Shown: positions 1-64,000 of the stretch, piece after piece | How positions within the stretch are numbered: position 1 is the first letter of the stretch | Layout of the letters: each line of letters opens with the position of its first letter | DNA from: Coptis chinensis | Lineage: Eukaryota; Streptophyta; Magnoliopsida; Ranunculales; Ranunculaceae | DNA: 64,000 nucleotides | Reading direction: 5' to 3' | NCBI GenBank assembly: GCA_015680905.1 | Contig: CM027378.1 | Location: 12,133,001 to 12,197,000, forward strand | The notes under the pieces: generated by a model | Told to the model about the DNA's origin: nothing | The model's input: the letters and a program-made list of their open reading frames with translations, nothing else | The model's database searches: none | Program-made: the position numbers and the translations under genes

Positions 1-461
1 GAAAAGCATTGGAGTATCTGATCATTGATTATACTTCCTACATAGAAATATCTTGGAAGCGATATGCTTGTGGCATGCCTATTATTCTGTTTTTAATGTA
101 AGTTATGTGGACTTAACTTTGCTGTGATATAGACAGTAAAGGGTGAAAGAAAGAGGATATAGTGCAAATGTCTTCTTTTTTTCTGTTGAAATATTATTTT
201 ACCATCGTACTCTAAGTTGCATTGTCCAAAGCATGATGAAACCCCTTTAAAACACCACCCTCTATGATGGAAGTACTGTTTCTGTCTCTTCATCCTCCCT
301 ATTGTTGATGTCATGATATGAATTTTACTCTCATTAGACAGCTTGTTTTATTTTTCTAACACCATATTTGCAGGTGCATTCATTTCAAGTTTATGATGGA
401 TCTGTTATGTATATATGTAGGCGATGGGAATAAGTGAATAACTAACACTTTATGTATGCAG

Positions 462-681
462 ATCTCTAGGGATGTGCAAGAAATGTGGTGATCTGAGGGT
501 AATAGCATGCTCAAGATGTAAAGGATCCAGTTTGGTTAAAAGTAATGCACTCAATTTTAGCCTTGTGGATGACATTTTCCAGTCGTTAGGGGCTCAGAAG
601 ACGAACGAGGGATCCATTGCATGCTCAAATTGCCAAGGTAGAGGTCGCATGAATTGTTTGGATTGCTCTAAACGAACATAG
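462..681 (+). CDS. Last exon of a DnaJ-type (Hsp40) zinc-finger protein, partial
   Basis: Terminal coding exon entered through a TTTATGTATGCAG acceptor at 461 and ended by TAG at 679-681. The visible peptide has four Cys pairs: CKKC, CSRC followed by KG, CSNC followed by QGRG, and CLDC. This is the CxxCxGxG-type zinc-binding pattern of the DnaJ central domain. Plants have many small, often plastid-targeted proteins with only this domain and no J domain, used as thiol or assembly chaperones. Earlier exons lie left of the window, so targeting and the presence of a J domain cannot be judged. Positions 1-461 look like the preceding intron. The family assignment is fairly safe; the specific member is not known. 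Confidence 0.7.
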
Positions 682-1526
682 ATACCGAGTTTCTGAGGTC
701 ATGTACTGATATTTCTTCTTTTGTACTCGTAAGTTGTAACACTCAATGTTTATTCTATATTACATGTAATTCTTCTCTTTAATTTGCCTCCCAATTTCCA
801 TTTAACTTTTTGTATGAGACTTAAATATATTTCGTACTTCTTCATATCTGATTCCACACTATTATTTCTTCATCTTCTTGAACTTCAAGAGTTCGAAGTT
901 CTGATGGAACAAAATTCTGGCATTGTAACTTGAAAATTAGCAGTTAATAGTCACGCTTGGTTCACGATCAATCCAAATTAAAGGAAGTGCAGACCATTTA
1001 AAACCCTGTCTACCAAGCTGGCAAGCTGAACCTTAAACATTTGATATTTCTTAGAAGCCTTAAACTAACTGACACCATACATAATTGTACTTGATTCAAT
1101 TCACGCACTGATGCAATTGTGATATTGTAACTCAGTAGGTTCTCTCACATTTGTTAGGTCTAAAGCATTATTACTAGTACTGGAGAAACATTATTACTCT
1201 GTTACTTTATTGTTTTCTCATATACAGTATTACTTACCGAATCGTTGTTTCCATGCTTAAGTTGTTTTTATGCTGAGTTTTAGTATTGCTTATTAGTTGG
1301 TCTTTGATTTATTTGTTATGAGCTATTATTGAATTTAAGAAGTGCTCATGTGATTTTCTTTCTTGATTTAGAGACTTGATCATCTGCACATGTAGATCAA
1401 TCTCTTCTCCCCCTTGGTTTTCTCTTAGTATTCACTTTTTGATGTCTATATTATATTGCTTTAACCGCATGTTTTTGAATTATTAGGTACTAAAAACTGT
1501 TATCACTTGTTATCTCATCATCAGAG
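682..1526. other. Intergenic or 3'UTR and upstream sequence, no gene seen
   Basis: AT-rich sequence between the zinc-finger gene and the first recognised exon of the CPBP protease gene. It should hold the 3'UTR of the first gene and the promoter plus an N-terminal (transit peptide) exon of the second. I could not find a convincing first exon, and no repeat or RNA gene is apparent. Confidence 0.4.
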
Positions 1527-3950
1527 AAACAACTTCTCTACCAAGCTACAAAGTTTTGGGGTTGTTGTGAAATCCTTTGCAAGTCGAAAATCTGTGAAGA
1601 AGTCGAAAAAAGATGGGAAGTTAACCACAAGTAGGACTAAAAAAGTTGAGGATAGTGCAGTGGTAGATAAGTCTTCTGCCAGAGATGATTTATTAGTTGG
1701 TCAAAGTAATGGGGTTTTGTTAAATGATAATTTGGTTGGGAAGAATTTGATATCTAGCACCCCTAGAGAGGTTGTACTTCAAGCTTACAATGTTACTTCT
1801 GGTCTGATACTTGCTTTGGGCTTAGTAATTAGACAGGTTGGTCTGCTAAACTCCTTGCATTGCCATTTCCCATTTCTTGTATCAATTTAGTCCCTTCTTA
1901 TTTGTTGAGAAAATTAAGAATTTACTGGAACATGCATATTTTGGTTGGAAAGATGTTATGAGAAATGACGCCTAATGTGCTACAGCCTAGAGACCTGTAA
2001 TATGTATGAGAATTGAGCAACCATATTGACAACATTCAGATTATCATATATGAATGGTTAAGATAGTCTGGTTTTTATGTGTCAATTTTTGTTGTCGTCG
2101 TAGCTTGACCCATTAGATTTGCTCTACAACTTTTCCATACGCCAACATCTCTTCCTAAATTTGTAACTTGCAGGTATCTCAGATCGCATTTATAGAAGGA
2201 TTGCCAGTTGTTGACTGCTCTTCAGAAGTGTCATGTATGCATTTCTACGCCAGTAATTTGTTATGTTGCTGTTAGTTTTTAGGTAATTAAGCTGAAACAT
2301 AATTTAGGATTGACACCAAGACGTTGGAAACTACCATGAACTCACCAAAGAGATTTCTCTTAAGTCGGTCCACTTTAAGGAACCAAGTTACATTTGTCGT
2401 CCACTATTCTTTTATTTCTTGATCCTTGCATATATCATTCAAAAAAATTTAAAAACTATAATCTAGAGCTATTATTCCAGATTAGTCTCATAGATCACCG
2501 CGATGCCACGAAAACAGTTTCTTAACTTAAAGGAAAAGAAAGCGAAAAAAGGTGCCACTAAGTAAAATTGGTAGACATCCTCCTTGCTGTTTGCTACATG
2601 CTTGAGCATGTGTTTGGAAAATATTATTGAGAGTAATTGGCTGCAGTTAACAGTTCAGTTTCTCCTTTTCTTCTCTTCTAAGCACCTTATTCTTATATCA
2701 TACCGTACGAGAGTATAAATTTTATGTTCTACAGTCTGACAGTCATATTTGAGACGTGGCATCTTGAGTTGATCATTGGATTAGTTGTACTAATCTCGTC
2801 ATCCCGATATCTTTTGCTTCAAATGTGGCCTGATTTTGCGGAGTCTAGTGAAGCAGCAAATCAACAGGTATGCTGTATTTTTCTGTTTTATACTTTTCTT
2901 TTTCAAGTAATTCACATATGGTAATTCTTTTAGGAACAGTTGCTCTTAATCTATCATGTAAGGGTGATTGGTTGCTTCCATACTTAATTGCACTTTACTA
3001 CTCGATAATTACCTACAAAGACCTAAAATGCTTTGGAACTCAAGTGTTTGATAGCAGTCAGTATACCATTCTCATTTGTCATTTAATGCGACCACCGCAT
3101 GGGACATAATCGGTACTTGTCACTTTGAGATGCATACTTTCCCATCGTTTACTGAAATTGGTTTTTGGAGTGATGCATAAGTTGCAAAAACAAAATGAGC
3201 ACTTAAAATAGCCACACTTTGGATGTTTTGGTTCATGCGTAACAATTGCAAGGTTGTCATAACCAACATTCGGCAGGGTCTACCTGGGAATCTCCTGCCT
3301 GCAATGAGACTAAGTAGGTGTTAATCATAAATCATCAACCAATTATTGCATTCCTTCGTCTAGTTTGTTTGGGGATAGATAGCATGGTTCAGGAAAATGT
3401 TGAAAATAAATTTAAGGGTTTTTTAAATTTTGGTAACTTTTCAATGAAAAGGGTATTCAAGACATTTCAACTGCCCTGACCACGAGATATTCAAATGGGG
3501 GTGCAGGTGTAAAAAAGCCTAAATTTAAATGAGTCTTGGTTAATCTACTTCATTATCTAACAATAGTAAGGTCCGGCAGCTTCATCTATTCTTGTGGATA
3601 AATATTCTGTAATGACTAAGTTAATACTTAATAAGCAGTTAAGCACAGTTCAGTGTGGTGCTGTTGTGATATGTGCTTCATGTTCCCGTATCTCAGGTAC
3701 TTAGTTCCCTGCAGCCTTTGGACTATGTGGTCGTAGCATTTCTGCCTTGGGTTTAGTGAGGTATACCTGGAAAACCTCATGCAATTGTTTTTTAACCAAA
3801 ACTTCCATGTTGCGACACACTGATGACTGGATTACTCAGGAGCTTCTTTTCCGTGGCGCACTCCTACCACTCTTTGGGCTTAACTGGAATAGTGCCCTGG
3901 TTGTTGCAGTCATTTTTGGAGCTTTGGACGCAAATATTCCTTTGCTGTCT
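1527..3950 (+). pseudogene. CPBP-family (CAAX protease-like) membrane protease gene, damaged
   Basis: Five exons fit together: about 1527-1836, 2174-2234, 2743-2867, 3697-3760 and 3840-3950, all with GT..AG borders. Exon 1 gives a basic, Ser/Lys-rich region as in a chloroplast protein, then hydrophobic segments follow. The last two exons join across a 79-bp intron to give a Glu-Glu..Arg motif (E|ELLFRGALLP), the first catalytic motif of CPBP intramembrane metalloproteases. Plant members are mostly plastid membrane proteins. Three defects are visible. An extra base in a T/G run near 3748 breaks the frame. The FxxxH motif reads FGALD, because a short deletion before 3928 removes the His and shifts the frame; the following bases encode RKYSFAVW in another frame. 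No exon with the third (His) motif is found before 5016. Probably a pseudogene, unless the assembly is wrong here. Confidence 0.65.
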
Positions 3951-5010
3951 GGTAATTATCTCCATGTCTAGTTTTTGCATTCTGTTTGGAAAACGTATTC
4001 CTTAACTTGATTTGATTGAAAATCTGAAACTACTTGAAAACCCCCTGACGATTCTCCAGCTAGGCGCTAGAGTCTTTGGCTTTACATTTGAACTTCTCCC
4101 TTGTAAACCAAAGTGAAGAATCATCATTTGATAGAAGGATAGGTAATCTGTTTGAAGTTATACTTGTCTTATTATACTCATCGTTGAGGTATATATACCC
4201 ATTGATGCAAGCCTAATATTGCATTGTACAATTAACAAACATGCCTGAAATGTGGAAACACATTAAACCTAGTATGGAAGTGCAACACATGATTTTACAC
4301 TTACGCGCAAACTTAGCAGTCTCGGATGGAGAAGATGGAGAACATGATGCTTGTAAAGACTTTTAGTGAACAAGTCACAGTTTGATCTACTGAAGGTCAA
4401 AGGAAAGTGAAAGTAAATGACTTCGAGAATCAACCCATTCACGACCAAACTAATAATCTAGCTCAATATGCATGGTATGAGCATGAAAAGCTGAATTTGA
4501 GGCCATGTAGATGGTGATGAGGTTTTCACAATAGAAGGTAGCGAGGAGAGCAAGTGTTTGTCATGTGTGGCCAGCTCGTGTCAAGAACCACCTAAAATCA
4601 AGTGTTTGTGTGTAAAGAACAGCACTAGTGAGGAGGGTACCATTAAGAGAGTAGCAACTAGCAAGAGAGAGAAATGAAGGTACAAATGGGTGCAGTGCCT
4701 TCAATTGATGGTTCAAGCTAATTAAATTGATCGTAACATCTCTTTGTAGGGACTTAATGATTGCACTATTTTTCACCTCTTAGGAGTAGTAAAAATATTT
4801 TGCTGGTGCCATATTTCTTATATTGCGTCCGTTTTATTACATATGCATGTAGCAGCTCCATGATTTATTTGATGTTTCTGGCTTAATATATTGTGTCCCA
4901 TTTTACTTTTGTATGTATTGGATTAAGGAAAGAAACGGTTTAGTAGACTTGTTAAATGATTGCTTAGGCAAAGAAAAAAAAAATTTGTTTTGTAATATCT
5001 GAATTGTGGC
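3951..5010. other. Intron or intergenic, no coding exon recognised
   Basis: Starts with the donor GTAATT at 3951. The C-terminal CPBP exons and the N-terminal exons of the next gene would be expected here, but neither is visible. The sequence is AT-rich without obvious repeats. A deletion joining the two genes is one reading. Confidence 0.35.
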
Positions 5011-8000
5011 ATGCAGATTTTTGGTTTCAGAAATGCGCTTGTCCAGCGACTGCTTCGGGACCTTGTCTCAAATGTTAATGGGAACACAGAGAAAAATTTG
5101 TCATCCACCAGTTTGTGCAATGAGGCTTGTATAATAGAACCTGATGATCAATTTCCAGAATCATGTACACGTCCTGATTTACTTCCATTTTTAATCAAGC
5201 CCCAGAGCACCAGGAAGAAAAGTAGGAAGCATAATACTGCAACAACACACGCTGCTAGTGGTCCTGAACGTAAGCAACTCCAAGCGCATAATGTTTCTGA
5301 TAATGCCGAGTTTTCTATAACTAGGAAAGAGAATCAGAAGAATCATACTGGCGAGGATTGCCAAGTTGATATAAAAGTGAATTCTTTGTCATTAGCTGTC
5401 AAGTTGAATGGAGCTGTTGAGGTGGCAAATAATTCATTCTCAATCAAGGATGACTCAGATTTGGAGTCTCTGAGGTTTGCTAATTCCCTTAAAGAGGATG
5501 TGGCCCTTTCGCAGGAGCGCAAACTTGTTGGTTCTGAAGATCATAGATGCACTTCTCCAGTCACTGGTCTTTCCAAAGAGGAGGAACACGTAAGGATGGT
5601 TATACATAAATTTTCTCGCGTAAAAGATAGCCCATTTTATGTAGATCAGATTCCTGTCTTCCTAGATTTATGCTAAGTTAGATCATTACCTTTAGCCTAA
5701 AAACTATATTTCAAACATTCGACACTTTCAGGGAATTTTGATTCCGGCGGTAAGGTTCTTCTTGTTTTTTTTATTTAAAGCCTTTTTTGTACGCTTCTGC
5801 CTATAGGTACTGGTCATTTAGTTGACACCAATTCATTAGTCACGACTCATTTGTGGCTAGTTCTGGTTATCTAAACAAGGGAACCATTCTTAATTTCCTA
5901 ACAGATCGACACATTATTGGCTGCTGATACGCTTGGAAGCAATTCCTCAGAGGCTGACAAAGATGAAACTGGAAAAACAAGCTCAAGAGAGTTTAAATCT
6001 GTCAAGACTTTGGATCTTTATGTTCCCGATTCTTTGGATATTTTACAAGGTAATAGAACAGATTCTCAGGGTTTGTCTCTTCTACAATCCATGTGCAATT
6101 GTTTGTTTTGCAATAGTATATATATCCTTTATTTACATATTGAGAGGTTTTCTATGCAGATAATGTTTCTGATTCTGCTCTAAAACACAAAAAAGCAAGC
6201 CCTTGCCAAATAAAAAATGAACAAGATGCCCCTGGTTTGGTTTTTTCTGAAGATATGGTGAGGAGTTCGCCTTTGGAAAATGAAGTCGACACATATACTC
6301 CAAATGGAAATTCTGAGAGGAGCAATGATGATTCAGCTGAGCAAGATTTCGCCAATTCAATGATGACACTGCTGCTTCCACAAGCACTTCCTCTACTCAA
6401 GAAGACATCTGGTAGAAAAAGAAAAAAGGTCCGCACTTCTGAAAGTTCATTCAGTAATGGAGACGTTCGCTTGAATTTGGCGACAACAAAGTCTTCTGAA
6501 GAAAGCCATGGAATGCACACTTACAACAAGTTATCCTCAGGTACATATATGCAGTTTCTTCTGCTCTTGAATTCTATTCTATTGTTCGATTTCAATTTGA
6601 GGAATTGATTATATCTTGTCTTATCTTACAAAACTATACAGGAGAACCTAAAACTGGCACTTGTGCTGAGGGATCTCTCAAGGACAGGGAGGGACAGACA
6701 CATTGTTTAAGTACAGCTCCGTGTTTTGAAAGTGAAAACTTGGAGAATATTAAGTCTGTTATCCCAGACAGTTTGGAAGATACTAGTTATCAAACACCAT
6801 CTGGTTCCGCAGCCAACAAGATTCATTTGAAAGAAAAATCTGAGAATGTCACTGTCAATTGTTATGAGAATTCCTTGTGCAATGAAATTTCTTCCAGAGT
6901 GGATAATCATTTGAGCAAAATGACCAAACCATTCTACCTGGCCCTCCAAAAGATTTTCCTTCTTCTGAGCCAGCCTCTTTAAGGCAGACTAACAATCTAC
7001 CTATCCAGGTTGAGAATACACCCAACTGTGCAATACCCAACTTGCGTCTAGCTGATGATTTACCATGTAGTGGATCAGCACATGGAGTGAAAGTAGCTTC
7101 TTTCACTGCAGACACAGAACATTTTGAGAAAGTACTTCCTGCTACGAAAGGCATTGAGAATATAAAGAAGGGCCGTTCAAATAATGAATTCATTCAGTAT
7201 CATTGCAGAAATCGTTCTACAGGTAAAAAACTCCAAAACAGTAGCAGAGATGTAAAAGACGTAAATCCCATAGTCAGTGGGAATTCTGTTTACACGTCAG
7301 AGAAGGAAGTTGATGTTATTAAAACCAGTGATTCTAGGATGGGCAAAATCTCTACTTCCATGGAGATGCCAGATCTGCATCCAACTAGCAAATTTAGAGG
7401 CCCTCTGTCAGAAAGTATAGTTTGCAGGAACCCAAAAGATGGTTGTGTTCCTGAGGCTGAAACTTCTCTTACTACTGAAGTGGATCAAGTTTGTGCTTCG
7501 GCTGACAGCTCAACTAGAAAAATATCATTGTGGGATGAAAGCAAGTTGGATGAACAATACCAGGTTCTCAGTATGGAGATCTGTGCCCCCAGATCTACTG
7601 GCATGATCTCCCAAGTTCAAGCAGTGGATGATCATGCAGCTGAAGACAAGGAAATTAAAGATGTGGATGATGACCAAGCTGATGCTAATATAGATAGCAG
7701 TGACTCTTCATTGTTGTTTCAGGAAAGGGAAAGAAGCTTCTTTTCTAATGATAATGTGCATGGCCCTGACAAGAATGCAGTTGATTTAGGTTTCCATCCT
7801 CAGTTGATGTCTGTCACTAGTAGTCATCAAGATAGTGTGAATTTGCTGTCTCATATTGAGTTAAACCAGAAACACCTGTTACCAAATCAACACACTTCAC
7901 CAAAAACCGAGTTTAACAGGACTTCAGACAACTTTGTTGAGCTTGTGGGTTGCTATGTGCAACCAGCCCCAATTTTGTCTGTAGTGCTAAGCACACAAGG

Positions 8001-9507
8001 GGATGATATTCATATCTCTGTTTTATGTGGTATATTGGCCAATAGGGTCAGAACAATTTTCATCTACAAGGTTCCACTTCGAGATCCAAGGAAAGGCTAT
8101 CCTGTTTTTCTTGGTTACACATCAATCATGTTGCCAAGTTCAAAATACACCTTTTGTGGAGAAGTAAGTTATGAGACTACACTTCACAGGAAAGTTTGTG
8201 TGTGTCTGTGTGTGTTTTCCAACTGTTTATTACAACGTTATAGTAGATCACCTTATCAATTTATCTACCTTCAAGCTGTGTTTCCTCTCTGTAGATTGCT
8301 TTTGGGAAGTTCTCGCTGCAATTCACTCCAGATGGACAATGCCTTGTTTCCTCGAACAGTATCAAGGTGCTATAGTGCAGGTTCCTCATCTGTTTATCAT
8401 TGCATTAATCTCACAGGAAGTTTCCACTGATTCTGAGTACTGATGGTGGTACTAATAGAACCGTTTGTGTGTGTTCTTAGGGACCGGAGCATCCATTGTT
8501 CGTGTTCTTTGTGTACAACAGTTTGTTTTGATGAGAATGCCATACAAATTATACATGTGAAACTAGGCTATGTTTCTCTTGTGGCCAAGTTGAAAACAGA
8601 TGATAGTGTTCTCTCTATATTAGTTTGTGAACCAAGTCATCTTGTTGCTCTTGAAAAGAATGGGAGATTGCAAGTTTGGGCTATGAATTCAACATGGAGG
8701 TAATTAGCTATTGTTTCTTCACTTTTTTAGCATCTAGTAAAAGTTTACGTTCTTCAGATTTTCTTAGGTGAAGGAAATAAACAAAGGTTCTTATATTCTC
8801 GTTTAATCCAGTACACTCTTCTAACTTTTAAGTAACTCAAAGGGTCTCTTACTGTAACCTTATTTCATGATGATTTCATTATTGGGGAGAAATTGGCACC
8901 TTTTAAAGGTTTGCACATTTTAGGATGGCCATATCATTGATGCAAAGTACTACTGAAAACATATTCTGCATTCAAGTGTGAATTATGAAAACGGTCAAGT
9001 TAAAGTATTTTTATTTGTTGGTTCATAACATTGTCTGTTTCAAAACTAAATTCATATAGAAAATTTTGACTTATAAGCTTGGACTTTTGACTTCTCTAAT
9101 TCGATTTTTGGTAGTTTGACGTCCTGTGGCATTTCATGCTTACCCAAACGTGGGAGTTATTTACATTAGATAAGAGTGCAACTTCTTAATTTAGGTATAC
9201 TCATATTTAATAAGAATAAGGGAAGAGGTCTTGGGGAACATTACTAGGAAGGCAGATGTTGTGGTCAATTTGTGCATTGGCAGTAGTGTTTTCAGATGGT
9301 ATATTATGTTGTATATGTATGTTGATGTAAGTGATGGTGAGTACTAATACAAGTTTTTTTTTCCCTTCACACATGCAGTGATAGGGTTGAAGAATTCATA
9401 TTACCAACTGTGGATCACATGTTTCCTTGCATAATGGAGATAAAAAGAATTCCCAACTACCCCTCTCTGATAATTGGTCATAATGGGTTTGGAGACTTTG
9501 GTCTATG
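5011..9507 (+). CDS. Large uncharacterised plant protein with beta-propeller-like C-terminal exons, 3' end missing
   Basis: Exons about 5017-5589, 5905-6049, 6160-6540, 6642-8163, 8295-8366, 8481-8699 and 9379-9507. An ATG at 5011 could be the start, but ATGCAG is also an acceptor, so upstream exons may exist. The first two thirds (about 860 codons) is polar, Ser/Asp/Glu-rich and low in structure, with a basic stretch GRKRKKVR (near 6412) typical of nuclear proteins. From about 7930 the sequence turns into alternating beta-strand-like segments: FTPDGQCLVSS, then a Cys-rich stretch, then LVALEKNGRLQVWAMNSTW and IIGHNGFGDFGLW, which resemble degenerate WD40 blades. The frame breaks once near 6920 in an A-run and resumes in another frame with a good coding look. 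The last exon ends at donor GT 9508, and no next exon is found before or after the transposon nest. I do not recognise the family; a chromatin or scaffold role would be a guess. Confidence 0.6.
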
Positions 9508-10066
9508 GTACGCTTTATGCTGCATTAGATGCTCTTACTTGTACTTATTCCTCTTTAGCAAGTATCTTCACATCTGTCATCTGTGGACACTCTTTAGTCC
9601 AAACACCTTGTGACACACCATAAACACATGCTCAATCATCATTTATTTCGAACGTTCCACCATGGTCCTAAAGTGAGCAGGTATATACTATTCTGCAGAA
9701 ACCTGCATATGCTTAGTTCTCTTACAATTATTACGGCCTTGGCCGCTGGGGTGCCCTGGTCATTTTGGACTGCCACGTCATTTTGGGCCCGCCTTGGGGC
9801 CACCATTGACAACATAGGTACTAGAAGCTTGGGTTGTGGTAGATTATTTCAGTTAGTAACATAAGTTTGTGATTAAGGTGAAAAACATCATATTTCCTAA
9901 ATGCGTGGGTGGAAGGAGGAATAAATTATCAACTCAAGTTCAGTATATTTATTTGGTCAAGTGAAGAGTTCTCTAGGGACTCCAGTAGGGTGCCAACTGA
10001 CCTAAAAGTCGAACATTGACAGGAAGAATAGATTTGTATGGGTACCTTGTCATATTTATATGCCCT
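9508..10066. other. Intron remnant between the last exon and the transposon nest
   Basis: Begins with a splice donor. It contains an unusually GC-rich patch (about 9737-9800, repeated CATTTTGG and GGGCCC-like words) that could be a small repeat. No coding exon of the upstream gene is seen. Confidence 0.35.
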
Positions 10067-10300
10067 ATAATTGGGAATTAGAGATACCCCCCACTTTAAT
10101 CTTCTTTAGACATGTCCCCCCATTTTAACGCCTTCATGCCGGTCAACAAGGTTTGACCATTAGTCTAGGTTTTTTATTTTCTTCCGATAAAAAAAAAAAA
10201 ATACAATTATCTAAAACTCCCATGAAAATTACCGAATATGCTCTCTAACCCTATCACAACAATTGCCACATGGGTTTATCTGAACCATGGATCACTTATA
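10067..10300 (+). repeat. MULE left terminal inverted repeat
   Basis: The outer 46 bp (10067-10112) correspond to the inverse of 56556-56600. The inner part (10113 to about 10300) corresponds to the inverse of about 43960-44128, including the block TGCCACATGGGTTTATCTG (10262-10280) against TGCCACGTGGATTTATCTT inverted at 44034-44052. The break falls in ACATGT at 10112/10113, which is where Helitron 2 entered the right TIR. Confidence 0.75.
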
Positions 10301-10739
10301 ATTCAACGGCCATGAAATACATACAAAAGACGCTAGATGAGCAAGTTTCAATTTAGTTATTTTATCTATCTTCCATAACCGATTATTTTCTTTATCTAAA
10401 TCCTATAGCTTTCTTCAAAACAATCGTTCGCAAGGTTTTGTTTGTGAAGAACGAAAGATTAGAGTTTGTGAAGACTAGTCGAGCAATAAGAAAGGTAAGA
10501 ATGTTTACGGTTTTGTTTGTAAACTTAGTTGAACTGAAAATTCATTATCAAAGTCATTTTTTGTAAAACTTGTGAAGATTTTAGTTGTTCTTGCTTGTAA
10601 CATATCGTAACGAAGTTCTCATCTTTACAGCCACTGAATAGTCATGGATGTTAAAAAGTTTTAAAGTTGTTTGTTGTTATATTTATAGTGATTTTATATT
10701 GATTATTTAATTTCTCAAATAATTTGTTCTTAGGTAGCC

Positions 10740-13700
10740 ATGGATGTTAAAAACTTGAAGGTTCACTATGGAGATGAGGGTTCATTTACAGATATACTTG
10801 GTGTTGATGGTGATCGTTATAGTTTGAATGTTTGATAGATTTGAAAGACGACATTTCAAAAAAAATTGGAATGCCTGCTCTTGATATGCATGTTGCTTGG
10901 TTGCATAGTGGTGAGAAAAAAGATATGTATACTGACAGTGACTATTTGGAAATGTGGGCTAATATTGAAACCGATGAGAAGGGCTTTGCTCATTTGTTTG
11001 TTGTTCTTGATGGTGTGGAAATTGTTGAACCAGTTCCAACACCTTCAGAAATAGTTGTACCTACAACTGACTCCGGTAATGTGGATGCTAGTAAAAAACC
11101 GACCGAAAAGGGAGGTGCTTGGAGACTCCCCGAAAAAGATTTGGATGAGCTACCACTATTAGTTCTAACTATACAAGAAGTGGATGAGGTGATTCCAATT
11201 AATGATGGTAACACTATCGGCATCGACAACATTAGCCCAGAGGAAGAATATCATAGTACTGGGTCTGACAGTGAGGATGAAGAATTTCTTCTACCATCAA
11301 CAAATGAGTTCGCAAACTTTGCAAGCAAGACAGACAATCTTTATGATAAGGAGGATAATGAGTCTAGACAAACCAGCGACACTAATGTACAGGTAGAATT
11401 AGTTCTTGAAGTGGGCATGGAGTGGCCGACTATTCAAGAGTGTAGGAGGTACTTAACAAAGTATTATATTATCAATAAGTTCAAAGTTGGGAAACCGAAA
11501 AACGAGGGATGTAGAATTAGAGCCTACTGTAAAGCAGAAGAGTGCCCATGGATGGCATGTTTTAGAAAGAAACCAAATGAGTTTACTATGAAGTTGAGAA
11601 AAATTGTTCCTGAACATACATGTTATGCTGATCCACTTGAGCACAACTGTATGGCTGATGCCAACTTTATTGTGGAAGAACTTGAAGACCAAATCACGTT
11701 ACATCATAAGACTTTCAAGCCCTCAGACATCCAGAAACAAATGTTCTACAATTTTCACATAGAGGTGAATTATTGGTTAGCATGGCATGCTAGAGCAAAA
11801 GTATTAGAGAAATTGTTTGGGGATTATGATGGAAGCTACAGGATGATCCCTGAGTTAAGAAAACAAATTCTCTTAAGCAATCTTGGTTCAATCGCTACAT
11901 ACTCGGGATATGGAAAATGGCAACCAGTTCACTGGACTTTGTATTGCGTTCGAGGGTTCTTTCACTGGTTTTGTTACTGGGTGTAGGCCAATTGTTGGGT
12001 TAGATGATTGTTTTTTGAAGGGAAAATATGGTGGTTAGCTACTTAGTGCTGTTTCATTGGACGCCAACAATGGTCTTTTCCCTTTGGCAGTGTATATATG
12101 CAAGAGTGAGAGTACAAAAACTTGGTGTAGATTTTTGGAGATCATCTCTCCAAAACTAAGTCAGCATCCTCTAACACTAACTATCATTTCTGATAAACAA
12201 AAGGGTCTTGTAGAGGCCGTGAGTTACGTCTTTGACGATACCAGGTCTCATAGAATATGTTTTTGCCATATGTATAAAAATTTCAAGAAATTGTTTAAAG
12301 GAGCCATCTTGAGAAAATGGCATGGTTTGCGGCCAAGTCTTACAAGGAAGTGGACTTTAAAAAGTGGATGGACAAGATAGGATCTGCGAAGAAAGAAGCA
12401 AGAGAATGGCTCGAGAAGGAAAAGGTGGAATCATGGGGATGGTCTTGTTTTGATCACACATCAAAGTGTGAGCATATAACTAATAAATTTTCAGTCCTTT
12501 AACAATTGGATCTAGGAAGTTAGAGATAAGCCAGTATGCAATCTCGTTGACAAGTTGCATTTAGCTTTTATGAGGAATATATATGACAGAAAACAAAAAG
12601 CTAAGAAGTGGGATGATGAAGTAGACAATAAGTTTCGTGGTCTTGTTCCGAAAGTGAAGCAAACTAGTAAGACTCGCATCAAATTCATAAGGAACTGCGT
12701 TGTTGAGGGAGCTGAAAACCATTGTTTCTCTGTCAAAACTGCATATGACACTAGGTTAGTACAATTTTACTAAGAGTTTATTTGTTATTCTCTAATTTTA
12801 CGACAATTCATAAATTAACATTATTTATTATTGTATTTCACTATCTAGATGTATTACTGTTTTTTCACTAGGTGGATAGTAGATTTGCGCAGCAAGGAAT
12901 GTTCATGTGTAGTATGGCAACAATTTGGAGTTCCATGTTTACATGCCGTTGCAGTTATATACCCCAAGAGGTGTTCATGGGTTGATTTTTGTAGTCATTT
13001 TTTCACTGTGCAAGCATATAAACAAACTTATGCTGGTTACATCAAGCCAATGAATGATATGGCTGACTGGTCCACTGAAATTCATGTTATTGAGGTGACT
13101 GTATGAAGCATTGTTTTCTTGGTTTTATATAGATTGTTGCAAATACTAACGTGATTTCTTGACAGGGTGTACTTCAGATTATTAATCCTCCACCACATGT
13201 CAGAGGGATTGGCAGACCAAAAAAAACAGAGGGAGGAGGATGAAGATGCTCCTAGTTCTAAGAAAAAAAGGACTTGGAAGTCTTGTCATCTGCCTGATCA
13301 CAACTCAAGGACATGCAAAGGACTTCCAGCCAATATAGCTAAAAATGCCAACAAAGGTATGCGCAAATTTTTTTGTGTATTAAAACTAAAATCCTCACAA
13401 AAATTATTACGTTAATTTAATTAATTTTCAACATTATATTTTTACTTTGTAGAAAAAGAGGCAGCAACAAAAAAGGCAACAACAAAGAAGGCATCAATTG
13501 AGAAGTCAAAGAAAGACAGATCAAACACATCAAAAGAGAACTGTGGAACTAATGGAGGAGGTGGTGTTGTGGATACTACTGCTGCTGCATCATCATCTCA
13601 GTCCAATACACCAACTTCCATGTTTGTTGTGTCAATTCAGACTAAAGCTCCAAACATAATGCCTCATCTTACATCATCCAGATCACTAGCTTTTCAGCCA

Positions 13701-13802
13701 TTTTTTTCAACAATTCCTGTGCAGTCAAGAAAGAAAATGACTAGTGTGAGGCCACCAAGTACACCTTCTAATGGACAGTCATATAGAAATCAGTCTATCT
13801 GA
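10740..13802 (+). pseudogene. MURA-type MULE transposase, decayed
   Basis: The start ATG at 10740 follows a possible 5'UTR intron acceptor. Domain order is as in plant MURA proteins. An N-terminal PB1-like region comes first, then an acidic linker, then the Mutator DNA-binding region with a Cys/His pattern (about 11400-11650). The MULE catalytic core follows, with GLDDCFLKG (first Asp) at about 12000 and ISDKQKGL (second Asp) at about 12188. A SWIM zinc finger (CSC..PCLH) is at 12899-12955, and a C-terminal zinc-knuckle-like CHLPDHNSRTC at 13284-13316. The acidic residue of the third catalytic position cannot be fixed by eye. Breaks: frameshift near 10833, frameshift near 11950, stop TAG at 12036-12038, and further shifts around 12350-12500. 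Introns are likely near 12765-12870, 13105-13165 and 13356-13452. It could once have mobilised related MULE copies. Confidence 0.8.
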
Positions 13803-14075
13803 TCATTCTGATGTGTTTAGGACTTTTATTATACTGTGATTAACTAAGAAATGCATGACTTTCGATTTTGTTTGGATACTTTTTGGGAGTTTTATGATGG
13901 TATTTATTGAATGGTCACATGTTATTATGAATTTTTTAAGGGGCTCCACATGTTTTAATGTGGTATTTGACTTTTTCATAAGCAATTTGTTTTTGGGTAC
14001 ATGATGGAATCAAAAGTATTTGCTTTCGGTTAAAATAAAGTCATTCTGAATGTACTACTAGTCTACTACTAAACA
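13803..14075 (+). other. MULE 3' flank up to Helitron 1 insertion
   Basis: AT-rich 3' region of the transposase gene. It ends at A14075, the A of the A|T dinucleotide where Helitron 1 inserted; the T is at 43940. Confidence 0.5.
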
Positions 14076-14265
14076 CTAGCCATCTGGCCCGGCCTATGGC
14101 CGGACTTGCTACATAGATAGCTAATGACTCAAAAGCTTAAAGTCCACTTGAATAAATAATATATGTATATTGATAGCTAATAATTTACTACATACTTTGT
14201 TTGAAAGGTTTATGTTTTTCTATTTTTTTTTAAGAGATTGCAATCAAAATACTATACACACACAA
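14076..14265 (-). repeat. Helitron 1 3' terminus with hairpin
   Basis: Read on the minus strand, the end is hairpin, 9 nt, CTAG, then T. The stem is CCGGCC/GGCCGG (14089-14094 and 14098-14103) with a 3-nt loop. About 190 bp match the 3' end of Helitron 2 (56360-56555) with a few percent difference, so both belong to one family. Confidence 0.8.
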
Positions 14266-14639
14266 TACTTGTATAGATGAAAAAATTCCGATTAAAGAAT
14301 AAAATATCTCGTCCTCACTTGGCATGCAAAGAAACACCAACAAAGAGAATAATGGATTACATGCATGAGTAAATAAACCTATATTAATGGTATGTCGTTG
14401 GATATATTCAGGGTTTAACTAAGAATAGGGAGGCATGTTGTCTTGGATTGTGGGAGCAAGAGAATGTCATCACTTTCTGGTAGAACTCTTTTAAAGTTTT
14501 AAAATCAAATAACACATTAACAACCATAGACAATACCACCATCTTGGCAATCACTTTCTTTATGACCAATTTCCTTAAGACCAACGTTGCATGCCTACAT
14601 ATGGTTTACATTGCCAAAAATTTTAAGCTACTTGACTAC

Positions 14640-14760
14640 TTCGACTAAATCATGGAACCATGAAATGTAATTAAAATGATCTACTATGAAGTTGATTAAC
14701 AGTTCGACTAAATCATGGAACCATGAAATGTAATTAAAATGATCTACTATGAAGTTGATT
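14640..14760. repeat. 63-bp tandem duplication
   Basis: The unit TTCGACTAAATCATGGAACC.. starts at 14640 and again at 14703. Over the 58 bp compared the two copies look identical, so this is a recent duplication or a collapse or expansion artefact inside Helitron 1. Confidence 0.85.
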
Positions 14761-14976
14761 GATGTTAATTTAGTTTGTAATCAAATTTACATGTGCAACG
14801 ATTTGGAATATAGATTAGCCAAGAGTGATGAAATCAATACGAACTTGATCACAATCTGATACAACTGAATGCAATTTATTGCAACCTTGGGCATACCCAT
14901 AAATGATACTCTGTGAAATGTCATATATTCTTCCTCTTAATTACAGTCTTACATCAGTTTACTCTGTAGGTAAACT

Positions 14977-15100
14977 TCAACCAAGATATGGGCCATATGC
15001 TACGAATCCATCACCGTTGTGAACACCCAACCTTCCTAGATGATCTGCTGCTTTGTTTACTTCTATGTGAACATTCTTGTAAGTAACCTCCTCCAAGAAG
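14977..15100 (-). pseudogene. Possible RNase H tail of a LINE-type element
   Basis: A minus-strand frame contains VHIEVNKAADHLGRLGVHN, which resembles the C-terminal end of the RNase H domain found in plant non-LTR retrotransposons and related genes. The open frame runs on to 15471 but the rest is not recognisable. Only one motif supports this, so it is a weak call. Confidence 0.3.
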
Positions 15101-15744
15101 AAAGTAAACAGAACATATAAAGTATAAAATGCTTTGTATGGGCTGCTTCTACAAAAGATTGAAAAAAAAACTTTGGTACAAATATTAACACATTTGTATG
15201 TGGGTATGTCTTTTTCATACAAATCAACAACATCAACTTCAACGAAGCATTTGCATACATTTAGTAACATTAAATTCAACAAAGCATTTGCATCCAATGG
15301 CACGTTCAAGATTGAAAGAAACCATAACACCAAAATTGTCGGGCATGTGTAAAGTCTCTTCCACCAATGCCGCTTGACCACCACCAAGAACTTTACGGCG
15401 GGTTTAAGATCCAACTTTGCAATGAACTCTTTTGTTGTCTCTGCCCAATATATGAAGGTCCACTTACACATTTATCATGAGACAAAAGGCAAAAAATATA
15501 AAATAAACTCGGAAAGAAAAGAAAGTTCAAAGAAACAGTGCATGCTCAGAAATAGCAGCCAAGATGTCAAGACATTTCTCCTTGATTGGGCTTCTGCAAG
15601 TGCTCTGTTTCAAGGATTGAAATCCCAAGGCAGTGTCTTTAAGTGGAGCTCCAATATGTTAAAACAATCATAACTGGGACTTTATTGTTTACCTTACTGC
15701 CTTGCTAAAGAACATGACACATAGTGGGCTAAGAGGTATGAGCC

Positions 15745-16085
15745 TATATATCCACTTGTAGATACCATTACAGGATCAACCACCAAAGCTGCCTTCAAAT
15801 CACGACCATATCAGAATAGATAAGAACCAATACAACCAACCAACTTGTTAACAGCACAAACCTTGAACCGAGAACTCCAGTGACATAACAACTTCACCAC
15901 ACCAATAGAAGGAAGCATGCCTGTTTTTACCTAACACATTACGCAAAATGCGTATATGGATTACCATTTCTAGAAAGTATAATGTGTACTACTGCATATC
16001 TAAACTTACCACATCAACATGCATATCAGACAGCACCGACTTCAATTGCTCGTAAACAAAGTCCTCAGGAACACCATGAACTCCC
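15745..16085 (-). pseudogene. TH1: Captured piece of TH1 (HMP-P kinase domain of thiamine synthesis)
   Basis: Three minus-strand exons in the right order. 16085-16010 gives GVHGVPEDFVYEQLKSVLSD.. and ends in a GTAAG donor. 15930-15862 gives VKTGMLPSIGVVKLL.. About 15797-15745 gives KAALVVDPVMVSTSG. These are consecutive stretches of the ThiD-like hydroxymethylpyrimidine phosphate kinase domain of plant TH1, a bifunctional plastid enzyme that also has a thiamine-phosphate synthase domain. Introns are kept, so capture was from genomic DNA, not from mRNA. After VSTSG the frame departs from the family. The fragment points the same way as Helitron 1. It cannot encode a working enzyme. Confidence 0.8.
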
Positions 16086-18782
16086 TATCAACAAACAATA
16101 TATAATAATAAAACTCAATAAATATTATATTTCTAAGGCATAGTAATAAAATGAACCTGAACTCTAGTCTCTATTCCCAACTTCAGTTGTGATTATGGTA
16201 TTCCTTGAATGCTTTTGTGGGAATTTTACTTTGAGGACTTCATTCCTTATTGACTGGGTTTATTTATTTGGGGGGGGGGGAGGGATCCCATGATTGCTTC
16301 GAGATAGAAGGAGCTCGATATCCTTTTTTTTTTTGCTTGATGCAGTAGTGGGGCTATTGTGAACTCTTGCTCGGAATTCTTGATTGGTGGGAAAGGGCAG
16401 AACCATCAGAATTACATATTCAACAAAGTATTTCATATAAACTATCCTAACTTCACTTCTGCATTTTTGCAAAAACCTTTTACACCCGTCACAGAAGAAT
16501 ATGCGGATAAATATACGTCATTTGGATCTCAGAATATATCTTTGTTTTTCTGTGTTGTAAATGGAAAATAGAAGGAGGAGTGAATTTGGCATCCATGTTC
16601 CGTTTAAACTTATTTTTCTTCTTCTATTGACTACTTCTGCATTTAGCCTTCCAGTAGAATAGCATGTAGGAGTGACCGAGTGAAAAAAAACAGGCTTCAT
16701 ATGACATATGGCCTAACACATTTTCTGAAGCAATCAGCGTCATACTCTTTGAGATGCCTGTATGTACAGTCGAGTGACTTCGATACCTGTATCACGATCA
16801 TCGTCTATGGGTTGACAAAATGAACACGTGAACAGAAACCAAGGCTGAAAAACAAATATACCATTTAGTGCATTTGTCATCTTAACTTAACCAACTATTA
16901 AAACGTGAAAAAATCCAAGTTGTTGTTCCAAAATGGAAGGCATGTCGTATTGTAAAAGCGATCATAAGATGTGAAATTCTAAATTATAGCAAAGAATAAC
17001 ATACAAAGCGAATGCACTTGCATCCCCAACTCGATTCAATACATTGTCAAAATATTCACTATAAAATCCACGATCATCGCTTCTCATTATCCGGTCTTCG
17101 CAAAAAAGGCTCACCACGGACCATTGTACCATGAGTCACTTGGACTTTAACGCTCTCTATCACCTTCACCATACTATAGAGTTGTGTTTTCAGCTTACAA
17201 CTACATAGTTTTCGAATGATGTCGGATATTAGCGACATCGACAAAAGATAAATACACCAATTAGAGATATTGTTATTCTTGCCATCAAAAGATATGCCAC
17301 CATTCCCTCATGTGTACGTAGAGGTAAATAGAGTCTGCGATCATTTAGCCAAGCTCTCTCTCATTACCACATGATGAATATATTTGCTTCATTCCTCCCC
17401 TCAATTAGAGTTTGAAGTTTGAATTATACAAAACATAAAAATTTAACAACAAAGTCAAATTAAAACTTGAGCAACAGAACCACATGGTATATGGCATAGT
17501 TCATTTGGGTCAAGATTAACAAATGTTATTAAAATCTTGTTGTGGTTTCACTGTAAATGAGAATATCACCAAAACCATTGGTGCTAATCAGAGTATCTTC
17601 TACACTCCACCGAGTAACCACTTCTCTTCATGTATTATCCTCTTTGTATTCATGTAGAAAAGTAGATCCGAATCTCAGAAAGTGAGAGAGGATAAGGGCA
17701 CATAAGCGCTATATTCTAAAAAGTGCCAAAAAAAAATTCTAAACAAAAAGTATATAAATTTAGTTTTATAGAAGCAGTCAATACAGAAGAAAAATGAGGT
17801 TAAGAAATCCATGAACTTAGAGAATCATGTAGCCATTAATAAGTATGATAAGCTTATAAACATAAATGTTTGATTTCTCCCAAAACGGTACGTCTACAGA
17901 AACAGAAAACATTAACAGGTCTTCAGAGTAGCCAATTAGGTGGGCTAAATGATTAATTTTATCTCCATTGTGTATATCAGTTTTCCAAGTTTTGTGGTTA
18001 CTTTTTTTTGTTGAGAAACAGAACGCAATCATATATTGGTAAGGAGTATGCATACCTGTTGACAAAGGACATCCATCATCTTACTAAACAGGTTTTATGG
18101 AAAGTAGATTACTCTATTTAATCAAATCTCTACTTCGTGTTCCGGTGAGGGTTGGCTTCTTTTGTGCCTCTCAAAGAGTAATACGATACCAAAACAAAAA
18201 CGTTCATCATATTAGTAAGTAGATTTTATGGAAAGTAGATTACTCTTTATCAAATATGTACTTGGTGTTTGGGTGAGGCTTGGTTTCTATTGTGCCTCTC
18301 CTAATGAGCATTGCTTTTCTGAAAAACAAAACAAAATATATTAATATGAAAATGTTTTCCCATAAGAACAAAAATGGAGTAGATATAAGATAGATGGAAC
18401 GGGTGAGAATATAAAATTAACAGTAAAAAAGTTCGATTAAGAATGGAGTTATTGACTTGGTAGGACAGTTTTAACGTAGTCCCAGTTTTACTCACATTAA
18501 GACTCCAATCTATCAACACCAATTTTAGCAAACGATAAAGAATGCGAGAAACTCTGCACTACGTACAACTTCAGCATTCTCCATGGCTGAAAAACACCAC
18601 CTCAAACAATGACGACCAAAAAACTGTGACGGCAATGCAGGCCTTTCGTGGTGAGATTGATAGTCCTATATCAGTAATTTAAAGCCTAGCTAACTAATCT
18701 ATAAGTTCATAGTGGCACCCATCCATTGCCATTTGATTTTGAGTTGGCTACTCAAAATTTTGCAATAGAATCCATTTTCCTT
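16086..18782. other. Helitron 1 interior, mostly unassigned
   Basis: Contains a G-run (16270-16280) and a T-run (16323-16335). A coding-looking minus-strand stretch lies at about 16990-17190: one frame reads VKVQVTHGTMVRGEPFLRR, a neighbouring frame FYSEYFDNVLNRVGDAS. It may be another captured exon, but I cannot name it. A diverged tandem duplication of about 100 bp lies at about 18072-18170 and 18205-18305 (shared TTTTATGGAAAGTAGATTAC). Confidence 0.4.
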
Positions 18783-19597
18783 TTATGCTGTTGGCTCAGA
18801 TGCAACAGGCTTCCAAAGCTTGATCCACTCTTACATGGCATCTGCAGCGCATGCAAACACACCATCTGATGGCCCAAGTTGTTCCTTTACTATCTTCGCA
18901 ATCTCAATGACCGCGATCTCTGCGGTGGATCGCACCTTGATAACCTAGTCAGTGCGGAAAAAGGGGACCACCTCCATTAGTTTCACCCCTTCCCATTCCT
19001 TTTTCAAACTGTCTATTGCGTTACCGTTCTCCTTCCTCCACACGTATGGCAATCCACTCTTTACCCCCAGCCCTAGGTGGTCGGACACAACCTTAGCACA
19101 CATTCGGAGAAGACGTCTTCAACAATCTCCCACCTCGGCTTTCCTCCCCCCAACTAACCGGATCCGGGGAATAGTGCGAGTCCTATTATCTCTCGATTGA
19201 ATACCACATTAGTTCCACTTAACGGCATCATTGTCCTTACAGTGCACCGTTAGGACTGCATCCACATACCGGGAATTCCTCATTTCTAAAGCCCGGTGCT
19301 TGAGTGGGTGCATCTCGGTCGACCAAATTGAGGCCTGACCACAAGATAGAGTACATGTCACCCCAATCGCTGAGGTGAATGGGTATCCCCGAACAAAGTC
19401 TGCACCTGCACAGTAAGGGTCATAGAGTGTATTGAAGAAGAATGACGTGGCAGGAGTCCTTAGGTTCCAGATGTGCTGGGCCACTACATCCACTATTTGG
19501 CCCTTATCATCTCCTGCGGGAACACAATCATCATCAACTGATACAATATACTTTTTGAAGGATACCAAATAACCGAAATACCGACACGAATAGCTTT
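18783..19597 (-). pseudogene. RGP: Captured RGP / UDP-arabinopyranose mutase gene piece
   Basis: Reading leftward on the minus strand: SCRYFGYLVSFKKYIVSVDD, including the DDD metal-binding motif; FFFNTLYDPYCAGADFVRGY; RNSRYVDAVLTV; PLSGTNVVFNREIIGLALF; DHLGLGVKSGLPYVWR; and the C-terminal EIAKIVKEQLGPSDGVF..EWIKLW. This is the plant reversibly glycosylated polypeptide family, and the C-terminal part is most like the RGP5 type. The family interconverts UDP-arabinopyranose and UDP-arabinofuranose at the Golgi surface. The N-terminal third is missing, several frameshifts occur around 19100-19230, and a TAA replaces a sense codon between DAM and EW near 18834. The final stop is at 18783-18785. 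Orientation agrees with Helitron 1. Non-functional. Confidence 0.85.
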
Positions 19598-20504
19598 TGC
19601 TTAAGGGTATGTTTGTTGCCTTTATAGTTTTCAGGATGAATTCTTTCCAAACCTAAACCAACATATTTAACAAACAATGTACAAAGATTAAGCAACTTAG
19701 AAACTGGCCAACTACAAAATTGCAATAACATGACTACATAAATCCATTCCTTAGCAATGTCAATAAGACTATAACGACACGACAAATAAAAAACTCAAGT
19801 GTAAGTGTACGACACCTATGGTTCTTTCTTGTGTAACGTTATCTACTTAGGAATTGAATCTAGGTTAGTTTCCATAAATCCGCGATCTCAAATGATTGGT
19901 CTCAACTATATAGTGAATTGAATGAACAATCACATGTACCTGCTTAACAGAGTCATATCATCCGAGCTTATGAATCTTAATACAAATACATCAAATTAAA
20001 ATGCAAAGTGACACCTTGGAGCATGCTTACAATTTTTTTTTTTTTTTTGATGTGCAAAGAAAAAAAAGAAGAAGAAGAACCTTACGAGAAACAATCGGTG
20101 TTTGGGAAAACGTGGAGTTGTTCATAGATTGTTTGTCCATCAAGTTTGGTGGCCGATGGCAAAGAAAGGTTACAGTACGTCAACATTTTTCACATTGTTG
20201 CAGGAGACATGGAACAATAGGATGAATTGCAAAGAAACCTTAACACCTCCGATCCCTACTACATGAGAAGCAATAAAACAATATTAAAACTCATTCAATT
20301 ATGAGATATGAAATCTACATGAAAGCAAATACTAATTGAAAAGAAAAATACCAACATTTGTAAGATGGTTCCAATTATGTTGCCACTACTTGATCTGTTA
20401 TGTAGAAAGTTTAGTCAAACCTTCAAAGTTCACCGGTTATTTGTGCATGGGCTAACATGGGACATATGTTATTAGGTAACTTGTAGTCTAAACATGGTGT
20501 TTCT
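19598..20504. other. Helitron 1 interior up to the Athila insertion
   Basis: No recognisable gene. A T-run lies at 20032-20048. TTTCT at 20500-20504 is the left copy of the Athila target-site duplication. Confidence 0.5.
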
Positions 20505-21283
20505 TGATAAGCACCCAAAAGTGTATTATGAAACCCCATTGAGACATATAAATTTGGTTAATTATGTGTTTAATAATCATGAAATAAATATGTTTTCATA
20601 CTTTTGCAGGTATTTGCAGTAAACATGGAAATATTGGTTAAACCTGAAATAAAGCACGAGAAACGGCGTATATACGAATTCTCCCAAATCCACACAGAAG
20701 CATCAAACTTCCAAAGCTCCTACCTCTCGAACCAGGACTCCGAATGCGACCACGAGAGATGCTCGGGATAATCGGGCGATGAACTCTACGATAGGCGGGG
20801 AAATTGTAACAACTTGCCCAAAATACCGGACCGCCATCGGATGGGTATTATGGACCCACTATCTTGGGGCCACAAGATTGGATGAGTAATCAATCATGGA
20901 GCATGTCAAGACAAAGATAACAAATTATTGGTGCAAAGTTGACACCTTGCATGTAATAAATTAGATTAGGTGTTAATAGTGAAAAAAAAAAAGGCAAAGT
21001 GTCACTTTGTTTTAATGTGGTGGATAAAAATTCATTAATGTGGTTTGATAATTCACGTGGGAGGAAATGAGATTTCTCTCAAATGGAGAAGAAATTAGAC
21101 AAGGGTGGGGGACACTCCATTTACTCCCTTGACTTATTTTCCTCACATGACATTATTTTAGTTCCTTAGTGAAAGAAATGTAAAGTTAGTTTTAGTTTTT
21201 ATTAAAAAGCTTGTAATAGTTTTAATGGAGGAACACTTGTTTCTTCTAGAAAATAAATAGAAGTGAGTTTGATTGTTCATCTT

Positions 21284-21353
<70 letters not shown>

Positions 21354-22002
21354 GTTTTTCTTAGTTTATAAATCCTTGTCTCAAGGATCATGAGCTAACT
21401 TCCCTTTTGGAGAGTTAATCCAACTCATGTGAGGGTAAACCAATTGTTGTTGGTTTGGTAGGTTTAGGAAGAACAACTAACTCTACATCCTATCCCAAAA
21501 TGGTAGTTGGTGTAGAGTTTAGTTAGGAATCAAGCAATGAGCTTAGAGATAAGTCATTGTTTGGTTTCACTTGCTAGCATGTATGAGCTTTTTAATGAGC
21601 CATGCATGCTAGGGATCAAATCTATTTTTCCGTTAGAGACTTGTCTATGAGTCTAGGAAGAATCAAAACCTTTTTCAAATTAACACTAATGATAGTTTCA
21701 CATGAGGAGGATTAACTCTCCACCTTCTCTTTCAAATCTCTATTTCGGTATTAAGTGAATGTTTTCAACGTTAATATTTTCTTAATGTTTATGTAGGAAG
21801 GAAAAATCTAGCATTTATATTATGACCTTACTCCTTAGTTTCCCTTAATTGTAAATTCCAATTTGTAGTTGTTCTAAGCTTTAGTTTAGTTGAATCTTTA
21901 TTCCAACTCTACGAAACGAAGATCGTGAGTAAGGAACCTTGAGTGCTTTTGCATCAATTCTTAGAGATCAAAACTCTAAGTAGTAGTAAAGAGCATATAT
22001 CA
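20505..22002 (+). repeat. Athila 5' LTR
   Basis: Starts TGATAAGCACCC and ends AGCATATATCA. Contains a (CT)n tract at 21287-21345. Most differences from the 3' LTR fall in the first 400 bp, many as changes of homopolymer length. Just inside, TGGCATTTGCTGTTCT at 22005-22020 is at best a degenerate form of the Asp-tRNA primer-binding site usual in Athila. Confidence 0.93.
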
Positions 22003-23288
22003 AATGGCATTTGCTGTTCTAAAAACCATAGAACTTGTGCTAAAGATCGGAAGTTGCATCAAGGGGAACCCCATTCTCTTCATTCCTTTCCGTTAATCGT
22101 TCGTTCGTTTTTTAGTTCAAATTTGAATTTTAACATTGCAATAGACCTGTTCGATAAAAAAAATTAGTTCCACTTGCGGTACCCAAAGTTAGGACTGGGA
22201 AACAACTCTTGAGGAGATTATAAGACTTCCATAAAAATTGAGCTCATTGTAGATTACTTGACACGCGTCTTGCTGAGTGTGTAGTCGCTACAGTGTGAAC
22301 CCAACCAGCGTCATGAAAGTGCTTTTTTCTTAATTGCTGCTCCTGTTCAACCACCAACATCTCCAGATCTACCTTGATCCATTTCCAAGCCTAAATATCT
22401 GGCCCTGTACCTGAAAAATTCGATAATCTTTTGGGATTAATCGCGTCGACGAATTGAAACGTTTGTTTCAAGGGCTAAAAACGGGAAGCTTCTGAGTTCC
22501 AATTTTGATATTATTGTAATTTTTTTTTTATGTTTTTTCTGCATGTATGCCATGTATATAGTATTAGGAAAAATTTATGGATTATTATTTACGTTTTAGC
22601 CTAGAATTATGCATGAATCAAGTTGGTATACCGGTAAATATTTATATACGATTACACGGACATGAATTGCATATGAATGTATATTTACATATTAATGGTA
22701 CTGTATTGCATGAGTATATGTCTTTCTACGTATAAATGTTTCTTGTTACATGTTTGATATTTCTCTCATTATCATTACCGCGTCTTGTCTAATAAGTCGA
22801 TTTTGTCAAGAAAGAGGAGAACATTCCAACGAGGGTTAAAATCTGAGTTGGGTAAGTTGTTTCTAAACCCTACGGGGTAAAGCTGCTCTCTATATGACAT
22901 TCGCAATCTCAATGAGTATTGTCGAAATCGAATTATTATGCAATACAAGAGTCGTATTTTAGTTTATGTATAATACGTTGCATGTTTAGTTTTGTCGTAT
23001 TTCTCTGGCATTGTATACTATCTACGATGCTAATGTATTTAGATACGTTATGAGTGATTCAAATTTGCTCTTCTTTGTTGATATACGTTTACGTAATATC
23101 GATTTACAAATTAAGCACATATCATTATTCTTGATGTATATTTGCCCTGCATGCGGAAAAATTTTATCGATGACACAAGCTTGCCTATTCGTATAGCTAT
23201 ACGTATGAGTAGAGTATCTTCACATGCTACTGCACCTAGTATTGTATGAGTAGATGGTATTTGTATGCTTGTATTTTAACCCTTGCAT

Positions 23289-23353
<65 letters not shown>

Positions 23354-23642
23354 TTAATACCACCTTTGCATAAATTTTAATTCCATAAATCTTAAATCAT
23401 ATTCCAATGGTGTCTAGGAAACTTGAAAGATTGAGGTTACTTAATTAGAACCGTGCTTGCGAAATCCTCCCTCATATATCTCTCTTGTGACTGTTGGTTT
23501 TTATGCACACGCGTATTCCTAGCTTTCCTGCTTTCGTTAGCAGCAGCTTAGGCATATGTTGTTCAACCCTAATGTTTAAGATAATAATAAAATTTGAGTC
23601 CTCATAATTCCTTACGTAAGTAAGATCTAATTTTATGCTTGC
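22003..23642 (+). other. Athila leader between LTR and gag
   Basis: Untranslated leader, AT-rich, without a coding frame. Contains an unbroken A-tract of about 42 bp at 23296-23337, which is prone to length error. Confidence 0.5.
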
Positions 23643-25500
23643 ATGAGATTAAGGTCCGGTTCCACTAAAGAAATTGAACATACCTATCGTCGAAAAAATA
23701 ATGATAAGCAATTGCGTAAGTTCTCACATAAAAATTGTTCTTCTTCTGCTAATTACCTTCATCACAATCCCGTAAGCCATCAACTTCGTCATTATGGCCG
23801 ACGATCCTCCACAATGAGAGAAGCCCCTCTCCGGACTTCTATTTGCATTCTGGGAAGGACCATCTTCCCGCATCAAACTTGAAGACATTGTCGGTGATTT
23901 TCATTATCCCACCAAACGTTTTCAGTTTGTTACCAATATATCATGGTTTGGAGCACGAAAAACCATACAATCATCTTCGTGAAGCTTCAACAAGTGGCAA
24001 CAACATTTCATCATCCAACATCTCTAAGGAACAACTCTTTGCTTCCATTTGTTTCCATTCACTTTAGCGGAAAAAGCGTCAATCGGCTAGCGGGACAACA
24101 ATCACAATCCATAGACACATGGAATAAACTAGTTCAGGCTTTCATGCTTCAGGTTTACACTTTCGAAAAAAAACAAGCCAAAATGCTTGAGAAAATTCAA
24201 TTCTTTTCGTCAAAATCCTCATGAATCCTTTACGAAGCATGGAGTCGTTTTTCTTGATCTTACGTTAGAATGTCCTCATCACCAACCGGAAAAAGCTGTC
24301 CTTGTTCGTTCATTCTTTAATGGTCTTTCGATCATCAAAAAGAAACTCTTGATATAATGAGCGGCGGTTGCTTCATGGACAAAGGAGCTCTTGAAAGCTA
24401 TATACTTTTCTTGAAAAACAAGCGAAAAAGGGTACACCTTTGGGTAACACTTGAGTCGTCTAGGTCATCAAAGGACAATGTTACAAAGGCCACATCTATT
24501 TTTGAGGTAAAACCCCAATCCGAAATAAAAATTTGATAGAATCCCTAACTAAAAAGTAGATTCCCTTGCGGTTCAAGTAAACGATCAACTACCAAAACCG
24601 GGTCATGAGCGTTGACACGCCCTTGTGTCCTTTGTCTTAGTCCCGACCATCCCGATGCATATTGTCCCTTGTTATATGCTTCCCTACTCAACAATCGGAG
24701 GAGGCATGTGCATTCAACATTCCCAATGCACCGTGGAGACAACATCCGAATTTAAACGGCCAAAATAACCAACAAATGGGGGCTCCTCGGGGTTTAAGCT
24801 AATCCACTGTTAAGCCCTACCAACAATTTTATTCCATACCGCCAAGGAAATAATCAACAATACCAACAAGGTCAATTTCCAAATAATTCCAATGCTAATT
24901 ATCAAACCAACCGCAGCCTTGTTCCAGCTAATCCAGATCCCAACTATAATCAACAACTTCTAAGCAATAATCGAGAACTACTACCTGTTGCACAACCTGC
25001 GCCAACCATTACGGATAGGACAAATGAGACTTTCTTGGCTTACATGAACCAACGATCTCAACTTTTAACGTCTATCCAACAATCACTTCGACAATTGGCG
25101 CAAGAAAAAAAGAGTCGAGAAAGGCGTGTTTCTGCACAAGCGGTTCAAACCCTAAACCAAACAAACCACGACCTTTGAACTGACCCGATGCCCTGGTACA
25201 AGCACCCCCAACCAAGGTGAGGTGCATGCAATCACTACTCTACGATCTGGGAAAAGCGTAGACAATCGGATCGTTATGCGGATGATCAACCAAAAGAAAA
25301 AGGGGTTCCAAGGAATCTATTTCTAATAATGAACCTCTGGAAGATTCCCCGAGATTCCCCGAGTCAACACCTCCGAATGTAGGAAACAAGCAAGTAGACC
25401 CTTTTGCCAAATTCAGCCCTAAGGCACCATTTCTGCGGCGGCAAAGAATAAACGATGAGAATTTTCTTTGAAATTTGAGAGACTTTTCAAAATTTAACAA
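23643..25500 (+). pseudogene. Athila gag remnant
   Basis: Begins MRLRSGS, the usual start of Athila-like gag. Further on, WNKLVQAFML and, in another frame, CPHHQPEKAVLVRSFFNGL match the conserved capsid region of plant Gypsy gag. After about 24780 the region is rich in Asn and Gln as in the gag C-terminus. Many stops and shifts. It would form the particle shell if intact. Confidence 0.65.
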
Positions 25501-25562
25501 TCAACTTACCTTTTCTCGATGCCTTAAAATTATTACCAAAACATGCAAAATTTCTGAAAGAT

Positions 25563-26213
25563 ATGTGCACCACAAAAAGGAGGACTAATGTTTCTCAACA
25601 AGCGTTCCTCACTGAACAATTTTCCTCCATCACCGAACACAATGATATAATAAAATACAAGAACCCTGGTAGACCAACGGTTCCATGCACCTTAGGTGAC
25701 AAATACACGGCTACTGCACTACTAGACCTAGGAGCTAGTGTGAACTTACTTCCATATTATTTATTTAAACAACTAGGTCTTCATGAGCTCAAACCTACCA
25801 CCATGACTCTACAATTAGCCGATCGTTCCATAAAGTATCCAAAAGGAATTGTGGAAAACGTCCTTGTAAAAGTCCAAGATTTCTTCTATCCTGTAGACTT
25901 TGTTATTTTGGATACAGAAGTTGCATGTGATTCCATTCCGATCATCTTAGGACGTCCGTTCCTCGCCACTGCTAATGCTCTTATTAACTGTCGAGATGGT
26001 TCCATGACCATGTCGCCGGAAATCTTTTCGGTCGAGGTGAATGTGTTCAAGTTGATGAAACAACTTCGAGCGACATTGATGGTGAGGCCAACAGGATTGA
26101 CAGCATTCCGCAAGAGTATTTCACAAACTCTTTTCCTGAAGATGAAGTGTACCAATTTCTTTCCTTTAGCGAATCTGAATTTGAGGACGATGATTACACA
26201 CAAGAAGTAAATG
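25563..26213 (+). pseudogene. Athila protease region
   Basis: Open for 215 codons. Contains ALLDLGASVNLLP (the DLGAS active-site form typical of Athila rather than DTG/DSG), LQLADRSIKYPKGIVENV and IILGRPFLATA. It cleaves the polyprotein in a working element. The frame breaks near 26080 and merges into a disordered linker. Confidence 0.8.
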
Positions 26214-26571
26214 AGTTATTAGAGTCGGTTACCATTATTTGACCCTACAAATGGTGATGTCAAGTAACTTGGATGATCATCAATCTGTTTACTACATGGA
26301 TGATGACCTTCCTCAAGAATCTTTAATACCCACTCCGCCCTAACCGAATTAAAACCACTTCGCCGAATTAAAATCGTCTGACTTGATCTTTGATGGTCGT
26401 CACCCGGTTATTATTTCTTCACAATTAACTGGCGATCGGGGAAGCTCGTTTAATTAATGTCATTCAACAACATCATTTACGCTATTGGATGGTCCCTCGA
26501 TGACATTAAAGGCATTGAACCTAATGTGTGCACCCCATCGCGTACACGGAAGAAAATGCTAAGGCGTCAGC

Positions 26572-27919
26572 GTGAACCACAGGCGTTGCCTAAACCCTAC
26601 CATGAAAGATGTGGTCGGGGAGGAAGTGTTAAAATTACTAGATCGCGGGTATTATTTACCCTATCTCGATAGTGTTTGGGTGAGTCCCGTACCGCGTGGT
26701 TCCAAAGAAATCGGCATTACGGTTGTGCGAAATGATAAAGATGAATGCATTTCCGCTCGTATCGCAGTAAAATGGCGAATATGCATTGACTATTGCAAAC
26801 TTAATGCCGTCACTCGTAAGGATCACTTTCCACTTCCATTCATCAATTAGATGCTCGAACGTTTAGCCGGTCATGCCTATTCTTTGCTTTCTTGATGGTT
26901 ATTCAGGTTATTTTCAGATAGTCATCGACCCTGCTGATCAAGAAAAGACAACGTTCACCTATCCATTTGGTACATTTGCATATAGGCGAATGCCTTTTGG
27001 CCTTTGCAATGCACTGGTACTTTTCAATTTGCATGCTTCATATTTTCAGTGATATGGTTGAGCGGTTTATGGAAGTATTCATGGGCGACTTCTCAATTTA
27101 TGGAGATTCTTTTCGATAGTTTGTCTATCAAATCTTGAAAAGGTCTTTACGTTGTGAAGAGAAAACCTTGTTCTTAATGGGAAAAATGCCATTTCATGGT
27201 TACTAAAGAAATAGTTTTAGGACATATCGTTTTCAAAGGCCGGAATCGAAGTCGACAAAGCTAAGATAGAAAAAATTGCTTCACTTCCTATACCAAAAAC
27301 AGTTCGAGACATTCGCGCATTCTTAGGACACGCAGGTTTCTATAGGAGATTTATTCAAGATTTCTCAAAGGTTGCTAGACCTTTAACCAATCTACTGCTT
27401 AAAGATGCCGCTTTTGATTTCAGTTTCAGTTGCAAACAAGCCTTTGAGGTATTAAAAACCGCATTAACTACCGCTCCTATAATTCAACCACCTGATTGGT
27501 CTAAACCTTTTGAATTAATGTGTGACGTGAGCGACTATGCTATTGGAGCTGTACTAGGGCAACGCCGAGAAGATAAGCCAGTTGTCATTTACTATGCGAG
27601 TAAAACCCTTAATGAAGCTCAACGTAACAATACCACCACTGAAAAAGAGTTTCTCGCCGTTGTATATGCGTTAGATAAGTTTCGTCCTTACCTAGTGGGT
27701 TCTCCAACTATTGTCTACACTGACCATGCGGCACTTCGTTATCTGTTAGCGAAAAAAGATGCAAAACAAAGGTTGATCCGATGGATTCTCCTTTTGCAAG
27801 AGTTTACTCTCGAAATTAGAGATAAAAAGGTAAGCGAAAATGTGGTTGCGACCATTTATCAAGACTTGTCGATGATGTTGATCTCGATACCGAACCTATA
27901 TGTGATTCCTTTCGGATGA
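26572..27919 (+). pseudogene. Athila reverse transcriptase and RNase H, inactive
   Basis: RT landmarks: WRICIDYCKLNAVTRKDHFP (26775-26834), YRRMPFGLCNA (about 26978-27010) and [19 protein letters not shown] (about 27329-27385). The catalytic box reads VFMGDFSIYG near 27079 where the family has a double Asp, so the first catalytic Asp is now Gly. RNase H follows from 27518 ([26 protein letters not shown]) and is open for 133 codons. Stops and shifts between 26850 and 27230 break the RT. Confidence 0.85.
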
Positions 27920-28009
27920 ACACTTGTACTCTATTTTTTCGTCCCCTTGGTGCTTGACACATAGTAAATTACTTAGTTACCGAGGAAGTTCCTTTATCTT
28001 GGTCTCGTA

Positions 28010-29275
28010 ATGACCGGAAAAAGTTTTTATCCAACTGTGAAATTCTATTTACGGGATGATCCCTACCTTTTCAAGTATTGTTCGGACCAACTAATCCGCC
28101 CGTTGCATTCGGTAGGGAACACAACGATGTGTTATCCTTCTGCCATGAACAATCTTGTGGTGGTCATTTTAGTGGTAAGAAAAACTGCGGCCAAGGTTCT
28201 ACAATGTGGTTTTATTGGCCAACACTGTTTAGAGATGCACATGAGCATTGCAAAGCATGCAATCGCTGCCAGCCGATTAGGTCGCATTACTCAACGCAAT
28301 ATGATGCCCTTAAATCCCATTCTAATTGTGGAAATCTTTGATGTATGGGGCATCGACTTCATGGGTCCATTTCCAAATTCTCATGGCTTCCTATACATAC
28401 TTGTAGCGATTGACTATGTGTCAAAATGGATTGAGGCATTGGCATGTCGTGCTAACGATCATAAAGCGGTCGTTTTGTTTGTAAAAGAAAATATTTTCTC
28501 TCGATTTGGTGTTCCAAAAGCTATAATTAGTGACGGGGAAAACATTTCTGCAATAAAATTTTTGAATCATTAGTAAAGAAATATGGAGTCACGCACAAAG
28601 TGGCAACTCCGTATCATCCTCAAACCAGTGGTCAAGTAGAAGTCTCTAATCGAGAAATAAAATCCATTTTGGAAAAAACTGTCAATCCATCTAGGAAAGA
28701 CTGGTCTCTACAATTATCGATGCCTTGTGGGCATCTGAGCGACTTTTAAGACACCTATAGGGATGTCTCCGTATCGCCTCGTTTTTGGAAAACCTTGTCA
28801 TCTGCCGGTTGAACTTGAGCACCGTGCTCTATGGGCCATCAAAAGCCTCAATTATAACACTAACGTGGCAGGCGAAAAGAGAAAATTACAGTTAAATGAG
28901 CTTGAGGAAATTCGGAGTGATGCCTATGATCTCTCGAAATCCTATAAAGCCAACATGAAAAGAGTGCATGACAAGCACATATTGCGAAAAGAGTTCAAAG
29001 TCGGTCAAAAAGTTTTGATGTACAACTCAAGATTACACATTTTTCCAGGAAAATTAAAAACTCGATGGTCTGGTCCTTTCACTGTCTCTGCTGTCACCCC
29101 TTATGGGGCTATCTCTGTGAAAAACGTAAATGATGGTAGCGAATTTCAAGTAAATGGCCAGCGCCTTAAACATTATCATGAGTTGCGCTCTCCAGATGTC
29201 GAAGAGACTCTTCTAAATGATCCAATCTACCGGACTAATAATAGATTATTGGTGTACTTCTTTCCATGTATTTAA
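28010..29275 (+). pseudogene. Athila integrase region
   Basis: A zinc-binding HHCC part at about 28120-28270 (H..H..CKACNRC), then the catalytic core with WGIDFMGPFPNSHG (first Asp), IISDGE (second Asp) and, in another frame after 28575, [20 protein letters not shown] with the Glu. The C-terminal part (28763-29275, open for 170 codons) has [20 protein letters not shown] and ends in a small beta-barrel-like domain without a chromodomain. Confidence 0.85.
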
Positions 29276-29726
29276 ACGGGAAAAGTATGCCATTAAGGTA
29301 GCCGGCCCTCTTCTATTTTCTTTTCTAAAAATCCCTAGAGTGTGTGGTTGCAAGCGGAACCTTAGTCCACAAAACTCTATTTGGAACCGAGTATAAATGT
29401 CTTACGATAATCGAGCAAACGTGCCTCGGAAAACAATGGGTACCAAAATTTCAACTCTTTCTTTCTCCTCCCTTTTCTATTCTCTTCCTCGCGAACTCCA
29501 ACTCATCATTTGGTCCAAATCTCACCCATCTCGAATTGGTAATGGTGGTAGTACTTTTGCTTTCGGCGGCGGCGAAAAAGGATGGGGTGGTGTATGAACT
29601 GTCAAACTCCTTTCTGTCCAGGTCTTGATCTTTTATCCGAGATGAGCCGGTATAAGGTATATTATTGTCTGACACCAGCTCAACAAGATAAACTTCGTCG
29701 TCGTCCCGTTGCTCCAACAGGTTGGG
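29276..29726 (+). other. Athila 3' spacer
   Basis: Overlapping short frames without recognisable domains; no gene called. Confidence 0.4.
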
Positions 29727-29828
29727 ATTCGTCTTGAGGATCTGACGTTAAAAGACTCACATTCGTCTTGAGGATCTGATGTTAAAAGACGCACATTCGT
29801 CTTGAGGATCTGACGTAAAAAGACTCAA
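29727..29828. repeat. Three 34-bp tandem repeats
   Basis: Units beginning ATTCGTCTTGAGGATCTGA at 29727, 29761 and 29795, nearly identical. They overlap the 3' end of the antisense ORF at 29782-30246. Confidence 0.9.
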
Positions 29829-30246
29829 CATGTATATATTCGTTTTGTTTTATTAGCACCCAGAATGGTGCCCAAAGAGAGTCGTGATATGCACCATCGG
29901 AATTTCCTAGTTCGTACGGGCAATGGATTCCACCAGGCCAACCCCAATAAGTTTTCAATATGACTGTTTCGGGGCGGTTTGAGGCTATACCATATGTACT
30001 AAGGGTAATATTATTATTAGACCATTGCACATTGGTCAAGGATGGTACCGTCCTGAACCCTAAGCCCCCAAAACATAAAGGATAAGCCCGCGATGGGCTG
30101 GATTGGGTTAAGCCAAAAGCCAACATGAAAATTGCCGTTAAGTTAAGTTTTGTTGTGATGTGTTGTTTTATTTGGATTTCGGTGTTGTTGACCGTTCTTC
30201 TCGATTTGTACATTTGTATATAAAAGTGTAAATAAATAAAAACCAA
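29782..30246 (-). CDS. Antisense ORF in the Athila 3' region, function unknown
   Basis: A 154-codon open frame opposite to gag-pol, starting ATG at 30246. The N-terminus has a hydrophobic segment (TKLNLTAIFMLAFGL) that could act as a signal or anchor. The middle is rich in Trp, Gly and Tyr (TYWGWPGGIHCPYELGNSDG) and does not look like a chance translation. Additional ORFs in sense or antisense 3' of pol are described for several plant LTR retrotransposon lineages. I do not recognise this protein. It could also be a captured host exon. Confidence 0.4.
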   Translation of the reverse strand: MVFIYLHFYIQMYKSRRTVNNTEIQIKQHITTKLNLTAIFMLAFGLTQSSPSRAYPLCFGGLGFRTVPSLTNVQWSNNNITLSTYGIASNRPETVILKTYWGWPGGIHCPYELGNSDGAYHDSLWAPFWVLIKQNEYIHVESFYVRSSRRMCVF

Positions 30247-30739
30247 AGATTGTTAAAAAAAAAAAAAAATGTTTGAATGTGATTTTTTTTCATATTCTAG
30301 TGGATGACATTTTTAATGCTGATCGTTTTGATATCTCGTCCGTTCAATTTGGAGTTGAAACGAATCGAATTTCCACGTTTGAAATTTCGGAACATTTCGG
30401 GACATAAGGGGAATTTCTGAAATTCATTTGTACTTGGGCCAAAATTTTGACCCGACCCAAAAATAAAAAACCCGGGTACAAAGCCCACGCGCGGGGCACC
30501 CACGCGTCCACCCCCCTCATTTCTTCTTCCACAAAAATCGGATCTTGGTCCCCCCACAATCCACTCATACAAGCGGCCTACCACCCGGAATGAATTACAA
30601 GACGCGCCAAACTTCACCAACCTCAACCCCTTCCTCCAGCACCACCTCCTCCACCTCCTCTTGCTATTTGCACCATCAAAAGTTAATCTGCAACGCTATG
30701 ACAAAGATGAAGGAGAATCACGGTTGAGAGAAATTTCAC

Positions 30740-31401
30740 AAATCTCTACAATTCCGGATGTTTCACCCATTTTTCGATGAGGAAATTGCTAGTATAGAGT
30801 GGGAATATCTATTGCATCAATTCCAGCTCAATATTCGAAGAATTGGTGTTGAAATTTTACAACAATGGAGGTTTCGGGGTGACAAATTTTGGATTACGGC
30901 GGATGGGTTGGAACGTGAACTCACGCCGGAGTTGATTTCGAATACCGCGCGGATTCGATTAACTCGATAGCCCGACCACATTATTGTCGAGTATCCGACC
31001 ACGAGGGATTTGATGTTTGACACGCTTCTCGGGGGAGTACAACACTAGCTTGAATCTGCGTGTACCAAAGATTCGCCGGGGCGTAACCAATTAGCCGTCA
31101 CTCAATGGTCGGGCGTATAACGCCATTGGAACTTCAAAGACGCGTCGGCGTGAACAAGACTTTCTTGCACTGTGCTGTGGATCCTACAGGAGAGGAAGCA
31201 CACTTTCTGTATGGTCCATTTCCTGGGCCATATTCTTATGACCGCGTCAAACAAATTCTCCTCTTCAGCGTACTTGTTACTCGGCTTATGCTTAACTTAG
31301 GGTTCCATCTGCTACTCCTTTCATTGAAACAAGGTCTTTTTGAGAATTTTGGAATTTTTGAGACTTGTGTTTTTAGACCATTGGGACCCGGTAGCTAGAG
31401 A
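30740..31401 (+). pseudogene. Athila extra ORF region, copy 1
   Basis: In pieces: FHPFFDEEIASIEWEYLL, then FWITADGLERELTPELIS, then (another frame, from 31105) ITPLELQRRVGVNKTFLHCA and GPFPGPYSYDRVKQIL. The pattern (F.. FD.EI, a Trp, then a short beta hairpin and ELI..) resembles the plant-specific extra domain often found next to gag in Athila-like elements. Broken. Confidence 0.4.
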
Positions 31402-31974
31402 TGACATTGAGCATGATAACGTACCTCCTCCTCCTCCTTCACCACCGGTGTTTTAATGAAGATACCATGCGCCAAACAATACTCCTATGGATGCCTTGAG
31501 GAACATGAATTCTAGTATCGCGCAGGATGTTTCTTCGCCAGAAGAGATGATTACTTCCCGAATGACTTCCAAAGAAGAAATGAGAAATCGCCAAGGCCAA
31601 TTCCAGAGAATGATGATGGCAAATCAGGCAGCAATTCAAAGATCGGTTACTTTCTGATCTATAGGCCACATTCCGACTAGTCATTTCGGCTGAAGTTAAA
31701 TCGTGGCGAAGACGTAGAAACCGAGTTCATCTTCTGCTAACCCTAAGATTCCAAATGGTGTTTATTTCCTTTGGTTTAGAAATGACTATGTCATTTATTT
31801 CCCTTATGCATTGCATTTTTATTTTTTTAGTGATAAATTATTATATATCGGTTGATTTCTCATAATTTTGTATCTCCAGACGGTTTGAATGAGAAATTAT
31901 TTATGTTATGCGAATATAGTACTTTCAAAAATATGAGTTTGCTCCTTGATTCATTGGGCCTACTCTCAAAGCCC

Positions 31975-32120
31975 AACGGACTGATCCAAACGGTCAGATG
32001 CCCAACGGTCAGAAATCAAGTTATAAATACAACTCTCCTTTCCACTTTCACTCATTCCCTTCTCTCACTCTTCACACATTCATCTTCACAAATTTTCAAT
32101 TTCTTGAACATAATGAATAA
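31975..32120 (+). promoter_or_regulatory. Promoter-like segment inside the Athila 3' region
   Basis: Three CAACGG words (31972-32010 region) are followed by TTATAAATAC near 32022, then a C/T-rich leader. A second TATA-like CCTATAAATC lies near 32830, about 60 bp before the ATG at 32895. They could drive the downstream ORFs; this is motif reading only. Confidence 0.35.
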
Positions 32121-32370
32121 AATAGAAGCGATGGGAAAAGGAGCAACGAATGGGCTATCACATTAATTGTGATAACAATGTTTATCATTATTCTCTTGTC
32201 ACTCATGCACAACATGATCCAAACATCTAGATCTATGTAACCTTTTTTTTTTTTTCATTTTGTATATTAGTATGGTGTGTTAAATAATTCTCACACATTT
32301 GTACGGGTTACGTATTAAATAGAGAAGTTCCGTATTAAATATTTGTGTATATTAGTTGTCTTTTCCTCTA

Positions 32371-32413
32371 TAAAATATATATATATATATATATATATAT
32401 AATAAAATAAAAA

Positions 32414-32461
<48 letters not shown>

Positions 32462-32462
32462 G
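32371..32462. repeat. (TA)n and (ATA)n microsatellite
   Basis: A TA run followed by A/T triplet repeats inside the Athila 3' region. Confidence 0.95.
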
Positions 32463-32894
32463 TAAATAAATAAAGAAACCATAACAAAGAAAGGCCATCC
32501 AAAACTCACCAAAATAATTAATGGATACACATATTGTTCAGAGAAAATCGCGCACGCTACAAGGTACACATAACACTTGTCACACATGCAACTCGATTAT
32601 TCTATCCATATTCTATTATTGAGTTATGATCATCATTTCTGAAATTACGTGTAAGTTTAACTACCCTGTGAAACTTTTCTCCGTATTTTCTAAACATTAA
32701 ACCATCTCATTAATTGTATTTGGATATCTGACATGACAAAGACTTACTGTGGATCCCCTATGATGTTGTTCATAATCACATGGGTCATTAAATACACTTG
32801 GACTCCAGATTGGTATAGCCTCATAGATTGCCTATAAATCTCTTCTTTTTAAGGCATTATTATTCATACAATTTTCACTATCCTTCCCTCAGTA

Positions 32895-33640
32895 ATGGCT
32901 CAACCAAGAAAAATAACGGCAGAGAAAGACTACCTAAAAACTTTCGAAGAGGGCCGGTTTTCTCCTTATTTTGACACCGAAATCATACGTCGCGGATGGA
33001 CGCCTCTTCTATATCATTCAGCAGCTAGTTATTCCTGAGAATTGGTTTTGATGTTCTACCAATTTAGTTGATATGAAGATGGAAAATTCTACTTCAATGC
33101 CTATGGACAACGATTGGAATTGAATAAGGAAATGATCTCCGACATACTTCAAATCCCAATAAAAACCCAGGAGTCCCTTGTTCAAGAGTCATCATTCGAT
33201 TCCGCAAAAAACTTTACTGCGAGCTACCGTATCTCATGGCGACGTCGAAAATACACATCACATGGTTCTTCAACGCTCTTTGAAACAGAATCAACGTGTT
33301 GTGCTCCACTGGTTGGGACATAATGTGGTAGGTACATCACACCAATCTGAAGTCACAAAGCCTCAACTTCACCTACTTTGGATTTTGCAAACTCAAAGAG
33401 ATGACTTTTGTCTGATCCAACACCTCTGGAACGTAATCACCAAGAAAACAAGAAGGTCAGCAGCTCTACCCACTTTGGTTACGCAGATTATGATGCGTTG
33501 GGGTTATCCAATAATTTCTCCAGAGACACCCCTTCAAAGAGCATATATAAAGGTACTTCAAAATGGACTACTCCGTTGGTTTTGGACCCCCGATACTCGA
33601 TAGATGAGCGGGAACACCCCAAGCTCAAATTCTGACCATT
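32895..33640 (+). pseudogene. Athila extra ORF region, copy 2
   Basis: ATG at 32895 gives MAQPRKITAEKDYLKTFEEG, then FSPYFDTEIIRRGWTPLLYH, a stop near 33036, then FYFNAYGQRLELNKEMISDI. Further on, RVVLHWLGHNVVGTSHQSE.. resembles the same plant retrotransposon domain. The start parallels copy 1 (FHPFFDEEIASIEW), which suggests internal duplication. Confidence 0.45.
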
Positions 33641-34206
33641 TATTTGATGAAAATGCCATCTTTGATATTATTAATCCCATGGAAGGCATTAAACTTCTTC
33701 ATCGGGGTTTGAGGGAACTACACGCTCGTCGAAATATCATCATCACAACTCTTCTTCATTTTCCAAGATCGTCAAGCAACGCATGATGTTGAACAGGGAG
33801 GAGATCTTGGAAAATCATTCTCAATTCTTGCAAAATCACGCCTCTCTAATGGAAAATCAAACCGTACTCTCTCTGCCCAAGGGGACATTCAGATCGCATT
33901 TCGGCCAACAAATAGAAGACCTAAAAACAGTTTGGTGCAAAATATGCATCTCCAAGAGCAATATAAGAATCCATGATATTACTAAGTCAATAAGTATATA
34001 ATCATCTATGTTATTACGTTTTTTCGTCTTACTATGAATTTTGTCTTATCTTTTTGTCTTCTTTTGTACGCAATGCTTAATAGGATTGTCATCATTTCCA
34101 TTGTGACTAATATAATTTTAACATGTGCTACAGGAGGGTCTATTTTCTTACATACTCATTTTTCCATCCAGTTTGCCTATATCGTTACCTATTTCTTTAC
34201 TTCATC

Positions 34207-34480
34207 CACCATGGCCTCTTCATCAAACATTGCATCTTCATCATCCATGGTACCTCCCAAACTCATTCCTGAGCAATTCTTTCAGTCTATGATGGATTCC
34301 AATGCCTATGGCCATCTCTTCCATGATTACATCACAAACATTGGGTGGTCTTCCCTAATTCTTCAACCTGACCAAACTTATTCTCCGAGTTTGGCTGCAT
34401 ACTTTTATGCTAATATGGATGACACACCAGCATTCAACCATGCGCATGGTTTCTACTTAGATGGGTTCACAATCTGAGTT
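34207..34480 (+). pseudogene. Athila extra ORF region, copy 3
   Basis: A Ser-rich start (MASSSNIASSSSMVPP) followed by FHDYITNIGWSSLILQP..YSPSLAAYFYANMDD.. and GFYLDGFTI. The order (GW..LI.P.....L..FYANM) matches the putative plant transposon protein domain. The frame shifts near 34465 and continues as SELVTHLISFL. Confidence 0.5.
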
Positions 34481-35416
34481 GGTGACACACCTCATATCTT
34501 TTCTGAACAACAACTTGCCCTATCTTTGGACCTTCCATACCACGAACCCGCTGCATCTTGGCAGTACATCTATCATAATTCTTACCGTTCCTTTCGGTGG
34601 GCAAGCGTTTAGCGACTCTTATGGTGATGGTCTTGAGATCAAACGAAGGAGAGATGGCCATGTGCCATGGCGCAACATCACCATTCCATTAGCAAGCATG
34701 ACAATGAACATGGGACTTGTAATGTTATTTGTACTCCTAAACATTATGGGAGATTGACATTTTTCTACCGCCAATGAGGCGCTTCGCGTTGTATTCATTA
34801 CTACTAGCTTCGGGTCATGCATTATTTAACATTTTAGGTTGTGTTATCTCCACTGAAACAAGCTCGCGACTTTTCGTGATCGGTATATACTTTTACCGGT
34901 CACCGCTTGCGGATCATGAAGACACATTTCCCACAGTTTGCACCACTTTTCATGATCGGGTCAAGGTAGATTCCATGTGCCCAAAAAACGTAATCATTCG
35001 CTCATTGAGGTTTTGTCAATGGAAGCGTCCGCCGATACCGAGGCATGTTCGATGTTACCCAAAGGGACGAAAAAGATGAAGACCAATTTGAGGGAATCAC
35101 GGAGACAAAGAATGGGCGTAAATTTGGCGGACTATTATCTATTGGGCGATGCTAAGGAAATGCATTTCCTTAAAGAGGACGCCCCACCTTCACGTCCTGC
35201 TGGATGGTAAATTTGAGTTTGCCATTGTACATATATCTAGCTAAACCTTCTGTTTGGTGTGCTATTGTTTTTCATGTTTCGTATGCTATGGTTCATTATT
35301 TCGTGTGCTATGTATTGTGTGCTATGTTTAGTGTGCTATTGAACATTTTCTTGTTCTTTCTGAATAATATATTATGATCTCCAACCTCTCTGTTCCAGCA
35401 ATCTAGCCCTAATTTC

Positions 35417-38400
35417 CACTACACCATAATAGTTTTTTTGTGACACTGGGTTTTTCTCGTTTGTGACGCCAAACTGGCGTCAGGATGTTTGTGACGGCAT
35501 ATTGGAGTCACAAAAACACTCAAGCCATCACCAATAATTCGATAATTATATCATTTAAATTTTGAGGAGTTTTACTAAATAAAGTGACAGCAAAAGAGCG
35601 TCAAGAATCTCAAAGACTAAAAAATTACAACTAAGGGACCGTGTTTTCTCCAATAAGTTATAACCCAACTTTCTTGTCTCCTTGCAGCGAAAAAAAAAAA
35701 AAAACTTTCTCATCTCCTCCGCCACTCTTCCTCTCAACCTAGAAATGAATGAAGGTTGTCCTGACTCTAGAAACGATTGAAGTATTAAGATCTAGCCTTG
35801 AAATTTCTTTCTACTAATACTGAAGACAAAGATGTTGAAGAAGAAGGAGATGTAGCGATTTTAACTAATGGAGAAAGCTTTCAATTTGTTGAATTATTTC
35901 AAAAATGGGTTTTTGTAGATCTGTTGTTGATTCAAATTTGGAGAAGTCGGCCACCACCGCCATCAAGTAAGTCTCTCTCTTCGCTTCTTATTTTCTCTAT
36001 CTAACACACTACTTCTTCCTTTTGTTCTCTCTCAATATTGTACTTAGTTTTAGCGCCGCTCCATTTGCGAGGGGTCACTTGCACAACAACATATTCGGTG
36101 AATTATCTCTCGCTCTGTCACTTTCATTTCAAATTTTTTGAAGCCTTGAGCAATTTCATTATTACAACACTTATACTTTATTTCAAAACCCCTAATTTCT
36201 TTGAAAAATCAAAATCATCCATTCATTTTTATATTGAATTGTTAAGGTTTCCACTAGATATTTCTACAAAAGCAAAGCTTTTATTTTTACTTTTGATATA
36301 TTGAACTGTTGGATGTTTAATTTTTTTAAATATTGAGATGTCTCTATGTGAAACTCTTACAATTCTTGAGAGCTATTTAAGAGATATGTTGCTATTAAGG
36401 GACCAAGCTCATTCATTTTTCAGCTTTTTCATTTGTTTTATACATAGTGGCAGATGCTTTAAGTTTCCTTAATTTGTTGTATTGTTGTCCTCCCTTGTTG
36501 TTGATTTAAAATGAATATGTGATGATGTAAAACAAAGATGTCCACTGCACTAGTAGTTTTTCCATTGGAATTCTTGGTTACAAGCTCCAGTTAGAACTGA
36601 AATATAGAACGAGGGTTTTAGCAACTGCACCATGTCCTTCCTTCAGGTTCATGAAGCACCATGTCTAGTTTCTGTTACTAATCTTTCTTTATCTCATATG
36701 ATTTGGTGGCCCGTTCCTATTCTACCTCTAGTTGCCTATCATAATGATAACTTTCCTTGCCACAACTATATGTGCCACATACAATAGTTTGTCTATTATT
36801 TGACTATTGTAACTGATACTGTAGTTTTTGACTTGTGGTTGGTTAGTTCTCCTTGAGCTCTACTATTTTTTTTTTGTTGATATGAGAGTGAGTGTGGCTT
36901 TTATGTAACTCATAGTTTTATTTGATTTACAGGTTTGTTGGTTGTCTCTTCAAAGGATAATGAGCCAATCAATAAGTTTGTTGACCTTTTAACACCAATC
37001 GGTTCCCTCTCCTTAATAATCGGGTGCAAATGGATCCAAAGATCTTGAAGCAATACTTGCTAGTTCATGATATCCAAGATGGCACTTCAGAAAAGTATGT
37101 TATACTCTTTTAGCGTCATTTTCTCTACTATGTAGGAGTGAAGAAGCATTGGTCTATATATTGTTTTTTTTTTCCGATAATATGTTATTATATATTGTTA
37201 GTACTATTATTGTAGCTTTTGTAAATGTTTGGTAGCGCTTTTGTAAATGTTTGGTAGCCAAATAGACTTGTGCGAATGGAACTTATGACAGTAGATGTAT
37301 TTTCATAACGTATTAGTAGTATATATAGTTATATATGCATGTATGTATTGGAAAAATGTAAAGTAGTAGTAGTCTCTCGGTGGTGTGTCTTGTGTGGACT
37401 CGTGAGTGTCTGATAATTGGTGGTGGATTGGTGGTGCAATGTGTGAACCGGTGGTGTGCAGTGTGGTAGTGGACTAGGGATGTGCATTGTGTACACTAGT
37501 GGTGTAATGAGTGAACGGATGGTCTGTGGATTTGTTGGTGCAATGGTGGATGGTGATGCGGTACTTGCTACTAGCTAGTGTGTCAATGTGTGAGTGTGCA
37601 GGTGGTGGTGTGAGTATGTTGCTAGCTAGTGTGAGTGTGTGCATGTGGTAATGTGAGTGTCTTTGTTAGCTAGTGTGTGTGTGTGTCGTAACATTTCAAG
37701 TACTATTTTTAGACTAATTCATTTTGCTTATGACTATTTTTAGATTAATTAATTCATTTCAGTATTAAGTTTTTAGCATATCTTATGTCTTGTCCTTGGT
37801 TAGCAGTTGTCATATTCAATATACTCGGGTGAGGTTTATACTTTCTCGTCTTTTATTAGTTGATTAATAAAGTTTTCTTCTTTTTTCGTGAAGGGCAAGT
37901 TTATAGTTGACAAGTTCTTTTCACTTGGTGGGAGCTTTGAAAGTGTTTCATTTCTGCTAAACCTTGGATACTTGCGAAGAAATATACCTTGTAGTTGTAT
38001 ATTGTTGTACTTTAAAATTGATAAGTGTAAAAGTTATTTGATAATAATGTTGAGAGGTATAATGTAAATCGTGAGTGTTCATCCTTGTGTACTTTGTAGA
38101 CTATATTTTTTAAATGTTAAATGGGTTATTTGGCAAGTTTGAGTCATAGTGAAATTTTCAATGTTGAAGATATACTAGTGTGTTTTGTAGATTAATTACA
38201 GTGTTTTTTAAATAATTTTTTTTTTTTTTTTGGACAATTCTACAGGGTACAAGACTGTAAAATGATTGCTCATATAGCAAAATAATAATTATTATTTTTT
38301 TAAAACTAAAACACATTTAGTGACGCCATATAGGCGTCACTTTTTTAAATTCCGTCACAAAAAAAATAATGCCACAATGCCGTCACAAATGAGAAAATGG

Positions 38401-38572
38401 TGTCACATATTTGTGACGCCAAAATGGTGTCACAAAAATTAGTGACGCCAAAATGCCGTCACAAAAATTAGTGACACAAATTGAGACGCCAAATTTTTGA
38501 CGCCAAATAGGCGTCACAAAAATTATTTGTGACGCCAAATAGGCGTCACAAAAAAGCTGTTATGGTGTAGTG
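35417..38572 (+). mobile_element. CACTA element 1, non-autonomous, inside Athila
   Basis: Ends are CACTACACCATAA at 35417-35429 and its inverse TTATGGTGTAGTG at 38560-38572, a perfect 13-bp TIR. Subterminal regions are packed with GTGACGCCAAA/TAGGCGTCAC words in both orientations, the usual transposase-binding arrays of CACTA (En/Spm) elements. The 3-bp flanks are TTC and TTT, so the target duplication is imperfect. No transposase gene is present in 3.16 kb. GT-rich repeats at about 37370-37690 resemble those in CACTA element 2. Confidence 0.88.
36933..37095 (+). pseudogene. Captured exon, probably TRS85/TRAPPC8-like
   Basis: Behind an acceptor TTTACAG (36926-36932): SSKDNEPINKFVDL, then after a one-base shift NTNRFPLLNNRVQMDPKILK and QYLLVHDIQDGTSEK, ending at a GTATG donor near 37096. 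From memory this resembles the plant TRAPP subunit TRS85 (TRAPPC8-like), a vesicle-tethering factor. The match rests on one exon and should be treated as provisional. Confidence 0.5.
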
Positions 38573-39325
38573 TTTGCTCACGGTTCTCAGGTACTTTCTC
38601 TCTTTAATTATTGATCCTTCGAGGACTAAGCATCATTATGTTTGGGGGTGCTTTAAACCTGTAGCAAAAAATTAGGCATCTTGTAGCCTATATATAGTTT
38701 TTATTTTCATATTAATAATTGTACTTAGTGACAAAGTCTTGTTTCCTTTTCAATGATGAAAATTGTCTAGAAATCTCACATTAGTATCCTAATTAGGATT
38801 TGTTTTAAGAAACTTTAGATAATACGTTATGCAATAGTTTATACATCTTTTCATGAATATTCATGTAATCGAGTATCATTGATTGTACATAGCAGCAAGT
38901 AAGTTTCGAACCAACGGTTAGTTACTTAAACTATAAATCCTGTGAGAATCTAACCAAAAGCCTTGATATGAGTGATTTGTGTGTGATGACACGAGGAGTA
39001 GTTTTTCCGATTAGAGGAAATTACGATCTACTTACTTGATCACCACCCAACCCTAGGCGAGAATTTAGGCCTTCTTTGGATCGACATAGCTAAAAATTCT
39101 TACCTTGCTACAAATTTTACCGCTAGTCACTCCACTGAACCGTTCATCAAACCTTTCACTTTCACCAAAATTCCTTACCCATTTATTAAACCAAATAAAA
39201 GAACCTACCTAAGTGAGGAGTATGAGAAATAGGATGAAATGTGGAAAGAATAAAGAGAAAGACTTGTCCCAAATAAAAGTCGGGCCACTTGCTTCAGGAA
39301 AGGAAAATAGAATCATGTTCTTAAG

Positions 39326-39367
<42 letters not shown>

Positions 39368-40164
39368 TTAGTATCTAGAGGCTTAAGAACAAGGTTGGAA
39401 AAACTCAGTTAGAAGAAGGAAAGGAAATAAGGATTTCTCTAGTGTAAATATATGAAGAACCTATTCTCTCATACTCGTAAATTTTGATTATCCATTTCCA
39501 TTTTCTTGTACACTATCACCTAAGCCCCACAATACCTAATAAAGACCTCTAGCTCAATTAGGAGTAGGGTGGTGTGATAATAAGTAGTAGACATGATTGA
39601 TCGACATCGGCTCCTCTGATTGTCATTGAGATGTAAGGAAACGTGTGCCCACTGCACACTGGAGTTAACAAAATCTGAGTGGTAAAATTTTGAGTGGAAT
39701 TGTGTTTCGACACATACCTGTGAGAACCCATTTAGGTACGCTCTCCAAGGGATCCAGAAACAACCCTGCTAGTATATTTCAATGAAAAGTTCACTGCATG
39801 AATAATCATATGTAGATGTTTTAATTATTGAATACATATTAACTTGAGTTTCAAAGAAATCAATCCTTGTTCCCTGCTAAGGAGATGTATGGATATCTGA
39901 GATTAATTTAGGAAATGAGTTTCTGTCACTGAGTAGTTGTAGTATAAATGAAGTTTGTGAGTATCTTTTCTCGAAAAAACTCTTACGAGGCTATAACTCG
40001 TCCACTAGGGAATTCCTAGTGGTTTAAGGCCTTGTTGCATATGGTCAATGCAACCGCACTGCTGAAACGAGAATTAGTTTAGACTACTACACATTTTTGG
40101 CCACTTATCTATTTTAGTGTCTCTTCTTTGCTTGAGGACAAACAAAGTGCCGTTTGGGGGTAAT
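38573..40164 (+). other. Athila 3' untranslated region
   Basis: No gene. Contains a (TA)n tract at 39325-39366 and ends in the polypurine tract at 40151-40163. Confidence 0.6.
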
Positions 40165-40941
40165 GTGATAAGCACCCAAAAGTGTATTATGAAACCCCAT
40201 TGAGACATATAAATTTGGTTAATTATGTGTTTAATAATCATGAAATAAATATGTTTTCATACTTTTGCGGTATTTGCAAGAAACATGGAAATATTGGTTA
40301 AACCTCAAATAAAGCACGAGGAACGGCAGATATATCTGAATTCTCCCAAATCCACACGTAAGCATCAAACTTCCAAAGCTCTTACCTCTCGAACCAGACT
40401 CGAATCGCGACCACGAGAGATGCTCGGATAATCGTATGATGAACTCTACGATAGGCGGAAATTGTAACACCGCCCAAAAATACCGAACCGCCATCGGATC
40501 TGCATTATGGACCCACTATCTTGGGCCACAAGATTGGATGAGCATCAATCATGGAGCATGTCAAGACAAAGATAACAAAATATTGGTGCAAAGTTGACAC
40601 CTTGCATGTAATAAATTAGATTAGGTGTTAATAGTGAAAAAAAAAAGGCAAGGTGTCACTTTGTTTTAATGTGGTGGATAAAAATTCATTAATGTGGTTT
40701 GATAATTCACGTGGGAGGAAATGAGATTTCTCTCAAAATGGAGAAGAAATTAGACAAGGGTGGGGACACTCCATTTACTCCCTTGACTTATTTTCCTCAC
40801 ATGGCATTATTTTAGTTCCTTAGTGAAAGAAATGTAAAGTTAGTTTTAGTTTTTATTAAAAAGCTTGTAATAGTTTTAATGGAGGAACACTTGTTTCTTC
40901 TAGAAAATAAATAGAAGTGAGTTTGATTGTTCATCTTTCTC

Positions 40942-41009
<68 letters not shown>

Positions 41010-41661
41010 GTGTTTTTCTTAGTTTATAAATCCTTGTCCCAAGGATCATGAGCTAACTTCCATTTTGGAGAGTTAATCCAACTCATGTGAGGGTAAACCA
41101 ATTGTTGTTGGTTTGGTAGGTTTAGGAAGAACAACTAACTCTACATCCTATCCCAAAATGGTAGTTGGTATAGAGTTTAGTTAGGAATTAAGCAATGAGC
41201 TTAGAGATAAGTCATTGTTTGGTTTCACTTGCTAGCATGTATGAGCTCTTTAGTGAGCCATGCATGCTAGGGATCAAATCTATTTTTCCGTTAGGGACTT
41301 GTCTATGAGTCTAGGAAGAATCAAAACCTTTTTCAAATCAACACTAATGATAGTTTCACATGAGGAGGATTAACTCTCCACCTTCTCTTTCAAATCTCTA
41401 TTTCGGTATTAAGTGAATGTTTTCAACGTTAATGTTTTCTTAATGTTTATGTAGGAAGGAAAAATCTAGCATTTATATTATGACCTTACTCCTTAGTTTC
41501 CCTTAATTGTAAATTCCAATTTGTAGTTGTTCTAAGCTTTAGTTTAGTTCGAATCTTTATTCCAACTCTACGAAACGAAGATCGTGAGTAAGGAACCTTG
41601 AGTGCTTTTGCATCAATTCTTAGAGATCAAAACTCTAAGTAGTAGTAAAGAGCATATATCA
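40165..41661 (+). repeat. Athila 3' LTR
   Basis: Same start and end as the 5' LTR, with a (CT)n tract at 40941-41007. It is preceded by the polypurine-type tract TTTGGGGGTAATG (40151-40163) and upstream GCTTGAGGACAAACAAAG, a common arrangement before the 3' LTR of Athila-like plant elements. Confidence 0.93.
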
Positions 41662-41666
41662 TTTCT

Positions 41667-43939
41667 AAATGGTGTATGCATTGCAATTATATAACCTTAC
41701 AGTTTAGAATGGTGATACTTGCTTGGTGGTAGGTATATAGTGATTGTAACTGAGATCGGAGAACTACCACCAAATTGCAAAATAATAATAATAATAAATA
41801 AATAAATAAAATCAGGGTGAATTGCTAACACGTATTCATAATGTGAACGAAAGGTCTTCTAAATCTACTCATTGGGATTCCTAGTGCATCTACATGTATA
41901 CCATTCTAGTAATGGTCTCACGTCCATTGAGAGTAGTCTCAAAAGAAAATAAAAATTTCAATTACAGTATAAGTCCCCACATTAATTCAATAGCTCATAA
42001 TATTCACATATGATTAGCATTAGTCATGTGGGGATAAATTAATTAGATAAATATGCTAATCTAATAAAAGATTTAACATAGGAATGTTAATTAGCCAATA
42101 TGAGAAGACAACACTAAGTGAAACACCAATAGTGATCCCAAGCTTCATGAGCATTCACTTTACACCAATAATTAGTGTTTTTAGGAGTAGAGAGAAAACG
42201 ACAATGACGGAGTCGCCTTTGATACACGGTGATGGCAGTTGCTAAGGGTGGGTGGGTTTTCGGAGTAGTTTACCAATAGTTCCAGTTTCTTAGGTTGTAT
42301 TCCACGTGGCACACTCTCTTTGGTTTGTGTTATACTCTAAACTCTGATAGTCTAATCTACTGAGAAAATAAATTGATTCTAAAATAGACCTTACTATTAT
42401 ATATATATAAAGGTCCCTTATATAAACGTGTAAGTAGGATTACTAACTTGGTTGCACTCTGTTACTTGTTAGTAAATAAGTTAGACATACTTATTTTCCA
42501 GAGATTGCAATTGGTGGACCACATTCAACCATCAATTTAGTGCTTAAAAAGGTAATGGGTTACTAACGTGAGGGAACACTTGCCATCAATTTGCTTTTTG
42601 TCGCTGAATAGCTTACTTGAAGATCAAAAACATGTTTAGAATTTCAGATCAGAAGATCTTAGGAATCACTTCTAATCACTTTTCGAAATCACCAGTTACA
42701 TACGTTTAAAACCTACAAATTAAGGCATACCGAAAACCACCACTTTAAAAAAAACAGTGCACCTATTTTCACATGGAGACAAATAGTAACAAAACTCAAC
42801 TCTTTAATTTATCAACCTCGTTCAAAGCATTTACAACTCATATATCTAGATGATTCCCGTAAAAAGGTTAAGATAAATAACTTTACTTAAAGATTGTCAT
42901 AATGCTAACATTCATTGATCTATACTTTCTCCACAAAAATACACTATTTAGATCTACAGCTAAATACTAACCTCATCTTGGAAAAAACTCAAAAATTGCT
43001 CGCACTTTCGTTCTTGCTGAAAACCCTCAACAGCCAAACCTTCATTGCCAAGACCCTGTCCACATCAGCTACTTTGGCTAGAGATATGGCCACATCTAAA
43101 GTCTGCAACTCATAATAACTTGGTACTCAGTTTCAAGGGAAAATGTCTATACCATGACAAAATCAATTCAATATGTTCAATAGGTATAGGGTCCAAAATC
43201 AATTCCAAATGGTCAGTAGTAGTATTTGTTCTAATTTTTTTTGGGATAATCTGTGAACGGGTCTCTCCTTTATAAATGCAAATTTACTCAAAACCAAAAT
43301 CAACAATATCATGGATGTTTAAGAGAGCAGAATGGTGGGGTTGTTAAATTTTGTATAAATCGTAGTCTATACAATTTTACGGGTGCTTGAGGGTTGAGAC
43401 GCCAAAATTGATTGAATAAATTTCATCTAATGGTACTCAATCATCCAGTTGGAGCTTGGGCTTGGTTTTTCTTTTTTTTGTTGTGTCAAAATGAGGCAAG
43501 AGAAGAAGTGAGAGCAAGAGAGAATTATATTATTAAAAGGATTTCCTACCTGTGAAGGAAAGTTTTCAAGGAACAATCTCCAAACACCCCACGAAACTGG
43601 CTAGTCAATGAAAAAAGATGTTGAATGTCTCGCTCTCCAGAAGACAAAGAGCATAATTATTAACCAACACCGTACTATGTTTTTTTCCGCATTTCAACTG
43701 ATAATGTTCTCCCCAAAACCAATCTAACATCACTCTATCATTCTTAGTTTAATTTTGGAAGAAGAGAAAAATAAAAAAGAGGGTTTGAAGAGATGAATTT
43801 TTTTTTGGAGAGTTGGAAGTGTTTTGTAGAATTGAAAAAAAAAATATGGAAAGAGGTTTTTATTTTTTATGAAAAATCTGATGTGTCAGTCTTAGAGAAA
43901 AAAGGGGGGTTGACGTGGGTCACTGGGAGCATTCTCAAC
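41667..43939 (-). other. Helitron 1, 5' part
   Basis: Continuation of Helitron 1 beyond the Athila insertion (TTTCT at 41662-41666 is the right target copy). No recognisable captured exon. A palindromic CCACGTGG occurs at about 42302-42309. Confidence 0.45.
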
Positions 43940-44128
43940 TACTCAGTATTAATGGTCTTTGAAGTATAAATGTACTCAATGGGTATATGGTATACCAAGT
44001 TTTAATTCGTAAAGCCATAGCGATCCATGATTAAGATAAATCCACGTGGCACATAGGGTACATTTGGTATTCTATCATAGGAGGTTTTTTTTAAAAAAAA
44101 AAATTGAAGGCGTTAAAATGGGAGGCCA
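43940..44128 (-). repeat. MULE right TIR, inner part, left of Helitron 2
   Basis: Inverse of about 10113-10300 of the left TIR, with scattered substitutions. It ends at A44128, directly before the TC of Helitron 2. The first bases (43940 to about 43960) are MULE sequence between Helitron 1 and the TIR. Confidence 0.7.
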
Positions 44129-44194
44129 TCAAAGAATGCTCCTAGTGAATGAAATATACACCCTTTTGTAGCCATCAAAGAATGCTCCTAGTGA
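44124..44194 (+). repeat. Duplicated Helitron 5' terminus
   Basis: GGCCA|TCAAAGAATGCTCCTAGTGA at 44124-44148 recurs as AGCCA|TCAAAGAATGCTCCTAGTGA at 44170-44194, 46 bp apart, both preceded by A. Either a later Helitron inserted right behind the first end, or replication started twice. Confidence 0.85.
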
Positions 44195-44288
44195 GTGTTT
44201 TAAGTTGGAAAGAACACTTTTTTAATTAACTTTGGAGAAAAATTGGATCCACGTCATTGATTTAAGACTGTGAATGTTGAATATGCAG

Positions 44289-44469
44289 GGAGGGAAGCTT
44301 TGAGAGCTGCAAAAAAGGAGTATGCTAAAACTGAAGATGATTTGAAGTCTCTTCAGAGTGTTGGCCAAATTATTGGAGAAGTTCTTCGACCTCTTGATAA
44401 TGAGCGATGTAAGTATTTCGTGCGCTTGCACTTGGTTCCCATCAAAATTGATGAGCGATTGTTTAACTG

Positions 44470-44501
<32 letters not shown>

Positions 44502-44585
44502 CCCAGTGATTGTTAAAGCCAGTAGTAGCTCGAGATATGTTGTTGGCTGCCGGAGTAAAGTAGATAAAGAAAAATTGACTGCAGG
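44289..44585 (+). pseudogene. RPT4: Captured RPT4 (26S proteasome ATPase) exons
   Basis: Exon 44289-44408 gives [20 protein letters not shown] and [17 protein letters not shown]. An intron 44409-44506 (GTAAGT..TCCCAG, with a T-run) follows, then LIVKASSSSRYVVGCRSKV and DKEKLTAG. This is the coiled-coil and OB-domain part of RPT4/S10b of the proteasome regulatory particle, close to the functional protein. The fragment ends after KLTAG at about 44585, where the functional gene would continue TRVVLD. The ATPase domain is absent. Confidence 0.92.
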
Positions 44586-44656
44586 ACTATTAGATGAGAA
44601 TGAGTCTTAAAATTTCAGATTTCGGATTGTCCGCTTTACCGGAACAGCTTCGTTTA
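44586..44656 (+). pseudogene. Captured CIPK kinase fragment
   Basis: Directly after RPT4: LLDENE, a one-base shift (TCTTAAAATT), then LKISDFGLSALPEQLR. The DFG and the GLSALPEQ stretch are diagnostic of CBL-interacting protein kinases (SnRK3). Only about 24 residues around the DFG remain. The RPT4 frame stops at the TAA at 44608-44610 within this piece. Confidence 0.85.
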
Positions 44657-44716
44657 TCAGATTGAAGTTCATTTGCCATCAGCTTCTTCACTAACGGGAA
44701 TAGATTTATCTATTCT

Positions 44717-44857
44717 TTGAGAATAAGTGGTTGGTTTTCTGTCATTGGGCAAGTTTTTACCCTGTCGTCGGTGGTGACGATGGTGTTCTTGGGTTATAAA
44801 TGTGAGGCCAAATGTGAGTTCAAAGCTATCTTCAACTTTGGTGACTCTAATTCTGAT
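44717..44857 (+). pseudogene. Captured N-terminus of a GDSL esterase/lipase
   Basis: A signal-peptide-like hydrophobic segment (VFTLSSVVTMVFLGY) followed by CEFKAIFNFGDSNSD, the first block of plant GDSL lipases including the nucleophile Ser in GDS. Functional genes continue TGGF; here the sequence passes in frame into the ARIADNE RING1 domain after the Asp codon at 44855-44857. No usual ATG is visible; the open frame extends from a TTG at 44717. Confidence 0.85.
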
Positions 44858-45210
44858 AATTGTAGAATTTGTTTTGATGACTTTCTTCATAGAGATATGG
44901 TTACTGTTGCGTGTGGTCATTTGTTTTGTAAGTTATGTTGGAAGGGATACATTACTACTTCAATTAATGATGGCCCTGGATGTTTAACAATGAGATGCCC
45001 TGAGATTAAGTGTGTTGCTTCTGTGGGTGACGAGTTGGTGAATAAATTAGTTTCGATGAAGAGCGTTGGAAGTACTTGCGTTTCCTGCTTCGATCATATG
45101 TTGAATTTAAAAAAAGAATTAAGTGGTGCCCAACTCCGGATTGTAACGATGCGGTGGAGTTTGTGGGTGGGAGTTATGATGTTTCCTGCAATTGCAAACA
45201 CAACTTTTCT
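44858..45210 (+). pseudogene. Captured ARIADNE (RBR-type E3 ubiquitin ligase) fragment
   Basis: RING1 with CRICFDDFLHRDMVTVACGH..CKLCWKGYI and INDGPGCLTMRCPEIKC, then (after a one-base shift near 45055) [21 protein letters not shown] and [19 protein letters not shown] of the in-between-RING region. This order is that of plant ARI proteins. RING2 with the catalytic Cys is missing. The upstream frame (44717-45214) is a 165-codon GDSL-ARI chimera. Confidence 0.9.
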
Positions 45211-45240
45211 TTGAACCGCCTATCGACCCGCTACCGCTAC

Positions 45241-45521
45241 TACATCAAAAAAGATGCCAAGGCTCTTCAATTCATTCAAGAAATTACCAAAAATGCTGAT
45301 TCCGTTCAAGAGAAGGTGTTGGCCCAAATATTGACCCAGAATGCTCACACCGAGCTTCTCAGAAGATACAAATTGGGAGGAGCAACTGACCGCGATACCT
45401 TTAAGTCAAAGATCCCTATGATCACTTATGAGGATCTTCAGCCAGATATCCTACGAATTGCTAATGGTGATCGATCTCCTATCCTCTCCTCTCACCCTAT
45501 CTCCGAGTTCCTCACCAGGTG
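45241..45521 (+). pseudogene. Captured first exon of a GH3 acyl-amido synthetase
   Basis: [60 protein letters not shown] and [12 protein letters not shown], then the donor GTGAGT at 45522. This is the N-terminal exon of GH3 proteins (auxin or jasmonate amido synthetases). It is in frame with the ARI piece through about 30 nt of unassigned sequence, so 45076-45522 is a 148-codon ARI-GH3 chimera. The following GH3 exons, which carry the main ATP/AMP-binding motifs, are not present. Confidence 0.9.
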
Positions 45522-47635
45522 AGTTTGTATGTAGTTCATTTTATTATAACGATCATCAATATATGGCTTAGACTTTGGAATGGTAATATGCACCCTATCT
45601 AAACAACGTTAGTACTGATCGATCAATCTTAAGAAAAAGGAAAAAAAGAGACATAATATATATGAATGACAAATGCGTAGTACTGAATCACTCGATCAGT
45701 CAAGATTCAAGAATGTACACGTCCCTCAATGCAAACCTTTGCTCACTTTAATTGCTTCCTAAGTTAGATTTCTAAGCTAAATATGTGCTTGGATCATGCC
45801 TTGAGGTTTTGGCTTCCTCAGTTTGCACTTAACCCCTTGCAGATTGTGTAGGGTGAGATGTGCCAATGGTTGCAATGTCATTTCCTAGAATGATTGAATG
45901 ACGTGAATAGTTTTACTAACATAAACGTGCTTCCCGAGAGTCCTTATGACAAAAATATAACTATTAGTGCATATGAATTTTTATGAACTTATAATTATAG
46001 TTATATTGTTGAAGTTATAATTAGAGATATTATCTTACGAGTGAAAGAAAGGCAGCTTATTCATTGTTAGAGATCTTCCTTTCCCTGGCCTAAGTTAGGC
46101 CATAAACTCACTAATAAGTTCATCTGCAGAGATTCATAGTCGTGCTGCTGTTTTATTGATTTTTTTCTTTCTAACTTTGCGTAGAGTCATTCTCTTTTAG
46201 TTAGTCTTTTTAGAAACCATCTTCTACTATTGCCTTCTCCACGAAACTCTCTCATAGCATATTGGATATGTGTCATTCCTTGATCTCTCGATATCACATT
46301 AAGTTGGGTGTTCTCTCGATACCATTATTTTACTCTTTAACCTTTGTGGAATTTATCGAACTGCTATTCAGGTCGTTTAAAGACCATATGAACTACTTAG
46401 CTAGATTGAATTTAAGTGTCACTTTCACTTTTTAGTTGTTAAAGTTGTAATGAAGTCATGGTTCATGAAACAAATATGATCATTCTCCATACATAATTTT
46501 TACTTAAACTAGAAGGTATGGTTGGTTTTCTTTTAAGCTTAGTTGATTAGATAAACGTTGTGACTGTTGGTCAGGTAGCACCACTTTTTACAAAGGGGTT
46601 AGTCACTAAATTAACGATAGAGAGGAGGGAAAGTAGTGTTAGTTAAACTAATTAGTTTACATCCCCTAATGTCACAATTTTTTAACAATACTACTAATCA
46701 TTACATTAAAATGATTATAGGCATTTGTTGAACTAACAAGTCAGTGTTGTTAAATGATTTTCTGGGAGCTTTACGTGTTGTGTTATTCTAGCAATTAAAA
46801 GATTATGTCATATTTCTCATGAGTAGTTTGGTAGACGTACTGTATATATAAACCTATATATTGTCTCATAGGATTGGAGATTACATATCTACTTCAGTAT
46901 TGAGATTGTTGTTGTGGCTATCATGCCCTTTGTTGGAGGTCAATGACACCATTCTCAAGTGGTTGGGATATGCACTTTGTGCATTCCACGGGTTGTGTTT
47001 GGAGTGTAAGTTCTCAACCACCAAGTAATTAGATCGCTCATTATTTTAACCAGGTGAGAAGAGTTCATAATGCAACTAACTTTACGCATGTTTCGAATTT
47101 TACACATGGTGAGAATAAACCATCATAATACAATAAAACCAACTTGACAAGGAGTAGCTTATTTGTTGTGGTTTGCAACCCCAATCATCCTTATTAATCT
47201 GCCTCATAGGTGTTTGACTAAATGCTAAGGAAGAAAATAGTAATGAGTCCGAGACCCAAGTCTATGCTAATATGGCAACAGAGGAATTATTACATTATTT
47301 CTTACCCTTCTCTAGCTAATTTATTAGACTCTTGGTTTCTTTTTACTGGGAATTGGTTCCCTAAAAGTTTTGGTTTCTTTCAATAAGGTGGAGTTTGGAT
47401 TTTTTTTTCTTTGTATGTAGTGATTTAAAGGGTTGAGTTTAAATTCATGATTCGGTATGAATTTTTTTTCATATGATGCATGTATTCAGCTTTAAGATCA
47501 TGTTATAGTTGTTCCTGCAAGCATTTTAGATGCCATACTAATCAATATCATGTTAATGCTTTGTATTTGACTTTCTTTAACTTTTGCAAATTAATCTTTT
47601 GTTGAAATGGAAGTCCAAATACATTAGGTTTCAGT
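45522..47635 (+). other. Helitron 2 interior after GH3, unassigned
   Basis: Begins as the GH3 intron. AT-rich. A stretch near 46876-47008 between AG and GT looks exon-like but is not recognised. AGT at 47633-47635 is the left target copy of CACTA element 2. Confidence 0.4.
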
Positions 47636-48374
47636 CACTACACCATAACTGTATTTTTGTGACACTGGGCTTTTTCAGTTTGTGATGCCAGTAAGGCGTC
47701 AGTAAGATTGTGATGGCAGATAGGTGTCAGTAGTGAACTAAAACCGTCACTAGTAATCAGATAATTACGGAATTTATTTGTTAGAGTTTTTAAAAATAAA
47801 GTGACGGCAGGCCAGCGTGGTTTCTGAAAAAAAAAGTTAACGCTTTCAACACGTGGGGACTTCATCTCTCTCACCTGTTCTTATCCCAAAGAAAAAAAAT
47901 CTCTAAACTTTACTCTTTTTCCCCAATCATGCAAATGGCAAACCCTAGAAACTCAAGCCCTCCTTTGCGAATCAGTTTCCTACAAATTGATCTCTGCCAT
48001 CTCTTCTCACAACAATTGCCTTTTATCTGTGAATTTCTATGCTTATCTTAAGCACAAGTAAATCTCAATCCTTCACTTTAGTTATTCACACTGGGGCTTT
48101 TTTTTAAGAAAATATTATTTGAAACATCATGTACATCTTTTGCTTTGGTTTCTTTTGAAATTCAAGTGCGCATTTTGTAATATGGAATATATGCTTCGCT
48201 GAAGAGCACGAAAGAAGCATTGAGGACATTGCAACTATTCGAATTCAAACTGTATTTCCGGGATACAAGGTAAGTCACGATGTTTTCATCAACCTTCATT
48301 CCTTGCATTACATCCTATTAATTATTCAAGTCTCTTTACTTAAGCTGCTAGTTCATTTATATTTCACATTGTGT

Positions 48375-48640
48375 GGTGGAGAACTGGTGATGTGCATTGT
48401 GTGGACTGGTGGTGCAGTGTGTGAACTGATGGTGTGTAGTGTGTGGTGGTTGATTGGTGGTGTGCATTGTGTGAACTGGTGGTGTGCAGTGTGTCGTGGT
48501 GGACTGGCCGTGTGCATTGTGTGAACTGGTGGTGTGCAGTGTGTAGTGTGTCGTGGTGGACTGGTGGTTTGTATTGTGTGGATTGGTGGTGTGTAGACTG
48601 TTTGTGTGCAGTGTGTGATGGTGTACTAGTGTGCAATGGT
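48375..48640. repeat. GT-rich minisatellite
   Basis: Irregular repeats of words such as GTGTGGACTGGTGGTGTGCA. Related GT-rich repeats occur at about 49740-49860 and in CACTA element 1 at 37370-37690. Long open frames on both strands here are a product of the repeat. Confidence 0.85.
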
Positions 48641-48647
48641 GTGACTG

Positions 48648-49564
48648 GAAACGCTTCAACGAATATCCACAAAATTGGGAACCAGACAATGGAATGTGAA
48701 CCAATTCTTCTTGGCCGAATGTGCCAAGGTTTTAGTATAACCACACCAGGGTCGCTGTCGGATACCTTGAACAATGTCACTTGTGATTGTACTTTCAACG
48801 CCTCCACCATTTGCCATGTCACAAACATGTATGCAATTTTCTTAATTTACACAAAGATCAAATGATTCTACAACGTTTTCAATTGCTACATAATATGTTC
48901 TACATTTTTAATAGTTGTGTTTTTGTTTCAATTTCAGTTAGCTCAAGAGTTTGAGCTTAGAGGGAGAATTACCAGTTAACTTGGCCAACCTCACTTATTT
49001 GCGCAAAATGTAAGCCTGGATCGTTTTTCCCAATTGAGTTTTACCAAGGCCAATTATGAGCTATACTATCCAAGGCCCAGACTCAAGTTTCATGGGCCTC
49101 ACTGTATTTGGCCCAACAACTCTTTCCCTTACATTTGACTATTTGAGAATACTTGAAATGGAAGTTGGGTCTTGATTTTTCTCTCTCATGCGGAGACCGA
49201 CTCAAACTTTTTGAATGGGTCTATTCCAAGAACTTGAGCTTCACTTCCTCTCGCCATTTTGTAACTACTTTTCCTTCATAGGCTAACTTAAGAGTTGCAT
49301 ATTTATTTAACTCAGATTATACTAGTCAAGTATAATAAGTATCTACATTACATTATCGTCTCTTTGTTGGGAAACTTTATCGATGGAACCATTCCAAGAG
49401 AAATCGGTAGTATCGCTACTCGAAGAACTTTAAGATTCCAAAATGAGTACGAGTAAAATCGTGATAATGCCAATTATACTATACTAACCCAACTTAAATT
49501 ATTTGCAGGTTCTTGCAAGACAATAATCTTGGAGGACCCCTTCCTCTAGAGCTTGAAAATCTGC
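48648..49564 (+). pseudogene. Captured LRR receptor-kinase (LRR-VIII type) exons
   Basis: Exon to 48828: ETLQRISTKLGTRQW, shift, then NNVTCDCTFNASTICHVTN. Exon 48938-49009: LKSLSLEGELPVNLANLTYL. Exon about 49369-49437: GNFIDGTIPREIGSI. Exon 49509-49564: LQDNNLGGPLPLELENL. The CDCSF..CHVTNI signature followed by LRR exons of this size is typical of the LRR-VIII-2 receptor kinases (At1g07650/At1g53430 group). Only ectodomain exons are present, with frameshifts; no kinase. Confidence 0.85.
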
Positions 49565-50226
49565 GTAAACCCTTTTGCCTTTTGCCACTGTATGATAATT
49601 TTAATTGCCTTTATTTAAGTGGTCGATTGGATTTCCATTTATTTGCATAAACTTCGCTCTCATTTTGTGGTGGTAATCGGATCGGTGCCGCTGGCTACCG
49701 CCGGTAAATCGCAGTCTTCCGTGTGCTGCTAGCTAGTGCATGAGTGTGTGCAGGCGGTGATGTGAGTGTGTGCATGTGGTAATGTGAATGTGCTGCTAGC
49801 TAGTGTGTGAGTGTGTAAGTGTGTGCATGTGGTAATGTGAGTGTACTGCTAGTTGGTGTGTGTGAGAGAGAAAGAGAGAGAGAGAGAGAGTGTGTGTGTG
49901 TGTAGGTGGTGGTGCCTGCTGCTACTGCTGGGTGTTGTTGCTGCCGCTGGTGCCTACTACTGCCATGGACCTCTGCTGGTGCCCGCTTCGCTGGCTTTGG
50001 TGGTGTCGCTAGAGGAAATGCCTCTGTACCTGTTATGGAAATGACCAAGTGCTACTTTCTTTAAAAGGTTGGAAGGTCTTCAACCGTGTGAAGTCTCCGA
50101 ACTAAAACCTGGCATTCACATATTTGCTGTCTATGGTCTAAACTATTTCCCTTCTATTTAATTAGCTTCAGGTTCTGGTACTAGTATATTGGACATTTTA
50201 TTAATTTCTATTTAAATTTTCTTTAG

Positions 50227-50375
50227 GGGACAATTTTTTCAAGGCTGCTAGCTATACCATTGAAGCTTCTTTGTGCAAAATCCTTTGAGGATACCTCAGA
50301 GAAGCTGAAAGAGATTGAGTCACAAATCTTAAGGAAGAGAAATGAACTGCAATGCCCGAGACCGAATATAGAAAG
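50227..50375 (+). pseudogene. ARG1: Captured ARG1 (DnaJ-like gravitropism protein) exon
   Basis: NFFKAASYTIEA, one extra T, then LCAKSFEDTSEKLKEIESQI and LRKRNEL, ending at GTATG 50376. This is the coiled-coil part of ALTERED RESPONSE TO GRAVITY 1/DnaJ15, far from the J domain. A further shift after RNEL spoils the end (the bases still fit TEYRK). Confidence 0.85.
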
Positions 50376-50426
50376 GTATGTCATTACTTTCCCAAATAGA
50401 AAGTATCTACAAGTGTTTTCACCCGG

Positions 50427-50508
50427 GGGATAAACTTTGTGATGCAGTTGATGACTTGAAGCTTGATTCTCTTGTGGTTGGAAGCCGAGGTTTAGGAATG
50501 CTGAAAAG
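50427..50508 (+). pseudogene. Captured universal stress protein (USP) exon
   Basis: [20 protein letters not shown] and RGLGMLK, followed by a GT. This is the part of plant UspA-like proteins with the G-x-x-x-x-x-G nucleotide-binding motif beginning at VVGSRGLG. It lies 51 bp after the ARG1 exon in the same orientation, with a GTATG..AC spacer between them. Confidence 0.8.
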
Positions 50509-50600
50509 GTTCTACTCTTAACAGATCCTAAATGCTAATAAATTTCATTTTTTTTTTTTTTTGAAATCATGCATGTGGCGAGCATATTATGTTACGAATC

Positions 50601-51004
50601 GCACGGGTTAGTGAAAATTGTGTATATTGACTAGTCAATAGTTTGTTTTAGTGGTTCCTTAGCTTGTATTGACTAAGGTCTAGTTGAAATAAATTTTTTC
50701 ATTTTATGAAGGAAAAATGAACATCACCGAAGATCTGTAGAGCTGCCTTGGGTCCGGGTATATGTTGTAGAGCCGAGACCGCCAGAGAATCGTCAAGGAG
50801 ACTGCACGGTTAGTGAAAATTGTATATATTGACTCGTCAATAGCTTGTTTTAGTGGTTCCTTAGCTTGTATTGACTAAGGTCTAGTTGAAATGAATTTTT
50901 TTCTTTTTATGAAGGAAAAATGAATATCACCGAAGATTTGTAGTCACCCTTGGTCCAGTGTGTATGTTTTAGAACGAGACCGCCAGGAGAATCGTCAAGG
51001 ACCC
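50601..51004. repeat. 203-bp tandem duplication in CACTA element 2
   Basis: The unit starting GCACGG at 50601 is repeated at 50804, with several substitutions (for example TTGACTAGTCAATAG against TTGACTCGTCAATAG). Confidence 0.85.
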
Positions 51005-51650
51005 CATGCTCTTGCTTCTTAAGATGTGATCTTGAGTTGTTGTATATGAATTATATTGAAATAGTATGTTGGTAGATTATGCTATATCCATACATCTATA
51101 TCTTTTAATTTACATGTTATTCATTAAGTGATATATATACTTAGTCAAATTTTGGTGATGGTTATTACTAAGATTTTTTTTGTGTATAATTGCTTGTAAA
51201 GTCTTAATTATATTATGTGTTTGGGGTTTATGTGGTTGTATTTATGCAGGCGATTTCAGGGGAATATAAATATTATGATGGAAACCAAAAACAAATATAT
51301 ATATTTTTTAAAATAAATAATAATTTGTGACGCCTGACAGGCGTCAGTAAGCATTTAAAAAAAACCAAATTTATAATTACTGACGGCGTAGCATTTAAAA
51401 AAAACCAAATTTATAATTCTTGGCGTAGAAAGCCGAGAAATGCAAATTTAGTGACGGCGCACAAGCGTAGTAATGCATATTTAGTGACGGGCGCATGTGC
51501 GCCGATAAATATATGTCAATTATGACGGCGTTTACGTCACAAATATTTCTGACACCAACACAGACGCCTAAATTCCAACGCCTTGTAGGCGTCACAAAAA
51601 ATAATTCTGACGCCTACTAGCCGTCACAAAAGTGATGTTTGGTTGTAGTG

Positions 51651-53088
51651 AGTGGTGCCTCAAAGGCGATTGATAATAAAGCATATGGATACTAATTAAG
51701 GTACTTCCTCACCGCCTTTAAACAATTTACTGTGTTATGAGTTGGTATGTTTGTTTGATTTACCCTAGCGTAACAATCATCTTCTCCGACTCATGAAATG
51801 CGAGGAGTAGCATGATCTAAAAGAATGGTTAGAAAAGAAAGTTTGGTGCTATGAAGATGATAACTAAATGGTCAAGTTTGGTTGATATTGGTGTCTTTCA
51901 TATTGTTGTATGTAGCTGGCCTATATAAAAGTAGCTCGCTTATTAGATATATAATCTAAGACTTTCTAAAGTGTAAACCTATCATATTTAGGATTGATAT
52001 TAATTTTTTGCTCACTCAAATAGTTTACCAATTTGGTGCCGCCCTTTTATTCAGATGCTTGATTTAACCCCGTTACACGCCAAGTTCACTAAGCCGAAAG
52101 CATTAGTACCTTCTTTTTGAACCGAGTTTTTTGTTGTCTCGGTATAGATTAACTCAAGCTAATTTGAATGTTACAAGCTAATACATTGGTTACAGATACC
52201 GAAATTTATAGTTTTAAAAAAAGTTAGATAGAAGCAATGCCACAAAAAAAAAAAAAAATGGCTGAGTTTCAAAAAAAAAAAGAAAAGAAAGACAAAGTCA
52301 TGCAGCCAAGATTTCGTTAAGGATTCATCTACATTTCGTTACGAGATCCAAGATTTTTTTACTGTAAACTTGGGATTTTTATTAAACCATATCAAACCCT
52401 GTTTATCTATTATGTATTGGCTGGAGATACTTGGACCTGTTTTGATAATTGTGGAAGCTATAGTTTCAAATTATCTTTTGGACTGGATTGTCTTTTTTCA
52501 TTTTGAGGGATCTCTCTCGCTCTCTCTCCCTAAGTACCTTAAGTTTAATGGATACTTGATTATAGCATGTTAAGATATTATGTAGTAATCTACTGGTCGA
52601 TTTTGGAAGGTTGGGCTCAAGGTCTTGGGTTCGGTTCCCACCTTCACCGGGGAAAAAGTGGAAGACAGGGATTTGAGAATGAAGTCCTAAATATAGAGAA
52701 GATAAAGAGTAAGAAGTGACCGGAGATACTGGGATCCTATTTGATGATTGTGAAAGCGATTTTAAGCCTTCTAGATTTCATCGTCTTCTCACACTAAATA
52801 ATGCAAGTTAAAGGTTTTCTGCTTTTCCTTTTTTTTTTCTGGGTTTCGACATTGGCCAATAGTTTGAGCTGTATATGGAAATCATCAAATGACACCTCGA
52901 AGTCTCTGGACTGTTTAGTTATGTATTGGTAACCAAGGGTAGACATTTTTACAGTCTACAGTTGGCGCTCTTATTAGTCTTATATTTCCCATATTGTTTC
53001 TACATTTAATTTTCTCCGAGATATGCCAGTCTGGTCACTAGTGGTTATGCTATGTTTGTTGATGTTGTGTGCAACCTTCGCGTCTCAG
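51651..53088 (+). other. Helitron 2 interior, unassigned
   Basis: A/T runs at 52242-52295 and a CT-rich patch at 52510-52530. No recognisable exon until the DUF707 piece. Confidence 0.4.
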
Positions 53089-53615
53089 GTTGAACATCAA
53101 AGTCATCGAAATCTATTAGCAATTTCAGCTGGTATTAAATAAAAGGAAAATGTTGACACCATTGTTCAGAAGGTATTTCTTTAATCAGCGTGCTGGATAT
53201 TTAAAGCAAAAGATTTTTCATCTAATCTCAGAAATTTCAGTTCTTTTCAGAAAATTTCACTGTTATTCTATTCCACTATGATTGCAATGTGGACGGGTGG
53301 CAATATCTTGAGTGGAGTAATAAGGCTATACATATCGTTGCTCATAACCAAACAAAATTGTAAAACTCCAACTCATTCGTAGTACTCCTTGGGGAGATCA
53401 ATATGAAAGGTTCAGGGCATTATGTAATTAGCGTTATGCCCAAACCACTTTGATTAATGGTCAACTTAACAGAACAATAAACCCTAATCTTGCATATTAT
53501 GTTTCTTTGCCAGGTGGTTCGCAAAGCGGTTTCTTCACCCTGATGTAGTTTCCATCTATGATTACATATTTATATGGGATGAAGATCTAGGAGTCGAGAA
53601 CTTTCACCCACGGAG
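53089..53615 (+). pseudogene. Captured DUF707-family exons
   Basis: Exon 53089-53172: NLLAISAGIK, stop TAA, KENVDTIVQK. Exon 53241-53359: FFSENFTVILFHYDCNVDGW, YLEWSNKAIHIVAHNQTK. Exon 53514-53615: WFAKRFLHPDVVSIYDYIFI, WDEDLGVENFHPR. Order and junctions agree with plant DUF707 proteins, Golgi-type membrane proteins of unknown activity with a WDED motif. The TAA stands where the family has Gln (CAA/CAG). Later exons are missing. Confidence 0.9.
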
Positions 53616-56203
53616 GTACATATTAAGAGTTTGGAATATTTTCAATGTGATATTGAAACGTTTTCTTATCCTAAAGTTTTCTGTCATGGTTTAGTTCCTC
53701 AGAGGAGTTGGGAATAATTAAGGGAGGGGTGTTTCCTGCTCTGTGTGGGGTCTATTCAGAAGCAAAAGTCAGCCCTTTTTCAAAAACATTGAACTATAGC
53801 ATGCAACTTTCTTGAATTTGATTGAAAATATCAAAATATTGTATTGAATCAACGTCATAGGGCCAACTTTTAGTTGTGGTAACTAACAGTCATGATGTAA
53901 ATTATACAATTTTTTAGTACATTTTAGACGCGCTAGAGAAACTAATGCCTTCTTAGGGAAGGAACTAAATTGTCTCGAGGCTTAAGGGTTATTTAACTGT
54001 TCTGACATTCGTCGAGACGGTTAAGTAACTGGATTAAACAATGAGATATCTATATTGTTATGATTTTCAGGTTATGACAGAATTTAAGTTTATGAAATGT
54101 TAAAAATACAGAGGAGATTCTGCCGAAATTTTTGGAAGATTATTCTGTCTTTGTTTAGTTTGGGTTTTGCTTAGTTGGTCCGATCATGTCCCAAGTTTCA
54201 TAATGACTGTAGATGCCATGTGTCTTTGGTAATCAGTCATTATAAAATTTGGGGCGTGACATAGTTGATGGCAGATGACATGCACCTTGGTATTGTCTTA
54301 ATATGGTCAAATATATAAGTAGGAAGCTAGGAGTTACATGATTCGTCATGGGTTAGGGGGTAACGAATCAAGCAGTAGCTAGACTTGCTAGCAATGTTTT
54401 TGAGTGTGGTTGATGATGCTATTTTGAACTTTGCTCCTCCACTGAATGTATAGTGGAAAAAACTCTCTGGGGTATATATGATACAAGTCATTGAATGCAG
54501 CTGACAAGGTGTTCCTCTCTAGCTATATTTTGGCACATTTAACGTCCAAAGTTCCTATATGTTTTGGTGATGCGGTACGTTGGCTACTGATGATGCATGA
54601 GGATGATAATATATCGAGTAGGTGTGTGCACTTGCTTAGCATTGTTCCTAGATTATTCACGTTTTTATGTTATATTATATCTAACATGGTATATGCAATC
54701 TCTTTAACTTATAGTTTTCTCACATGGGTTTTTACGGTTATATGTACATGTTGTGTGGTAATGTTGAACTTGCTTCTTTATAAAAGAGATGTGAAGATTG
54801 ATGTGCATTGTTGGTAGTGACTCGATGATATATAGATCTACAATGAATTTTTTTAATTTCTTTGTTTTTCTATTAGGTCTATTTGAAGAAAATTTGAATG
54901 TGGGGGATTTTATCGTAGTTGTCTTTTTTCAAAGTCAATTGTTTTGGTTGGTTGATTCGAAGTGGGAATCAGCTAAGGACTTGGCATGTTGGAGATACTA
55001 TGTAATTGATCGATTTCCCTTCAAAATGGAGAGAAGTTGAAACCTAATACGGGTGGTATTGGCCACTGATTGCTACAAGACATGACATTAAAGGAAACTT
55101 CAAGTTTCTTTGGCAATATTGAAGCCAACAAGCCAACAACTGCGGAACACATTCAACTATAAAGAAAGAAGTGGAATGAACACATTGTTTGGGAAAAATA
55201 AAATACATAGTAGAAAATATTCTTATATTAGTTAGTTTAAATTGGTACTCGCCTCTTGATATTGTTGTGTTAAGGTTGTAGTATTATTCTTTTATATTAA
55301 TATGTGTATCTATCAGGGAACATTTGCATATGTTTATCTTAGTTTTGCCTGTAAAATATTTTTGCTATGTTTTGGTATACATCTCACATATTCTATTACT
55401 ATCTTAAAAAACAACGCATTAAAATCAAACAAGAGGATGAAGAACCAAATGCCAAGAAATAATATCTATGAATTCAGGTAATTTATTCATTCAATAATGG
55501 TCATAAATAAAATATTGAAATAATAAATAACTGACGCTAAAAATTAATCTTATTGCAGGACAGATTGCGATTGACTCATCAATGGACTCCTGACATATAT
55601 AACGAAGTGCGCTAAAAAATTTACGTTGCAGACATACAAAAAAAATGCTCAAGTTATATGTTGAAAGTTACTTTTATTAAATATTTTTGTTATTCTAAGG
55701 GATAATATACCTACATTAAACTCACTCTTCGGTCATTGTCTTTCATTTAAACTATTTGTGATGAAACTTACTGCAACAAACACATTTTGTCAATTGTCTT
55801 TCCAATATGCAACATATGTTGGTAGTCAATTTCACTGGAGTTTTTTAGTCAGCTATTCAACGAACATATTATATTCTATGTTGGCTATATTTCCATAGTG
55901 GTAATAGAAACATTCTTACAGTGGTGTTGTTTTACCTATATTCTTTGAATTGATTGTGTTCAGCCCATTGTCTCATATTCTGCTACAAGCTTTCTTTCAG
56001 TATGATTTACTGATTATTGAGTAGCTTGCTTAACTTGGTTGTTGAAGCTCAACCTTTTAGCCAATGTTGCACATTGTTTGATGGTCATCCGATTTTGAGC
56101 TTAAAGCTTTATACCTTGGTGAATCTGTGGACTCGGTAAATGTATCTATCGTTGAATCCTTTGGAATAGGCTCTAGGCAGAATGTCATGTTGCTAGATCG
56201 AAC
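53616..56203 (+). other. Helitron 2 interior, unassigned
   Basis: Open frames at 54491-54817 and 54798-55040 are Leu/Phe/Tyr-rich and not recognised. Exon-like pieces near 55436-55482 and 55560 have splice-like borders but no family. Possibly further captured DNA. Confidence 0.35.
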
Positions 56204-56525
56204 TAGCAACATTTGAACAATAATTGATAGGATCAGCACAACTCCCAATCTTTAGGTCTAGAGAAAACCCGCTACGCAAACATTCGCCAGAAGGTGCTAC
56301 TAGGTCCCATACTCCTTCATCGCCGAAGAACGACAACTTATTGCAAATGAAAAATAATAACCCAAAACTAGAAACAAAACCCTTCAAAAAAAAATTAGAA
56401 AAACATAAACCCTTCAAACAAACTATACATATATTATAAGCAATGAATCATTAGCTATCAATATACATATATTATTTATTCAAGTAGACTTTAGGCTTTT
56501 GAGTCATTAGCTATCTATGTAGCAA

Positions 56526-56555
56526 GTCCGGCCATAGGCCAGGCCAAATGGCTAG
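56526..56555 (+). other. Helitron 2 3' hairpin and CTAG end
   Basis: CCGGCC, loop ATA, GGCC-A-GG (one bulged A), then CCAAATGG and CTAG. This is the structure recognised at the end of rolling-circle transposition. Confidence 0.85.
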
Positions 56556-56600
56556 TGTCTAAAGAAAATTAGAGTAGGGATATGTCTAATTCCCAATTAT
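56556..56600 (-). repeat. MULE right TIR, outer end, right of Helitron 2
   Basis: Starts with T56556 directly after CTAG of Helitron 2 and reads TGTCTAAAG.. to ..TCCCAATTAT, the inverse of 10067-10112 with a few changes. A second copy at 57254-57298 lies in the tandem duplication 56903-57600. Confidence 0.75.
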
Positions 56601-57685
56601 GATATGTATAAAAAAAACCCTAAATTTTAAACATCAAAGATGAGAGAGACCATCAAAGACAACTAAGTGGGAGCCTCGTGCTCAATAGCTCAAGGCTAGT
56701 ACACTTAATGCACAAGGATCTGCAATAACCTTGATGGGTACCAGACTACCAGGTAGTGCAAAGGGCACTCTCTTATTGTCAAAGTTTATTGTGGTCACTC
56801 AATTTTCAATAATAGTTAAGTGCGTTGTGGGTGTGACATGTGTGTGGGCGTCAGTGTGTGATGTAAACTGTAGACTGTGAAGAATAAAACGGACGGGTGG
56901 AGTAGCAACATTTGAACAATAATTGATGGGATCAGTACAACTCCCAATCTTTAGGTCTAGAGAAAACCCGCGACGCAAACATTCGCCAGAAGGTGCTACT
57001 AGGTCCCATACTCCTTCATCGGCAACCTGACAACTTATTGCAATAGAAACAATAATAACCCAAAACTAGAAACAAAACCCCTTCAAAAAAAATTAGAAAA
57101 ACATAAACCCTTCAAACAAACTATACATATATTATAAGCAATGAATCATTAGCTATCAATATACATATATTATTTATTCAAGTAGACTTTAGGCTTTTGA
57201 GTCATTAGCTATCTATGTAGCAAGTCCGGCCATAGGCCAGGCCAAATGGCTAGTGTCTAAAGAAAATTAGAGTAGGGATATGTCTAATTCCCAATTATGA
57301 TATGTATAAAAAAACCCTAAATTTTAAACATCAAAGATGAGAGAGACCATCAAAGACAACTACGTGGGAGCCTCGTGCTCAATAGCTCAAGGCTAGTACA
57401 CTTAATGCACAAGGACTGCAGCGTAACCTTGATGGGTACCAGACTACCAGGTAGTGCAAAGGGCACTCTCTTATTGTCAAAGTTTATTGTGGTCACTCAA
57501 TTTTCAATAATAGTTAAGTGCGTTGTGGGTGTGACATGTGTGTGGGCGTCAGTGTGTGATGTAAACTGTAGACTGTGAAGAATAAAACGGACGGGTGGAG
57601 AACCTGCAACAAAATAACTTTTTCATTTAATTGGGGGAAGATATCAAAATTGAGATTTCAAAAAACTTCACGAAATTATTAAGTA

Positions 57686-58160
57686 CTAGTATATAGTCGG
57701 TGCCCACGACACTATTTCAAATTAGGCCCAAAAAAACTCCAACCAACATAATGATAAAAGCCTAGCCCACAAAATAGCCAATCAAATCAACAATAATTCA
57801 ATACTCTTTCAAATTAATATTGTAAACTGGGCATACTCTATAAGACTTTGGATATGCCATGTTGCAATTTGTGAAATACAATAGTAGCCACCGGGTGGGC
57901 CCCTACGACCCCCACACCAAGTTTTTTTTATTAGATACTAATATATAGCCCGTGCCCAAGGCACTGTTTTAAATTAAGCCCAGCCCACAAATCAGCCATT
58001 GTTCACCAAATCAACAATGATCCAATATTTTTTCAAATTAACATTGTAAACTACATATATCTTATAAGACTTTGGATCTACCATGTCACAATTTGTAAAA
58101 TACAATGATAACCGTAGAGTGGAGTCCTGCGCCCCACACCAAACATTTTTATTAGAAAGA
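57686..58160 (-). mobile_element. Two short diverged Helitron-like repeats in tandem
   Basis: Copies of about 240 bp start near 57686 (CTAGTATATAGTCGGTGCCC) and 57938 (CTAATATATAGCCCGTGCCC). Both share AAATTA.GCCCA.., CCAATCAAATCAACAAT-like and TAAGACTTTGGAT words. Read on the minus strand they end in a GTGCC..GGCAC hairpin and CTAG or TTAG then T, a small non-autonomous Helitron pattern. Confidence 0.5.
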
Positions 58161-58589
58161 AGATTAGAGAAAAATTATCTCGACATTTCCCTGCTGAAAC
58201 ATTCACGACACTAAATATCCCGTGTCCTTTGTTTTTGTATTTTTTTTTTCCTGGTGAACCGTCCCATTCAGCCATCTCACTATACTTGATACTTAAAATA
58301 AAATCTCGACACAGAAGTTGAAATAAGACGGGATATGCCAAGAGTTAGACTTTTCAACATTTCCGCATTTTGTACGACACTCCTTACATAGGATTATATA
58401 GGAATAGCCGAACAGGTAGGTAAGTGATGCAAATGTCTCAATCTAGAATGATGGTGTTTCAAACTTTCAATCCAATTCTAATCCAATCTAAAAAAGAAAT
58501 ATCTATTTGAGACGATGTCTTAGTCGTTGGTTTAATAAGAAAAAAAAATGAAGACGTGGATGCTTTTAACACCACCACAGTCCCCCACT

Positions 58590-58704
58590 CACTTTATATA
58601 TCTACCAACTATTTATACACCCTTCTTTTCTCTCCCTCTGACAAATAATATCTTGCATATATGGATCCACACTTCACCACTATCTTGGAGTAACACCTAC
58701 TGAG
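58590..58704 (+). promoter_or_regulatory. Promoter and first (5'UTR) exon of the right-hand gene
   Basis: TTTATATA at 58593-58600 and TATTTATA at 58609-58616 are TATA-box candidates, followed by a CT-rich leader (TTCTTTTCTCTCCCTC). A donor GTAAAC at 58705 and acceptor TTATGCAG ending at 58920 suggest a 216-bp intron in the leader. A short ATG frame at about 58661 ends at TAA, so it could be an upstream ORF. Confidence 0.45.
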
Positions 58705-58920
58705 GTAAACTGAAGCTATGTTTCTTTTCTTCTGTATTTGTAGTCTAAGATTAGATTTGTTTTAATCCAATTCAACTGTATGTATTTAATGTAAAAAGGT
58801 GTGAGGGTATGTAGATTCATTTAATCTAATAAGAGACTCTTGAAGTGGTTTTGTTTTCCATTCTAGTTTCATAATCTTTATTTTCAACACCCAATGAGAT
58901 GTTTTCTCAATATTATGCAG

Positions 58921-61900
58921 TAATATGCTGCCAAATTCTGGAGTTTCAAAAATACCAAGCGAGCAGTCTTTACCCGAGCCTATCGAGAGTTGTATTACAC
59001 ATCTAGCTACTACTCTAGACCTACCATTGTCATGTCGGACCATGTTTATGTTGACGATGCTGCGAAAACCACGGACCCAGGGCGATCTCTGCGATCCATG
59101 TGGATGGACCGTTGGATGACGACAAGCTGTAATTCCACATTGCAAGTTCAGAATCAATTTTGTCTTCATGATGAGAATGGAGGAAAGGATCCTGATTTGG
59201 AGAAGAGACCAATGGTGGTTCACGTTGCTGAACCTAGCAGACAGAGAAGATTAGATAGAAAAACAAGTCCATATGAGATTCCTGAAAGTAGGAATTCGTG
59301 GAGATGGCAATCAGAGGATATAGTGGCAGCCTCTAATGTTCCGCAGTCTGCACAATCAGTTGGAGCGGTTACAGAAGCTCAAAGAGTTACGATCACATAC
59401 GAGAAACTGGAAGCAAGCTACACAGATGAAAGAAACTCAAGATCAGAACTGCGACACAATCCACTATTCAACTTTAGTGGAAAAAAAGGAAGTATTTTCA
59501 CGCGAAAGGATTTGTCTGTTTCTGCGGAGAATGAGACCAAAACTCGAACTATTAACCTCTTTAAACCGGGTTCTACAGCTGTGGAAGCAAGTAAGTCCCG
59601 TTTTCTCTCTACTGTACTTAGATTAGCTCCCACAGAAGCAACATCCCCACTGAAGGAACATCATTCTGTGTCAGATGCTAGATTACTAAGTCAGAGGCAG
59701 TTGGCAAAACCCTTAACGTCGATTGATAAGAAGAGTGGCTTACCTGTTCTAACCCTTTTCCAGGACAACCTTTGTGGGTCAAATTCTGATTCTGCGCCAT
59801 ATATGCTTAAATCTAGGGAAGCCCAATCTTATGTGTGCAGAAAGAAAGACATGGATGGTTTAGGTTCTCAGGTCCCATCTAAAGACCACCTCAAAAGTAC
59901 TAATTCCACTCCTTTGCAACATGAAAACCACAATTATCTCAACTACTCTTCATATTTGTTACGTAATAAGGAAATGAATGACAATCTCGGCTCCTGGAAT
60001 TCTGGAAAGCTAGAATCAGTGCAGAAGAGTGGGACTCCACAACTAAATGATTTCTCACCAAGCAATTTACGTTTCCCTGTTTCTATTGGCGAAACAGTTA
60101 AACATGAATTTAACACTGGGGACTTCTGTCAACTCGCAGCTGTCCTGGAAAATTAAGAAGACTGGATGGATTGAATAATGGATGTCACTCATCATCTGAT
60201 GTTCCTCAGCCTATTCATCATAGTGATAAACTGAGATTGTCAAGCAGCGTGGCCTATATGGATGTAGCATCTGGAGGTCCAAAAAGCTTTCAGATAACCA
60301 ACCATTTGTCACCCAAAAACATGTCTAAGGAAAGCAAATCTTGAGAGAGTCAAGTATTTCCTCCAACTTGAAGGAAAGTGCATCTGCAAAGCTATTTACA
60401 CTACTACCTGATTTTGATTACCACGATGAGTGTGGTGAAAAACTTCCACCTTCAGGAATCTCCCGAAATAGCGAACGCAAGAGAGATGAACAAATTAATT
60501 TTCTAGCTTTGAGGGATGAATCATCAGGCGAAACTGAAACAATGGATATCAATGCTTGTCAGACATGGAATTCTCTTCCAAGTATGTATCTCAATCTAGT
60601 CTATTTGTTATGTTACTTCAGTGCAGTTGCTAGTATGATACATTGGTTTCGTTTGAAGTTTAATATTGGTTTTTTTTCAAAAGTAGTACAGTCACCACAT
60701 AATGGCTAAATACGCCTATCCCAAACACTTAAATTGGTCTGACTAAGTTTGCTCCCTTACTGAAATTATTACCAACTTCAGTTTGCATTACGTATAAAGA
60801 TCAGTGTGGTGTAACAAAACTCAGTTAGCCACGTATGCATAATTTGGTGTTGTGTAGTATGTTTTTTTCTTTATTTTCTCCATATTGACGTCACTAGGAA
60901 CAACAAGCTTGCCTCTTTTTCGTTATTGTGGAGAATTATTTTCTCATCTAGGAGATTTGTGAAATTCTTTCCAAGTCTTGGTAAATAATATCACTAAGTT
61001 TTTCACAAGAATTTGCACATTGTGTCTCCTTCAAGTTCTTCTCAAACGGTACTTTAGAGACCTTTCACGGGCAAGCATTTCTGCTATGTCCTTCCCATTT
61101 TTCCGGGACACAAATATGTAAATGAACTCTCTTATTAAAAGGGGAGACTTGATTTGAAAGTAAAAGTCTAGTAATACATGAAGTGGATCAGCAAAGGAGG
61201 TTGCAAATGTTAATATGGCAAGAGATCAATGAATATTTGGAACTAGACAGCTCAGAGGATAATCTGGTCAAATTTAAAAATAGGTGGGGAGTGAGAGTTA
61301 GAAAAAATCAGGTAAGGAATAAGGCACTATTGGGTATATGTCAAAAGTGAGATGGAGGAGAGACTGGTGGAGGGTGGGGTCACAAATGTCAGTAGAGAAT
61401 TTAAAGATCTAGAAGACGAGTGTGATGAGGACAAAAAGATTGATTTGTACTATTCTGGAGGGGATGAGGACTTGGACAAGGTCAATGATGATGATGCAGG
61501 TGCCAGCTAGCTTAGTTGGTAAAACTGTTGGGTGATGATACTGATCTCATATAAAACAAGCTTGCCAATCAAAAAGAAAATGACGATGATGATTACTACT
61601 AACTTAGCTACTAGCTGTTCTTAAAAGCTGTGACTGTGATGTATCAGTTGTAGAATCTGGGTGGGGGGACGATGGTTTTTTTTGTCATTTAACATTACTT
61701 TCGGTTAAGGAGGGCTTGTGTCTGGTGTATTTGAGTCTCTTTGCGTCTTTTCTCCATTTCTCCTTTTATTTTGTTTCGTGTTCTTGGGATCTGGGGTGTG
61801 ACGGGGGTTTTGGTCTCACTTGATTTGCTTCTGGCCAATTTTGTGTTGATTAATCCAACTTTAATTAGGCCAAGTTGTTAACTTTTACCTATTATTAGAA

Positions 61901-64000
61901 AGATGTAGCTGTGATAAATACAACCTCAAAGTAGTTGATTTATGAAAGTAAAGGGAATTGGCATGTTTTATTACCTAATAAGTCTCTTTTTAATGCTTTT
62001 CAGGTACAACTTCATCTCCGTCCAATATGGTAAAATCTTTCCTTTATTTGTTTCAGTTATCTATCCTGCCTTAGCCTTTGTACTTCAATAGATATCTGGT
62101 CTTAAGCTTTCTAACTTCTTACTTCTTATATATATTTTGTGAGGAGGAGCTTCTTAGTTTCACTTATGTATCCTGCCTTAGTCTTTACACTTGAATAATA
62201 TTATCAGGTTTTAGGCTTTCTACTTAATTCTATATGCACGGGATCTTGATCTGACTATTGGACCCTTTCATAAGTTCTTGTTTGTTCCCTTTGCCTCCTC
62301 TGAGTTCCATGTTTTTGCCTAGACTTCTTCGATACCTTCTGTATCTTTCAGACAAACCTTCATGGGCCAATTACTCATAAAACACTAGAATGATATCAAC
62401 TTCAACTATGGCTAGCTAAATTATTAGCTGACTGAAATAGTTAAAGACATTATGTGGGCGCAAAATTACACACCAGACCCAAATTTATGAGGGAAACTTT
62501 GTTTGGCAGGGGATAACTTATCCTACAGATACGAGACATAAGATCCACTGGTAATGAAGGTGTTTGACCCAATCAAAATGTACATGAACCTTTCTACCGA
62601 CAAGAGCGATTTCGAGAAAAAACGGGAAACAGATATCCAAGGAAATAATGTGTTGGTTAGATAGTGTGCTGGAATATTTTGCATAGTATTTTAGATATTC
62701 AAGTGGTAGAAATGAAACCTTTATGGAGACTGGAGAAACACCCTATGTAAGTTTTAAGAATTTTGATAATATTATGGTGTAATGTTGGTAGAAATTTGTA
62801 TTGCAGTACGTCAGTACATTTGACAATATGCAAGTGGCCAAAATATTAAATTTCGAGCTGCAAGAGGAAGCAGAAACTTTGAGAATCTGATTTTGATTAG
62901 CAAAACATCTTTGAATGAGATTTCTGGTGCTTTAGTGGGGATTGAGGGGTTAGGATCTTGTATCTGTAATCAATGCACTCTCATCCGTAAGTAACTGATT
63001 GAAATGTGATCATTTCTGATAATCTTTTGGCGCTCAGAATGCTGCCCCCCTGTATTTAATTTGTTAAACACAATGGTCTTATGCTATGTTTTGGAACAAC
63101 TCTTCGGGAATTATGATCACTCCATGGTCCATACTCATAATATACTTTGATTCACTATCTTTCGTCATTTTTAATTCTAAATATGCCAATGATCTAGTGA
63201 CCACTGGGTCTGCTGATTTTCGTACTAGTAGCTGATAGAGTTCTCATTTTATGTGAATGGAAAAGCTTCAAATTTTGTTCATAACCATCTTCTAATTTGC
63301 AGGATGCCAAGGTCGGACAACATCCAGTAATGGTTCACCCAACAAAGCAGAGAGAAAAAGTTGGAAGCAGAATGACAGAAGAGTTGCTTGACATTAACCG
63401 AGAATCACCATCTTCTGTAGCTGCAGAAAAAGCGATTGACAGCATTGATTTAAGCACTTCAAAAACCGATAGTTTGGATGTGGAACACCTTCTCCATGCT
63501 GATCAAGCTGGGAACTCAAATTCCGGTTCTCAACAGTGTCTCCTTCCAGGCCTGGACCCAAGCTGCAGATGGGTTAAGCGTCTCAGGCTAAATTTGTCAG
63601 ATAATCATTCTCACAGTACTAAGAATGCCGAAATTGGAGATTGCTCTCGCACTGCAGTAATGAATAAGTTGTATAGAAAAATAACAGATCACAGAACTAG
63701 TTCGGGACCTACTTCCAGTAAAGTTCTAGATAAGGGGGTAGGGGAAATGGAGTTAGAAGATACATTGCTATTATTAGGAAAAAAAGAATCTGCTTCCATG
63801 GACCCCGTGAAAGAATCTCGGGAACTAAATCTGTCACATCCTTGGATTCATAGATGGTGTCATAGTCAAACTCGAGATATTAAGTCAGTTGCACCAGTGG
63901 CTTGTGATATGGATAGTTCAAGGACGGCAGTGGATGAGTATAAAACAAAGCAGTTTCCTAGCATTGCTGCCATGGCATTGATGGGGAAAACTGTGAATGG
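58921..64000 (+). CDS. Large uncharacterised plant protein, 5' part, runs off the window
   Basis: Exons about 58921-60581, the 26-bp mini-exon 62004-62029, and 63303 to beyond 64000. The first in-frame ATG of the long frame is 59032 (MSDHVYVDDAAKTTDPGRSL); the same frame is open back to a TAA at 58921, while an ATG in another frame at 58925 gives about 50 codons. The protein is polar, Ser/Asn/Lys-rich and mostly without visible domains; late motifs are LSHPWIHRWCH and KQFPSIAAMALMGKTVNG. Two one-base shifts break exon 2, near 60154 and near 60338, with clear coding continuing in the next frame, so they may be assembly errors. The mini-exon keeps phase exactly (60581 A plus 26 nt makes nine codons). 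I do not recognise the family; a nuclear regulatory role is only a guess from composition. Confidence 0.65.

Follow-up and report, generated by a model that had tools for sequence, protein, structure and literature searches.

A Coptis chinensis element, very probably a Helitron, with five host-gene fragments packed into 1.24 kb

Introduction

Helitrons start with TC, end in CTRR and insert between A and T, according to excerpts of PMC3288121, and they make no target duplication (PMC4289320, likewise in excerpt). The closest described systems are the non-autonomous helA and helB Helitrons of maize, which have the same TC start, CTRR end and A/T insertion as the element reported here, carry several unrelated gene fragments and have multiple termini (PMC3288121). 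Excerpts of the same paper give 0-12 gene fragments per helA element, with a mean of 3. In the insect Helitron Hel1 the captured pieces are internal to the element, and such internal fragments have been argued to be filler DNA (PMC6544945, in the excerpted part). Pack-MULE and Pack-CACTA elements are likewise DNA transposons that shuffle host fragments (PMC13317346, in excerpt).

Here we analyse a window of 64,000 nucleotides from Coptis chinensis (assembly GCA_015680905.1, contig CM027378.1, positions 12,133,001 to 12,197,000 of the forward strand). We take the element at 44129-56555 on the plus strand, with a probability of about 0.9, to be a Helitron with captured host-gene fragments. The fragments derive from six unrelated genes or more. 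The element is 12,427 bp long, or 8,409 bp after subtraction of a nested CACTA and its AGT duplication. It comes from another plant lineage than helA and helB and has different terminal sequences (5' TCAAAGAATGCTCC, 3' palindrome GGCCATAGGCC), and its five pieces abutting in 1.24 kb contrast with the single gene segment found in 90% of maize Helitrons of 1-2 kb (PMC3288121, as excerpted). For insect Hel1, the loci that gave rise to the captured pieces have been identified, with end junctions of 2-13 bp (PMC6544945, in the excerpted part). An earlier note on this DNA had called the array of pieces a remarkable example; the density is indeed unusual, but the word has to be toned down, as the maize excerpts already report 0-12 fragments per Helitron (PMC3288121). 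The kind of gene shuffling is thus already known, while the cargo is unusually dense and very compact. Our literature search for Helitrons in Coptis gave no paper with either word in its title or abstract. What the locus offers is a Helitron whose ends are defined to the base, whose empty site also falls within the window and whose cargo is unusually dense.

Results and Discussion

Five host-gene pieces in 1.24 kb

Pieces of five host genes, RPT4, CIPK, GDSL lipase, ARIADNE and GH3, follow one another head-to-tail in this order at about 44288-45518 of the plus strand. To identify them the region was translated and each piece was compared with Pfam, PDB chains and protein sequences. The RPT4 (26S proteasome ATPase 10B) piece at 44288-44587 comprises two exons (about 44288-44408 and 44507-44587) separated by a 98-bp GT-AG intron (44409-44506); its left edge is blurred, with AG directly before 44288. 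Among PDB chains it matched 8amz_L ('AAA domain-containing protein') at E 2.8e-31, and chains labelled 26S subunit 10B or RPT4 start at E 7.9e-20. The CIPK kinase piece (44588 to about 44653), which covers the DFG region in about 22 residues and contains a frameshift, is the weakest of the five. It matched CIPK23 in the PDB at E 8.8e-5 and the Pfam Pkinase family at E 0.032, below the cut-off, and it agrees with a Coptis CIPK (P0166) at 16/18 residues (E 1.6e-4); among the matches listed in the protein search, the Coptis CIPK appears at E 0.045 compared with E 0.012 for the top CIPK match.

The third piece is the N-terminal part of a GDSL esterase/lipase, aligned over 44708-44857 with a left edge somewhere in 44654-44708. 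No match turned up in Pfam or among PDB chains up to E 10, but when about 5.8 billion proteins were searched, the first rank went to a GDSL esterase of Coptis chinensis (P0121, E 3.3e-16). P0121, which is annotated as partial and starts near the CIPK/GDSL joint zone, is 84% identical to 44708-44857 over the aligned part (E 1.2e-20). The fourth piece, from 44858 to about 45222, encodes RING1 and part of the IBR of an ARIADNE RBR E3 ligase; it is free of introns, has one frameshift at about 45055, and matched Pfam IBR at E 6.6e-11, ARIH1 in the PDB at E 2.9e-18 and Coptis P0002 at 94% and 79% in its two frames. The last piece is exon 1 of a GH3 gene (about 45223-45518, left edge within 45223-45247), followed by the splice donor GTGAGT from 45519, with matches to Vitis GH3-1 in the PDB (E 1.2e-38) and to Pfam GH3 (E 2.2e-29). 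Among the matches listed, the best full-length GH3 match was from Kingdonia (86%) and the best RPT4 match from Vigna, with no Coptis GH3 or Coptis RPT4 present, and the best ARIADNE, GDSL and DUF707 matches (the last of these is described below) were all from Coptis chinensis.

Two of the joints are sharp, RPT4/CIPK at 44587/44588 and GDSL/ARIADNE at 44857/44858, and the other two are placed within 44654-44707 (CIPK/GDSL) and 45223-45246 (ARIADNE/GH3). The reading frame is kept at all three assessable coding joints, namely RPT4/CIPK, GDSL/ARIADNE and ARIADNE/GH3, for which chance would give 1 in 27, a regularity that was noticed post hoc. The resulting open reading frame is broken in the window copy by the CIPK and ARIADNE frameshifts. 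The earlier note had listed the same five pieces in this order on the plus strand, and each was recovered by protein or domain comparison, the protein searches returning five different families. Our CIPK/GDSL zone lies near its 44660-44715, and its claim that RPT4/CIPK and GDSL/ARIADNE join with no filler holds as read at the codon level only. Its list was however incomplete, as a sixth host fragment lies further downstream.

This sixth fragment came to light through a second Coptis protein (P0001, see below), the tail of which matched window positions 53028-53084 and led to a piece of a DUF707 gene at 53089-53615 on the plus strand. Its exons, with limits read off the sequence, lie at 53089-53172, 53241-53359 and 53514-53615, and the introns are retained. 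The piece matched PF05212 at E 6.6e-39, is about 93% identical to Coptis P0242 and contains one in-frame stop. All six recognised fragments share the plus strand, which is the element's own 5'-to-3' strand, as the earlier note had said of its five. Comparison of 10 internal ORFs with Pfam gave nothing convincing as further cargo (best E 0.11); an Rfam search of 41600-58800 gave no hit, and neither did scanning the whole window for tRNAs. A flanking exon (from 58924 on) had no match among the best 120 of 3565 matches in a protein search that scored the 7995 candidates with the most words in common.

The RPT4, GH3 and DUF707 pieces were captured from genomic DNA, since introns are retained in RPT4 and DUF707 and the splice donor in GH3. 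The general claim of genomic capture made previously thus stands for RPT4 and GH3, whereas the ARIADNE piece, being intron-free, is uninformative on this point.

The ends of the element

Both ends were fixed by means of an empty site, a paralogue that also lies in the window (10067-10296, minus strand). In a sensitive comparison of window parts, 44105-44129 and 56556-56600 matched adjoining stretches of this one locus, 10067-10136 on the minus strand. The joined flanks agree with it in 62/70 columns; no gap falls at the joint, and a single 1-base gap lies in the 3' flank after 20 columns. The alignment scores 97, and none of 1000 mononucleotide shuffles exceeded 29. Of the 3600 boundary pairs tried, 44128/56556 came out best, in a tie with 44129/56557, and the peak corresponds to A^TC...CTAG^T. 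In a random-joint control 4/3000 joints were bridged elsewhere: LTR copies account for two and a CACTA end for one, and the fourth bridge is weak (E 3e-6). The 5' TC at 44129-44130 was set from the empty site and not by its motif, the 3' CTRR is present as CTAG at 56552-56555, and A^TC and CTRR^T edges are jointly expected in about 6 per 100,000 random window-position pairs. The empty site reads ...ACA|TGTC... at the joint, and the element lies between A44128 and T56556 without target duplication. With 8/70 columns differing, the empty site is a paralogue and not an allele. The earlier note had placed the collage in a Helitron without giving its ends; the empty site and the canonical termini bear this out, and both ends are now known to the base. 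The element is non-autonomous as far as seen, with no Rep/helicase among the 10 internal ORFs compared with Pfam (E up to 0.5), nor by eye in stop-free stretches.

The 5'-terminal 20 bp (44129-44148, plus strand) recur exactly at 44175-44194, 46 bp downstream, and both copies are preceded by GCCA; the downstream copy is either an additional 5' terminus or the product of a short duplication. Apart from this repeat within the same element, the 5' end was not found elsewhere in the window. The 3' terminal region (56518-56555, plus strand) consists of a degenerate GC-rich palindrome followed by CTAG. In Helitrons a palindrome of 16-20 bp is placed 10-12 bp ahead of the 3' end. Its hairpin is weak in the window copy, with a DNA fold z of -1.54 and 13/200 shuffles folding as well (second fold z -1.50, 15/200). 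About 175 bp ending at 56555 match 14070-14231 on the minus strand at 86%, and the match continues about 6 bp beyond CTAG. This relative has, at 14070-14112 on the minus strand, a perfect 6-bp stem with a 3-base loop before CTAG|T (z -2.47, 2/200 shuffles). Scans for a hairpin plus CTRR picked up the relative at 14076 and missed the true 3' end because its palindrome is degenerate. A low-score hairpin/CTRR site on the minus strand inside the collage (44679) was taken as chance, and hairpin-like ends seen by eye near 57687 and 57937 were rejected as the 3' end of the element, being on the minus strand and so in the opposite orientation.

A second sequence and the rival explanations

P0001 (IFM89_031888, Coptis chinensis, 269 aa) combines ARIADNE, GH3 and a DUF707-side exon, and no other protein among the best 120 of 1667 matches unites a GH3 domain with an IBR domain. 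Its exon matches window positions 53028-53084 at 84% (E 4.2e-5), and its last residues run up to the stop that the window, too, has at the edge of the DUF707 exon. In GH3 the two are identical at 83/88 residues, and P0001 therefore derives from other DNA, as 5/88 residues differ. Both share an E-to-D change in ARIADNE relative to P0002. The first 81 residues of P0001 have no window match better than E 5, and RPT4, CIPK and GDSL were not seen in it, so that P0001 backs only the order ARIADNE, GH3, DUF707.

P0001 speaks against an assembly artefact, and the worry that the order of pieces is an assembly chimera is weakened. The repeats of the window (a gypsy-type element and two CACTAs) could mislead an assembler and the RPT4, CIPK and GDSL joints rest on the window alone, but we found no support for a chimera. 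With the same ARIADNE, GH3 and DUF707-side order coming from other DNA, and with an exact Helitron boundary around the collage that misassembly would not be expected to give, we regard a chimera as extremely improbable. The same holds for a Pack-type TIR transposon (Pack-MULE or Pack-CACTA) as the carrier, a reading to which we give hardly any credence. Host fragments do occur in such elements of plants (PMC13317346, in excerpt), and CACTA terminal repeats do flank the collage (38545-38572 and 47636-47663, 89%). These repeats are however inside-out, TAGTG preceding CACTA, and each is part of a different CACTA outside the collage (35417-38572 and 47636-51650), the latter with a clean AGT duplication and the former with only TTC/TTT. 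Among the 25 pairs listed of 30 in 38000-52000, the other inverted repeats that span the collage are simple repeats or the CACTA subterminal pair 38520/51324; a 26-bp, 85% pair at 44397/47019, counted among them, has an arm inside the collage. We met no TIRs in the right order around the cargo among these pairs and rejected CACTA and Pack-MULE as carriers. Pack-MULE and Pack-CACTA elements have terminal inverted repeats and target duplications, and both are absent from the Coptis element, the ends of which are TC and CTAG.

The collage might also be kept as a chimeric gene in which a single frame joins the signal peptide of GDSL, the RING and the N-terminus of GH3, with the fusion under selection. 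The three in-frame joints point in this direction, as does the annotation of P0001 as a gene without the ARIADNE frameshift. Annotation does not equal expression, however, and P0001 lacks the residues at the ARIADNE/GH3 joint, as if spliced out, and ends in DUF707-side sequence, while the window copy carries the CIPK and ARIADNE frameshifts and truncated RING/IBR and GH3. We therefore consider selection for the fusion unlikely.

How the pieces may have been captured

We propose that double-strand break repair inside the element brought in the five packed pieces as filler DNA, and that this repair may have used template switches between unlinked genes. The element would afterwards have been copied by rolling-circle transposition, and the collage would later have decayed via frameshifts and the CACTA insertion. 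We infer filler DNA because the pieces are internal, 0.16 kb from the 5' end, and no terminus is recognised between them; under the model in PMC6544945, this internal position near the 5' end fits filler DNA better than 3'-end bypass. The hairpin scan found no plus-strand 3' end within the collage, although the same scan missed the true end.

Whether the pieces came in a single repair event or by stepwise capture is a matter of about even odds. Stepwise capture, in which the five were added singly in the course of several transpositions, is a serious candidate that falls somewhat short of being the favoured one. For maize Helitrons it has been described on the basis of nested relatives (PMC3288121, in excerpt), and the varying identity to the nearest Coptis protein (GDSL 84%, ARIADNE 94% and 79%, DUF707 about 93%) could mean different ages, but each of these identities is measured on a different protein, and constraint confounds them. 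Moreover, no element sequence is recognised between the pieces and no partial relatives are in hand. As another sequence shows the same order, a comparison of copies could decide between one event and stepwise capture. A far bolder version of the single event, in which successive template switches at one break, with the frame kept by chance or selection, made a new secreted RING-GH3 fusion gene that is still spreading in the genus, strikes us as a long shot.

Neighbouring elements

The CACTA at 47636-51650, nested in the Helitron and flanked by the 3-bp target duplication AGT, is a later insertion and not the carrier of the gene pieces. A tandem duplication of about 700 bp (56204-57600, plus strand; 684/692 ungapped columns, 98.8%) spans the last 352 bp of the Helitron and 347 bp of flank; since it includes the Helitron 3' end together with flanking DNA, it is later than the Helitron insertion. 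A gypsy-type LTR element occupies 20505-41661, with LTRs of about 1.5 kb (97.8% identity without gaps) and the target duplication TTTCT, and the CACTA at 35417-38572 sits inside it.

Elsewhere in the window, 19209-19652 (minus strand) holds part of a gene for a reversibly glycosylated polypeptide (PF03214, E 3.9e-50), which, as a guess, is perhaps cargo of another, minus-strand Helitron with its 3' end near 14076. At 57687-58156 two tandem 76% repeats (57758-57935 and 57976-58156) lie beside GC palindromes and, on the minus strand, CTAG/TTAG-like ends that by eye look like the 3' ends of another Helitron family. The N-terminal part of a MuDR-family transposase is found at 10823-11986 on the plus strand (PF03108, E 9.6e-10).
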